Assembly (NCBI GenBank): GCA_019745365.1 | Contig: JAIETI010000001.1 | Location: 1-51,509, forward strand | Direction: 5' to 3' | Length of the DNA stretch: 51,509 nucleotides | From: Gemmatimonadaceae bacterium | Lineage (GTDB): Bacteria; Gemmatimonadota; Gemmatimonadetes; Gemmatimonadales; Gemmatimonadaceae | Translations under genes and position numbers: made by a program | The notes under the pieces: generated by a model | Database searches by the model: none | Told to the model about the DNA's origin: nothing | What the model saw: the letters and a program-made list of their open reading frames with translations, nothing else | Shown: piece after piece, positions 1-51,509 of the stretch | Layout: each line of letters begins with the position of its first letter | Position numbering within the stretch: position 1 is the first letter of the stretch

Positions 1-926
1 CGCGCGAGCCCCGGCGCCATCTGTGGCACGGTCAGCCCCCACGGCCCGATCCCGCAGGCGAGCGCGGCGAGCGCGTTCCGCACGTTGTGCTCACCTGGCA
101 CCTGCAGCGCGACCTCGCCCAGCGGCTTCCCATCGTACACCACGCCGAAACGCGTGCCGCCATCCGCGATGCGCAGGTCGACGGCGCGCAACCGAGCGTC
201 TGCGCTAGTGATCCCGTAGCGGATCACCTCCGCCGTCGGCGGCGAGGGGAGCGCGTTCGCCCCGGGATCGTCGGCGCAGAGCACCACCCAGCGCGCGCGC
301 CGCACGAAGGTGCTGAAGGTGTCGTGGATGTCTTGAAGATCGCGGTAGATGTCGAGGTGGTCGGCCTCGACGTTCGTCACCACCGCGACATCTGGGGTGA
401 GCGCGAGAAAGGAGCGATCGTACTCGTCTGCTTCGACGACAAAGGTCTCGGTGCCGTTGAATCGCAGGTTGCCCCCCCACGCCGTCACGCGCGCACCGAC
501 CACGCCGGTGGGCGCGACGCCCGCCGCCTCGAGCGCATCGGTGGTCATCACCGTCGTCGTGCTCTTCCCATGCGTCCCCGCCACACCGATCAATCGCCCG
601 CCCGCACACCCCTCGGCCAGCGCCTCCGCGCGACGGATGACCGGGATGCCAAGCGCGTGAGCGCGTGCGAGTTCAGGATGATCCTTGGGCATCGCACTCG
701 TCACGACCACGGCGCGCGCGCCGTCGAGGTGCGCCGGATCGTGTCCGGTGATGACGTCGATGCCGAGCGCGCGGAGATCGTCCGCGCTGCCGGGGTTGCC
801 ATCGCATCCAGTGACAGTGGCGCCGCGACGAAGGAAGAGCTCAGCGAGCGCCGACATCCCTGCGCCGGCGATGCCGACGAAGTGGATGGGACGCGGATCG
901 GCCGTGAGGAGAAGAGAGTTCGACAC
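1..926 (-). CDS. murC: MurC, UDP-N-acetylmuramate--L-alanine ligase (3' end off left edge)
   Basis: Cytoplasmic Mur ligase that joins L-Ala to UDP-MurNAc, the first peptide step of peptidoglycan synthesis. About 308 of the usual ~460 residues are visible. The N-terminal nucleotide fold IHFVGIAGAGMSAL begins near residue 14. The ATP loop GVAGTHGKSTTT, the EADEYDRS segment and the NVEADHLDIY segment follow, and GEHNVRNALAALA lies close to the window edge. The start is a GTG at 924-926 giving VSNSLLLTADP; no in-frame ATG lies upstream, and the Shine-Dalgarno is weak. The gene is separated from murG by a plus-strand VapBC and nucleotidyltransferase insert, so it cannot share an uninterrupted sense transcript of compact design with murG and probably needs its own promoter in 927-1055. 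Identity is certain; the start is probable. Confidence 0.95.
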   Translation of the reverse strand, partial: MSNSLLLTADPRPIHFVGIAGAGMSALAELFLRRGATVTGCDGNPGSADDLRALGIDVITGHDPAHLDGARAVVVTSAMPKDHPELARAHALGIPVIRRAEALAEGCAGGRLIGVAGTHGKSTTTVMTTDALEAAGVAPTGVVGARVTAWGGNLRFNGTETFVVEADEYDRSFLALTPDVAVVTNVEADHLDIYRDLQDIHDTFSTFVRRARWVVLCADDPGANALPSPPTAEVIRYGITSADARLRAVDLRIADGGTRFGVVYDGKPLGEVALQVPGEHNVRNALAALACGIGPWGLTVPQMAPGLA

Positions 927-1003
927 GCGATGCGAGAAGACGATGAGGGGAGCGCTCGTTGGATGACGATCACGCCCCGGGATTCGCTACGCTGTGTGCT
1001 ACC

Positions 1004-1032
1004 TTGACGAATCGACCCGAGCGCCTTACGCT
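1004..1032 (+). promoter_or_regulatory. Probable promoter of vapBC
   Basis: TTGACG at 1004-1009 and TACGCT at 1027-1032 are separated by 17 bp, with vapB starting 24 bp downstream. The -10 element lies inside an inverted repeat, as expected for an autorepressed toxin-antitoxin promoter. This is inferred from sequence only. Confidence 0.5.
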
Positions 1033-1039
1033 TCGTAAG
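1025..1039. promoter_or_regulatory. Inverted repeat, candidate VapB operator
   Basis: CTTACG-CTT-CGTAAG is a perfect 6-bp inverted repeat with a 3-bp spacer. It overlaps the predicted -10 box and ends 16 bp before the vapB ATG. AbrB-fold antitoxins bind such short dyads to repress their own operon. Confidence 0.5.
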
Positions 1040-1055
1040 TCACTCGGAGATTCCA

Positions 1056-1286
1056 ATGCCACACGCCACGATGACCAGCAAAGGCCAGATCACCATCCCC
1101 CGGGCGGTGCGGGAAGCGCTCGCGCTCTACCAGGGGACGACCATCGAGTTCGAGCTCGAGAAGGATGGGAGCGCGCGCATGCGGGCCAAGCATCGGTCGC
1201 TCGACGCGATCATCGGGAGCGTGGCGACGGCTGGCGTCCATCTCACCATCGAGGCGATGGATCCGGGCACGGGGTACGCGCTGTGA
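1056..1286 (+). CDS. vapB: VapB-type antitoxin, AbrB/MazE/SpoVT fold
   Basis: 76-residue DNA-binding antitoxin. The N-terminus MTSKGQITIPRAVREAL is the swapped-hairpin AbrB/SpoVT signature: TSKGQITIP is the DNA-contacting strand, followed by a helix. The C-terminal half (about 45-76) would be the toxin-neutralising tail. GGAG lies 7 nt before the ATG. The stop codon overlaps the GTG start of the PIN toxin (GTGA), so the two are translationally coupled. It lies antisense to the surrounding dcw genes, with a candidate operator just upstream. Family assignment is firm; the VapB name follows from the PIN partner. Confidence 0.88.
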   Translation: MPHATMTSKGQITIPRAVREALALYQGTTIEFELEKDGSARMRAKHRSLDAIIGSVATAGVHLTIEAMDPGTGYAL

Positions 1287-1678
1287 TCGCCGCCGACACG
1301 AATCTCCTCCTCCGGCTTGTGGCGGTGGAGGACGACGCGGCGCAGTCCGCGCAGGCTGCGCGTTGGTTCAAGCGGCATGTCCCCGAAGGGATCTACATCG
1401 ATGCGATCGTCCTGGTCGAAGCGGTGTGGGTCCTCCGCGCCCGCTATCACCGCTCGCGCGTGGAGATCGCCGCGTTCCTACGCAGCCTGCTCGAGACGGT
1501 CGGGATCGGCGTGAGCGATGTGGCCGCGGTGCGGCGTGCTCTCGCCGCGTACCGTGACGGCCGCGGCGACTTCGCCGATTATCTGATCCGCGAGCGCGCG
1601 CGCGAGGCCGGCGCGATCCCGACGGCGACGTTCGACCGTGCGTTGAAGGGTGAAGCGGGGTTCACGGTCGTGGGGTAG
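1283..1678 (+). CDS. vapC: VapC-type PIN-domain ribonuclease toxin
   Basis: 131-residue PIN-domain protein, the usual VapC size. The acidic metal-binding residues are in place: D5 in ADTNLLLR, E46 in VLVEAVWVL, D96/D99 in GDFADYLI and D118 in TFDRAL. VapC toxins are Mg-dependent RNases that cut tRNA or rRNA and are held inactive by VapB. The GTG start at 1283-1285 overlaps the vapB stop by 4 nt. An upstream in-frame extension would run through vapB and is not credible. All catalytic positions look intact, so the module is probably functional. Confidence 0.9.
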   Translation: MIAADTNLLLRLVAVEDDAAQSAQAARWFKRHVPEGIYIDAIVLVEAVWVLRARYHRSRVEIAAFLRSLLETVGIGVSDVAAVRRALAAYRDGRGDFADYLIRERAREAGAIPTATFDRALKGEAGFTVVG

Positions 1679-1730
1679 ACGCGGGCGATTCGCGTTGCTT
1701 CCTCGGCCACGGCAGGACGATATTTCGACA

Positions 1731-1925
1731 ATGACGCAGTTTCGCTACGACCACGATTCGCGCATCCGGGCGATGAGCCCGGAGGAGAAGTTGCGCGTCT
1801 CCGAAGACCTCTGGGTCGAAGCGAAAGGGCTGATGGCGGCCGGCGTTCGGCTTCGCCACCCTGACTGGACCGATACGCAGGTCCAGGACGAAGTCCGGAA
1901 GTTGATGCGCGACGCGGGTGAATAG
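1731..1925 (+). CDS. Small hypothetical protein paired with nucleotidyltransferase
   Basis: 64 residues, mostly helical and charged. It contains SPEEKLRVSEDLW, then AGVRLRHPDWT and a C-terminal EVRKLMRDAGE helix. The ATG at 1731 is the first sensible start; an upstream in-frame start would lie inside the vapC tail. The last 8 nt overlap the GTG start of the next gene, so they form a coupled two-gene unit. I recognise the pattern of a short acidic/helical partner before a minimal nucleotidyltransferase, but no named family. A toxin-antitoxin-like role is a hypothesis only. Confidence 0.7.
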   Translation: MTQFRYDHDSRIRAMSPEEKLRVSEDLWVEAKGLMAAGVRLRHPDWTDTQVQDEVRKLMRDAGE

Positions 1926-2484
1926 CCTCGTCGCGCATTTCGTCTCTCCGTTGGAGCGCGCGGGGATCGGGTATGCTGTAACGGGAGGATTGGCGTCGGT
2001 GATCTACGGCCATCCCCGACTCACCGTCGATGTCGATCTCGTGCTCGCGCTCTCGCCAAGCGACACGGCGCGCTTCGCGGCGATCTGGCCGCCCGTCGAC
2101 TTCTACTGCCCGGACGCCGACACCCTTCGCGGAGAATCCACGCGCGGAGCGCACGGCCATTTCAACGTGTACCACCATGCCACGGGGCTCCGAGCTGATG
2201 TGTATCTCGCCGGCACGGATCCGTTCCAGCGATGGGCGCTCGACCATGCTCGGCGGGTGATGTTCGACGGATCAGAGATCCGTGTCGCCCCGATCGAGTA
2301 TGTGATCGTGTTCAAGCTGCGCTACGTGCGCGACGGTGGGTCGCGCCGCCACCTCACGGATGTCGCGCGGATCATGAACGTCAACGAGGCGATGATCGAT
2401 CGCCCGACGCTGACCGGCTGGGTCGAGCAGTACCGCGTGCATGCGGAGCTGGCCGAGGCCGAGGGGCTGCGCGCCGAGGGCTAA
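1918..2484 (+). CDS. Nucleotidyltransferase-fold protein (MNT/AbiEii-like)
   Basis: 188 residues. The N-terminus has the polymerase-beta nucleotidyltransferase signature: GGLASVIYG (G23, G24, S27) followed by LTVDVDLVL with the D38-x-D40 metal pair. The second half contains the RVAPIEYVIVFKLRY segment typical of AbiEii/MNT-like and DUF6036-like proteins, which often sit in toxin-antitoxin or phage-defence pairs. The start is the GTG at 1918, overlapping the small upstream ORF by 8 nt. The gene is convergent with murG and their stop codons overlap by 4 nt. The target of any nucleotidyl transfer is unknown. Confidence 0.8.
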   Translation: MNSLVAHFVSPLERAGIGYAVTGGLASVIYGHPRLTVDVDLVLALSPSDTARFAAIWPPVDFYCPDADTLRGESTRGAHGHFNVYHHATGLRADVYLAGTDPFQRWALDHARRVMFDGSEIRVAPIEYVIVFKLRYVRDGGSRRHLTDVARIMNVNEAMIDRPTLTGWVEQYRVHAELAEAEGLRAEG

Positions 2485-3584
2485 CCGGTCGTGGCAAGCA
2501 GCGCCGCCACCCGCGCTGCGATCTCCGCCGCCGCCTGCGGCTTCCCACGCGACTCAGCCGCGCGCGCCATCGCCGCGAGGCGCGGCGCGTTGCTCAAGAG
2601 ACCCGTCACGGTCTCCGCGAGCGCGGTTGCCGAGAGCTGCGCCTGTGGGAGGTGCACGCCGGCCCCCGCCGCTTCGAGCACACGCGCGTTCGCCGTCTGA
2701 TGGTCTGCGGCGGCGGTCGGTAGCGGCACCAACACCATCGGGATCCCCCACGCGCAGAGCTCGCTCGACCCCATCATCCCGGCGCGCACCAGCGCGAGGT
2801 CCGCGGCGGCGTACGCGGTCGCGATCGGCGCGAGGTAGGGGACGACACGCACATCCGGTCGGTCGAGCGACCGATACGCATCGTACTGCCCCTTCCCCGT
2901 CGCCCAGATCACGCAGAGATCGCGCGGGAGCCCCGCCGACACCCACGCCGCCATCGCCTGATTGATCGCGCGCGCGCCTTGGCTCCCCCCGAACACGAGC
3001 AACACGCGCGCGGCCGCAGGGAATCCCCACTGCGCACGCGCTGCGGTGGCATCGGGGCGGATGTCCGGCGGCGGGTCGATCGGGTTTCCGGTGTCGAGCA
3101 TCAACGCGCGCGTGGCGGGGAGCGCACGCCGCGCCTCGGGATAGCCGAGGTAGATCTCGCGAGTGAATCGAGCACTCCAGCGCGCGGTGATGCCGGGGAT
3201 CGCGTCGCCCATGTGCTGTACCACAGGGATTCCGCGCCACGCGGCCCACGCGAGCGTGAGTCCTGAGGCGTAGCCGCCGGTGCCGACGACGAGGGCGGGT
3301 GCGTGCGAGCGCCCCACTCGTTGCAGTCGCCCCCACGAGCGCATCACTCCCCGTGCGGTGCGCCAGTTCTGCCAGACGCGCGGGCGATAGAGCGGATGGA
3401 GATCGAGGAGCGTGAACGGGAACTCCGTCGTCGGGAGCACATCACGCTCGATGCCGCGCTCCGCGCCGACGAAGTGCGGCTGCACGTCCGGGCGCAGTTG
3501 GCGCAACGCCCGCGCGATCGCGAGTCCGGGATAGAGGTGCCCACCGGTACCGCCGCCCGCGAAGAGGACCGTCGGGGCGGTCAC
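2481..3584 (-). CDS. murG: MurG, lipid II-forming GlcNAc transferase
   Basis: Peripheral membrane GT28 enzyme that adds GlcNAc from UDP-GlcNAc to lipid I. 367 residues, the normal length. The N-terminal G-loop GGGTGGHLYPGLAIA is at residues 10-24, the second loop GTGGYASG is near 102, and the C-domain donor site has FGGSQGARAIN and GMMGSSELCAWGIP with the PLPTAAADHQTANA segment. It starts with ATG 7 nt after the ftsW stop. Its stop overlaps the stop of the convergent nucleotidyltransferase gene, so the dcw transcript runs into plus-strand genes here. Confidence 0.97.
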   Translation of the reverse strand: MTAPTVLFAGGGTGGHLYPGLAIARALRQLRPDVQPHFVGAERGIERDVLPTTEFPFTLLDLHPLYRPRVWQNWRTARGVMRSWGRLQRVGRSHAPALVVGTGGYASGLTLAWAAWRGIPVVQHMGDAIPGITARWSARFTREIYLGYPEARRALPATRALMLDTGNPIDPPPDIRPDATAARAQWGFPAAARVLLVFGGSQGARAINQAMAAWVSAGLPRDLCVIWATGKGQYDAYRSLDRPDVRVVPYLAPIATAYAAADLALVRAGMMGSSELCAWGIPMVLVPLPTAAADHQTANARVLEAAGAGVHLPQAQLSATALAETVTGLLSNAPRLAAMARAAESRGKPQAAAEIAARVAALLATTG

Positions 3585-3591
3585 GCGCGGC

Positions 3592-4785
3592 TCACGCGCC
3601 CTGCGCGGCGAAGGCAGGAGCGGCGAGCGGATCGGTGGCGAAGGCGCCGTGCACGCGCTCGCGCTGACTCCCGATGTTCACCAGCATCCCCGTCATCAGG
3701 AAGGAGAGCAGCAGGTTCGAACGTCCGTACGAGATGAAGGGGAGCGTGAGCCCCGTCGTCGGCAGCAGGCCGATCACCACGCCGATGTGGAGGAACGCCG
3801 TGCTCACGAGTGCGAAGGTCAAGCCGATCGCCACCAGACGTTGGAACGGCGTGCGAGCCTGCTGCGCGATGCGGAAGCCGAGGAATCCCCAGAGGGCGAA
3901 CAATCCGACGAGCACGAAGAGGCCGACGAAGCCCCACTCCTCGCCCACGTTGCTCGCAACGAAATCGTTGTACGGGAGCGGGAGGAATCCGAACTGCTGG
4001 CGCCCCTGCCCGAACCCCACCCCGAAGGCGCCACCACTCCCCACCGCGATGAGCGACTCCTGCAGCTGGAGGTTCACCTTCTGGTGCACCGCGCTCGCGT
4101 CGGTGAACCCGCGCAGCCGCTCGAGCACGTACTGCAAACGTTGGATCTCGCTCCAGAGCACCGGGATGCTCAGAAAGCCAAGGAAGACAAAGTGGCCGAC
4201 GCGGGCTCCACCGGCGTAGAGCACCACACCCATCAGCAGCATGAAGTAGATCGCGACCGAGAGGTCCGGCTCCAACGCCGCGCAGAGCGCGAGCGAGCCG
4301 ACGCCGACCAAGAAGGGGAGCATCCCCTTCGTGAGCCGCCGCATCTGCTCCCCCTTCTTCACCACGAGCATCGCGGTCCAGATGATCACGGCGAGCTTCG
4401 CGAACTCCGAGGGTTGGATCGAACCGCCGAACAGGAAGCGCCGCGAGCCGTGGATCTCCGGCGCGATCGCCTTGGTGAAGGGGAGCACCGTGCACAGCAT
4501 CGCCGCGAGCGCGCCGCCCATGATCCACCAGGCGACGCTCCGCCAGCGTTCTGCGTCCACCTTGGCCACGATCGCGAAGAGCACCATGCCCACCGCCATC
4601 CCACTCAGCTGGCGCATGAGGAAATGCGTACTCCCCCGCCCCGCCTGCATCGCCACGAACGCGCTCGCCGAATAGAGGATCGCCAACCCGAAGGCCATCA
4701 GCGCCGCGGTGACGATCACCAGTCCACGCGCCTCCACGCCCATGCGCCAGCGATCGCGGGCCGCGACCACCGTGGATGTGCTCAT
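3592..4785 (-). CDS. ftsW: FtsW, septal peptidoglycan glycosyltransferase (SEDS)
   Basis: 397-residue polytopic SEDS protein that polymerises lipid II at the septum with FtsI. Around ten hydrophobic helices are visible. The conserved PSEFAKLAVIIW segment, ALEPDLSVA, the loop with GSGGAFGVGFGQGRQ and LPYNDFVASNVGEEWGF, and the late SYGRSNLLLSFL segment are all present. The last motif is usually SYGGSS in other phyla. The ATG start overlaps the murD stop (ATGA). FtsW rather than RodA follows from its position between murD and murG. Confidence 0.95.
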   Translation of the reverse strand: MSTSTVVAARDRWRMGVEARGLVIVTAALMAFGLAILYSASAFVAMQAGRGSTHFLMRQLSGMAVGMVLFAIVAKVDAERWRSVAWWIMGGALAAMLCTVLPFTKAIAPEIHGSRRFLFGGSIQPSEFAKLAVIIWTAMLVVKKGEQMRRLTKGMLPFLVGVGSLALCAALEPDLSVAIYFMLLMGVVLYAGGARVGHFVFLGFLSIPVLWSEIQRLQYVLERLRGFTDASAVHQKVNLQLQESLIAVGSGGAFGVGFGQGRQQFGFLPLPYNDFVASNVGEEWGFVGLFVLVGLFALWGFLGFRIAQQARTPFQRLVAIGLTFALVSTAFLHIGVVIGLLPTTGLTLPFISYGRSNLLLSFLMTGMLVNIGSQRERVHGAFATDPLAAPAFAAQGA

Positions 4786-6137
4786 GCCTCGAGTGCCAAG
4801 CGCCGGAAGGCGGCGCCGCGGGCTTCGTAGTTCGCGAACATGTCGAATGAGGAGCAGGCGGGGGCAAGCAGGACCGCGTCACCGGTGTGCGCGAGCGCGC
4901 GCGCCCGAGCCATCACCGTCTCAAAGGACGATCCAGCGCCCTCCACGGGCACCGCGCCAGCCAGCGGCGCGAGATCACGGACGATCGCTCCCTCCGCCTC
5001 GCCGAACGCGACGACCGCACGGGCGTGCGCCCGCAGCCCGTCGAGCAGCGCCGTGTACGGCTCGCCCTTGTGTCGGCCTCCGAGCAGCACCACCGTCGGC
5101 TGCGTCATCCCCGCGATCGCCACGCGCGCCGACGCCACGTTGGTCGCTTTGGAATCGTTGATGTAGCGCACCCCGGCGCGCTCGCCGACGACCTCCAGCC
5201 GATGCGGGATCCCGCCGAACCGACGAACCCCCTCCGCGAGACGCCCGCGCGCCTCGGTGGTGCGGTGCGCGGGGTCCGCGAGCATCACCGCCGCGAGCGC
5301 GGCGAGCACGTTCGCCACGTTGTGGTCGCCCAGCAGCGGGACCTCCCCGCGCGCGAGCACCGGCGCCCCATCGACGACGAGCATCCCGGTCGCCTGATCG
5401 AGATGCGCGTACGCTGATGTCCGCAGCGAGAACGCCGCGCGCTCGCCGACGATCCCCGCGGTGAGCGCGATCGAGTCGGCATCATCGGCGTTCGTGACCC
5501 AGCGGCTCGCGGGCCGCGCCGCCCGAAAGAGCAGCCGCTTGTCCGCGTAGTACTCCGCGAGCGAGGCGTACCGATCGAGATGGTCCGGAGCGAGGTTCGT
5601 GAGCACCCCGACCACCGGGTCAACGCTCGGCGTATCGTGCAACTGGAATGACGAGAGTTCGAGCGCGACCCAAGCTGGGAGCGGATCGGCGAGTGCGACT
5701 TCTGCCAGCGGCGTGCCGATGTTCCCCGCCGCGACCGCGTCAGTGCCCAAGGCGCGCAACAGATGCGCGATGAGTGCGGTGACCGTCGTCTTCCCATTCG
5801 TGCCGGTGGTGGCGATGTAGCGGAGCCCGCGCGCGTGCTGCAGCGCGATCTCCACCTCGCTCACGATGGGCACCCCCGCGCGACGCGCGGCCTGCAGTGG
5901 CGGCGCCTCCGGCGGGATCCCCGGACTCACCACCACGCGTGCGGCACGCGCGATGCGCTCCAGATCGTGGGTGCCGGCCACAGCATCGACCCCGGCCGTC
6001 CGCAACGCGGCCACCGTTGCGGCCACCGCATCGTTTGAGGTCGCATCGGAGGCGTAGACCTGCTGGCCGGCGCGCGCGAGGAGGAGCGCCGCCGCGCGCC
6101 CGCTCCGGCCGAGGCCGAGGACCGCGACTTCGCTCAC
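4782..6137 (-). CDS. murD: MurD, UDP-MurNAc-L-Ala--D-Glu ligase
   Basis: Cytoplasmic Mur ligase adding D-glutamate. 451 residues from the GTG at 6135-6137, which overlaps the mraY stop (GTGA). The N-terminal dinucleotide fold VAVLGLGRSGRAAA, the ATP loop ATTGTNGKTTVTA, NLAPDHLDRY, GDHNVANVLAALA, NDSKATNVASA and LLGGRHKGEPY all match MurD. The C-terminus has LLAPACSSFDMFANYEARG, the family's closing signature. A longer reading extending into mraY is possible in frame but would duplicate coding space and has no supporting motif. Confidence 0.97.
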   Translation of the reverse strand: MSEVAVLGLGRSGRAAALLLARAGQQVYASDATSNDAVAATVAALRTAGVDAVAGTHDLERIARAARVVVSPGIPPEAPPLQAARRAGVPIVSEVEIALQHARGLRYIATTGTNGKTTVTALIAHLLRALGTDAVAAGNIGTPLAEVALADPLPAWVALELSSFQLHDTPSVDPVVGVLTNLAPDHLDRYASLAEYYADKRLLFRAARPASRWVTNADDADSIALTAGIVGERAAFSLRTSAYAHLDQATGMLVVDGAPVLARGEVPLLGDHNVANVLAALAAVMLADPAHRTTEARGRLAEGVRRFGGIPHRLEVVGERAGVRYINDSKATNVASARVAIAGMTQPTVVLLGGRHKGEPYTALLDGLRAHARAVVAFGEAEGAIVRDLAPLAGAVPVEGAGSSFETVMARARALAHTGDAVLLAPACSSFDMFANYEARGAAFRRLALEA

Positions 6138-7267
6138 CGCAGCTTCAACGTCGAGAGGGCGACGAAGGCGCAGAGCACGCCGAGGATCCAGAAGCGCACG
6201 ACGACCTGCGTCTCCGGCCAACCGGCGAGCTCGAAGTGATGATGGATGGGCGCGCGTCGGAAGAAACGATTGGCCATCGCGTAGTCCTTCCCGTACCGGA
6301 ACTTGCGCCACTTGAACACACTGCGCTGGATGATCACCGAGAGCGTCTCGACCACGAACACACCGCCGATCAACACCACGAGGAACTCGCTCTTGAGCAG
6401 GATCGCCACCCCGCCGAGCGCACCGCCGAGCGCGAGCGAGCCGGTGTCGCCCATGAACACCTGCGCTGGGTGGCAGTTGAACCAGAGGAAGCCCACACAT
6501 GCGCCGAACACCGCCGCGCAGAAGACCGCGAGCTCCCCCGCCCCGCGCAGATAGAAGATCTGGAGATACTGCGCCGCGTCCACGCGCCCCATCACATACG
6601 CGAAGAGCGCGAGGGTGAGCATCGCGATCGCCATCAGTCCCGCCGAGAGCCCGTCGAGCCCGTCGGTGAGGTTCACCGCATTGCTTGTCCCCGTCATCAC
6701 GAAGGTCACGAAGGGCACATAGAGCCAGGCGATCGTGGGAACGATCAGCACGTACTTGTAGAACGGGAGCGTGGTCGAGGCGCCGGGGAGCTGGCTCAAG
6801 GGATACTGCCAGAGATACCAGCCGAGCGCGGCACCGATGATCACCTGCCCGGTCAACTTGTAGCGTTCGACGAGCCCGGTGTTCTGCTGTCCCGCGCGCT
6901 TCTGCCGGAGCTTGAGGAAGTCATCGAGGAAGCCGAGGAATCCCATCAGCATCGTGACCAGCAGCGCGAGCCAGACGTAGCGATTGTCCACGCGCATCCA
7001 GAGCACGGTCGAGAGCCCGGTCGCCGCGAGGATGATCAGCCCGCCCATCGTCGGGGTGCGACCCTTCGACGCATGCGAGTCCGGCGTCCCCTCCCGCACC
7101 ACCTGATGGATCTGCATCCCCTGCAGACGCCGGATGATCCACGGCCCCACGATGAAGGCGAAGAGCAGTGCCGTCACCGCGGCCCCGGCGGCGCGGAACG
7201 AGATGTAGCGGAAGATGTTCAGTACGCCCAACTGCTTCTGCAGCGGGACCAAGAACCAATAGAGCAT
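6134..7267 (-). CDS. mraY: MraY, phospho-MurNAc-pentapeptide transferase
   Basis: Integral membrane enzyme that moves phospho-MurNAc-pentapeptide to undecaprenyl phosphate, giving lipid I. 377 residues with about ten membrane helices. Diagnostic segments are TPTMGGLIIL, the catalytic FLDDFLKLRQK, NAVNLTDGLDGLSAG, CHPAQVFMGDTGSLALGG and the C-terminal PIHHHFELAGW. The ATG start overlaps the murF stop by 1 nt (TGATG). Confidence 0.98.
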   Translation of the reverse strand: MLYWFLVPLQKQLGVLNIFRYISFRAAGAAVTALLFAFIVGPWIIRRLQGMQIHQVVREGTPDSHASKGRTPTMGGLIILAATGLSTVLWMRVDNRYVWLALLVTMLMGFLGFLDDFLKLRQKRAGQQNTGLVERYKLTGQVIIGAALGWYLWQYPLSQLPGASTTLPFYKYVLIVPTIAWLYVPFVTFVMTGTSNAVNLTDGLDGLSAGLMAIAMLTLALFAYVMGRVDAAQYLQIFYLRGAGELAVFCAAVFGACVGFLWFNCHPAQVFMGDTGSLALGGALGGVAILLKSEFLVVLIGGVFVVETLSVIIQRSVFKWRKFRYGKDYAMANRFFRRAPIHHHFELAGWPETQVVVRFWILGVLCAFVALSTLKLR

Positions 7268-8613
7268 CAGCGAGCCCAGTCGGTGAGGTGTGGGAGCAAT
7301 CGTTCGAGTCGCACGCCGCGCGACGCTTTCAACAGGATGGCCGCGCTCCGCTCCAATCGCGGCGCCAAGCGTGGCCAGAGATCATCGACATCGGCCGCGG
7401 TCACGATGCGCGGGTCGTCGCCACCGACCTCCGCGAGTGCGTCGCGAAAGTCACCGATCCCCGCGACCACCTGGGCCCCGCTCGCGAGCGCCGCGCGCGC
7501 GATGTCGCGGTGCGCGTCCGCGCTGGCGTGCCCGAGCTCGCGCATGGTACCGAGCACCGCGACGCGTTGGCGCGTGGGCGCGACGTCGGCCAGCAGCGCG
7601 AGTGCGGCTCGCATCGACCCGGGGTTCGCATTGTACGCGTCATTGATGAGGAGCGCTTCGCCGAGGGTGGTCACCGCGGAGCGCATCGACGGCGGCGTCA
7701 TCGCGGCGAGTCCTGCGGCCGCTGATCCGAGCGGCGCGCCCACGTACTGCGCGACCGCAAGCGCAAGCATCGCATTGCGACGGTTGTGCGCACCATAGAG
7801 CGCGATCGCCACCCGTGTCCCGTCGATCTCCACCCAGCCGCGGCCATCCTCACCGCTGCCATGCGCGGTGGGCTGCACGTCGCCGCCCTCGAGCCCCGCA
7901 GTGATCACCGTGGCCGCACGTGCGCGTGCCGCGCTCACCAGCGCCGCATCGTCGGCGGGCACCACCGCGGCGGTGATCCCGTCAAGCAGCGACACTTCCT
8001 CCGCCAGCACGCCCTCGAGTGAGCCAAAGCCCTCGAGATGCTCTTCCTGGATGCAGGTGACCACGGCGAGATCGGGCTCCGTGATCGCCCGCAGCAACGC
8101 GATCTCCCCCGGTTCGTTCGTCCCGACCTCGACGATCGCGACCTCCGCGGCATCGTCGAGCGCGAGGAGCGTGAGCGGGACGCCGATCTGGTTGTTGAGG
8201 TTCCCCGTCGTCGCATGCACGGTGAAGGTGCCGGCGAGCGCCGCCCGCAGCAGTTCCTTCGTCGAGGTCTTGCCGTTCGACCCGCCGACGGCGATGAGTT
8301 GCCCCGGCCACGCTCGCCGCCGATAACGTCCGAGCGCACCGAGCGCGTGCAGGGTGTCCGCGACCTCGAACACCGGCACGCCGAGCCCCGCGGCGCGCGC
8401 GGCGTCGTGCACGACCACGGCGCGGACGCCCGCAGCCACTGCCTCGGGGAGATAGTCGTGGGCATCGAAGCGCTCGCCCTTGAGCGCAACGAACACATCG
8501 CCCGGTTGCAGCGTGCGCGTGTCGGTCCAGATGCGACCGACCTCCGCATCCACGCTCGCCCACCGCGGGAGCTCCAACGCGGCGGCGACCCGCGCCAATG
8601 ACCAAAAGGTCAC
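7267..8613 (-). CDS. murF: MurF, D-Ala-D-Ala-adding ligase
   Basis: Adds D-Ala-D-Ala to UDP-MurNAc-tripeptide. 448 residues. The N-terminal substrate domain contains TDTRTLQPGDVFVALKGERF, the ATP loop is VGGSNGKTSTKELL, and GNLNNQIGVPLTLL, VGTNEPGEI and the AHNRRNAMLA and NDAYNANPGSM segments follow, all MurF-specific. ATGA coupling with murE upstream. Confidence 0.97.
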   Translation of the reverse strand: MTFWSLARVAAALELPRWASVDAEVGRIWTDTRTLQPGDVFVALKGERFDAHDYLPEAVAAGVRAVVVHDAARAAGLGVPVFEVADTLHALGALGRYRRRAWPGQLIAVGGSNGKTSTKELLRAALAGTFTVHATTGNLNNQIGVPLTLLALDDAAEVAIVEVGTNEPGEIALLRAITEPDLAVVTCIQEEHLEGFGSLEGVLAEEVSLLDGITAAVVPADDAALVSAARARAATVITAGLEGGDVQPTAHGSGEDGRGWVEIDGTRVAIALYGAHNRRNAMLALAVAQYVGAPLGSAAAGLAAMTPPSMRSAVTTLGEALLINDAYNANPGSMRAALALLADVAPTRQRVAVLGTMRELGHASADAHRDIARAALASGAQVVAGIGDFRDALAEVGGDDPRIVTAADVDDLWPRLAPRLERSAAILLKASRGVRLERLLPHLTDWAR

Positions 8614-10079
8614 GCGGCGCCCATCAGCTCACGCACGATCGCTGCCTCGTCGAAGGGGAGTTTCGTCGTGCCACGGATCTGGTAGTCCTCGTGTCCCTTC
8701 CCCGCGAGGAGGACCACGTCGCGCGCTGGGTCCGCCATCGCGATCGCCGCTGCGATCGCAGCACGGCGATCCTCGATGCGCGTGTAGCGCCTGTCGGGGA
8801 TGACGGCGCAGATCTGATCCAGGATGCGTTCCGGATCCTCGGTGCGGGGATTGTCGCTGGTGACGACGATCGCATCCGCGAACTGATGCGCGATCGCTCC
8901 CATCATCGGGCGCTTGCCAGGGTCACGATCTCCCCCACAGCCGAAGAGTGCGATCAGTCGCCCCGGGGTGAACGGTCGGAGCGCGAGCAGCGCACGTTCG
9001 AGCGCGTCGGGGGTGTGGGCGTAGTCGCGGAGCACGGTCGGGTGTTCGCCGATGATTTCGAGACGCCCGGGGACCTGCGGCAGCGTCGCGAGGCGCGCCG
9101 CGACCGTCGCCGGCGCTACGCCGACACTGATCGCCGCAGCCGCCGCCCCCACCGCATTGATCACATTGAAGTCCCCGATCAACGGGAGCGTCACGGGGTA
9201 GCTCGCACCCGACGCGTGTAGCACCCACGCGCTCCCGCGCGGGGTGAAGGCCACCTCTGCCGCACGCACATCGGCGGCGGGGTTCTCGCTCGCAAAGCGG
9301 AGCGACCGCGACGCGGGCGGGAGCGCATCCCACGCACGGTCATCGGCGTTCACCACCGCCACGCCATCCGCGGCGAGCGCGTCGATGAGCAAGGCCTTCG
9401 CCGCGAAGTACGCCTCCATCGTGCCGTGATAGTCCAGATGGTCGCGCGTCAGATTCGTGAACACCCCCGCCGCGAAGGCGATGCCGTCCACGCGCCCCTG
9501 ATGCAGCGCATGCGACGAGACCTCCATCGCCACGCGCCGCGCACCCGCGTCCACCAGCGCGCGGAGCACCCGCTGCAACTCGATCGGCCCGGGCGTGGTG
9601 AGTCCGCTCCCACCATCAAGCGGCACTCCGGCACTCCCGATCAGCACGCCGAGCGTGCCGATGCTCGCGGCCGGCGCCTCCGGTGCATCGAGCAGATGGC
9701 GCAGCATGCCGACGGTCGTGGTCTTCCCGTTCGTCCCGGTGACACCGAGGAGCGTGAGCGCGCGCGCGGGGTGCGCGTAGAACCCAGCCGCAGCGATCGG
9801 GGCGGCGCGCCGCGCATCGGGGACGATGATCGCCGGCAGCGTCGTGCGCGTCGCATCCTCGACGATCACCATCGCCGCGCCCGCCCGCTCTGCGCTCGCG
9901 AGGTGATCGTGCCCATCGGCGCGGGTGCCGCGGACGGCGATGAACACCCCGCCCGGCACCACCGCGCGGCTGTCATCGGTGATCCCCGTGATCTGCGTGG
10001 GAAGCGTGCCGCGCTCCGTGAGCCCGACACCCGCCCCACGGAGTGCCGCCCGAAGCTGGTCGAGCGGCACCATCGTCAT
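8610..10079 (-). CDS. murE: MurE, UDP-MurNAc-tripeptide synthetase (meso-DAP type)
   Basis: 489-residue Mur ligase adding the third amino acid. TDDSRAVVPGGVFIAVRG, the ATP loop GVTGTNGKTTTVGML, NLTRDHLDYHGTM and RDYAHTPDALERAL are all present. The amino-acid selecting loop reads TSDNPRTEDP; DNPR is the meso-diaminopimelate form, so the wall is predicted to be DAP-type. The start overlaps the ftsI stop (ATGA). Confidence 0.97.
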   Translation of the reverse strand: MTMVPLDQLRAALRGAGVGLTERGTLPTQITGITDDSRAVVPGGVFIAVRGTRADGHDHLASAERAGAAMVIVEDATRTTLPAIIVPDARRAAPIAAAGFYAHPARALTLLGVTGTNGKTTTVGMLRHLLDAPEAPAASIGTLGVLIGSAGVPLDGGSGLTTPGPIELQRVLRALVDAGARRVAMEVSSHALHQGRVDGIAFAAGVFTNLTRDHLDYHGTMEAYFAAKALLIDALAADGVAVVNADDRAWDALPPASRSLRFASENPAADVRAAEVAFTPRGSAWVLHASGASYPVTLPLIGDFNVINAVGAAAAAISVGVAPATVAARLATLPQVPGRLEIIGEHPTVLRDYAHTPDALERALLALRPFTPGRLIALFGCGGDRDPGKRPMMGAIAHQFADAIVVTSDNPRTEDPERILDQICAVIPDRRYTRIEDRRAAIAAAIAMADPARDVVLLAGKGHEDYQIRGTTKLPFDEAAIVRELMGAA

Positions 10080-12100
10080 GGCCGTTCTCCGACGCGGACG
10101 AGCGATCCTGCCGCGGCGGTTGCCCCGGCGACGGGGATGCTTCCCGCGAGCGCGGGCACGAATGCAACGCGGAACCCGGCGCGATGCAGCGCACGCGTCG
10201 CCTCGCGCGCGCTCAGGCCGGCCACATCGGGCACCGTGCGAGCAGACACCACGCGCGCGGGCGTGCTCCGCGGCCCGCCGAGCGAGATGACGAAGGGCAC
10301 GCTCGCCGCAGCCTCGCTCACGGTCACGGTCTCGGGGACCGGTGTGGCCGGGATCGCGGCGGTCGGCGCGGCGGCAGCCACCATCGCACTGCGCGGTGTG
10401 GCCGCACGCGCGAGCGCGCCGCGATCGAGCGCGGCATCGCGCGCCGCGATGGCGGCCTCGAGCACCACGCGCGAGACCGGCGCGGCGGTCTTACCGCCGA
10501 AGTACACCCCGCGCGGATCATCGAGCTTCACGAGGAGCACGTACAGCGGCTTGTCCGCCGGGAAGAGTCCGACGAACGACGCTGTATAGCTCCCCTTGGC
10601 ATAGCCGCCATGGCCATTCGCCCGGCGCGCCGTTCCGGTCTTACCGGCGAGATCGTAGCCGTTCAGATGCATCCCCGCGGCGGTGCCACTATCGACCACG
10701 CCCTTCAGCATCGAGCGCAACTCCGCGGCCGCGGCCTCACTCATCACGCGCCGCAACACGCGCGGCGCATGGCGCCACTGCACCGCGCCCTTGGCGTCGC
10801 GCACCTCGCGCACGAGCGCCGGCTGCATCAACCGTCCCCCATTCGCGATCGCGCCGTACGCGGCCGCGAGCTGCAACGGCGTCACCGCGAGTTCGTAGCC
10901 CATCGCGAGCGAGGCCGGTGACTGCGCCGACCAGCGTGCCGGCACTGCGAGACTCCCATTCGACTCCGACGGATAGGGCACGCCAGTCGCGACCCCAAAG
11001 CCGAGGTCGCGCAGCATCTCGAACTGCTCGCGCGACGACATGCGCGACGCGAACTGCACGATGCCGATGTTGCTCGAGTTGCGGATCACCTCGTCGAGCG
11101 CCATGCGCGGCGCCTTGTGCTCATCGGTGATGGTCCGCCCATTGAGCGTCCACTTCCCGTTGAAGGTCGGCACCACATCCGACGCTTTCGCGCGCCCATG
11201 ATCGACGAGCCATCCAGCCACGAAGGGCTTGAGCGTCGAGCCCGGCTCGAACGGTTCGGTGATCGCCGTCGCCGAGGTCGCAAGTCCGGCCGCGCGGCGC
11301 GTCGCCATCGCGCGCACCTCGCCCGTGGCGGGATCGAGCACCACGATGTCGCCGCCACTCGCCCCCATCCGCTCCACCGCATCGCCGAGCGCGCGCTCGG
11401 CGATCTCCTGCAACGATCGGTTCAGGGTGAGCACGACCGTGTGCCCCGGGCGTGCAGCGGTCCCCTCGACTTCTGGCGAGGCGAACTGCCGACCACGCTT
11501 GTCCTTCACCTGTGCGGTGCGCCCCTCGACACCGGTAAGCACGCCATCGAGCGCGAGCTCGAGCCCATCGAGCGGACGGTTCGCCGCATCCGTGCGGCCG
11601 AGCAGGCGACGAAGCCCTTCACTGCCTGGCGGGACGCGCTCGAGCACAGGGGTGGTGCGCACGCCGGGGAGCGCGATCGCCTCCGCCACCTCGGTGGGGA
11701 GGAAGCGCCCGGGGATCTCGACCCAGGGCACGAGCGTATCGACCGCGCGTGCGACGACGGCGCTCGGGACCCCCGCCGCGGTCAGCGAACGGCGCAGCGT
11801 CGTGAGGCGCGCCAACTGCGTCGCGGAGCGCGGCTGCTTCGGGTCGCCCGGGCCGAGCACCTCGCGCGCCGAGAGCTTGAGGCGCATGAGCTGCCGCGTC
11901 TCCACCAGCATCGCGCCGGAGGCATCGAGGATCGCGCCGCGCGGCGCAGGGAGCGGCGCATCAGCGCGCTGGCGCTTGGCCGCGCGGGCGACCCAGCTCT
12001 CGTGTTGCACCAGCTGCACCTGGGCGGCCTTCACCACGAGCGCCACTGCAAAGCAGAGCAGCGCACCGTGGATGATCGCAGGCCGACTAGGGTTTGGCAT
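10076..12100 (-). CDS. ftsI: FtsI/PBP3-type septal transpeptidase with C-terminal PASTA domain
   Basis: 674-residue class B penicillin-binding protein with one N-terminal membrane anchor (about 8-26). The transpeptidase motifs are S288-T-L-K291, S342-S-N344 and K487-T-G-T490, all intact. Residues about 600-674 resemble a single PASTA repeat (RTVPDVAGLSAREATRAL, then VAGATAAAGSLVRV). PASTA domains are uncommon on Gram-negative FtsI and are usual in Firmicutes and Actinobacteria. The start overlaps the ftsL end by 14 nt. It crosslinks septal peptidoglycan with FtsW. Confidence 0.95.
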   Translation of the reverse strand: MPNPSRPAIIHGALLCFAVALVVKAAQVQLVQHESWVARAAKRQRADAPLPAPRGAILDASGAMLVETRQLMRLKLSAREVLGPGDPKQPRSATQLARLTTLRRSLTAAGVPSAVVARAVDTLVPWVEIPGRFLPTEVAEAIALPGVRTTPVLERVPPGSEGLRRLLGRTDAANRPLDGLELALDGVLTGVEGRTAQVKDKRGRQFASPEVEGTAARPGHTVVLTLNRSLQEIAERALGDAVERMGASGGDIVVLDPATGEVRAMATRRAAGLATSATAITEPFEPGSTLKPFVAGWLVDHGRAKASDVVPTFNGKWTLNGRTITDEHKAPRMALDEVIRNSSNIGIVQFASRMSSREQFEMLRDLGFGVATGVPYPSESNGSLAVPARWSAQSPASLAMGYELAVTPLQLAAAYGAIANGGRLMQPALVREVRDAKGAVQWRHAPRVLRRVMSEAAAAELRSMLKGVVDSGTAAGMHLNGYDLAGKTGTARRANGHGGYAKGSYTASFVGLFPADKPLYVLLVKLDDPRGVYFGGKTAAPVSRVVLEAAIAARDAALDRGALARAATPRSAMVAAAAPTAAIPATPVPETVTVSEAAASVPFVISLGGPRSTPARVVSARTVPDVAGLSAREATRALHRAGFRVAFVPALAGSIPVAGATAAAGSLVRVGERP

Positions 12101-12368
12101 TCGGGACGGGGAGGAGGATCACTTGCGAGTCGGCTGGCACACGCATCCCGAGTCGCTCCTCGGCGATGCGCCCCAACCGACCACGACTGGTCGCGTCACG
12201 GATGTCGCCTTCGAGCTTGGCGCGCTGCGCTTCGAGCGCGGCACGCTGCTGCTCCAGACGCGTGGTCTCACGCGCGCGCGCGACCCCGTGACTCCGCCTC
12301 CATATGACGCCCGTGGCCACCAGGACGAAACCGAGGAGGAGCGCCCCCACCACCGTGCGCCCACGCAC
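12087..12368 (-). CDS. ftsL: FtsL-like divisome protein
   Basis: 93-residue single-pass membrane protein between rsmH and ftsI, the canonical ftsL slot. A membrane segment (TVVGALLLGFVLVATGVIW) is followed by a predicted coiled coil rich in Arg, Glu and Gln. The end has the FtsL/DivIC-like turn RIAEERLGMRVPADSQVI. I chose the GTG that overlaps the rsmH stop (TAGTG, start at 12368); a longer in-frame reading would overlap rsmH by about 170 nt. Assignment rests on position, topology and the terminal motif, since FtsL sequences diverge strongly. Confidence 0.85.
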   Translation of the reverse strand: MRGRTVVGALLLGFVLVATGVIWRRSHGVARARETTRLEQQRAALEAQRAKLEGDIRDATSRGRLGRIAEERLGMRVPADSQVILLPVPNAKP

Positions 12369-13309
12369 TACGCGGCCCCGGCCCGGCGGAACACCCGGAG
12401 ATGCGCGCTCCGAGCCCGCGGATTGGCCGCGATCTCCTCCTCGGAAGCGAGGATCGGCTTGCGGGTGACGAGCACGCCAAGCGCCCGGCCGCGGCAGGTA
12501 CAGACCGGTTGCGCCGGGGGGCAGATGCACGCGGTGCTCCACTCACGGAAGGCGTGCTTCACGAGCCGATCCTCCCCGGAGTGATACGCGATCACCGCGA
12601 AGACGCCGTCGGGGTGCAAACGGTCACGCAGTGCGGGGAGCGCGCGGGCCAGGCCGTCGAGTTCGTCGTTCACGGCGATGCGCACGGCTTGGAAGAGTCG
12701 GGCGAAGTCGCTCGGGCCACTGCGTGGGCCGAGCGTCGCGCGGATCGCGCCCACCAGATCGTCCGCGGTGGCGAAAGGACGGTGCTCGCGGCGCCGGACG
12801 ATCTCACGCGCCATGCGCCCCGCCTTGGGCTCGTCCCCGTACTCCCGGAGTGCCTGTGTCAGCTCGCGCTCCTCACGCTCATTGAGCCACTCGGCGGCCG
12901 TCAGCCCATCCGACTCCATCCGCATGTCGAGCGGTGCGCCCTCGCGAAAGGAGAAGCCGCGCGTGTCATCGTCGAGCTGATGCGACGAGACGCCGAGGTC
13001 GAGGAGGATCCCATGAAAGCGGCGCGAGGGCTCGAGCGCCGCGTCGGCGTCGGCGTAGTTCGCGGCGAGGGTGTCGAAGCGCCCGGCGGCGATCTCGTCG
13101 GCGAGCCGCGCACGGGCCTGCACGATCGCGCGCGGATCACGGTCGACGCCGAGCACGGTGGCGCCACTCTCGAGGAACGCGGCGCTGTGCCCGCCCCCTC
13201 CGAGCGTGCCGTCGAGCACGGTGCGGTCCGCGCCGCCGAGGAGCGCGACGAGTTCACGCGCGAGCACGGGCGCGTGATACGTGGTGGCGAAGGCGAGCGG
13301 ATCGGACAC
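12368..13309 (-). CDS. rsmH: RsmH (MraW), 16S rRNA m4C1402 methyltransferase
   Basis: 313-residue SAM-dependent methyltransferase acting on C1402 of 16S rRNA. TYHAPVLARELVALL, the SAM loop LDGTLGGGGHSAAFL, LDLGVSSHQLDDDTRGFS, LFQAVRIAVNDEL and IAYHSGEDRLVKHAF are all RsmH signatures. The GTG at 13307-13309 is chosen because it places the protein at family length. It begins only 12 nt after a perfect terminator hairpin, leaving essentially no leader. No mraZ lies upstream, where it usually starts the dcw cluster. Confidence 0.95.
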   Translation of the reverse strand: MSDPLAFATTYHAPVLARELVALLGGADRTVLDGTLGGGGHSAAFLESGATVLGVDRDPRAIVQARARLADEIAAGRFDTLAANYADADAALEPSRRFHGILLDLGVSSHQLDDDTRGFSFREGAPLDMRMESDGLTAAEWLNEREERELTQALREYGDEPKAGRMAREIVRRREHRPFATADDLVGAIRATLGPRSGPSDFARLFQAVRIAVNDELDGLARALPALRDRLHPDGVFAVIAYHSGEDRLVKHAFREWSTACICPPAQPVCTCRGRALGVLVTRKPILASEEEIAANPRARSAHLRVFRRAGAA

Positions 13310-13321
13310 GCCTGTAAAATA

Positions 13322-13352
13322 CGACGGGCCCACTCGGAGAGTGGGCCCGTCG
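13322..13352 (-). terminator. Perfect 14-bp hairpin terminator
   Basis: CGACGGGCCCACTC and its exact complement flank a 3-nt loop, 18 nt beyond the stop of the upstream exported TPR gene. On the minus strand the stem is followed by TATTTTA, the U-rich tail of an intrinsic terminator. The rsmH start codon lies 12 nt further on. Confidence 0.85.
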
Positions 13353-13370
13353 CTGATCCGGAGGGAACGA

Positions 13371-15080
13371 CTACTTACAGAACGCCTTCGTCCGCTGCTC
13401 GATCGCCGGCGCCAGCTGCCCAAGCGCGGGCATCATCTTACCGACCAGATCCGGCTGCGCACGACCACCGCGTGGCAACGACACGCCCGCGATGCCGAGG
13501 TACTCCTGAGCGATCTTCGCGGCGTCGCACGACTTCTTGGCATCGGCGTCGGAGAGCGCGGCCAGTGCGATCTGGATCGACGAGGCACCGATGAAGAAGT
13601 GCGACGTCGACTTCGCGCCATCATCCTTGGCGATCGAGTCCGCGTAGTACGCCATCGGGAAGACCTTCTTGTAGTCGTCGATCGACTTGCTCGCCTGCGC
13701 GGCGCGGAAGGTCTTGTTCGAGAGCGAGTTCACGACCTGCGCGACCTGCGTGGGATCGCCACCGGCCACCTGCGCCGCGCGTGCGTACTTGAACGCCTCT
13801 TCCATCTGGTTCGCATCGGCGAGCATCAGCGCAAGCTGCAACGGCGACGACGAGTTCTTGGTGTCGATCTCGATTGCCTTCTTGAACGACTCGATCGCCG
13901 GCCCGGTCTGCCCCGAGTTCTTCTCCAGCTGCCCACGGATCGTCCAGAGCTCAGCATCCTTCGGGAACTTGGCCGTCCCCTTCGCGGCCGCCTCAGCACC
14001 CTTGGCGAAGTTGCTGTCGAGCGCGTAGGTCGAGGCGAGCTTCTTGAAGAACTGCAGATCGGCAAGCGAGGTATCCATCGACACCATCTCCTCGCCCACC
14101 TTCACCGCGCGCTTGTAGTCCTTCGACGCGCCGAGCACCAGCCAGAACGCCTTCACGAGCCCGATGTCGCTCGGATTCTCCTCGACCGCCTTGGAGATGA
14201 TCGGGAGCGCCTTGTCGGCCTTCCCCGACTGCGTGAGCTCGTACACGATCTGCTCCTGCAACCGCGCGTTGGTCGGGTCGCTGGCGAGCAGTTCGGTGAG
14301 GACCTCGACCTTCTTGTCAATGTTCCCCGTCTTGCCGTAGGCGTCAGCCGCCGCGACGAGCGCCTTCTTGCTGCGCGGGTCGATCTTGAGGATCTCATCG
14401 ACGGTCGCGAGGATCGCCTCGCTCGGCTTGCCGGCGCGCACGTACGCGTTCAACTCGCAGATGCGGGTGAGCGTGGCGCGCGGGTAGAGCGTCACGCCGC
14501 CCTTGGCCGCGAGCACCGCCGCGTCCCACTTCTGCTCACGCCCCGCCTGCGTGCACGACTTCTCCGCCGCGAGCTGCTTGCGCGCTTCCTGAAGGTCGCG
14601 CGAGAGCGCGGCGGCGGCGCGATCGAGCTTCTCCCCTTCGGCCACGGCGAGCGGCTGCACCAGCTCGGCGTCGCGCATCAATACCAGACGCGCTTCGAGC
14701 TTGAAGCCCGTCGCCGTCTTCGTCACGGTCCCTTCGATGTACTCGTCGGCGCGGAACTGCTTCGCGAGCGCGTTCACATCCGTCGGCGCGAGTGCTTCGT
14801 CCGACGGATAGCCCGCGCCCTCGAGCGCCTTCACCACGTCGGCGCGCGGCAGTACCCAGAGGGCACGGAACGGGATGTCGGCACTGAGGCGGCTGATCAC
14901 CGCTTCGGCGGTCTGCCCGGCAAGCTTCTTGTCCGTCGTCTTGAACGTCGCGACGAGCATCCGCGGCGCATCGGGGTTCGGGACGCGGACTATCTGCGCG
15001 CCGAGCACCATCGGGAGGACACTGACGGCGGTGAGTGCCGTCGCCATCGAGAAGCGGATGCGGTGTTGCCGAGCCATCAC
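13371..15080 (-). CDS. Exported TPR protein with CsgG/TolB-like N-terminal domain
   Basis: 569 residues. A signal peptide covers about 1-28, ending near VLGAQ. Residues about 30-140 resemble the CsgG/TolB-N type periplasmic fold: a strand MLVATFKTTD, a region on recruiting paralogous L-A-xx-F-x-AD-Y-I-E-G, then TATGFKLEARLVL. Residues about 165-480 are degenerate tetratricopeptide repeats, clearest around TIRGQLEKNSGQTGPAIESF. GGAGG lies before adjacent GTG (15080) and ATG (15077) candidates. It is followed by a strong terminator, so it forms the end of a transcript. Function is unknown; a periplasmic protein-protein scaffold is likely. Confidence 0.85.
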   Translation of the reverse strand: MMARQHRIRFSMATALTAVSVLPMVLGAQIVRVPNPDAPRMLVATFKTTDKKLAGQTAEAVISRLSADIPFRALWVLPRADVVKALEGAGYPSDEALAPTDVNALAKQFRADEYIEGTVTKTATGFKLEARLVLMRDAELVQPLAVAEGEKLDRAAAALSRDLQEARKQLAAEKSCTQAGREQKWDAAVLAAKGGVTLYPRATLTRICELNAYVRAGKPSEAILATVDEILKIDPRSKKALVAAADAYGKTGNIDKKVEVLTELLASDPTNARLQEQIVYELTQSGKADKALPIISKAVEENPSDIGLVKAFWLVLGASKDYKRAVKVGEEMVSMDTSLADLQFFKKLASTYALDSNFAKGAEAAAKGTAKFPKDAELWTIRGQLEKNSGQTGPAIESFKKAIEIDTKNSSSPLQLALMLADANQMEEAFKYARAAQVAGGDPTQVAQVVNSLSNKTFRAAQASKSIDDYKKVFPMAYYADSIAKDDGAKSTSHFFIGASSIQIALAALSDADAKKSCDAAKIAQEYLGIAGVSLPRGGRAQPDLVGKMMPALGQLAPAIEQRTKAFCK

Positions 15081-15152
15081 GGAACTTCCTCCTCAAGAGT
15101 CGCGGCGTCACCAGACGCTGCGGGGTCGTGCTGCAAGAGATGCCACCGTCAG

Positions 15153-15226
15153 TGGGCGAAGAGGGACTCGAACCCCCGACACCCTGCGTGTAAGGCAGGT
15201 GCTCTAACCAGCTGAGCTATTCGCCC
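15153..15226 (-). tRNA. tRNA-Val (anticodon TAC)
   Basis: 74-nt cloverleaf. The acceptor GGGCGAA pairs with TTCGCCC, the D stem is GCTC/GAGC, and the anticodon stem CCTGC/GCAGG carries loop CTTACAC (anticodon TAC). The T arm has one G-U pair and loop TTCGAGT, and the discriminator is A. CCA is not encoded. The 5' end lies one base after the stop codon of the 57-codon ORF, so both should be on one transcript. Confidence 0.96.
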
Positions 15227-15227
15227 A

Positions 15228-15401
15228 TCAACCTTTCATGATCGCCAAGGGGATGAGCACGCAGTACCCGATCGTGAGGAGGATCGGCGCCAACGTGTCG
15301 CCACCTCTCCAAAGATCGGCGTACCCTGCGAGTAGGGTGATCGCCGACGCCCCCCACCAGAGGAGTGCGCGCGAACCCGGTGCCTGCGTCGTATCTGCCA
15401 T
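15228..15401 (-). CDS. 57-residue putative membrane protein upstream of tRNA-Val
   Basis: Short ORF with two hydrophobic segments, ALLWWGASAITLLAG and ILLTIGYCVLIPLAI, separated by a charged turn (DLWRGGDTL). It ends in IMKG. It is bounded by a strong promoter whose -10 lies only 9 bp before the ATG, and by the tRNA-Val gene one base after its stop. There is no clear Shine-Dalgarno, so translation may be leaderless. The balanced two-helix pattern argues for a real small protein. Function is unknown. Confidence 0.75.
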   Translation of the reverse strand: MADTTQAPGSRALLWWGASAITLLAGYADLWRGGDTLAPILLTIGYCVLIPLAIMKG

Positions 15402-15410
15402 AGAGACGGG

Positions 15411-15439
15411 ATGTTAGACCCCTTCCGAGGGGGTGTCAA
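15411..15439 (-). promoter_or_regulatory. Strong sigma70-type promoter for small ORF and tRNA-Val
   Basis: On the minus strand TTGACA (15434-15439) and TAACAT (15411-15416) are separated by exactly 17 bp. Transcription should start within a few bases of the ATG at 15401. This is the best consensus promoter in the window and fits a stable RNA gene. Confidence 0.8.
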
Positions 15440-15483
15440 GCAACGTAGAAAGCCCTCACCGATTCGTCATCCAGACCTAATCT

Positions 15484-16479
15484 TCAGGGGGTAGCGGAGG
15501 GCCCCTCCGGTGGCGATAGACCGCCCTCCCCCTCCCCATCTGCTACCCCGAGGAGTGCCGCGAGTGCCGATTCCCGATCCCGGCGCTCCTGCTCGGCCTC
15601 GGCCATGCGCATGGCCTCCAGACGGCGGCGGTCGCGGCGGCGGCGCTCGACCCAGGCGGGGAGCAACACGAGCAGCAGGAGGACGGCGCCCACGGAGAGA
15701 TCCGCAACCAGCGCGAGCGCGCCGAACCGACGGCGAACGATCCCTCGCCAACGGTCCTCGAAGGCCGTCGCCGTCATCCCGTACGCGCGCCGGATCGCGG
15801 GATCGAGCCGCCCCTCGGCGCGCCAGTACGTGAACAGGAGTTCGAGCCCGCGATTCGGGTCGAGCCGCTGCAGCTCCGCCACCGCGGTGCGGGCCAAGGC
15901 GTACGCGGTCGCAGCCTCCTCGCCGCCACCGCCGAACATCCGCTCGACGCCACTCAACTCCGGCACACCGCGCCACACCAGAGCGACGTTGGTCGCGAGC
16001 AGTTCATCGCGTGCTCCCTCACCCGCCGCGACGCTCGCGTACCCCTCATCGAACCAGCGGGGGATCGTCGCGTCCCCGAGCGCTTCCCGGAGCGCGAGAT
16101 GTGCGAGCTCATGCCGCAGCACCGCGAGGGGGTCGCCCGCATCACTCCCGGCCGAGGAGCCCTGCATCACGATCCGCTGCTCGTCGGGGAAGGCGATGGC
16201 ACTCCCCCACTCGGGCGCACCCGCACCCACCCACCGTCGGAACGTCGCGGCGTCAGGCGCGACGAGGATCAGCACGTTGCGCTGCAGCGGCCTCAGCCCG
16301 GGAAACGGTGCGGTGGTCGCCGCGGTGCGCGCGAGCGCCGCGGCAAGACGCGCGTCGCGAGCGGCCGCGCGCACGGTGACGCGCCCCTCGACGACGCGGA
16401 TCAGCGTGTCTGGCGCTTGGGCGCGCGCCGACGCACGCAGACCAAGCGTGAGCAGGAGCGCGACGATCGCGGCCCTCAC
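15484..16479 (-). CDS. Membrane-anchored gluzincin peptidase (peptidase MA-like)
   Basis: 331 residues. A signal peptide (about 1-20, ending ASARA-Q) is followed by a metallopeptidase domain with H123-E-L-A-H127 and the downstream glutamate E145 in RWFDEGYAS, the gluzincin layout. A membrane helix covers about 255-276 and is followed by a basic, charged cytoplasmic tail, so the catalytic domain is predicted to be periplasmic. The GTG start at 16477-16479 lies 4 nt after the TPR gene stop. It is the last gene of the chemosensory run. The substrate is unknown. Confidence 0.85.
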   Translation of the reverse strand: MRAAIVALLLTLGLRASARAQAPDTLIRVVEGRVTVRAAARDARLAAALARTAATTAPFPGLRPLQRNVLILVAPDAATFRRWVGAGAPEWGSAIAFPDEQRIVMQGSSAGSDAGDPLAVLRHELAHLALREALGDATIPRWFDEGYASVAAGEGARDELLATNVALVWRGVPELSGVERMFGGGGEEAATAYALARTAVAELQRLDPNRGLELLFTYWRAEGRLDPAIRRAYGMTATAFEDRWRGIVRRRFGALALVADLSVGAVLLLLVLLPAWVERRRRDRRRLEAMRMAEAEQERRDRESALAALLGVADGEGEGGLSPPEGPSATP

Positions 16480-16483
16480 GCGC

Positions 16484-17344
16484 TCATCCGCGCGGCGGTG
16501 CGCCTCCCGCCTCGACCGTGGCCAGGATCTCGGCGCAGCGCTTTCCCCACGGATTGAACTTGTTCGTCTGGAACCCGGTGGTCCACGCCGCCTTGGCCGC
16601 GTCGAACTCGTCGTTGAACCAGTGCGCGCGCCCCATCTCATAGTACGCTTCGATGAGATTCGGCCCGAGCACGAGTGTCTTCTGGAAGAAGGTCTGCGCG
16701 TCCTCGTACATCTCACGCTCGAGGTACACGAGCCCGAGGTAGAAGTGCGCGTAGAGGGTGGCCTTCTTGTCGTTGTCGAGGCGGATCGCCTTGGAGAGAT
16801 GCTCGATCGCCTCGCCGAAGATCCGCTTCTTCAGACAGATGTAGCCCACGTTGATCCGCGCGAGCGCGTTGGCGGGCTCGCGCATCAGCACCTTCTGGAA
16901 GTTCATAAGCGCGTCGTCGTACTTCTCCTGGAGCATCTGTGCCCAGCCGAGGAGCGCCTCCGCCTGCGGATCGTTCGGACTCAGCTCGAGGGCACGGTTG
17001 AGCGACGCTTCCGCGCCTTCGTGATCGCCCAAGGAGAGGCGACTCCATCCCTTCTCGATGAAGGTCGAGGCACCGATGTGGTCGGCGTGCACCACGGGTC
17101 GGTCGGCGACGAACTGCGGCGCGGCGGTCGCATCGGCGGCCTGCTGCGCCTTCCACTTGTCCACCAACGACTTCACGTCATCGCGCAACGTGCTCGCCTC
17201 GGTGACGAGCTGTTCGAGCGACTTGAAGAGCGTGATGATCTCGCCCTTGAGCGCCTGTCGCTCGGCAGCGGGCAGGGCGGCGTCGAGCCGTCGATCGATG
17301 TCGGCGAAGGTAGCGCGGTGAGCCGCGAGGAGCGTGTCAGGCAT
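16484..17344 (-). CDS. Cytoplasmic TPR protein of the chemosensory cluster
   Basis: 286 residues without signal or membrane segment. Residues 1-75 are charged and helical, probably coiled coil. From about 95 onward there are five or six TPR units, for example GWSRLSLGDHEGAEASLNRA and ALMNFQKVLMREPANALAR. The start overlaps the cheW stop by 8 nt, placing it firmly in the Che operon. It is likely a scaffold for signalling components; the partner is not evident. Confidence 0.85.
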   Translation of the reverse strand: MPDTLLAAHRATFADIDRRLDAALPAAERQALKGEIITLFKSLEQLVTEASTLRDDVKSLVDKWKAQQAADATAAPQFVADRPVVHADHIGASTFIEKGWSRLSLGDHEGAEASLNRALELSPNDPQAEALLGWAQMLQEKYDDALMNFQKVLMREPANALARINVGYICLKKRIFGEAIEHLSKAIRLDNDKKATLYAHFYLGLVYLEREMYEDAQTFFQKTLVLGPNLIEAYYEMGRAHWFNDEFDAAKAAWTTGFQTNKFNPWGKRCAEILATVEAGGAPPRG

Positions 17345-17816
17345 GCGGGACCTCCGCGGCGGCCTGCTCGAGGAGGAGCCGTTCGCGGCTCGTGAGGAGG
17401 GCGTGGGTATCGAGCACGACGATCACCTGTTCGTTCCGTGAGAAGGTGCCCTGGAGATACGCACCCGCGAGCCCCTTGAAGAGCTCCGGGGGCGCCGAGA
17501 TGTCGGCCGCCGTGAGCGTCGCGACTTCGAGTACTTCGTCGACCACGGCGCCCACGCGTGCACCGCCGATATCGACGACGAGGACCCGCGCGAGTGGACG
17601 CGTCGCCGATGCCAGCTCGAACCGCGCCCGCAGGTCGATCACGGGGAGGACGTGTCCTACGTAGTCGATCACTCCCGCCATCCAGGGCGGGAGATCGGGG
17701 ATCGGGCGCGGGGGCGAACAGCGCAGCACCCGCTCGACCACGCGGATCTCCGCCGCGAACAAGTCGTCCCCTACGCGGAACGTCACCATCTGGCGCCGCT
17801 CGTCGGCCTGCGTCAT
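17337..17816 (-). CDS. cheW: CheW coupling protein
   Basis: 159 residues of a single CheW domain: QMVTFRVGDDLFAAEIRVVERVL, then PPWMAGVIDYVGHVLPVIDLR, VLVVDIGGARVGAVVDEVLEV and AYLQGTFSRNEQVIVVLD. CheW links CheA to receptor arrays. The ATG overlaps the stop of the preceding CheW-like gene (ATGA). It is one of three CheW-family genes in this run. Confidence 0.93.
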   Translation of the reverse strand: MTQADERRQMVTFRVGDDLFAAEIRVVERVLRCSPPRPIPDLPPWMAGVIDYVGHVLPVIDLRARFELASATRPLARVLVVDIGGARVGAVVDEVLEVATLTAADISAPPELFKGLAGAYLQGTFSRNEQVIVVLDTHALLTSRERLLLEQAAAEVPHA

Positions 17817-18250
17817 CCCGCCTCCTCCTCCGCGCGCAACACGCGCGCCACCAAGGCATCCGTCTCCACCACACCCGTCACCCGCCCGGCGGTGAGCGTG
17901 ACCGCACGCAACACGCCGACCGGATCCATCCCACCCGGGACCGCCTGCAACGCCTCACCTGCCGGGCGCACCAGCTCGCCCACATCATCCACCCGCACCG
18001 CGACCGTCCGCGCGCCGACGGCGAAGACGAGCGCCGTCCCCGCACCCTCGCCATCGCGCGCGATGCCACAGAGCAGCGCGAGATCATAGAGCGGGACGGT
18101 GCGCTCCCGGTGCACGAACTGTCCGCAGAGTGCCGGTGTCCGTGTCGCGACCGCGTGCACGACCGGGGCGTCCACCGCCGCCTCGACCGAGGCGACGTCG
18201 AACGCGAACCAGTGCGCGCCCACGCGCGTGACGAGGAGTTCACGGTTCAT
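17813..18250 (-). CDS. Divergent CheW-like protein
   Basis: 145 residues. The CheW fold is recognisable from ELLVTRVGAHWFAFDVASVEAAVD, then FVHRERTVPLYDLALLCGI, LVFAVGARTVAVRVDDVGELV and a C-terminal AGRVTGVVETDALV. The usual hydrophobic G-x-I-N-x-R-G strand is altered to CGQFVHRERTV, so receptor or CheA contacts may differ. The ATG start overlaps the cheB stop (ATGA). Confidence 0.82.
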   Translation of the reverse strand: MNRELLVTRVGAHWFAFDVASVEAAVDAPVVHAVATRTPALCGQFVHRERTVPLYDLALLCGIARDGEGAGTALVFAVGARTVAVRVDDVGELVRPAGEALQAVPGGMDPVGVLRAVTLTAGRVTGVVETDALVARVLRAEEEAG

Positions 18251-19317
18251 CGCACCGCCGCCGGTTGCTGCACCCACTGAGCGATCGCCGTCGCGATCTG
18301 CTTAAGCGGCAACTGTGCATCGGCACCCGCGACGCTGAGCGCCACCTGTGGCATCCCGTAGATCGTCGAACTCTCGCGGTCCTGCACGATCGCACCGCCT
18401 CCAGCCGCGCGGAGCAGTCGGAGCCCTTCGGCGCCGTCGCGCCCCATCCCCGTCAGGATCACACCGAGCGCCGACGCGCCCACCGCCGCCACGGAAGCGA
18501 GCAGCGGATCGGCCGCAGGCCGGACCCCCCACACCGTCGGTCCCGCATCGAGGACGACCGACGGCTGCCCGGCGACCGCGTTGACGAGCAGGTGCCGTCC
18601 TCCCGGCGCGAGCACGACTTCCCCGTGCCGCAGCGGCGCCCCGTCGCGCGCTTCGCTCACCGAGAGCGCGCTCATCGCGTCGAGCCGACTCGCGAGACCC
18701 GCCGTGAACCCCGTCGGCATGTGCTGTACCACGAGGACCGCCGCGTCGAGCTCGGCGGGGAGCTGCGGGATCACCTCCGCGAGCGCACGCGGGCCCCCGG
18801 TGCTCGCCGCGATCACGACCACCCGCGTTGCGGCCGCCGCACGGGGCGCGACGCGCGCGGGGCCCGCGACCCGCGGGCGCGCCAGCACGGGTACGCCGCG
18901 CACGTTCATCTCGCACGCCGCGAGGAGTGCCGCGTGCAAGCGGTCGCGCACCGCGTGCACCTCCTTCAGCGCACCGCCGCTCGGCTTCCGCACGAAATCC
19001 ACTGCGCCGAGCTCCAGGGCGCGCAGTGTGAGATCCACGTCCCCGCGATCGCTCGCCGCGCTGAGCATGACCACGGGGCGCGGCGTCTCGCTCATGATGT
19101 AGCCGAGCGCAGCGAGGCCGTCGAGTTCGGGCATCTCGATGTCCATCGTCACGATCGCGGGATCGAGCGCGTGGACCTTCTCGAGCGCGTCGTGCCCGGT
19201 GCGCGCCGTGCCGACCACGGTGAACTCCGGGAAGGCACCGATGAGGTCGGAGATCATCGCGCGCATGAAGGCGCTGTCGTCCACGACGAGCACGGACCGC
19301 CGCGACTCAGAGGACAC
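18247..19317 (-). CDS. cheB: CheB, protein-glutamate methylesterase/deamidase
   Basis: 356 residues. Receiver domain with VLVVDDSAF and phosphoacceptor D59 (VTMDIEMPELDG), a linker at about 135-165, then the methylesterase domain with S172 (IAASTGGPRAL), H199 (VQHMPTGFT) and D294 (GMGRDGAEG), a complete catalytic triad. It demethylates chemoreceptors after phosphorylation by CheA. GTG start at 19315-19317, overlapping cheD by 11 nt. Confidence 0.96.
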   Translation of the reverse strand: MSSESRRSVLVVDDSAFMRAMISDLIGAFPEFTVVGTARTGHDALEKVHALDPAIVTMDIEMPELDGLAALGYIMSETPRPVVMLSAASDRGDVDLTLRALELGAVDFVRKPSGGALKEVHAVRDRLHAALLAACEMNVRGVPVLARPRVAGPARVAPRAAAATRVVVIAASTGGPRALAEVIPQLPAELDAAVLVVQHMPTGFTAGLASRLDAMSALSVSEARDGAPLRHGEVVLAPGGRHLLVNAVAGQPSVVLDAGPTVWGVRPAADPLLASVAAVGASALGVILTGMGRDGAEGLRLLRAAGGGAIVQDRESSTIYGMPQVALSVAGADAQLPLKQIATAIAQWVQQPAAVR

Positions 19318-19789
19318 GCTCGCCCTCCCGGAGACTGCGGACGCGCATCGCACCGGTCGCGACGTCGAAGAACACACTGCGCCCGACCGTGCCGCCGACC
19401 TCCTCGGCCACCAAGGGCACCGCCGACGCCGCGAGCGCCGCGCGTGTCGCCACGATGTTGCGCTCCCCCATCCCCCCCGCCCCACGCGGCGTGAGCACCG
19501 AGGAGAACAGACTCGCGCCGCCTGCGATCTTGGCGGTGAACGGTCCCTGCGCGCCGGCCGCACGCATCTGCGCCAACAGGTGCGGGACGGCGGTCGCCGG
19601 CGTCTTCGCCGGGTCGTCCCCGGCACGCGTCATCGCGGGATCAGGGAGGAGGATGTGCGCGAGTCCACCGACGCGCGCGCGGGCGTCGTGCACCGCGATC
19701 GCGATGCAGGAGCCGAGCCCGAAGGTCACGAGTCGCCCCTCGCCCTGCCGGACCGCGGCGTGCGCGATGCGCACCGTCACGTCGCTCAC
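19307..19789 (-). CDS. cheD: CheD, receptor glutamine deamidase
   Basis: 160 residues. The catalytic Cys28 is in TFGLGSCIAIAV and His45 is in GGLAHILLPD. KIAGGASLF and ERNIVATRAAL complete the family pattern. CheD deamidates receptor glutamines and, in Bacillus and Thermotoga, binds CheC; a CheC homologue lies in the same run at about 30.2-30.8 kb. GTG start coupled to cheR (GTGA). Confidence 0.95.
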   Translation of the reverse strand: MSDVTVRIAHAAVRQGEGRLVTFGLGSCIAIAVHDARARVGGLAHILLPDPAMTRAGDDPAKTPATAVPHLLAQMRAAGAQGPFTAKIAGGASLFSSVLTPRGAGGMGERNIVATRAALAASAVPLVAEEVGGTVGRSVFFDVATGAMRVRSLREGERVL

Positions 19790-20595
19790 GGTCGGCGGAA
19801 GACGCGTTGCCGCGCGTCCACCGTGTCGAAGAGTGTGCGGGTCGGCCCGAGGAGCGTCTCGACCTTCCCGAGGACGAGGTACCCCCTGGGGGCGAGCGCG
19901 TCGTGGAAGCGCTGCATGAGCGCGTCCTGCGTGGGCTTGTCGAAGTAGATGATCACGTTGCGGCAGAGCACCAACTGCATCGGCCCCGCGGGGAGCGGAT
20001 CGAGCAGCAGATCGCGTCGCTCAAAGCGCACGAGGGCGCGGAGCGCGTCGCTGGCTCGGTGTGGCGCGTCGGCGCTGAAGTAGCGCGACCGCATCGCCGC
20101 CGGCGTCTCGCTGAACGCGGCGGGCGCATACGCCCCCGCCTCCGCTCGGGCGAGGCTCCCGCGGTCGATATCGCTCCCGAGGATGGTGACGCGGTCGGCC
20201 GCGCGTGCGCCAAGCGCGGATGCGTGCGCGTCGAAGAGCGCCGCGAGCGTGTACGCTTCTTCGCCCGAGGAGCTCCCGGCACTCCACACGCGGATCGGCC
20301 CTGGCGCCCGCCAGAGTGTCGGGATCACCTCGGCCGCGAGGAAGGCGAATACGTCGGGATTCCGGAAGAGCTTCGTGACGTTGATCGTCAACGCATCGAG
20401 CAGCTTGTCGTACTCCGCGGGATCGTGGTCGAGCAGGCGCGCGTACGCATCGAAGTCCGCCGCACCGCGCGCGCGCATCCGCACCGCGATACGGCGCCGG
20501 AGGCAGCTGTCCTTGTAGCCGCCGCAACCGAAACCGCGATCGCGCGTGATCTTCGCCGTGAGCGCGGTGAACCCCGCGTCGTCCGTCGCGGTCAT
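19786..20595 (-). CDS. cheR: CheR, chemoreceptor methyltransferase
   Basis: 269 residues from the ATG that overlaps the preceding stop (TGATG); a GTG one codon earlier is an equal alternative. An N-terminal helical domain is followed by the SAM fold: RVWSAGSSSGEEAYTLA, ILGSDIDRGSLARA and LVLCRNVIIYFDKPTQ. It methylates receptor glutamates, opposing CheB. Confidence 0.95.
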   Translation of the reverse strand: MTATDDAGFTALTAKITRDRGFGCGGYKDSCLRRRIAVRMRARGAADFDAYARLLDHDPAEYDKLLDALTINVTKLFRNPDVFAFLAAEVIPTLWRAPGPIRVWSAGSSSGEEAYTLAALFDAHASALGARAADRVTILGSDIDRGSLARAEAGAYAPAAFSETPAAMRSRYFSADAPHRASDALRALVRFERRDLLLDPLPAGPMQLVLCRNVIIYFDKPTQDALMQRFHDALAPRGYLVLGKVETLLGPTRTLFDTVDARQRVFRRP

Positions 20596-22217
20596 CACCC
20601 GCCGCGTCCGCGCAACGCGTCGAGGTTCGTCCGCACGATCTCATTGCCCGGATCGAGCTCAAGCGCGCGCTCCCAGCAACGCAGCGCCTCGTCCCGCTCA
20701 CCGCGTTTGAGACGGATGTTGCCAAGCCGAAGATACACGTCCGGGCCGAGCGCGTCGTTGAACTTGATCGCGCGGCCATACGCCTCCAGCGCCTCATCGA
20801 ACCGGCCGCTGCGATAGAGCGCGTCGCCGGCGTTCTTGTGCAGCGGCGCGAGCCCCGGTTCCTCCTGGATCCCCGCCTCGGCACGTGCGAGCGCCTCCGC
20901 GTACTTCCCCTTCCGCTCGAGCACCACCGCGAGGTTGTTGTGGAGCGGCGCAGCGTGGGGATGGAGCTCGACCCCCTCGGTGAGGAGCGCGAGCGCCTTG
21001 TCGAGCTGTCCGTTCAGCGCGGCGGTGAGGGCGGCGTAATGGAACCAGACCGCGCTCGGCGGCCGCTTGCCGAAGAGCGGGCGCGCGGCCATGAAGGCCG
21101 CATCGGCCTCGATCAACTCGCCCGCCTGCAGCGCGAGCACCCCGACGGTCGTCTGCACGCGCGGATCACTCTCACCCCCACGCCGACGTGCCTCGTCGAG
21201 CACGCGCTGCGCTTCCGCGGGCCGCGCGAGCCGTTCAAGGGCGAAGGCGAGGTTGTGATGCACGGCGAAGGGTGCCGTGCGCGACTCGGTCGCCGTGCGG
21301 AAATCACCCTCGGCGAGCTCCCAGCGCCCCTGGCGTGCGTACACGAGCCCGAGCACCGATCGCGCGTGCGCGTCGTCCGCGCGCAGATCGAGCACACGCT
21401 TGAACTCACGCGACGCCTCGTCGAGCATCCCGGTCTTGAAGAACGCGATGCCCAAGTTGCGATGCTCGTCGACCCGCGCGTCTGGCGCGACCTCGGCGAC
21501 GGTCTTGGTCTTCCCCACGCGATGCAGGAAGCCGGCCGTCGCGAGCCCGTACAGCGCCTTCCCGACATCGAACTCCACCATCCCCGTCTCGTCGATCAGC
21601 GCCTGCACATCACGGCGCCCGTCGAGGAGGGTGATGATCGTCTCCTGTTCCGTCGTCAGCGCCACGCCGCTCTGCCGCAGCCGCGCCTGGTCGACCTCGA
21701 ACACCAGATCGAAACTCGGGATCTTCTTCTCGATCAGACTCCACTCGTCCACGCGGCGCGCGCCTTCGAGCAGGAGCGACTCGGGATTGATCGCGACGAG
21801 GTAGTCCTGCTCCTCGGGGCGGATATCCGCCTCGAAGTTGAAGGTCCCCTGCGTCCAGGTGAAGAGGAAGTACACCGCCTCTTCGATCTGCGAGCGGATC
21901 TGCGTGTGCAGATCGTCGCGCGAGAGCATCCCCTCGCCCACGAGGATCTCACCGAGTCGCGTGTCGCGCTTGCGCGACTGGATCGCGATCGCGAGATCGA
22001 GCTGCTCCTGCGTGAGGACGCCGCTCTTCACGAGGATGTCGCCGATCCGGTCGCGTCGGTTCACGATCGACGCGTAGCTGATCCGTCCCTTATCGAAGTA
22101 GATCGAACCGAAGTTGGAGCGATGCGTGACGGAGAGACAACCGGTCTTCTTCCCCATCGCCAGGAGCTGCAGGACGTCGGGGAGACTCGCTTCCTTGAGA
22201 GAGCCGCGGATCGCCAT
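20595..22217 (-). CDS. DUF4388 (PATAN-like) plus TPR protein
   Basis: 540 residues. Residues 1-100 are a DUF4388/PATAN module: GSLKEASLPDVLQLLAMGKKTG, GSIYFDKGRISYA. A second segment at 65-250 holds GDILVKSG, RLGEILVGEG and TQGTFNFE, and residues 250-535 are TPRs (for example NNLAVVLERKGKYAEALARA). DUF4388 proteins are common partners of MglA/Che-type signalling in Deltaproteobacteria and Gemmatimonadota. It has a paralogue at 26.5-27.5 kb in this run. It directly abuts the stop of the tandem DnaA-like gene. Confidence 0.85.
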   Translation of the reverse strand: MAIRGSLKEASLPDVLQLLAMGKKTGCLSVTHRSNFGSIYFDKGRISYASIVNRRDRIGDILVKSGVLTQEQLDLAIAIQSRKRDTRLGEILVGEGMLSRDDLHTQIRSQIEEAVYFLFTWTQGTFNFEADIRPEEQDYLVAINPESLLLEGARRVDEWSLIEKKIPSFDLVFEVDQARLRQSGVALTTEQETIITLLDGRRDVQALIDETGMVEFDVGKALYGLATAGFLHRVGKTKTVAEVAPDARVDEHRNLGIAFFKTGMLDEASREFKRVLDLRADDAHARSVLGLVYARQGRWELAEGDFRTATESRTAPFAVHHNLAFALERLARPAEAQRVLDEARRRGGESDPRVQTTVGVLALQAGELIEADAAFMAARPLFGKRPPSAVWFHYAALTAALNGQLDKALALLTEGVELHPHAAPLHNNLAVVLERKGKYAEALARAEAGIQEEPGLAPLHKNAGDALYRSGRFDEALEAYGRAIKFNDALGPDVYLRLGNIRLKRGERDEALRCWERALELDPGNEIVRTNLDALRGRGG

Positions 22218-24152
22218 CTAGCGCAGCTCCTCGATGAGACGCGCACTCGCGTCGGGCCAATCCCAGATCACCTTCTCGCGGTCGAGGAAGACCGCAACAT
22301 CGCCGATCCCCTGACTCGAACGACGCACCGGCGCGCGCTCATCGAGCGCGGTGAGCCCAAGCTCCGCGCGCGCGAGCGTGGCATTCAGCGGCTCGCCCGC
22401 GGCATCGGCCGCGGCGCCCAAACGGTGCACGAGCCCCGCGATCTCCCGCACGCTGTGGATCGGATGCTCCCCGAGCGCGCGCAGCAACGACGGGTCGGTG
22501 GGGCGCCCCGCCGCGAGCAGATAGCGCGCGAACAGGCGCTCCCGGAGCTCGCGATCGGGCGACTGGATCGGCGTGGAGAGTCCGCCCTCGAACCGCGAGC
22601 GCAGCCGCGCTTCGAGCTCCGGGATCTCCGCGGGCGGGCGATCGCTCGTGAGGAGGATCTGTTGCCCCGCCTCGATCATCGCATTGAAGACGAGGAAGAA
22701 CTCCTCCTGCGTGCGCTCCTTCCCCGCCACGAACTGCACATCATCGACGACGAGCACGCCGGCCGAGCGATAGCGCGTGCGCCACCGTTCGACCGTGCCC
22801 CCTTGGATCGCCGCGATCAACTCGTCGATCAGCTGCTGCGCGTGCACGCAGGCCACGACCGTCGCACCGCCACTCTGCGCCGCGATCGCATTCCCGATCG
22901 CGTGCACCAAGTGCGTCTTCCCCACCCCGCTCGGTCCGTACACCAGCAACGGGTTGTACTTCCGCCCGGGCTCCGAGATCACCGCATCCGCCGCGTGCAC
23001 CGCAAGCTGATTCGATGACCCGACCTCGAACCCCTCTCGCTGGAACGACGGGCTCGGGCCGCCCGGTGGCGTGGTCCCTTGGAGCGCCTGCTCCACGAGA
23101 TCCTCGGCCTCCGCCATCCGTTCCGGATCGCGGAACACCGCATGACCACCGAGCGCGGGATCGACGGCGGCGGCCTGTGTCGCCAGCCCGCGCAGATGCT
23201 CGACGGCCGCGGCGAAGGTCGCCATGAGCCCGCTCACGTCAGGTTCGCGCGGCAACTCCAGCGCGCGTTCCAACACCGCCGTGCGGTACCCCTCCCCCGC
23301 CCAGTACGCGATCGACTCCTGCAGTCGCACCTGCCAGCGCTCCATCTGCTGCTGCACGACCGTCTGCATCTCGGAGAGGAAGCTCTCGAACTCGGTCCCG
23401 CTCGCACGCGCCTCGGTGCGATGCATCGGCGCGGACGGCGTGGAATGCGTGCCGAGAATGCGGGGCACATCGATCGCCTGCGCCCGCTCGCCGATGGCGA
23501 TCACGGCTTGCACACGCGTCAACGCGCCCAAGAGCTCGCGCACACTCGGATACGCCACCCGCCCCACTTCTTCCAGCACCCCTGGTTCGAAGCTGAGTCC
23601 GCGCTCAGCCGCGACGACGCGCAGGATCGCGACGCGCGTCTCGAAGTCGGGTGGCGCCACGTCCACGACGAGCCCGCCGCCCAGGCGACTCACCAACCGT
23701 TCATCGAGCCCCGCGATCTCGCTCGGCGGCCGGTCGGAGGTCATCACGAGCTGATTGCCACGCTCCATGAGACTCGTCGCAAGCCGGAGCAACTCGGCCT
23801 GCGCCTCGCGCTGCCCGGCGAGGAACTGCACATCATCGAGAAGGAGCATGTCCACGCGGTCGAAGCGCTGCGCGAGGAGCGCGGTCTCGCCCGTCGAGAT
23901 CGCCATCATCCACCGCGCGCGGAGTTCGTCGAGCGTCAGGTACTCGATCTCGAGATCGGGCTGCAACAGCGACGCGAGTTCCGCCACAGCGCCGAGGAGA
24001 TGCGTCTTGCCGAGCCCGGGCCCGCCGTAGATGTAGAGCGGGTTGTAGGTGGTCGCCGGGGCCTCCGCGACGGCACGCGCCGCCGCGGCCGCCAAGCGGT
24101 TGCCGGCGCCGATGACCAGCGAGTCGAAGCGATGGCGCGGATCGAGCGGCAC
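22218..24152 (-). CDS. Tandem DnaA-like AAA+ ATPase without DNA-binding domain
   Basis: 644 residues with two complete DnaA-type AAA+ modules. Module 1 has Walker A at about 43-50 (GGPGLGKT), Walker B LLLDDVQFLAG, sensor 1 VMTSDRPPSE and an arginine-rich LDERLVSRL. A helical linker (about 245-370) follows. Module 2 has Walker A at about 406-413 (GPSGVGKT), LVVDDVQFVAGKERTQEEFF, LLTSDRPPAEI and LEARLRSRFEGG. DnaA domain IV, with its DnaA-box helix-turn-helix, is absent; the end is a short tail KVIWDWPDASARLIEEL. The GTG at 24150-24152 starts 4 nt after the mglA stop behind GGGGGA; an upstream start overlapping mglA is possible. Its operon context points to signalling or polarity, not replication. 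Confidence 0.88.
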   Translation of the reverse strand: MPLDPRHRFDSLVIGAGNRLAAAAARAVAEAPATTYNPLYIYGGPGLGKTHLLGAVAELASLLQPDLEIEYLTLDELRARWMMAISTGETALLAQRFDRVDMLLLDDVQFLAGQREAQAELLRLATSLMERGNQLVMTSDRPPSEIAGLDERLVSRLGGGLVVDVAPPDFETRVAILRVVAAERGLSFEPGVLEEVGRVAYPSVRELLGALTRVQAVIAIGERAQAIDVPRILGTHSTPSAPMHRTEARASGTEFESFLSEMQTVVQQQMERWQVRLQESIAYWAGEGYRTAVLERALELPREPDVSGLMATFAAAVEHLRGLATQAAAVDPALGGHAVFRDPERMAEAEDLVEQALQGTTPPGGPSPSFQREGFEVGSSNQLAVHAADAVISEPGRKYNPLLVYGPSGVGKTHLVHAIGNAIAAQSGGATVVACVHAQQLIDELIAAIQGGTVERWRTRYRSAGVLVVDDVQFVAGKERTQEEFFLVFNAMIEAGQQILLTSDRPPAEIPELEARLRSRFEGGLSTPIQSPDRELRERLFARYLLAAGRPTDPSLLRALGEHPIHSVREIAGLVHRLGAAADAAGEPLNATLARAELGLTALDERAPVRRSSQGIGDVAVFLDREKVIWDWPDASARLIEELR

Positions 24153-24156
24153 GAGC

Positions 24157-24762
24157 TCAGCGTCCCCCGGCGGTCGTGGGGCTGAGCCGACGGAGCACGA
24201 GCTCACTGATCCCGCGGAGCGTCTCGAACACCCCGGGGCCGTGCAACGCGTCCGCCGAGTAACTCGGCACGCCGCGGAAGTTGAGCTGGTCCTCGAGTTC
24301 GGCCACGGGAAGGATGAGATCGCCTGGGAGATCCTGCTTGTTGTACTGGATCACGAGCGGGACGCCCCGCGCATCGACGCCATGGTCGGCGAGGTTCGCG
24401 TGCAGATCCTGGAAGCTCTCGATGTTCTCCGCCAACTGCCGCGACTGACTGTCGGCAACGAAGACCACGCCATCCGCCCCCTGCAGGACCAGCTTCCGCG
24501 TGGCCTGGTAGTACACCTGCCCCGGCACGGTGTAGAGCTGGAATCGCGTCGTGAACCCCGAGATCGTCCCGAGGTCCAGCGGGAGGAAGTCGAAGAACAG
24601 GGTGCGGTCGGTCTGCGTCGCGAGCGACACCATCTGCCCTTTCCGATCGGAGGGCACCTGGCCGTAGATGTAGTGCAGGTTCGTCGTCTTCCCCGACCGC
24701 CCAGGGCCGTAGTAGACGATCTTGCACGTGATCTCTCGGGTCGCGTAGTTGACGAGGCTCAC
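24157..24762 (-). CDS. mglA: MglA-type polarity GTPase
   Basis: 201 residues. P-loop G19-PGRSGKT, switch II TVPGQ (T78, in place of the Asp of other small GTPases, an MglA hallmark), VFVADSQ, and NKQD at 141-144. MglA is the Ras-like switch that sets cell polarity and directs gliding or type IV pili in Myxococcus, with roadblock MglB as its GAP. GTG start at 24760-24762. Roadblock genes lie immediately upstream and the tandem DnaA-like gene follows. Che genes in the same run suggest chemosensory input to polarity, as in Frz-MglA. Confidence 0.94.
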   Translation of the reverse strand: MSLVNYATREITCKIVYYGPGRSGKTTNLHYIYGQVPSDRKGQMVSLATQTDRTLFFDFLPLDLGTISGFTTRFQLYTVPGQVYYQATRKLVLQGADGVVFVADSQSRQLAENIESFQDLHANLADHGVDARGVPLVIQYNKQDLPGDLILPVAELEDQLNFRGVPSYSADALHGPGVFETLRGISELVLRRLSPTTAGGR

Positions 24763-24805
24763 GGCACGCGGGGGTGGACGGTGGACCGACGGCAGGCGTG
24801 TCGCA

Positions 24806-25276
24806 TCAGGCGCGCCCGAACATCACAGCAAGGTTCTTGTTGAGTTCCTTCTCGAAATCCGCCGCGATCGCGGGCGCATTGTGCGCGATCGGTGGCGCCA
24901 TCTCGCCGACCCGCGCACGGAACTCCTCGTGATACAGTTGGAGCAGCCCGAGCGAACTCTCCCAGTCGAACACGGCCAACAGCAGGAGCCGCCCACCCGG
25001 CGCGGGCACCTCGGCCAAGAAAATCTGTCGCTCGCGTCCCGCATAGTGCAAAGAGGGGAACGCCTTCCCTTCCACGAGCATCCCCAACGCCCGCGACGAC
25101 GCATCGATCGCTGCTGCCAGCGCGCAGGCGGTCATCACGTCCACACTGCGCGCGAAGCCATACTGACCGAGCACCTGTCCGCTCGGGTGCAGGAGCACGG
25201 CGTAGTGCACGCGGGCATCATCCACGAACTGCTTCAGGGGCGCCTCGACCCACGACGCGGCGACCGACATCCTCAT
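24806..25276 (-). CDS. Roadblock/LC7 protein, probable MglB
   Basis: 156 residues with a single roadblock/LC7 fold: WVEAPLKQFVDDARVHYAVLLHPSGQVLGQ, MTACALAAAIDASSRALG and RQIFLAEVPAPGGRLLLLAVFD. Its position 43 nt before mglA matches mglB in known systems, where it acts as the MglA GAP. Start ATG overlaps the preceding roadblock gene stop (ATGA). Assignment as MglB is by family and context; symbol withheld because a second roadblock gene is a rival. Confidence 0.82.
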   Translation of the reverse strand: MRMSVAASWVEAPLKQFVDDARVHYAVLLHPSGQVLGQYGFARSVDVMTACALAAAIDASSRALGMLVEGKAFPSLHYAGRERQIFLAEVPAPGGRLLLLAVFDWESSLGLLQLYHEEFRARVGEMAPPIAHNAPAIAADFEKELNKNLAVMFGRA

Positions 25277-25623
25277 GGGAGTCGCTCCACCGCTTTGAGG
25301 AGCTCCACGCGCAACAACCCGACATTGATCCGGGCTTCCGCGACGACGATGAACACCAGTTCGTTCTTCCCCGCCGCCAACACGCGCCCATCCACGGCAT
25401 CGAGCTCGAAGTATCCCGTGCGGCCGAGCCCCGCGGCCTCGGCGGAGCGCCGCGCCTTGCGGTAGAGCGACGCGGTCAGCGCGGCGAAGGCCGCGCCATT
25501 CACGCCGACCTGCAACACCGAGTCCACCACGAGCCCGTCATCCTCGCCCACGAGCAGCACGCCGGTGACCCCGCGGTGCCGGATGATCGACTGCAGCAGC
25601 GGCGCAAAGGGCGTCGTCGCCAT
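25273..25623 (-). CDS. Roadblock/LC7-domain protein
   Basis: 116 residues, one roadblock domain: PFAPLLQSIIRHRGVTGVLLVGEDDGLVVDS, FAALTASLYRKARRSAEA and GYFELDAVDGRVLAAG. Start ATG at 25621-25623 overlaps the upstream stop by 1 nt. Roadblock proteins dimerise and regulate small GTPases. Together with the neighbour it could form an MglB-type heterodimer, or modulate it. Confidence 0.83.
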   Translation of the reverse strand: MATTPFAPLLQSIIRHRGVTGVLLVGEDDGLVVDSVLQVGVNGAAFAALTASLYRKARRSAEAAGLGRTGYFELDAVDGRVLAAGKNELVFIVVAEARINVGLLRVELLKAVERLP

Positions 25624-26531
25624 CACTCCCCCACCCACGCACGGATGCGATCCGCCGCGCGGTCGAGCAACCGGCGCAGGAAGCCGAGCGGCACGGTGCG
25701 CGCCGCCGCCACCAGCGTGAGCCCCTGCCCGACCGGGGCCATGGCGACGCTCGCCACCTCGGTCTCGAAGACGATCTGCGTCCACGCGCCGAAGCCGAAG
25801 TGCCGCATCGCGCGCGTGGCCTCGTCGCTCACGCCGGAGAGTTGTGCGCCGACTTCCGCCGCAAGATCGCGACCGTCTTCGGTGAGGTAACGGCCCGCGA
25901 GCACGAGCCCCGCCTCGTCGAGATGCATCGCGGCGCCGGGGACGTCGGTGAGGAGATCATCGAAGAGGATCGCCGCATCGGCGCGACTCCAGGTCGCGCG
26001 CCGCGCGAACGGCGCGACGCCCGACGCCGTGATCGGCGCCGGTTCCTCGACGGCGGGGATCATCGTCGTGCTCCGCTCGCGCTCGTCCGCGACGGGTGCG
26101 GTGACCGCTGCCGACGAACGAGGCCCGGCCATGGCTGCCGCGCGCACCGTGTCCAACGCCGCCGCCACCGACGCGTCGTCGGGGTCCTGCTCCGCCACAG
26201 CGGCCAGATACGCCGCTGCCTCAGCGAAACGCCCCTGTTGGAAGCAGATGAACCCGAGTCCCTTCTGCGCGTCGCGATGATCGGGCACGAGCCGCAGGAC
26301 CGACTCCCACGAGGCCGCGGCCTCGTCGAGCGCCTGACGGTCGAGCGCGATCCGCGCACGCACGTCGTGCCCGTCCACCAGCGAGGGATGCCGTTCCACG
26401 CCCTTCGCCGCCACGCGCGCCGCCACGTCGAGATCCCCACGCTTGCGCAGCGCCTCGGCGAGCGCGACGAACGCCACGCTCGACGGGTCGACCGCGAGCG
26501 CTTCGGAGAGAGCGCGGATATCGTCAGCCAC
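25623..26531 (-). CDS. TPR protein with C-terminal roadblock-like domain
   Basis: 302 residues. TPRs at about 1-130 (for example GLGFICFQQGRFAEAAAYL), an Ala/Pro-rich linker with ERERSTTM, then a C-terminal roadblock-like domain (about 185-300): AAILFDDLLTDVPGAAMHLDEAGLVLAGRY and VSDEATRAMRHFGF. It may bring a roadblock unit to a scaffold. GTG start at 26529-26531 overlaps the DUF4388 gene by 8 nt. Confidence 0.78.
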   Translation of the reverse strand: MADDIRALSEALAVDPSSVAFVALAEALRKRGDLDVAARVAAKGVERHPSLVDGHDVRARIALDRQALDEAAASWESVLRLVPDHRDAQKGLGFICFQQGRFAEAAAYLAAVAEQDPDDASVAAALDTVRAAAMAGPRSSAAVTAPVADERERSTTMIPAVEEPAPITASGVAPFARRATWSRADAAILFDDLLTDVPGAAMHLDEAGLVLAGRYLTEDGRDLAAEVGAQLSGVSDEATRAMRHFGFGAWTQIVFETEVASVAMAPVGQGLTLVAAARTVPLGFLRRLLDRAADRIRAWVGE

Positions 26532-27483
26532 GCGTGTCCTCCATCAGCGCTTGCAGCGTGAGCGCCGCGGTGAGTGCCTCGCGCACGCGCGCACTCTCGG
26601 CATGCGCGCCGTCCGCGGCGAGTGCGGCCGACCAGATCCGCGCCGCCTCGCGCAGATCGCCGCGCTTGAGCGCCGCCGTCCCGTCGGCGAGCGGGGACGA
26701 CGCCGGCGCCGGAGACGCCGGCTCTGCGATGGGGAGCATCCCGCCCGAGGTCGCGCGCGCCGGCGCGCGCAGCTCGACCACTCCGGTGGAGATCAGCCCA
26801 TACATCACCTTCGCGACGTCGAACTCCGACCGCGAGAGCTGCACCGCGATCGAGCGCAGGTCATGCTCCCCGTCGATGCTCGTGAGCACCTCCCACTCGC
26901 TCGGCAGGAGATCGAGCTGTGACTGGTGCGCCGGGTCCGCGGGCGCGAAGCGCGGGATGTGCGCCAAGCTCGGCACGCGATCCGCGATCCGTGACCACTC
27001 ATCGATGCGCCGCGCCGCCTCCATCAGTACGGACTCGGTCGAAATCCGGAGCGCGGAATCCACCGGCATGGCCGACGCACTCCCCTCCTCGAAGCGGAAG
27101 AACCCCTCGCGCCACGACATCATCTCGAACACGACGGCCTCGACTTGCAGCCGCACCTGGCGCTCGAGCTCCTTGGAGGTGATGGCGCCCATCGCGAGCA
27201 GGATCTCGCCCAGACGGCGGCGATCGCCGCGCTCGGTCTGCGCGGCGCGCGCGGCGGTGAGATCGCCCTCGCTGATCTTCCCCGCTTTGAGCAGCATCGC
27301 GCCGAACGGGTACGGATTCGACTTGATCGCCGCCGACACGATCTTCCCGGCGTCGAAGTACACCGTCCCCTCGTTGTCGCGCAGCGCCGAGGTGACGCGC
27401 AGCGTCCCCGTCTTCCGGCTCAGGTCGAGGAGCTGGAAGACGTCGTGGATGCCGAGTTCGCGGAGTGGGCCTTCGATCGCCAT
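26524..27483 (-). CDS. DUF4388 (PATAN-like) protein
   Basis: 319 residues. The N-terminal DUF4388 module is clear: MAIEGPLRELGIHDVFQLL, SRKTGTLRV, GTVYFDAGKIVSA. Further segments match the paralogue at 20.6-22.2 kb, including RRLGEILLAMGAIT and ESVLMEAARRIDEWSRI. It ends without TPRs. The two paralogues bracket the roadblock, mglA and tandem DnaA-like genes. The start lies 3 nt after the preceding TPR gene. Confidence 0.83.
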   Translation of the reverse strand: MAIEGPLRELGIHDVFQLLDLSRKTGTLRVTSALRDNEGTVYFDAGKIVSAAIKSNPYPFGAMLLKAGKISEGDLTAARAAQTERGDRRRLGEILLAMGAITSKELERQVRLQVEAVVFEMMSWREGFFRFEEGSASAMPVDSALRISTESVLMEAARRIDEWSRIADRVPSLAHIPRFAPADPAHQSQLDLLPSEWEVLTSIDGEHDLRSIAVQLSRSEFDVAKVMYGLISTGVVELRAPARATSGGMLPIAEPASPAPASSPLADGTAALKRGDLREAARIWSAALAADGAHAESARVREALTAALTLQALMEDTRG

Positions 27484-27486
27484 GGG

Positions 27487-30198
27487 CTACCCCTTCCCTA
27501 CGCGGCCACCGAAGACGTGGAGCAGATCCTGCGCGCTCCGCGCCTCACGCCGCGCCCGCCGTGCGAACTCACCGGCCGGTTCGAGATCTACCACCCGCTC
27601 CCAACTCGCGATCGCCTCGCGCCAGCGCTTGTCCTGCGCCAGGAGCACGCCCTCGTAGAAGAGCGCGCCCACATGCTCCGGATCGAAGCGTCGGATCCGC
27701 GCGAAGGCGACCGCCGCATCGCCGGCGCGTCCCTGGTCGAGAAGCGCTTCGCCGAGCGCGAGCATCGCGTCGAAGTGGTAGGAGTCGCGCTGCAGCAACT
27801 CCACCAAGAGCGCGATCGCCTCGCGCCCTCGCCCCAACTCGCGCCGCAGGCGCGCCAGCTCGAGCGTGGCTTCCGCGTAGGTCGGCACCGCGTCGAGCGC
27901 GGCAAGCAACTCCTGCTCCGCCTCCGCCAACTCGCCGCGCTGCGCCAAGAGTCGCGCCAGATCGAAGCGCACCGCGGCAAAATCGCCGTCGAGCGTGAGC
28001 GCGTGCCGGTAGTACTCCACCGCATGCTCAAGGTCGCCCATCGAGCGACTGATGTTCCCCATCCAGCGCAGGACATCAGCGCGCTGCGGCGCGAGGGTGC
28101 GTGCCGACTCCAGCGCGTGCAAGGCGTCCGCCGGATCCCCCGCTTCGAACCGCGCCGACGCGGCGAGCATGAGTGCGTCCACATCGTCCGGCGCGAGGGC
28201 GAGCACTGCATCCGCCGCCTCGGCCGCCTCGGGTCCACGCCCGAGCATCAACAGCGCCTGCGCTTCGCCGCGCACGGCCCGCATATGATCCGGCTTCGCC
28301 GCGCGCGCGGCGCGATACCGCTCGAGCGCATCGCCCCACGCGCCCTGCCGCGACAACACGTCACCGAGCAGCGTCGCCCCGATCGCCGGGTCGGCCCCGC
28401 GGGCCATCGCGCGACTGATCTCCGCACGCGCGCGGTCGAGCAGCCCCTTGGTGAGGTAGTCGGTCGCCATCGCGAAGGCGTCGGCGGTGAAAACCACCTC
28501 CGGCGTCGCCTCCGGCGGCGGCGCGAGCTCGGTGAAGAGCGAGTCCAACAAGCGCGGATCGAACGAGAAGGTGTCGACCTCACCGCTCATCCGCTGTTCC
28601 CCACCCAGATCGGGGACCACGGACAGATCGGGGTCCTCGTACTCGAGATCGATCGCGAGCGCGAACTTCTGCGCCACGTAATAGGGATCGAGCTCGAGCG
28701 CACGCTTCGTCTCGCGGAGCGCACCGTCGAAGTCGCCGAGGTTCGAGAGGGTGAAGCTCAGGTTGTAGTGCGCTTCGGCATGCTCGGGCTTGCTCTGGAT
28801 CGCGCGCGCGAAAGCGTTCTTCGCATCCTCGAACTTGCGCAGCTCCGCCAGCACGACGCCGATGCCGTTCCACGCGAGGTGCTGCTCGGGCTCCGTGACG
28901 AGCACCTGCCGGTACGCCTCGAGCCCGAGATGGAACCGCCGCCCCTTGCAGAGCAGCAGCGCCAGGTTGAGCCGGGCCTTCACGAACGCCGGATTGCGAT
29001 TGAGCGCCGTGCGGAACGCGTCCACGGCTTCGTCGCTCTGCCCAAGATGGAAGAGCGCGACGCCGAGGTTGTTGTGGGCGAGCGCGTACTCCGCATCGAC
29101 CGCGACCGCGCGCCGGTAGCTCTCGACCGCCGCCGCGACATCACCCACCTGATGCAACGCCACGCCGCGCTCGTTCCAGAGCTTGGGACTCTCGGCGCGC
29201 TCCGTCAGGAGTCGGTCGTACAGCTCGATCGCGGCCGTGGGGTCCTTCCGCAGTAGATGCACCTCCGCCATCGCCTGCAACACGAGCGCGCGGTCTTCGC
29301 CACGCTCCATCGCCAGTCGATACTCGCGGAGCGCCTCGGTGAAGTACCCCTTCTGGCGGAACGCGAGTCCGAGGTTGAAATGCGCGAGCTGCCCTTCGGC
29401 CACCGCCATCAGCGCCTGTGACCGCCGCTCCTGGCGCCCCGGGAGCAGCGCCTCGTACTTCTGCGGATCGTATTGGTCGAGCGAGAGGTTCGCCTGCGCG
29501 CGCGAGAGCGTGGGGTTGAGCTGCACCGCCTTCTTGGACGCGGCGCGCGCCTCCTCATGCCGCCCGAGGTCGCCGAGCACGAAGGAGAGGAGGAAGTGCG
29601 CGTCGGGGTTGTCTGGATTGAACCGGATCGCGCGCTCGAGCGCCTCGATCGCCTCCTCCATCCGCCCCTGGTTATACAGCACCTCACCGAGGTGGAACAG
29701 GTTCACCGAGCTCGACGGATCGAGCGCGATCGCGCGCATGAACCAGTCGTGCGCGGCGCCCAACCGCCCCACGGTCTTCTCGGCCTGCCCGAGCTGGATC
29801 ACCGCCGCGAGATCGTCGGGGTGATGCCGCAGCAACGCGGTGAACTCCGCGATCGCATCCTCATGCTGGCCGAGCAGCGCGTACGCGCGCCCGAGTTCCC
29901 AGCGGGCATCGCGATCCTCGGGGCGCGCGCGGAGTCGTTCGCGCAGCTCCGCCACGCGGCGATCGTAGTACCCCGTGTTGAAGTAGGCGATCTCGAGGTT
30001 GCGCTGCGCGACCTGCATCTTCGGGTCGAGCTCGAGCGCCTGCGTGAAGGCGCTGACCGCCTCCTCGTGGAGTCCCTTGTTGTAGTAGAGGACGCCCAGG
30101 TTGTTGTGGGCGCCCGCATCTGACGGGTCGATCCGCTGCGCAAAGCTGCGCAGGGCGGCACGGTCGCGATCCGAGGAGAGCGCGGCCGCGCTGGACAT
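27487..30198 (-). CDS. Large TPR protein
   Basis: 903 residues, almost entirely tetratricopeptide repeats (about two dozen), with no signal peptide or membrane segment. Good units include AHNNLGVALFHLGQSDEAVDAF and ALFYEGVLLAQDKRWREAIASW. An interruption near residues 520-560 (DPDLSVVPDLGGEQRMSGEVDT) divides the array. The ATG overlaps the cheC stop by 1 nt; a GTG one codon earlier is an alternative. A cytoplasmic scaffold for the signalling proteins around it is a reasonable inference. Confidence 0.85.
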   Translation of the reverse strand: MSSAAALSSDRDRAALRSFAQRIDPSDAGAHNNLGVLYYNKGLHEEAVSAFTQALELDPKMQVAQRNLEIAYFNTGYYDRRVAELRERLRARPEDRDARWELGRAYALLGQHEDAIAEFTALLRHHPDDLAAVIQLGQAEKTVGRLGAAHDWFMRAIALDPSSSVNLFHLGEVLYNQGRMEEAIEALERAIRFNPDNPDAHFLLSFVLGDLGRHEEARAASKKAVQLNPTLSRAQANLSLDQYDPQKYEALLPGRQERRSQALMAVAEGQLAHFNLGLAFRQKGYFTEALREYRLAMERGEDRALVLQAMAEVHLLRKDPTAAIELYDRLLTERAESPKLWNERGVALHQVGDVAAAVESYRRAVAVDAEYALAHNNLGVALFHLGQSDEAVDAFRTALNRNPAFVKARLNLALLLCKGRRFHLGLEAYRQVLVTEPEQHLAWNGIGVVLAELRKFEDAKNAFARAIQSKPEHAEAHYNLSFTLSNLGDFDGALRETKRALELDPYYVAQKFALAIDLEYEDPDLSVVPDLGGEQRMSGEVDTFSFDPRLLDSLFTELAPPPEATPEVVFTADAFAMATDYLTKGLLDRARAEISRAMARGADPAIGATLLGDVLSRQGAWGDALERYRAARAAKPDHMRAVRGEAQALLMLGRGPEAAEAADAVLALAPDDVDALMLAASARFEAGDPADALHALESARTLAPQRADVLRWMGNISRSMGDLEHAVEYYRHALTLDGDFAAVRFDLARLLAQRGELAEAEQELLAALDAVPTYAEATLELARLRRELGRGREAIALLVELLQRDSYHFDAMLALGEALLDQGRAGDAAVAFARIRRFDPEHVGALFYEGVLLAQDKRWREAIASWERVVDLEPAGEFARRARREARSAQDLLHVFGGRVGKG

Positions 30199-30818
30199 CA
30201 CTGGACCCGGATCGCCTTGAGGATCGCCTGCAGTGACGCGGCGTCGGGGAGCAGGAGGAAGAAGCCGCGCAGCCGTTCGCCGGACTCCTGCATGTAGAAC
30301 TCGCTCTCCACGCAGAGCACCGAGTCGGTCCCCTGCGTCGATTCGAGATACGTCGCGCTCAAGAGCGCGTCGCTCATGTCCACCTCAAGCGAGGGTGGCG
30401 AGTTGAGGAGGATCATCCCCATGAACTCCGCGAGCGCATTGAGATACGCGCCGGAGAGGATATTCCCCGCTTCCTGTAGTGCTGAGCGTTCGAATGCGCC
30501 TAGGCTGGTCGAGCTCCCCGCGGCGCGGCGCGCCATCATCTCGGCGAGCCGCAACGCCGTCGGCGTCGGGAGCACGAGCAGCGTCAGTCCCGTGAGGTCG
30601 CCCATCATCCGCATCAACACCGCGGCGACCGGCTCCTCCGGCTCGCTGATGTGATTGGGCATCTCGTCTAGCGGCGCCACGTTGATCGTGGGCACACTGA
30701 TCATGATCGTGTGCCCCGTCATCTCGCTGAGCGCGGTCGCGGCGTGCCCCGCCCCAATGTTCGCGACCTCGCGGAGGGCGTCCAACTGGATCGCACCGAG
30801 TCTCGGATTCTCTTCCAT
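30198..30818 (-). CDS. cheC: CheC-type CheY-P phosphatase
   Basis: 206 residues. Two phosphatase helices are visible: EVANIGAGHAATAL (E17, N20) and EAGNILSGAYLNAL (E116, N119), both with the E-x2-N pair that dephosphorylates CheY-P. CheC and CheD often regulate each other, and cheD is in the same operon. ATG at 30816-30818 is preceded by AGAGGA. Confidence 0.92.
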   Translation of the reverse strand: MEENPRLGAIQLDALREVANIGAGHAATALSEMTGHTIMISVPTINVAPLDEMPNHISEPEEPVAAVLMRMMGDLTGLTLLVLPTPTALRLAEMMARRAAGSSTSLGAFERSALQEAGNILSGAYLNALAEFMGMILLNSPPSLEVDMSDALLSATYLESTQGTDSVLCVESEFYMQESGERLRGFFLLLPDAASLQAILKAIRVQ

Positions 30819-30826
30819 CGCGTCCT

Positions 30827-32734
30827 CTAGAGGAGACTGCCGACATCGAGGATCAGGGCGGGCGCCCCATCCCCCAGGATCGTCGCACCACTGAAGATCG
30901 CGAGCCCATCGCGCACCGCGTCGATCGGCTTCACCACGATCTCCTGCTGTCCGGTCAATTCATCCACGAGCAGCGCCACGCGGCGCTCCCCGCGCTCCAG
31001 CACCACGATCTCACGCCCCTCGCCCGTCGGCTGCCGGACCACATCCCGCAGCAACAGGAGCGGCATGACCTCGTCCCGCAACACGAGCACGGGGCGCCCC
31101 TGCATCGACTGCACCGCGTCGGCGGTCGCTTCCACCGTCTCCCGCACATGTGTCAGCGGGAGGGCGTAGTGCTCCGCCCCACTGCGCGCGAGCAGCGCAC
31201 GCACGATCGCCAGCGTGGAGGGAAGCCGCAGCGTGAGCGACGTCCCCATCCCCGGCATCGTGCGGAGCTCGACGGAGCCGCCGAGCTCACGCACGCGTGC
31301 CTGCACCGCATCCACGCCGACCCCGCGCCCCGAGAGATCCGACACCTGATCCGCCGTCGAGAAACCCGGCCGCGCGATGCAGCGAAAGAGCGCATCGTCG
31401 TCGAACACCGTCACGCTCGGGTCTACAAACCCCATCGCATGCGCGCGGCGCAGCACCTTCTCGCGATCGATCCCCTTCCCATCGTCGCTCACGCGGATCA
31501 GCACCGACGCCCGGTCCCGGAGCGCGCTGAGCGTGAGCCGCCCCGTGCGCGGCTTCCCGACCGCCACGCGGGTCTCGGGTGACTCGAGCCCATGATCGAT
31601 CGCATTGCGCAGCAGATGCACCACCGGCTCACCGATCTCATCGAGCAGCGAGCGATCGAGTTCGATCTCCTTCCCCTCGACGATGAACTCGACCTCCTTG
31701 CCGAGCTGTCGTGCGGCGTCGCGCACCATGCGCGGGAAACGATCGAATACCTGCCACACCGGGACCATGCGCGCGGTCATCACCTCGCGCTGCAGATCGC
31801 TCACCAGTCGCGCCGTCGTCTGCACGACCTCATCCACGCGGGCATCCCCGATCCCCGCAGTGAGCTGCACCAGTCGCCCGCGCGCGATGACGAGCTCGCC
31901 GACGAGATCGGTGAGTGCGTCGAGGCGCTCCGTCTCGATGCGTACGTGCCGCGCGGCCCGCGTGCCCGGTGTTGACTGTTCGACGGCCACCGGCACCTCG
32001 ACCGTCGGCCGCGTACGCCCTGGCCCCGTGGCGACGTGCACCTCCGCGACCTCACCGGCGCTGCGGATCGCCGCCTCGAGCGTCGCCGCATCAGCGGTCG
32101 TGACCACGCGCAGCGCGAACGCTTGCGGCGTCGTCGCCTGCTGGAGCACGTCCGGCGTCGGCGACACCGCGGTCACCGTGCCGAGCGCACGCACCTTCTC
32201 GATCGCCATGTACGCCCGCACGCCGGGGAGCATCGCGTCGCTCGACTGCCGCACGCGCACGAGGATCCCCTCAGCGTCGTCGACGGAGTGCGCGGCCGCG
32301 AGCGGGATCGCGTGCTCCATTGTGTGCTGGAAGGCGCGATACTCCGACGTCGCGCGGCCACCCGCGAGCTCATGCAGCTGCTCCAGCACCGGGACCATCG
32401 CGGGCACGCCGCCCCCACCCTCCTGCGCGCGCTCCACCCCTTGCTCGAGCGCGTCGACCGCGCCGAAGAACGCGTCCATCAACTCCGGCGTGACGATCAG
32501 ATCGCCGCTGCGCACCCGCTCGAACAGACTCTCGAGTTCATGCGTGAACTCGGCGAGCGCGGTGTACCCCATCGAGCCCGCCATCCCCTTGAGCGTGTGC
32601 ACCGCGCGAAAGAGCGTGGTGACCGCATGCGCCGCATCCGCATCCTGCTCCAGGCTCAGCAGGGCGCGATTGATCTCCGCGAGCTGTTCTTGGCTCTCGG
32701 TGCGGAAGAGCTCCGCGTATCGCGCAGCGTCCAC
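30827..32734 (-). CDS. cheA: CheA, chemotaxis histidine kinase
   Basis: 635 residues. P1 domain with H46 in FRAVHTLKGMAGSMG. A P2-like region spans about 170-240. A dimerisation helix comes next, followed by an ATPase domain with N-box LLRNAIDHGLE, VSDDGKGID and SGRGVGVDAVQ. The C-terminal CheW-like domain has HYALPLTHVRETVEA and ERRVALLVDELTGQQEIVVK. Phosphoryl goes from H46 to CheY and CheB. GTG start at 32732-32734, 22 nt after cheY. Confidence 0.96.
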   Translation of the reverse strand: MDAARYAELFRTESQEQLAEINRALLSLEQDADAAHAVTTLFRAVHTLKGMAGSMGYTALAEFTHELESLFERVRSGDLIVTPELMDAFFGAVDALEQGVERAQEGGGGVPAMVPVLEQLHELAGGRATSEYRAFQHTMEHAIPLAAAHSVDDAEGILVRVRQSSDAMLPGVRAYMAIEKVRALGTVTAVSPTPDVLQQATTPQAFALRVVTTADAATLEAAIRSAGEVAEVHVATGPGRTRPTVEVPVAVEQSTPGTRAARHVRIETERLDALTDLVGELVIARGRLVQLTAGIGDARVDEVVQTTARLVSDLQREVMTARMVPVWQVFDRFPRMVRDAARQLGKEVEFIVEGKEIELDRSLLDEIGEPVVHLLRNAIDHGLESPETRVAVGKPRTGRLTLSALRDRASVLIRVSDDGKGIDREKVLRRAHAMGFVDPSVTVFDDDALFRCIARPGFSTADQVSDLSGRGVGVDAVQARVRELGGSVELRTMPGMGTSLTLRLPSTLAIVRALLARSGAEHYALPLTHVRETVEATADAVQSMQGRPVLVLRDEVMPLLLLRDVVRQPTGEGREIVVLERGERRVALLVDELTGQQEIVVKPIDAVRDGLAIFSGATILGDGAPALILDVGSLL

Positions 32735-32756
32735 GGGGATCAGCGCGCGGCGGAGG

Positions 32757-33119
32757 TCAGCCGAGCACGCGCTGGACGGCCTCCAGCACCCGGCTGGGCT
32801 GGAAGGGCTTCACCACAAAATCCTTCGCCCCCGCTTGGATCGCCTCGACCACGAGCGCCTGCTGCCCCATCGCGGAGCACATGAGCACGCGCGCGGCGGG
32901 ATCGAACTTCACGATCTCGCGCACGGCATCGATCCCGCCCATGTCAGGCATCACGATGTCCATCGTGACGAGGTCGGGGCGCAACTGCTTGTACTTCTCC
33001 ACCGCCTGCGCACCGGTCTCGGCCTCGCCCACGACCTCGTAGCCGGCTTGCTGCAGGATGTCGCCCACCATCGTGCGCATGAAGATCGCGTCGTCGCAGA
33101 TGAGCACCGTCGAAGCCAC
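32757..33119 (-). CDS. cheY: CheY response regulator
   Basis: 120-residue stand-alone receiver domain: D9/D10 (LICDDAIF), phosphoacceptor D54 (VTMDIVMPDMGG), S82 (LMCSAMG) and K104 (FVVKPFQP). The start is a GTG at 33117-33119 behind GGGAGGAGAA. No DNA-binding output domain, so it acts by protein contact, either on a motor or on the MglA module. Confidence 0.95.
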   Translation of the reverse strand: MASTVLICDDAIFMRTMVGDILQQAGYEVVGEAETGAQAVEKYKQLRPDLVTMDIVMPDMGGIDAVREIVKFDPAARVLMCSAMGQQALVVEAIQAGAKDFVVKPFQPSRVLEAVQRVLG

Positions 33120-33139
33120 TTCTCCTCCCGGGAACTGTG

Positions 33140-33580
33140 TCAGATGTCGAGGATCGATCGCACGAGGGCCTCGGGATCGCAGACGAGCACGGGAGACCCC
33201 TCCACGCGCGCCACGAGGCCGAACACCCCGCCGACCGATCGTTCCTGCTCCACCGCTTCCAGCGCGTCGTCGCCGATCGCCCGCACGTCGCGCACCTGAT
33301 CCACGTACACCCCCACCCGCTTGCCTACACCATCGATGATCACGATCGACCGTCCGGCATCCGAGACGACGTCCCCGCCGAGCCGCAGGCGCAGGTCCGC
33401 GACCGTGACCAGCGTCCCGCGCACGTTGATGAGCCCCCGGACCCACCCCGGGGCACCCGGCAGGCGCGTGGGTGACCGCGCGGGGATGATCTCCCGCACC
33501 TGATCGAGCGGACAAGCACACGAGAACGACCCTGCTTGAAAGAGCAGAAATCGTCGCGTCGCCAGCGTTTCGTCAGCCAT
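33140..33580 (-). CDS. cheW: CheW coupling protein
   Basis: 146 residues, one CheW domain: RRFLLFQAGSFSCACPLDQVREIIP, GLINVRGTLVTVADLR, RSIVIIDGVGKRVGVYVDQVRDV. The ATG at 33578-33580 lies inside the last codons of rluD (8-nt overlap), physically joining the chemosensory block to the lspA-rluD block. Confidence 0.94.
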   Translation of the reverse strand: MADETLATRRFLLFQAGSFSCACPLDQVREIIPARSPTRLPGAPGWVRGLINVRGTLVTVADLRLRLGGDVVSDAGRSIVIIDGVGKRVGVYVDQVRDVRAIGDDALEAVEQERSVGGVFGLVARVEGSPVLVCDPEALVRSILDI

Positions 33581-34556
33581 CACTACCGTAGAAGGCAAGG
33601 TACTCCAGGGGGTCTGCCTGAGCAATCAAATCGGGGTCTTCCGCCACCGTCCGCAGCGAGTGCAGCAACTCCGGCGGCAACGGCGAGCGAAAGGCCATCC
33701 GCTCCTGCGTCCCCGGGTGAGTGAAGACGATCGAGGCGGCATGAAGGAAATGCCGTTTCGGGGGGAGACCGACCGTCCGTCGTGCCCCCCCGCCCCCGTA
33801 GGTATCGTCCCCCACCACGGGGTGCCCCACCGAGGCGAGATGCACGCGGATCTGGTGCGTCCGTCCGGTATGGAGATGCGCGCGCAGGAGATCGCAGGAG
33901 GCGAAGCGCGCCAAGCGGAGGAAGTCGGTCTTCGCGACGCGCCCCCCCTCGACGATCGCCATCTTCGTCCGGTCGTTCGGATCACGCCCGATCGGGCGAT
34001 CCACCGTGAGTCGGTCCTCCGCCAGGTGCCCCCAAGAGAGCGCCACATAACGCCGCTGGATCCGCCGCTCCGCCAACGCCTTCGCCAGCACCCGGTGCGC
34101 GCGCTCGCTCTTCGCCACGAGCAGCAGCCCCGATGTCTCCTTGTCGAGCCGGTGCACGAGCCCCGCCCGATCATCCGACGTAGTCGCCGCGAGCGTGGTC
34201 CCGCGCCCCTTCAGGGCGTTCACGAGCGTGCCGGTCCAGTTCCCCGGCGCGGGATGCACCACCATCCCCGCCGCCTTGTCCACGACGAGGAGATCCTCAT
34301 CCTCGTGGACGATCTGCAGCGGGATCTCCTCACCGAGGACCTCGCGTGCGGTGCGCTCCGGCACGCGTACCGTGACGACCGAGCCGGCCTCCACGCGGAA
34401 CGACGCGCGCTCCGCGCGATCATCCACGGTGACCTGTCCGGTCGCGATCAGCGTCGCGGCTTGCGTCCGAGAAACATCGCTGCGCCGCGCGACCAACACA
34501 TCCAATCGTTCTCCTGCGTCCGCCTCAGCGACGGGGATCCGATGCGGTTCCGACAT
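33573..34556 (-). CDS. rluD: RluA-family (RluD) 23S rRNA pseudouridine synthase
   Basis: 327 residues. An N-terminal S4 RNA-binding domain (RLDVLVARRSDVSRTQAATLI) is followed by the catalytic domain with the active-site Asp in HRLDKETSGLLLVAK, RIQRRYVALSWG and GRTHQIRVHLASVGHPVVGD. It forms pseudouridines in helix 69 of 23S rRNA in the RluD case. ATG at 34554-34556; a slightly longer start exists. It overlaps lspA and cheW. Confidence 0.93.
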   Translation of the reverse strand: MSEPHRIPVAEADAGERLDVLVARRSDVSRTQAATLIATGQVTVDDRAERASFRVEAGSVVTVRVPERTAREVLGEEIPLQIVHEDEDLLVVDKAAGMVVHPAPGNWTGTLVNALKGRGTTLAATTSDDRAGLVHRLDKETSGLLLVAKSERAHRVLAKALAERRIQRRYVALSWGHLAEDRLTVDRPIGRDPNDRTKMAIVEGGRVAKTDFLRLARFASCDLLRAHLHTGRTHQIRVHLASVGHPVVGDDTYGGGGARRTVGLPPKRHFLHAASIVFTHPGTQERMAFRSPLPPELLHSLRTVAEDPDLIAQADPLEYLAFYGSDG

Positions 34557-35094
34557 CCACCCACTCCGGGGCTTGGGACGCGGCCGCACGAGCGTGCGCC
34601 GATTCTTCCCGCCAGAGGACGATCGCGAGCAGCACCGCGCCGGTGCTCACCGCGATGTCCGCGACGTTGAACGTGGGCCAGCGCCAGTCGCCGACCCCGA
34701 CATCGATGAAGTCCACCACGCCACGTCCACTCTTCAGACGATCAACGAGGTTCCCCAGCGCGCCACCGAGCACCAGCGCGAGCGCCCACTGTCGCGGCTG
34801 CGCATCCTCCGGCGTGCTGCGCCACAGCTGCCAGAGCCCTGCGGTCGCCACCAGCGTGAGCACGATGAACACCACGCGCGACCACGCTCCCACATGCATC
34901 CCGAACGCCGCGCCCCGGTTGTACACCAACGTCCAGCGCACCGCATCGCCGAGCACCGGGTGCGGCACATACGCGAGCGCGAGCTGATCGACCGCCACCA
35001 ACTTCGTCACGGCATCGGTCAACACGACGCCCGCGACCGTCGCGCCGAAGCGCCCCGGACGAGGCCCCACCCACGCGAGCGGCGCAGCGCTCAC
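34525..35094 (-). CDS. lspA: LspA, lipoprotein signal peptidase
   Basis: 189 residues, four membrane helices. The conserved regions are YNRGAAFGM, GGALGNLVDRL and FNVADIAVSTG; the two catalytic aspartates are in NLVDR and NVADI. It cleaves lipoprotein signal peptides in the inner membrane, such as that of the lipobox protein at 47.1-48.1 kb. GTG start at 35092-35094 overlaps the previous stop (GTGA). Confidence 0.94.
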   Translation of the reverse strand: MSAAPLAWVGPRPGRFGATVAGVVLTDAVTKLVAVDQLALAYVPHPVLGDAVRWTLVYNRGAAFGMHVGAWSRVVFIVLTLVATAGLWQLWRSTPEDAQPRQWALALVLGGALGNLVDRLKSGRGVVDFIDVGVGDWRWPTFNVADIAVSTGAVLLAIVLWREESAHARAAASQAPEWVDVGTASDPRR

Positions 35095-35510
35095 TTCTTC
35101 CCCTCTTCCTCGCGCGTCTTGCACTCGAAGCAGTAGCGCGCGTGCGGCAACGCTTCGAGTCGCGTGAACGCGATCTCGCCACCGCAGTGATGACACTGTC
35201 CGAAGGTCTGCGGCGACTTGTACAACCGACGCAGCGCCTGATTCACATGCCAGAGGAAGCGCCCTTCCTTCGAGGCGAAGAGAAACGCCTTCTCGCGCTC
35301 CATCGCGTCCGTCCCCTGATCGGCCATATGGAACGAGTACGAGCTGAGGTCACCATCCGAGCCCGGCCCGGTGTTGTTCAGCGTCTCATCCCACTGCCCC
35401 AACTCGCGCATGACCCGCTTCCGCTCCTCGAGCAGGAGCTTCTCGAGCAACGCGAGCTGCTTCTTGCCCAACGGCTTGAACTCCTTCTTCCCTGCAGGGG
35501 TCGACGCCAT
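35091..35510 (-). CDS. DksA/TraR-type zinc finger unit, possible internal start within the ileS frame
   Basis: The last 139 codons of the ileS frame encode a DksA/TraR-family protein: a coiled coil (about 15-85) with [14 protein letters not shown], then a C4 zinc finger C-x2-C-x17-C-x2-C with [11 protein letters not shown]. An ATG at 35508-35510 has AAGGA 7 nt upstream, so separate translation is plausible. No stop separates it from IleRS. The sequence is near the RNA polymerase-secondary-channel regulators, but the tip lacks the standard DxxDxA of E. coli DksA. Confidence 0.5.
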   Translation of the reverse strand: MASTPAGKKEFKPLGKKQLALLEKLLLEERKRVMRELGQWDETLNNTGPGSDGDLSSYSFHMADQGTDAMEREKAFLFASKEGRFLWHVNQALRRLYKSPQTFGQCHHCGGEIAFTRLEALPHARYCFECKTREEEGKK

Positions 35511-38500
35511 CGTGTAGTCCTTGCTGAATGCGATGTGCACGGCATGCTCGTCGAGCTCGGTCTCGACGGATGTCGTCCACGGAGCGGCGGGGAGCACGTC
35601 GGCCACGACGAACTCCGCCGCCAGCACTTCGCCGGCGATCCACTGCCGGTGTTCGGACAGCGCGGCACGCACCTCCTCGGTGCCCGTCATCGCCAACCGG
35701 ATCCGATCATTCACCTGCAGCGCGGCATCCTTCCGCATCCGCTGCACGCGACTGATCGCCTCGCGCGCGATCCCTTCCGCGCGCAACGCCGGTGTCACCG
35801 TCGTATCCAACGCGGCGAACCGGCTTCCTGCCTGTTCCACCACCAACGCCCCGCTCGCGTGCCGCACGATAGTGAGGTCATCCGCCTCGAGCGCGTGCGT
35901 CACCCCCTCGACCGTGATCGGCACCGCCGTCCCGTGCTCGAAGGCGACGAGCGTCTCGCTCCCCAACGCCGCGATCGCCGCAGCCGCCAGCGGCGTCGCC
36001 TTCCCCCACCGCTTTCCTAGCGCGCGGAAGTTCGGCTTCGCCTCCAAACGCACCAACGCGTCCGCCGACGTCGCGAACTCCACCCGCTTCACGTTCAACT
36101 CGGCGGCGAGCAAGGGCACCAGCGCATCACGCGACTCGACTGACGCGAAGGTCCCGACGCACACTAACCGATCGAGCGGTTGCCGGACCTTCACCTTCGC
36201 CGTCTCGCGCGCCGAACGCCCCAGCGTCGCAAGCGCGCGCAACTCCGCCATCGCCTGTTCGAGCGTCGCATCCGGCTCCGCCACCCCCGTGCGGACATAG
36301 TCCGCGAGGTGCACCGATGTCCCCGTCAACTCCCGATGTAAGCGATCGGTGACGAACGGTGTGATCGGCGCCAGCAAGCGGCACGCGACCACCAGCACCT
36401 CGTGCAACGTTGCGAACGCCGCGCGGCTCTCCGCCGTCGTGGGATCGTAGAACCGGTCGCGCGACCGCCGCACATACCAGTTCGACACATCGTCGGTGAC
36501 GAAGTCCATCAGCACGCGCGCGGCGTCGGTGACGTCGTACTGCTCCAACAGACGGTCCGCTTCCAGCTCCACGCTGCGCAACCGCGAGAGGATCCAACGA
36601 TCGATCGGCGTTCGCGCGGACGGTGCAGGGTCATCCGGCGAAGGATGCCACCCGAATGCGGCGAGCTCGGCGAAGAACTTGTAGACGTTGCGTAACGTGA
36701 CCAGGAACCGCCCCGCCGACTCTCGGATCACCGCCTCATCGAAGCGCCGCGGCAACCAGACCTGACTCGACGACACGAGGAAGAGCCGCACCGCATCGGC
36801 GCCGTGCCGCTCGAGCGCCTGCCACGGATCCACCGCATTCCCGCGCGACTTGGACATCTTCTGCCCGTTCGCGTCGAGCACCATGTCGTTCACCACCACA
36901 TTGCGATACGGCGCGGTCTGATCGTCGCTGTTGTTCGGCAATGCATCCCCCAACCCCGTCGCGATCGCCAGCAGCGAGTAGAACCACCCGCGCGTCTGGT
37001 CCACTCCCTCGGCGATGAAATCACCGGGGTACTGTTCCTGAAAGCGCGCGGCACCCTCGAACGGATAGTGCCACTGCGCGAACGGCATCGACCCCGAGTC
37101 GAACCAGGTGTCGATCACCTCGTTCACGCGGCGCATCGTTCCCGTCCCGCTACGGGCGGGCCAGGTGACAGCGTCGATTCCCGGCTTGTGCGGATCGAAG
37201 TCGGCGCCGAGCGGCGCGCCGACGCGCTCCGCCAACTCCGCATACGAGCCGATCACCTCGATCTCGGTCGGGTCCGCGTCGTTCACCCACACCGGGAGCG
37301 GCGTCCCCCAATACCGATCGCGCGAGATCGCCCAATCGATGTTGTTCTCGAGCCAGCTCCCGAAGCGCCCCGCCCCGACCTCGGGCGGATTCCAATTCAC
37401 GCGCGCGTTCCGCGCGAGCATACGGTCCTTGTACGCGCTCGTGCGCACGAACCAGCTCCCGCGCGCGTAGTACAAGAGAGGCGTCTTGCAGCGCCAGCAA
37501 TGCGGATAACTGTGCGTGAAGCGCCCGTCCTTCCAAAGCACATCACGCGCCTTCAGCTCGGCGATGATATCGACATCCGCCGACTTCACGAAGCGTCCGC
37601 CGACCACGGGGATCGCCGCGTCGAACTCGCCGCGCGCCGTCACCGGCTGCACGAACGCGAGCCCGTTCGCCTTCCCCGCTACGTAGTCGTCCGCGCCGAA
37701 CGCCGGCGCGAGATGCACCACCCCCGAGCCGTCGTCCGCCGAGACGAAGTCCGCGCCGACGATCACCTCATGCGCGCCCTCGTCGGGGTACGCGACCCAA
37801 TCGAGCGGGCGGCGATAGCGCATCCCCACCAGTTCAGCACCCGTGAACGAGCGTACGACGTCCCAGCGATCCGCCCAGTCCGCGCCGAGCACACCACCCG
37901 CGCGCGCCTCGGCGAGCACGATCGTCCACGCCGCACCGCTCTTCTTCCGCAGCTCGACGTAGGCGAGCTCCGGGTGCACGGCGAGCGCGGTATTCGACAC
38001 CAGCGTCCACGGGGTCGTCGTCCACACGATGATCCGCCGTCGCTCCGTACCCGCGTGCTCCAGGTCGAGCGCGATGTACACCGAGGGATCCTCGACGTCC
38101 TCGTACCCCTGCGCGACCTCGTGCGACGAGAGCGCCGTGCCGCAGCGCGCACAGTACGGGAGGATCTTGTGCCCCTGATACAGGAGCCCCTTGGTGTGCA
38201 GCGTCTTCAGCGCCCACCACACCGACTCGACATAGTCGTTGGCGTAGGTGATGTACGCATCATCGTAGTCGAGCCAGTAGCCGATGCGCTTCGAGAGCCG
38301 CTCAAAATCATCCTTGTACGTCCACACCGACTCGCGGCAGCGACGATTGAACTCCGCAACGCCGAAGCGCTCGATGTCCTGCTTACCACTGATGCCGAGC
38401 GCTTTCTCGACCTCGATCTCGACGGGGAGACCGTGGGTGTCCCACCCAGCCTTCCGCACCACGTGGTGCCCGCGCATCGCGCGATGCCGTGGGAAGAGAT

Positions 38501-38708
38501 CCTTCAGGGTGCGCGCAAAGACGTGATGGATCCCCGGCCGGCCGTTCGCGGTCGGTGGCCCCTCGAGGAACACGAACGGCTTCCCGCTGCGTCGCGCGGC
38601 GAGCGCGGTCGCGAAGAGTCCTTCCTGCTCCCATTCGGCGAGCAGCGCCTCTTCGAGCGCGTGCGCGGGTTGATCCGGGGGGAGCACCCGCATCGTCGGC
38701 GTACTCAC
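35091..38708 (-). CDS. ileS: IleRS fused in frame to a DksA/TraR zinc-finger domain
   Basis: 1,205-residue frame. Residues 1-1066 are isoleucyl-tRNA synthetase: [17 protein letters not shown] with the signature at 59-62 reading G-I-H-H rather than H-x-G-H, an editing domain with [25 protein letters not shown], and KMSKS at 617-621. The frame then continues without a stop into a 139-residue DksA/TraR zinc-finger unit. The GTG at 38706-38708 follows GGAGG and overlaps the punA stop. IleRS charges tRNA-Ile and hydrolyses misacylated Val-tRNA. Whether the fusion is made as one chain, or is an error or in-frame stop loss, cannot be told from this sequence alone. Confidence 0.9.
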
Positions 38709-39562
38709 ATCGCCTCCAGCACGCCGCGCACCACGGTCGTCAACGCGGGCTCCGCGGCCGCGGCGACCGCGAGGATCCGCTCCAACGACGCCGGCTCCAG
38801 CGCATCCGGCAAGCACGCATCGGTGATCAGCGAGAGTCCGAGCACACGCATCCCGGCGTGCACCGCGACGATGACCTCGGGCACGGTGCTCATCCCCACC
38901 ACGTCCGCGCCGATCGCGCGCAACATGCGATACTCCGCACGCGTCTCGAGATTCGGCCCCGCGACCGCGACATAGGTTCCCTCGCGGAGCGTCACGCCCG
39001 CGCGCTGCGCCACGCCGCGCGCGAGCGCGGCCAGCGCGGGATCGTACGGGGCCGACATGTCCGGAAAGCGCGGCCCGAACGATGCCTCATTCGCGCCGAT
39101 CAACGGATTGTCACCAAGCAGGTTGATGTGATCCGCGATCAACATCAGATCGCCGGGCGCCCAGAGCGGGTGCATCCCGCCGCACGCATTCGACACGATC
39201 AGCACCGGTGCGCCGAGCGCATGCATCACGCGCACCGGGAAGGTCACCTGCTGCAGCGAGTACCCCTCGTACGCATGGAAGCGACCCTGCATCGCTACCA
39301 CGCGCTTGCCACCCAAACGGCCGAAGAGCAGACGCCCCGCGTGCGACTCCACCGTCGACGTCGCGAAGCCCGGAAGCTCGGGGTACGCGATGGTCGTCTC
39401 GACCTCGATCGCCGCACCGAGCGCGCCGAGCCCGGTCCCGAGCACGATCGCGGCCTCCGGGACGAGCGCCGTGCGCGCACGCACCGCCGCCACGGCCGCG
39501 TCGACGGCCGTTCGGGTATGTGCGTGCGCGGCGCCCGCCGCGTGGCGATCGAGCACGGTCAC
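38705..39562 (-). CDS. punA: Purine nucleoside phosphorylase
   Basis: 285 residues, trimeric PNP/MTAP family. [10 protein letters not shown] is the phosphate loop, followed by [29 protein letters not shown] and [13 protein letters not shown] with a Met in [13 protein letters not shown]. Cleaves purine nucleosides with phosphate in salvage, consistent with hpt upstream. GTG start overlaps the divIVA stop (GTGA). Confidence 0.93.
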
Positions 39563-40056
39563 GCCGCGTCGGTCCCCTTCGGCGCGCCGATCGGCGACTG
39601 CTCCGCCGCCTTCAGCTCCGCCTCGAGATGCTCCACCATCGCCCGCGCCTGCGCGAGGTACGAGCGCCGCTGCCGCTCGAGCGCGTCAAGCTCCTCCTGC
39701 AGCCGCCGCACCTCCGCCCGCGCCGCGTCGAGCAGGCGCTCGGCCTCCGCCTTCGCCTCGCGCACCGTGAGCTCCGCCTCGCGCTCGGCCTGTTCCTTCG
39801 TCTCGGCACGGAGCTGCTGCGCGGTGATGAGCGCGTCGTTCAACGCTTTGTCGCGCTCACGAAAGGCGCGCAGCTGCTCGTGGAACCCCTTGGCTTTCGC
39901 CTCGAGCTCCGAGTTGGCGCGCGTCAGCCGTTCGAGTTCGTCCGCGAGCTGCTCGCGGAACGCATCGACGCGCTGTTTGTCGTACCCGCGCAGCGCCGAC
40001 CCGAAGTCGTAGCGGCGCACGTCGACCGGCGTCAGGTGAAAGGCTTCGTCTTCCAT
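39559..40056 (-). CDS. DivIVA-domain coiled-coil protein
   Basis: 165 residues. The N-terminus [28 protein letters not shown] matches the DivIVA membrane-binding head, and residues 30-150 are continuous coiled coil. DivIVA proteins mark curved membranes at poles and septa and recruit partners. This is notable beside a polarity cluster. Its ATG overlaps the yggS stop by 1 nt. Confidence 0.87.
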
Positions 40057-40739
40057 CAGGCTCTCGCTCCGAAGAGGATCGTTCCCAACCGCACCATCGT
40101 CGCACCTTCTTCCACCGCGATCTCGAAGTCGCCCGACATCCCCATCGACAACTCCGTCGCCGCCGCGTGTCCTGCCTGCCGAACCTGCGCCAACGCCGCG
40201 CGCGCGCCGGCAAACACCTGCCGCAACACCCGCTCCTCAGCCTCGAGCGGCGCCATCGTCATCACACCGCGCACACGCAGCCCGCTCAGCCCGAGCCACC
40301 GCGCCGCCTCAACATCCACCTCGGCCGGTGCGAGCCCGCCCTTCGAGGCCTCGCCCACCACGTTCACCTGCAACAGCACATCGACCGGCGTCCCACGCGT
40401 GCGTCCCACCACATCGATCGCATCGGCCAACCGCGCCGAATCGACCCCATGCACGAGCGCGAACCGATCCACCGCCTTCGCCTTATTGCGTTGGAGATGC
40501 CCGATCAGATGCCACGCCACCGGCGCCTGCACCATGGCCTGCTTCTCCACCGCCTCCTGCACCCGATTCTCGCCGACGTCGGTCACCCCCGCCGCCCACG
40601 CCGCCTCCACCGCCTCGGGACCATAGGTCTTCGTCACGGCGATCAGCCGAACCGATTGCCCGTGCCCACCACGCGCGACCGCCGCCGCGCAACGCGCCCG
40701 GATTGCAGCGACTCGATCAGGCAAGTTCGAAAAAGGCAT
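40056..40739 (-). CDS. yggS: YggS/PROSC-family PLP homeostasis protein
   Basis: 227 residues, alanine-racemase N-terminal fold. PLP-binding lysine in LIAVTKTYGPEAVEAA, then VGENRVQEAVEKQ, WHLIGHLQRNKAKAV and SMGMSGDFEIAVEEGATMVRLGTILFG. Binds PLP and maintains vitamin B6 pools; no enzymatic activity is known. It precedes divIVA as in many bacteria. Confidence 0.93.
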   Translation of the reverse strand: MPFSNLPDRVAAIRARCAAAVARGGHGQSVRLIAVTKTYGPEAVEAAWAAGVTDVGENRVQEAVEKQAMVQAPVAWHLIGHLQRNKAKAVDRFALVHGVDSARLADAIDVVGRTRGTPVDVLLQVNVVGEASKGGLAPAEVDVEAARWLGLSGLRVRGVMTMAPLEAEERVLRQVFAGARAALAQVRQAGHAAATELSMGMSGDFEIAVEEGATMVRLGTILFGARA

Positions 40740-40750
40740 AACAGTACAAA

Positions 40751-41509
40751 TTACCGACCGTCACGGGGCGCGAGCAAGGCGCGAAGCGCTGCGGCGTCCG
40801 TCGCACGCGTGAGCCGACCGTGCTCCGCGACGCTCACCTGACCGCTTTCCTCCGACACCACGATCACCAGCGCGTCGCTCTCCTCGCTCAACCCGATCGC
40901 CGCGCGATGCCTAGTGCCCATCGACTTATCCGGCAACGGCTGCTGCGAGAGCGGAAGGATGCACCCCGCCCCCACGATCGTCGCCCCGCGCACCACCACC
41001 GCCCCGTCGTGCAGCGGCGTCCCCGGCGCGAAGATCGTGGCTAGGAGCTCCGGGCTCACGTCCGCGGTCACCGAGGTCCCCGTCGCGAGCACTCCGGCCA
41101 GCGTCTCCTCCCGCTCCACGGCGATGATCGCCCCCACACCTCGCCGCGCCAGGCGCCACGCTGACTCCACGAGCGGCTCGATCGCTCCCTCGTTCTGAAT
41201 GCGTCGGAGGAAACGCGGCACCCGCGAGCGCCCCAGCTGCGCCAACCCCGACCGCAGCTCCGGCTGGAACACCACCAGCGCCGCGAACGCGCCGTACGTG
41301 AACGCGAGCCCCAAGAGGTAGGTGATCATCGTGAGCTTCATCACCCACGCCACCGCGTACGCGAGGACGAGGAAGAGGATCCCCACGAGCATCTGTACCG
41401 CGCGCGTCCCCGAGAGCAGTCGCAGTGCGCGATAAAAAATGAACGCGACCAGCGCGATCTCCACGAGATCGCGCCAGCCGAGCGAGAGGACCATCCAGCG
41501 GTCGAGCAC
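40751..41509 (-). CDS. cdaA: CdaA, membrane diadenylate cyclase
   Basis: 252 residues from the GTG that has GGAAGG 6 nt upstream; GTG two codons earlier is an alternative. Three N-terminal membrane helices precede the DAC domain with DGA (168-170) and RHR (200-202), both needed to join two ATP into c-di-AMP. It is next to ftsH; its usual partner gene cdaR is not visible here. c-di-AMP controls potassium and wall homeostasis. Confidence 0.92.
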   Translation of the reverse strand: MLDRWMVLSLGWRDLVEIALVAFIFYRALRLLSGTRAVQMLVGILFLVLAYAVAWVMKLTMITYLLGLAFTYGAFAALVVFQPELRSGLAQLGRSRVPRFLRRIQNEGAIEPLVESAWRLARRGVGAIIAVEREETLAGVLATGTSVTADVSPELLATIFAPGTPLHDGAVVVRGATIVGAGCILPLSQQPLPDKSMGTRHRAAIGLSEESDALVIVVSEESGQVSVAEHGRLTRATDAAALRALLAPRDGR

Positions 41510-41549
41510 CGTCACCCTTCCGCCAGTGGGAGGGGCCGGTGCGCGTGCA

Positions 41550-43529
<1,980 letters not shown>

Positions 43530-43537
43530 GGCTCAGC

Positions 43538-44092
43538 TCACTTCAGACTGGCGACGTACGGGAGGTGCCGGAAGTTCTCAGCGTGGTCCAGCCCGTAGCC
43601 GACGAGGAATTCGTGGGGCGCATCGAAACCGACGAAGCGCACAGGATGCGAGAGGTGTTCAGCGATGTGCTTGTGAAGCAGCGCGCAGATGCCGATCGAC
43701 GCCGGATTCCGTACGCGCAACGTGTCCGCGAGTTTCTGCAACGTGCGGCCGGAATCGACGATGTCCTCCACCAGGAGGATGTGCTGCCCCGCGAGTTCGG
43801 TCTCCGGATCGTACACGAGCCGCACGTTGCCGGAGCTCACGGTATCGGTACCGTAGGACGACGCCACGAGGAAATCCACGTGCAGCGGGCGATGGATCTG
43901 CCGCACGAGATCCGCGAGAAAGACGAACGATCCCTTGAGGAGGCCGAGCACGAGGAGATCGCCCTCCGGATAGGCGGCCGTGATCTCCGCCCCCATCTCC
44001 ACAACGCGCTGGCGGATGGTGGCTTCATCGAAGGCGATCCGCAGCACCTCGCGGCCGAGGAGGCGCGGGTCCGAGACGGGGGGAGCGCTCAT
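43538..44092 (-). CDS. hpt: Hypoxanthine phosphoribosyltransferase
   Basis: 184 residues, type I PRT fold. LVLGLLKGSFVFLADLVRQI, the PRPP loop ILLVEDIVDSGRTLQKLAD and VGFDAPHEFLVGYGLDHAENFRHLPYV. Converts hypoxanthine or guanine plus PRPP to nucleotides. ATG at 44090-44092 behind GAGGG; a TTG three codons earlier is less likely. Follows tilS as in many genomes. Confidence 0.95.
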   Translation of the reverse strand: MSAPPVSDPRLLGREVLRIAFDEATIRQRVVEMGAEITAAYPEGDLLVLGLLKGSFVFLADLVRQIHRPLHVDFLVASSYGTDTVSSGNVRLVYDPETELAGQHILLVEDIVDSGRTLQKLADTLRVRNPASIGICALLHKHIAEHLSHPVRFVGFDAPHEFLVGYGLDHAENFRHLPYVASLK

Positions 44093-44114
44093 ATCCCTCA
44101 ATATAGTAGCGCGC

Positions 44115-45074
44115 TCACTCAGACGTTCCGGTTCCCTCCGGCGCGGTGACGACGATCGTGTGTGCGTGCGCCTGCAGCTCGCCCCCCCGCGACAGCTGGA
44201 TCGATGAGCCGACCGCGGCGCGCGGCGCCCACTCCAGCACGCGGGCCAGTCCGCGGCGGTCCACGGTGAGCCCCACCCAACTCGCGACCTCCGGCCACCA
44301 GAGCGCGGCGAACGCGGCGGGTGATGCGATGACCAAGGAGCGGGGGACGATCACCTGCGCGCCGACCTGCCGCACCCCCGCCGCGCGGGCAGCGGCGGCA
44401 ACCTCCGCGCGCAGCGCAGCCGCGCGATCACCCAGTGAGATCAGCCACCGCCGGAATCCCGGGCGCACCGCTTCGAACGCGGGGAGCAACTCGTGGCGCA
44501 CGCGATTCCGGAGATAGTGCGGATCGGCGTTCGTGGGATCGTCGATGAAGGCGATCTCCCGAGCCGCCGCATAGGCGTCGATCTCGGCTCGGGTCACGGC
44601 CAGTAGTGGACGAGCGATGGGGCTCGCCGCCGCCATCCCAGCCAGCCCCCGCGGTCCCGCGGCGCGGAGCAGCCGCATGAACACCGTCTCGGTCTGATCG
44701 TCGGCGGTGTGTGCGGTGACGATCGTGGCGCGGTGCGCGACCGCGAGCGCGGAGAGAAAGCGGTAGCGTTGCGCCCGCCAGGCGGCCTCCGTCGCCACGC
44801 GGCGCCGCGCACGGTCGGCGGTGACCGGGAGTCCCAACGCGGTCGCCCGAGCGACCACGAGACGCACCGCCTGCGCTGCCGCCGCCGACGTCCCGTGATC
44901 GAAGGTGGCGACCTGTGCGTCGCGATGCGTTGTGCGCGCCAGCGCATCGAGCAGCACCATCGAGTCCCGTCCGCCCGAGACCGCGATCAGGAGCGGGCCG
45001 GAAGGGAGGGCGCGCACAGCGCGCTCGATCGCGGTGATCGCGCGGCGGGAAGAGAGGGGCGCACGGTGGGGCAC
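44115..45074 (-). CDS. tilS: TilS, tRNA-Ile lysidine synthase
   Basis: 319 residues. The PP-loop AVSGGRDSMVLLDAL, VATFDHGTSAAA, RRRVATEAAWRAQRYRFL and TAHTADDQTETVFMRLLR precede the HYLRNRVRHELLPAFE segment. Modifies C34 of tRNA-Ile(CAU) to lysidine. I chose GTG at 45072-45074; an upstream GTG would overlap the divergent small gene. The gene lacks the longer C-terminal domain of E. coli TilS. First gene of the housekeeping run. Confidence 0.92.
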   Translation of the reverse strand: MPHRAPLSSRRAITAIERAVRALPSGPLLIAVSGGRDSMVLLDALARTTHRDAQVATFDHGTSAAAAQAVRLVVARATALGLPVTADRARRRVATEAAWRAQRYRFLSALAVAHRATIVTAHTADDQTETVFMRLLRAAGPRGLAGMAAASPIARPLLAVTRAEIDAYAAAREIAFIDDPTNADPHYLRNRVRHELLPAFEAVRPGFRRWLISLGDRAAALRAEVAAAARAAGVRQVGAQVIVPRSLVIASPAAFAALWWPEVASWVGLTVDRRGLARVLEWAPRAAVGSSIQLSRGGELQAHAHTIVVTAPEGTGTSE

Positions 45075-45117
45075 GGCGAGAAACTCACCCCCTCGTGCAC
45101 CGCGCACCACCCCCACA

Positions 45118-45146
45118 TTGATGCGCGTCGAACCACGCGCTATCTT
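45118..45146 (+). promoter_or_regulatory. Probable promoter of 58-residue membrane protein
   Basis: TTGATG (45118-45123), 17-bp spacer, TATCTT (45141-45146). The expected start would leave about 30 nt of leader containing GAGGA before the GTG at 45183. Confidence 0.6.
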
Positions 45147-45182
45147 CACGCGCGTACCGCTCCGTTCACCTACGAGGATGCA

Positions 45183-45359
45183 GTGGAACACAGCTTCGGC
45201 GGCCCTCTGGGCACCTTGATCGCAGGACTCGGGATGGGCGCCTTCTATGCCGCGCTCATCTGGATCAACATGCTCCTCGGCCTCTTCCTGACCCCCTTCT
45301 TCATCATCCCGATGACTTGGGTGCAGGACGCGATGGCGGCGCGAAAGAAGGGCGCCTAG
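45183..45359 (+). CDS. 58-residue hypothetical membrane protein
   Basis: Small protein with two hydrophobic segments (TLIAGLGMGAFYAALIWINM and LLGLFLTPFFIIPMTWV) and a basic C-terminus (MAARKKGA). GTG start behind GAGGA, promoter upstream, hairpin downstream, divergent from tilS. A coherent transcription unit supports a genuine gene. No function is recognised. Confidence 0.78.
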   Translation: MEHSFGGPLGTLIAGLGMGAFYAALIWINMLLGLFLTPFFIIPMTWVQDAMAARKKGA

Positions 45360-45382
45360 TTCGAACGACGATCTAATGGACG

Positions 45383-45406
45383 AGGCCGGCCCGTGAGGGT
45401 CGGCCT
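45383..45406. terminator. Hairpin between convergent genes
   Basis: AGGCCGGCCC and GGGTCGGCCT form a 10-bp stem (one G-T pair) around GTGA. It lies 24 nt after the 58-residue gene and 7 nt after the end of the convergent zeta-like gene. Neither side has a strong U tract, so it is a probable bidirectional terminator. Confidence 0.55.
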
Positions 45407-45412
45407 TCGCTG

Positions 45413-46051
45413 TTATCGGGGAGCTCGCGCGGCGTCACGGGCGGCTTGAACGATCGGCTTTGCCCAGTTTGGCATCGCGTCTCGCGTGACCTCGAACGCG
45501 ATGCTTCGACCGCGCACCGCGAGTAGCCGCCGAGGACGCGCACGCTCCCCGGAATGGACGGCGGACTCGATGCTATTGTCGTACAGGGTGAGCCCCGCGA
45601 GCACCGGCACGAGCTCGATGAGATGGAGCCGGCTTGAGGTGAACCGCGCGCGTAAGAGCGACTCGGGGATATCGTGCCCCCCGGCGCGAACGCGATCAGC
45701 CACCCGTCTGAGATGCCGCTCCACGGAGTCGAGCCCCATGAACAGCACGTGGACGTCGTGGGTGCGCGCGGCGGCCATCAGAAGCGCTGGGATCGTGCGG
45801 CCCCCGAGCGTCGTCTCGATGGCAAAATCCCTGCGGCGCTCGATCGCGCGCGCAAGCAGCCCCCGCCCGTACTCCCAAGCGCGTCTGCTGATATCGTCGG
45901 ACGCCGCGCCGGGCGCCGCCGGGAGCAGGGTGTGGGCGTACTCATCTGGATTGAAGAACCGCCCACCCGCTTTGAGCAACCGGCTGCCGACGACGCTGCT
46001 CTTTCCCGCCCCGTGCACCCCGGCGAGCACTAGGAGTTCTGGTCGGCGCAC
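45413..46051 (-). CDS. Zeta-toxin-like P-loop kinase
   Basis: 212 residues. Walker A GVHGAGKS (11-18), N-P-D at 34-36 in FFNPDEYA and E79-T80 in FAIETTLGGRT match zeta-toxin/UNAG-kinase family positions. Zeta toxins phosphorylate UDP-GlcNAc at the 3'-OH and block peptidoglycan synthesis; many family members act on other substrates. GTG start, 3 nt after the Phd-type antitoxin. Substrate inference is by family only. Confidence 0.82.
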   Translation of the reverse strand: MRRPELLVLAGVHGAGKSSVVGSRLLKAGGRFFNPDEYAHTLLPAAPGAASDDISRRAWEYGRGLLARAIERRRDFAIETTLGGRTIPALLMAAARTHDVHVLFMGLDSVERHLRRVADRVRAGGHDIPESLLRARFTSSRLHLIELVPVLAGLTLYDNSIESAVHSGERARPRRLLAVRGRSIAFEVTRDAMPNWAKPIVQAARDAARAPR

Positions 46052-46054
46052 GGC

Positions 46055-46456
46055 TCAGTCCGACGGGAGCGGCTCGTCCAACGGGGTATGGAAGGCCGTC
46101 GAGGTGGCTGTCCAGATCGCCGGGGCGTTGACCTCATCCAAATCGGCGTCGTACTTGCGGGTCAACTCCTCGAGCCGATCGGCCGCAACCCGCTTGAGGA
46201 CCTCGAACTCGGCGACCGGAAGGATCACGACGGCCGGGCGCTCGTGCCTCATCACGACCACGGCTTCTCCGCCCTCGACCCGATGGACGAGCGACGCGAA
46301 CTCGTTCTTGGCAGTCGAGCTCGACACCCGGTGCAACCGCTGCCACGACGCCGGCGCCGCGCCGGCCTCGTCCGCGGACCGCTCGACAACCACCGGCGGA
46401 CCGCCCTCGGACACCCGCATACGTCCTCTCGTCGGCCTACCCTGATCGCTCGCCAT
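46055..46456 (-). CDS. Phd/YefM-family antitoxin
   Basis: 133 residues. The central segment SSTAKNEFASLVHRVEGGEAVVVM, then RHERPAVVILPVAEFEVL is the Phd/YefM DNA-binding fold; the first ~45 residues are disordered and the C-terminal ~40 would bind the toxin. Most Phd proteins pair with Doc or RelE; here the partner is zeta-like, a pairing less often noted. ATG at 46454-46456 after GAGGGG. Confidence 0.82.
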   Translation of the reverse strand: MASDQGRPTRGRMRVSEGGPPVVVERSADEAGAAPASWQRLHRVSSSTAKNEFASLVHRVEGGEAVVVMRHERPAVVILPVAEFEVLKRVAADRLEELTRKYDADLDEVNAPAIWTATSTAFHTPLDEPLPSD

Positions 46457-46490
46457 AGCCTGCCCCTCTGAAGTTTAGAACGCAGACAAC

Positions 46491-46507
46491 ATGGCTATTT
46501 TAGCCAT
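46491..46507. promoter_or_regulatory. Palindromic operator over the phd promoter
   Basis: ATGGCTA-TTT-TAGCCAT, a perfect 7-bp dyad spaced by 3 bp. It contains the predicted -10 box of the phd-zeta promoter, as for autorepression by a Phd-type antitoxin. Confidence 0.65.
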
Positions 46508-46525
46508 TCTGTCAACTACTTCCAA
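46497..46525 (-). promoter_or_regulatory. Probable promoter of phd-zeta operon
   Basis: On the minus strand TTGGAA (46520-46525), 17-bp spacer, TAAAAT (46497-46502). The -10 is inside a palindrome. Confidence 0.6.
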
Positions 46526-46797
46526 CTTGGGCCCGAAAATACCGATTGATTGGGAGAGGGATCTTTAACGCGCTCTGGACGCATCTACTGGCACGGCCAA
46601 TACCGCAGGGCGCACAATTTTGCTTTTCAACACCGCAATGCGAAAGAGTGACGGCCCGTGCTCGCCGGTCGTTTCTCTGGTGAGCTACCGCCAGGCGCAG
46701 CCCTTCGTTCTGATCAGCGATTAACGCGGCCGCCGAAACGAAGTGGATAGTCAACATTGTGATATCCAGTCTCCAAGACCACTCCACGCATTCATAT

Positions 46798-46813
46798 TCG
46801 CATACGTATGCGA
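46798..46813. repeat. 16-bp perfect palindrome
   Basis: TCGCATACGTATGCGA, perfectly self-complementary. CATAT at 46793-46797 and ATATG at 46816-46820 extend the dyad with a 2-nt offset. Candidate protein-binding site of unknown function. Confidence 0.6.
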
Positions 46814-47041
46814 TGATATGCAGACTAGAACCAACAGCATCGGCAGCGTGTATTGTGGCATGAAGTAACACTTTAGCAGTGTTATCTAAAGTGATGTGTG
46901 AAGTTTGATCGACAAAGCGCTCAGAAAGTGGGGATAGGAGAGAAAGGAGGGACAGGAAGGACAGGACCTACGTTGGTAGCACGATTTGTTTGCTACCGGA
47001 TCGATGGAATCCAGCCATCTGCCACCTCGGGACCGTCGACG

Positions 47042-47089
47042 AGAATCCCCCCTTCCCCGCCACCGGTCGGCGAGAGACGGGGGGATTCT
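47042..47089. terminator. Long-stem hairpin after lipoprotein gene
   Basis: AGAATCCCCCC (47042-47052) pairs with GGGGGGATTCT (47079-47089), with a smaller CGCC/GGCG stem inside. It lies 33 nt past the minus-strand lipoprotein stop. The lack of a U tract leaves the mechanism open. Confidence 0.5.
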
Positions 47090-47121
47090 TGTACAGAAAG
47101 TGAATGCGTCGAACTGACAGT

Positions 47122-48138
47122 CTACCGAATAGATGTCGCGAACACCGCGAACGATACCGCACGGTTCACAACATTCAGCGTGAGCGTTTGGCCGCCGGTG
47201 ATCTGGCCCAGCGTCCAGACGTATTGGATGATCCCATCGGCCCCCGAGACCGCCTCGACGGGGTTCGTGGAGCCGCCCCCGGGCGGGATGGCGCGCACCG
47301 CGACCCCGACGGCCGGGGTACCATCGAGGTTCACGACGCGTACCCGGATAGGTAGAGGTAGGGTGGTCCCCGCGACCCCCGTCTGGCCACCACCGCTGAC
47401 GAGCTCCATCCGTCCAGGGACGGAGCTATTGGTCACCGTAACGGTATCCGCCAGCCGCAGCGGCTCGAACACCGCCACGATCTTCGTCGACCCGCCCCGG
47501 GGGCCGCCCTGCACTGCCCCAGGCCCCCTCAGGAAGGCGACATCCGGCACGAGAGAGAACCAGGAGATGGCATTCACCGACGGGGTGACATCGCGTCCGC
47601 TGGCGTCGAGGAGCTTCGCCGAGAACGCCGCCGACGAACCGCTCGTGGTGGCCGCCGACCGGGGTGATGCCTGCAGCTTCACGGCCGTCGCGCCAGGCCC
47701 CACGTAGACCACCGGGAGGCTCACCGTGGGCTTCCCGTTGGCGAAGGAGAACGCCCCCGGACCGGCCCGGAAGACGGTGTCGCCGCGGCTATTGATCGCC
47801 TGCAGCACCGCCTCGAACTGCTCCTTGGCGTCGAACACCTGTAGCTCCACCTGCACGACGTACTCGTCCTTGTCCTCCGCGAACTCAGGGCTGTCCTCGC
47901 CGTAGAGCTTCGTGAACACCGCCGTGCGCTTGGCGTCAGCGCGGCTCGCGTTCTCGACCCGGTTGATGACGAGCCGCACCCCGCGCACCTCGCCGATGTT
48001 GTCATTCGTGGCGCTCGTCTGAGCGGCCCACACCGACCCGAGATCGAGCTCGAGTGTCGCCCGCCGCGCAGGCGCGACCGTCTCGCCGCACCCGAGCAGG
48101 ACGCCAAGCCACACCCCCCAACGCCATCGACCCGTCAT
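47122..48138 (-). CDS. Ig-like lipoprotein
   Basis: 338 residues. Signal peptide with lipobox LLGC (Cys17) predicts a lipid anchor after LspA cleavage. N-terminal half (30-155) is a beta-rich domain of unknown type; residues about 155-335 look like bacterial Ig-like repeats (AKLLDASGRDVTPSVNAISW, then VRVVNLDGTPAVGVAVRAIPP). ATG at 48136-48138 after GGGAGG. Probably a surface or periplasmic protein partnered with the large repetitive protein upstream, from which it is separated by a terminator. Confidence 0.83.
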   Translation of the reverse strand: MTGRWRWGVWLGVLLGCGETVAPARRATLELDLGSVWAAQTSATNDNIGEVRGVRLVINRVENASRADAKRTAVFTKLYGEDSPEFAEDKDEYVVQVELQVFDAKEQFEAVLQAINSRGDTVFRAGPGAFSFANGKPTVSLPVVYVGPGATAVKLQASPRSAATTSGSSAAFSAKLLDASGRDVTPSVNAISWFSLVPDVAFLRGPGAVQGGPRGGSTKIVAVFEPLRLADTVTVTNSSVPGRMELVSGGGQTGVAGTTLPLPIRVRVVNLDGTPAVGVAVRAIPPGGGSTNPVEAVSGADGIIQYVWTLGQITGGQTLTLNVVNRAVSFAVFATSIR

Positions 48139-48175
48139 GCGGCCTCCCGAGAGTTGCCAGAATCTACAGCAGAAC

Positions 48176-48203
48176 GGGGCACCCGAGTCACCTCGGATGC
48201 CCC
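48176..48203 (-). terminator. Hairpin terminator of Ig-repeat protein gene
   Basis: A 12-bp stem (one G-T pair; arms 48176-48187 and 48192-48203) around a 4-nt loop, 27 nt after the stop of the large repetitive gene. The minus-strand tail is GTTCTGCTGT, only moderately U-rich. Confidence 0.65.
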
Positions 48204-48230
48204 GCCCTGGTCAGTCAACTGCGCGATCGC

Positions 48231-51200
48231 TCACGGAATCGACGTGATCACATCCCACGGGTCGACCGTGATGGTGCCATTACTGATGTACGGGATGTAG
48301 CGCCCCGTGCCCACGGCCGGCAACGTCACCGTGACCGCACCGGTCAGCGCCCCCGCGACCGTCGTCGGGACGAAGATCGAGCTGCCCGGGGTTCCGCCGA
48401 AGGGACGGAACTCAACGGTCACGCTCTGGCCGTTCAAGAGCGACTGTGGCACCCCCGCATCGCTCGCGATGCGGAAGGTGAAGGTCGCAGGCACATTCTC
48501 CCGCACCTGATTCGCCGGCACCGGGTTCCCACTCTGAATAACGCTCGTCACGTAGACGTACGGCGTTGCCGCGGGCGGTGCACCGACCAATGAGGTCGTC
48601 GCGCTCCCCGTGAGACTCCCCGACGTGAGCGCGATCGTCACCGACCCGGTCGCGCCGGTGAGCGTGATCCCACTGAAGGTCGCCACGCCACCGTTCAGCG
48701 GTGCCGTCAACGTCCCCGCGATCCCCGGCGCCGCGATCGTCACCGACCCCGACGCGCTCGGCATCGCGTCGCCGAACTGATCGAACACACCCACGGTGAA
48801 TCCGAACGCCTCACCGCTGTTCACCGACGCGGGCACCCCCGCCGCCACGAGACTCGTCGGGACCGGCGCCGCCGGCGTCGAGAGACTGATGTTCGCCGTG
48901 CCGCTCAGAGCGCCGAACGTCGCCGTCACGGTGACCGACTGCGGGAGCGTCGCCGAGGTGAGCGAGATTCCCGAGAAGGTCGCCACGCCGCCCGAGAGGG
49001 CGACCGTCGCCGTGCCGCTGATGGTCACGCCCGTCGGCACGCTGAGCGTCACGTTGCCGCTGGCGCTCGTCATCACCGCACCGTTCTGATCGCGCACCGT
49101 CGCCACGAGGTTGCTCATGGCGATGCCGTTCTGGGCGCTCGTGGGCGCGACGAGCTGGACGCTCGTCGCGACCGGCGGCGGACCACTCGCGGTCACATTG
49201 ATCGTCCCCGTCCCGGTGAGGATATCCGCGCTCGCGCTGAGCGTGACATTCACCGTCGCGCCGCTCGCGTGCGTGATCACCAAGTTCGGGAAGCTGGCAA
49301 CGCCACCACTGAAGGTCGCGGTGTTACCGCTCAACGTCACACCAGGCGTGCTCGTCGTGAGCGTCGCGCTCCCGAGCATGCCGCCGACATAGTTGCCACT
49401 CTGATCCACCGGGAAGACCTGCACCGGCGGTGCGACGATCGCCCCCGACTGCGCCTGCCCCGGGAGAGAGACCTCCACCCGCACCGCACCCGGCGGCACG
49501 TTCGCGTTCCCGGCGATCACGGTGACGAGATCCCACGGCGGCGTGCTCCGCCCGCCACTCGCGGTGAGATACGGCAGGTACCGCTGCAGCGTCGGGAAGG
49601 TCACCCGCACCGGCAGCGCGACCGCGCCGACAAAGGTCACGTTCGAGTAGAGCGAGGTGCCGCCCCCTTCCGGGCGCCACTCGACGTTCACCGTCTCACC
49701 CGGATAGGTGAAGGTGTTGCGCGCGCCGAGCGCGTCGTCGGTCGCGGTGCGGATGATGATCTCCGTCGGGACGTTCACACCGACCCCATTGATCCCGACC
49801 TCGACGCCGTTCTGCACCGCGCTCGGCATGCGCAGCCAGACCGCCGGCTCAACGGTGACATTGATCTGGTGCGAAATCGTGAGGCCGTTGTACGTGAAGA
49901 TGAGCGTGACGTTCGGATTCCCACCCGGCGCACGGATCGCGAAGTTCTGGAAGGTCGCCACCGCACCGACGAGCGGCTCCGAGGTCTGCCCCACAAGCGT
50001 GACGCCAGGCGTCGTCGTGGTCACCTGCACATTGCCCGTGGCTTCGAACACCGGCTCACCGGCCGCGTCGAGGGCATACACCTGCGGCGGCGGCCCGAGC
50101 GTGACCGTCGACGGCACGGTGGACGGCGCGCTGAGCTGGATTTGCGTCACCGTACCCGTCGGCGGCGCGACGATCACATTGACCGTCGCGGTCGTGACGA
50201 GCGAGCCTGTCGTAAAGGTCAGCACGACCGGCCCGCTCACGGGCACCGTGAGCGAGATGCCGCTGAAGGTCGCGACCCCGTTCACAGCGGTCAGCGTCGC
50301 CGTGCCATACACCTGCGCGTTCGGCGTGTTCGTGGTGACCGTGACCGGCTGCGTGTGATTGGTCAGCACGTTGCCGTACTGGTCGATCACCGTGGCCGAG
50401 ACCGTGAAGAGTTCGCTGTGATTCACCGACGCGGGGGCGCTCGGCGTGAGCGCGGCAGGCGCCGGGGGCACGGTCAGGTTCACGCTCGCGGTCGCACTGA
50501 GGGCGCCGCTCGTGAAGGTCAGCGTCACCGGACGCGACGTGGCCGCGCTGAGCGTGAGCCCCGCGAAGTTCGCGACGCCCGCCGCCGCGTTGATCGTCGT
50601 CGTGCCGCCGAGCGTGACGCCGGCCGTCGTCGTGCTCACGGTGACGGGGCCATTGAACGTCGCCATCGCCGCAGCGAACTGATCACGGATCGTGGCCGTC
50701 GCGCCGAAGGCAACGCCGCTCGTCGCCGTCGCAGGTGCGCTCGCGACCATCGACGTCGCGGTGAGCTGCGGCGAGACGGTGACGACCGCGCTCCCGGTGA
50801 GCGCGCCACTCGTGAAGGTCAACGTGACCTGCACGGGCGTCGGGCTCGTGTTCGGCGTGGAGATGGTGAGGCCGTTGAAGGTCGCAACACCAGCGACGGC
50901 GTTCGCGCTCATGCCGCCGCTGAGCGTGGCGCCCGCGGTGGTCGTCGAGACCGTCACCGCACCGGTGAAGCTCGTGAAGGTGGCCCCGAACTGATCGTTG
51001 ATCGTCGCGGTCGACGCCGGCGCGAGCGCGAGCCCGCTCGTCGCGGTCGCCGACGCGGTCGCGACCAGCGCGCTCGCGACGGACGGCACCGTGACATTCA
51101 CCGTCGCGGTCGCGACGAGCGAACCGTACGTGAAGGTGAGGACGACCGGTCCCGGGGTCGCGCGCGTGATCGTGAGCCCACTGAACGTGGCCACACCATT

Positions 51201-51509
51201 GACGACCGTGACCGTGACGTTGCCGCTCAACGTAGCGCCAAGCGTGTTGGTGGACACGACGACGCTCCCGGTGGCGCCGGTCATCGTCGCATTGAACTGA
51301 TCCTTCACCGTCGCGGTCGCGACGGGCGCGAGCGCAACACCACTCGTGGCGGTCGCGGGCGCCGTCGCCGCGAGTGCCGACGCGACGGGCGTCGGCGGCG
51401 GCACGGTCACGTTCACCGTTGCCGTCGCGGTGAGTGAGCCGCTCGTGAAGGTGAGGACGACCGGGCCGGTCGTCGTCGAGGTGATCGTGAGGCCGTTGAA
51501 GGTCGCCAC
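48231..51509 (-). CDS. Large Ig-like repeat surface protein (5' end off right edge)
   Basis: 1,092 residues visible; the start and any signal peptide lie past the edge. After a partial repeat come five ~102-residue repeats (49842-51386), a different 118-residue domain (49488-49841), three more repeats (48570-49487), and a second copy of the different domain forming the C-terminus (48234-48569). A typical repeat has ATSGVAFAP, VRDQFG, STTTAGATLSG, GVATFSGLTI and VTLTFTSGSLTATA. The inserted domain shows NVPTEII, VEWRPEGG and RYLPYL then PWDLVTVI, matched by NVPATFT, VEFRPFGG and RYIPYI then PWDVITSI. No sortase, PorSS-type or autotransporter signal at the end. Likely an adhesin or surface scaffold; this is inferred. 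Confidence 0.85.
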   Translation of the reverse strand: MATFNGLTITSTTTGPVVLTFTSGSLTATATVNVTVPPPTPVASALAATAPATATSGVALAPVATATVKDQFNATMTGATGSVVVSTNTLGATLSGNVTVTVVNGVATFSGLTITRATPGPVVLTFTYGSLVATATVNVTVPSVASALVATASATATSGLALAPASTATINDQFGATFTSFTGAVTVSTTTAGATLSGGMSANAVAGVATFNGLTISTPNTSPTPVQVTLTFTSGALTGSAVVTVSPQLTATSMVASAPATATSGVAFGATATIRDQFAAAMATFNGPVTVSTTTAGVTLGGTTTINAAAGVANFAGLTLSAATSRPVTLTFTSGALSATASVNLTVPPAPAALTPSAPASVNHSELFTVSATVIDQYGNVLTNHTQPVTVTTNTPNAQVYGTATLTAVNGVATFSGISLTVPVSGPVVLTFTTGSLVTTATVNVIVAPPTGTVTQIQLSAPSTVPSTVTLGPPPQVYALDAAGEPVFEATGNVQVTTTTPGVTLVGQTSEPLVGAVATFQNFAIRAPGGNPNVTLIFTYNGLTISHQINVTVEPAVWLRMPSAVQNGVEVGINGVGVNVPTEIIIRTATDDALGARNTFTYPGETVNVEWRPEGGGTSLYSNVTFVGAVALPVRVTFPTLQRYLPYLTASGGRSTPPWDLVTVIAGNANVPPGAVRVEVSLPGQAQSGAIVAPPVQVFPVDQSGNYVGGMLGSATLTTSTPGVTLSGNTATFSGGVASFPNLVITHASGATVNVTLSASADILTGTGTINVTASGPPPVATSVQLVAPTSAQNGIAMSNLVATVRDQNGAVMTSASGNVTLSVPTGVTISGTATVALSGGVATFSGISLTSATLPQSVTVTATFGALSGTANISLSTPAAPVPTSLVAAGVPASVNSGEAFGFTVGVFDQFGDAMPSASGSVTIAAPGIAGTLTAPLNGGVATFSGITLTGATGSVTIALTSGSLTGSATTSLVGAPPAATPYVYVTSVIQSGNPVPANQVRENVPATFTFRIASDAGVPQSLLNGQSVTVEFRPFGGTPGSSIFVPTTVAGALTGAVTVTLPAVGTGRYIPYISNGTITVDPWDVITSIP
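48234..48569 (-). repeat. Second copy of PWD-ending domain
   Basis: 112 C-terminal residues of the repetitive protein. Shares NVP, VE-F/W-RP-GG, RY-I/L-PY and a terminal PWD-x2-T-x-I with the internal copy at 49488-49841, at the same relative spacing. Confidence 0.7.
48570..49487 (-). repeat. Three Ig-like repeats (C-terminal block)
   Basis: Three units of 104, 103 and 99 residues with the GVATFSGI-type core and a TFGALSGTAN or TSGSLTGSAT end. They are more diverged from each other than the N-terminal block. Confidence 0.75.
49488..49841 (-). repeat. First copy of PWD-ending domain
   Basis: 118 residues between Ig-like repeats 5 and 6, including RYLPYLTASGGRSTPPWDLV. It is unlike the flanking repeats and similar to the C-terminal domain. 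Confidence 0.7.
49842..51386 (-). repeat. Five Ig-like repeats (N-terminal block)
   Basis: Units of 102, 105, 102, 102 and 104 residues; the first two share the opening VASALxATAxATATSGxALAP, indicating recent duplication. Boundaries: 51081-51386, 50766-51080, 50460-50765, 50154-50459, 49842-50153. Confidence 0.8.

Follow-up and report, generated by a model that had tools for sequence, protein, structure and literature searches.

Why should a protein built of two DnaA-type ATPase modules be encoded among chemosensory and small-GTPase genes, when, to our knowledge, such AAA+ domains serve almost solely in replication, helicase loading and transposition? The question is raised by a gene, here dnaA2, in a 51,509-nucleotide stretch of the genome of a Gemmatimonadaceae bacterium (the window).

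Architecture of DnaA2

The first-pass annotation placed the gene correctly, without noting that it lies on the minus strand. The GTG at 24152 is the start that matches the conserved N-terminus of the family; the longest frame begins at 24206 and encodes 662 residues, and residue numbers given here for DnaA2 (K67, R538, W650 and so on) refer to that frame. The features of the protein are as follows.

22218 to 24152, minus strand: tandem DnaA-type AAA+ protein DnaA2, 644 residues, GTG start at 24152
23442 to 24149, minus strand: module 1, residues 20-255, complete AAA+ site
23073 to 23405, minus strand: middle helical domain between the modules, residues 268-378, about 110 residues (from the A1 alignment and the AF2 prediction)
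22353 to 23057, minus strand: module 2, residues 384-618, intact in the window protein
22221 to 22298, minus strand: C-terminal peptide containing EKVIWDWPDASARLIEELR

The presence of two DnaA-type modules in one protein is confirmed by two matches to Bac_DnaA (PF00308; 337 bits, E 2e-101 in the Pfam search, and 176.6 and 167.8 bits for the separate modules against a cut-off of 23 in the genome scan) and by full ATPase signatures in both. Full-length orthologues are 43-59% identical and the gene order is the same across the phylum, so the tandem architecture is not a chance event. AF2 predicts two DnaA domain-III folds, a confident middle bundle of about five helices and a disordered tail; the best clean Foldseek match is domain III of Bacillus subtilis DnaA (8bv3, TMt 0.91, 2.0 Å). 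In the A1 alignment the middle domain has an invariant G and a near-invariant W and DP (of FRDP), and searches of the PDB and Pfam found no relative of it. The short tail that follows module 2 has the pattern EKVIWDWPD...RLIEELR.

Relationship to DnaA, Hda and the helicase loaders

DnaA2 shares with DnaA domain III the AAA+ fold, Walker A and B, sensors 1 and 2 and the box VII arginines, but it carries two copies per chain, has its own middle domain and tail, and lacks domains I and IV. The chain starts at domain III. A Pfam search for Bac_DnaA_C gave no match, and just 44 residues follow module 2, which AF2 predicts to be disordered rather than to form a C-terminal helix-turn-helix; the proposal that the DNA-binding domain is missing is thus borne out. 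The idea that the middle domain is a disguised domain IV was ruled out (hhalign probability 0.5%). DnaA2 nevertheless exceeds the cut-off of the curated DnaA equivalog model (TIGR00362; 456 against 343.9 bits, over two stretches), presumably as the summed effect of its two modules, and genomes that bear it may for this reason receive an extra "dnaA" call. The canonical dnaA lies elsewhere in the same assembly (contig C110), where a separate DnaA of 462 residues has the C-terminal motif RDHSTVIH; we infer that this protein, and not DnaA2, is the working initiator.

Hda resembles DnaA2 in being a DnaA-type AAA+ protein that has no domain IV. It differs in that it has just one module and an N-terminus that binds the clamp; inspection of the DnaA2 N-terminus, VPLDPRHRFDSL, revealed no β-clamp motif of the QL[SP]LPL type, and DnaA2 scores 159.8 bits against the curated Hda model, under its cut-off of 194.8. 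DnaC, DnaI and IstB (helicase-loader and transposase-helper ATPases) belong to a related AAA+ clade, with weaker matches that all fall under the NCBIfam curated cut-offs.

The description of the modules as very close to DnaA itself proved too strong. In a module tree the first and second modules each form one fully supported group, separate from DnaA and Hda. Approximately unbiased (AU) tests reject neither an internal duplication of the modules (p-AU 0.55) nor the joining of module 1 or module 2 to the DnaA of the phylum (0.19 and 0.35, respectively).

The two ATP sites

Module 1 of the window protein has the signatures GGPGLGKTHLL (K67), DDVQFLAG (D124/D125) and TSDRPPSEI, a box VII DERLVSR (R170/R174) and a sensor-2 R223. 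The corresponding elements of module 2 are GPSGVGKTHLV (K430), DDVQFVAG (D488/D489), TSDRPPAEI, EARLRSR (R534/R538) and R587. Across the family (residue counts in Escherichia coli DnaA numbering), the catalytic residues of module 1 are almost always kept: K178 in 43/44 sequences, D235 in 44/44, and R285 and R334 in 42/44 each. Module 2 is different. The equivalents of R281 and R285 (R534 and R538 here) are present in 57/57 sequences, against 46/57 for K178, and many relatives have lost sensor residues and the lid. The pattern is sharpest in one taxonomic family, f5, where K178 and D235 of module 2 are found in 0/8 sequences each and R281/R285 in 8/8. The otherwise conserved columns lost from module 2 of f5 are those of Walker A, Walker B and the lid, and those retained are R281-L282-R285-E287-G288-G289-L290-V291 together with basic positions on the ISM side. 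Module 1 of f5 retains 63/78 conserved columns, with K178, D235, D236, D269 and R281 in 8/8 sequences and R285 and R334 in 7/8.

The arginine finger of the second module is therefore kept independently of its own ATP site. Since R285 of DnaA is the finger that reaches toward the ATP of the adjacent protomer (PMC12122000), module 2 is most simply read as serving module 1. Retention of the finger segment could instead be structural and not catalytic, and, because module 1's own finger is likewise conserved, intermolecular oligomers are equally possible. The intramolecular AAA+ pair suggested in the first-pass annotation thus gains circumstantial support from the manner in which module 2 degenerates, but AF2 yields no confident arrangement of the two modules (pTM 0.44, no interdomain confidence). 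There is a likeness, which we do not take for homology, to the clamp-loader δ′ subunit and other pseudo-ATPase finger donors, which have lost nucleotide binding and kept the finger, as module 2 has in some relatives; in DnaA2 the pair is in one polypeptide and of DnaA descent.

DnaA domain III forms filaments, and in most genomes both modules present a Walker site and an arginine finger face, so DnaA2 might polymerise head to tail, as a filament or ring, into a cytoskeletal scaffold that would serve CheA, MglA and the PATAN proteins as a polar hub. We regard this as quite improbable: in families f4 and f5 module 2 has lost nucleotide binding, the lid or both, which would cap the filament, and the relatives without any AAA+ module described below could not polymerise in this way.

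The ssDNA-binding motif prompts another reading. Module 1 has lost K243 and R245 (the window protein has Q and E at these positions). Module 2 has DnaA-like basic residues there, R498 of the window protein being the equivalent of R245, and among its relatives the R245 equivalent is found in 41/44 sequences and that of K243 in 33/44; R223, R225 and R245 persist even in f5. Hda, moreover, uses its arginine finger on DnaA-ATP. DnaA2 might accordingly act on DNA or RNA through module 2, or on DnaA-ATP as Hda does. This seems to us rather improbable, given that there is no domain IV, that module 1 is without the ssDNA residues (R/E), that no clamp-binding N-terminus is visible and the Hda cut-off is missed, that the operon is one of signalling genes, and that some relatives have no module at all.

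Distribution and conserved neighbours

Searched with a profile built on the middle domain (A1), 148/249 Gemmatimonadota genomes (135/230 of the high-quality ones) contain the family, almost always at a single locus per genome. The same profile found no representative in five f10 genomes, which belong to the phylum and lie outside the class of the window. A single pattern-based scan covering 84,980 species genomes yielded ten DnaA2 loci, all in Gemmatimonadota, and a Deinococcus plasmid locus that has MglA with a roadblock gene has no DnaA-type neighbour. In the window dnaA2 is surrounded by the following genes.

16484 to 20598, minus strand: CheR, CheD, CheB, CheW and CheW-type genes plus one for a TPR protein (identified from sequence alone)
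20595 to 22217, minus strand: PATAN (DUF4388)-TPR protein, its ATG directly after the TAG stop of dnaA2
24157 to 24762, minus strand: MglA-type small GTPase (Pfam), ending 4 bp upstream of dnaA2
24806 to 26531, minus strand: three roadblock/LC7-type proteins (24806-25270, a weak Pfam match; 25273-25623; and a TPR-roadblock protein, 25623-26531)
26524 to 27483, minus strand: PATAN protein (Pfam)
27487 to 30201, minus strand: TPR protein of 904 residues (Pfam)
30198 to 33499, minus strand: CheC, CheA, CheY (32757-33107) and CheW (33140-33499)

The PATAN-TPR protein and this second PATAN protein are the only two PATAN proteins found in the assembly (90.6% complete). With local variations, loci of six families share the order CheY-CheA-CheC-TPR-PATAN-TPR/roadblock-roadblock-roadblock-MglA-[DnaA2]-PATAN/TPR-CheR-CheD-CheB-CheW-TPR. 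This conserved position beside CheA, MglA and PATAN genes upholds the assignment of DnaA2 to a signalling rather than a replication context, with f5, which has PATAN-TPR only, as the exception. The f5 loci (L106-L114) hold the dnaA2 and PATAN-TPR pair and no MglA or che genes around it, and the 904-residue TPR protein has no copy in eight f5 genomes tested. At L111, the f5 locus examined in detail, a pseudouridine synthase/IleRS/DivIVA block flanks the pair at one end and Peptidase_MA at the other; the whole operon in the window has the same flanks. The f5 pair may be either a minimal ancestral unit or the result of operon loss.

Two features of these flanks deserve mention in their own right. 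The operon has, a few genes farther upstream, a gene for a DivIVA-type polar protein (39559-40056); one also lies near the f5 pair at L111. The IleRS frame (35091-38693) has, at its C-terminus, a zinc finger of the DksA/TraR type (PF01258, E 2e-8); its L111 counterpart has no PF01258 match.

In every one of the distinct loci (49/49), dnaA2 is followed immediately by PATAN-TPR. Outside f5, an upstream MglA is present in 37/39 loci, the exceptions being genomes G003 and G031, which keep a dnaA2-family gene and have no operon MglA. Thus the original emphasis on mglA as the neighbour describes most loci, but the constant partner is PATAN-TPR and not MglA, because f5 keeps the pair in the absence of MglA and Che genes. 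These observations also bear on whether DnaA2 is an MglA-specific regulator, either GEF- or GAP-like or an effector partner. Such a role would suit a gene that follows mglA immediately and shares a syntenic operon with three roadblock genes. We consider it unlikely, as the gene persists where the operon MglA is missing, both in f5 and in the two exceptional genomes, and as the universally conserved part of the protein is a short helix and the tail, not the AAA+ modules.

In one f5 metagenome-assembled genome (G228; L114:3890-4789, minus strand) DnaA2 and PATAN-TPR share an open fused frame of 1051 residues, in which the PATAN ATG is replaced and a possible GTG start lies at the junction; no such fusion was found in 15 other f5 genomes. 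In the window, the TAG stop of dnaA2 and the ATG that follows share a reading frame, and we ran the tail and PATAN-TPR through AF2 as one read-through chain. The tail was disordered (pLDDT 21-34) and made no contact with PATAN, in an alignment that held only four tails.

A reduction series and its conserved core

The tandem form is found in f1 to f5, and single-module forms, which must function without module 2, occur in f6, f9 and some f1. The relatives in G015 and G031 consist of the middle domain and tail, with no AAA+ module. Six genomes, from two genera (L116-L121), have between mglA and PATAN-TPR nothing but an unannotated frame of about 70-90 residues, which combines the tail with helix 1 of the middle domain (one reads ...ETKTIVEWPE..AYVIEELR*). 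The tail, still present in these microproteins and in the AAA-less relatives, is highly conserved: W650 in 42/42 sequences, E644, R656 and E659 in 41/42 each and K645 in 40/42. Since relatives run from tandem through single to none and then to the short remnant, the AAA+ modules are optional; as far as sequence can tell, the tandem AAA+ part is dispensable and not the essence of the family. Trees of both modules broadly track the taxonomic families, so the tandem state would be ancient, with loss of modules a likelier course than their repeated gain.

The repeated loss of module 2, of its lid and finally of both modules might be taken as the decay of a relic, a duplicated dnaA caught in the operon and disappearing under weak selection. 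We think this very improbable: the catalytic residues of module 1 are kept in 42-44 of 44 sequences, the gene is single copy in nearly all of the 148 genomes, and even the remnants retain both the motif and the position.

A proposed role for DnaA2

We suggest, as a tentative reading to which we give a little less than even weight, that DnaA2 is a DnaA-derived AAA+ protein without a DNA-binding domain, mounted on an adaptor core, whose intramolecular pair gates engagement of the PATAN-TPR protein, probably in the control of twitching. The core, a small signalling or adaptor unit, would consist of the middle-domain helices and the C-terminal W-x-WP...IEE peptide. At the level of sequence, this core adjoins the PATAN-TPR gene in all loci examined, the modules are optional, module 1 has a complete ATPase site, and module 2 keeps its finger face even when nucleotide binding is lost. 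Modules 1 and 2 would fold back onto one another so that the finger of module 2 completes in trans the ATP site of module 1, like adjacent DnaA protomers in a filament; the clamp-loader δ′ supplies a finger in a comparable manner. ATP binding or hydrolysis would then alter the engagement of PATAN-TPR by the middle domain and tail, making DnaA2 an ATP-gated switch or scaffold toward the PATAN-TPR output. Where CheA and MglA genes exist, it would link chemosensory and polarity signals to that output. We infer the pair, the gate and the partnership, and engagement of PATAN-TPR by the core is the weakest link.

Twitching control is plausible because PATAN domains of cyanobacteria are tied to PilB, the extension motor of the type IV pilus (PMC7690835), and because the genome of the window has genes for pilus ATPases of the PilT family. 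Co-occurrence with PilT is uninformative, since PilT is near-universal in the phylum (238/249 genomes).

A literature search, with subscription papers mostly outside its reach, turned up neither a tandem DnaA-type protein nor a DnaA-type gene in MglA/PATAN loci. The survey of MglA/MglB-PATAN loci by Wuichet and Sogaard-Andersen (2014, PMC4316618) describes adjacent MglA, roadblock and PATAN genes like those seen here but does not mention a DnaA-type protein in its text. DnaA2 is a DnaA-clade AAA+ protein and possibly has a new function. It is conceivable, though we hold it with some doubt, that ATPases of this clade were recruited from replication to chemosensory and small-GTPase polarity systems, as an optional composite ATP switch, a single chain that unites an active ATPase with its own finger donor, on a very small PATAN-binding adaptor that also occurs as a standalone microprotein. 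If this is true, a phylum-wide tandem protein devoid of the DNA-binding domain, in a motility-signalling operon, would broaden the roles of DnaA-clade ATPases. Comparison within the family would separate the ATP-binding half of an AAA+ pair from the half that supplies the finger, and the stepwise shortening, from two ATPase modules down to a core of about 70-90 residues, opens the function of the PATAN proteins to testing.
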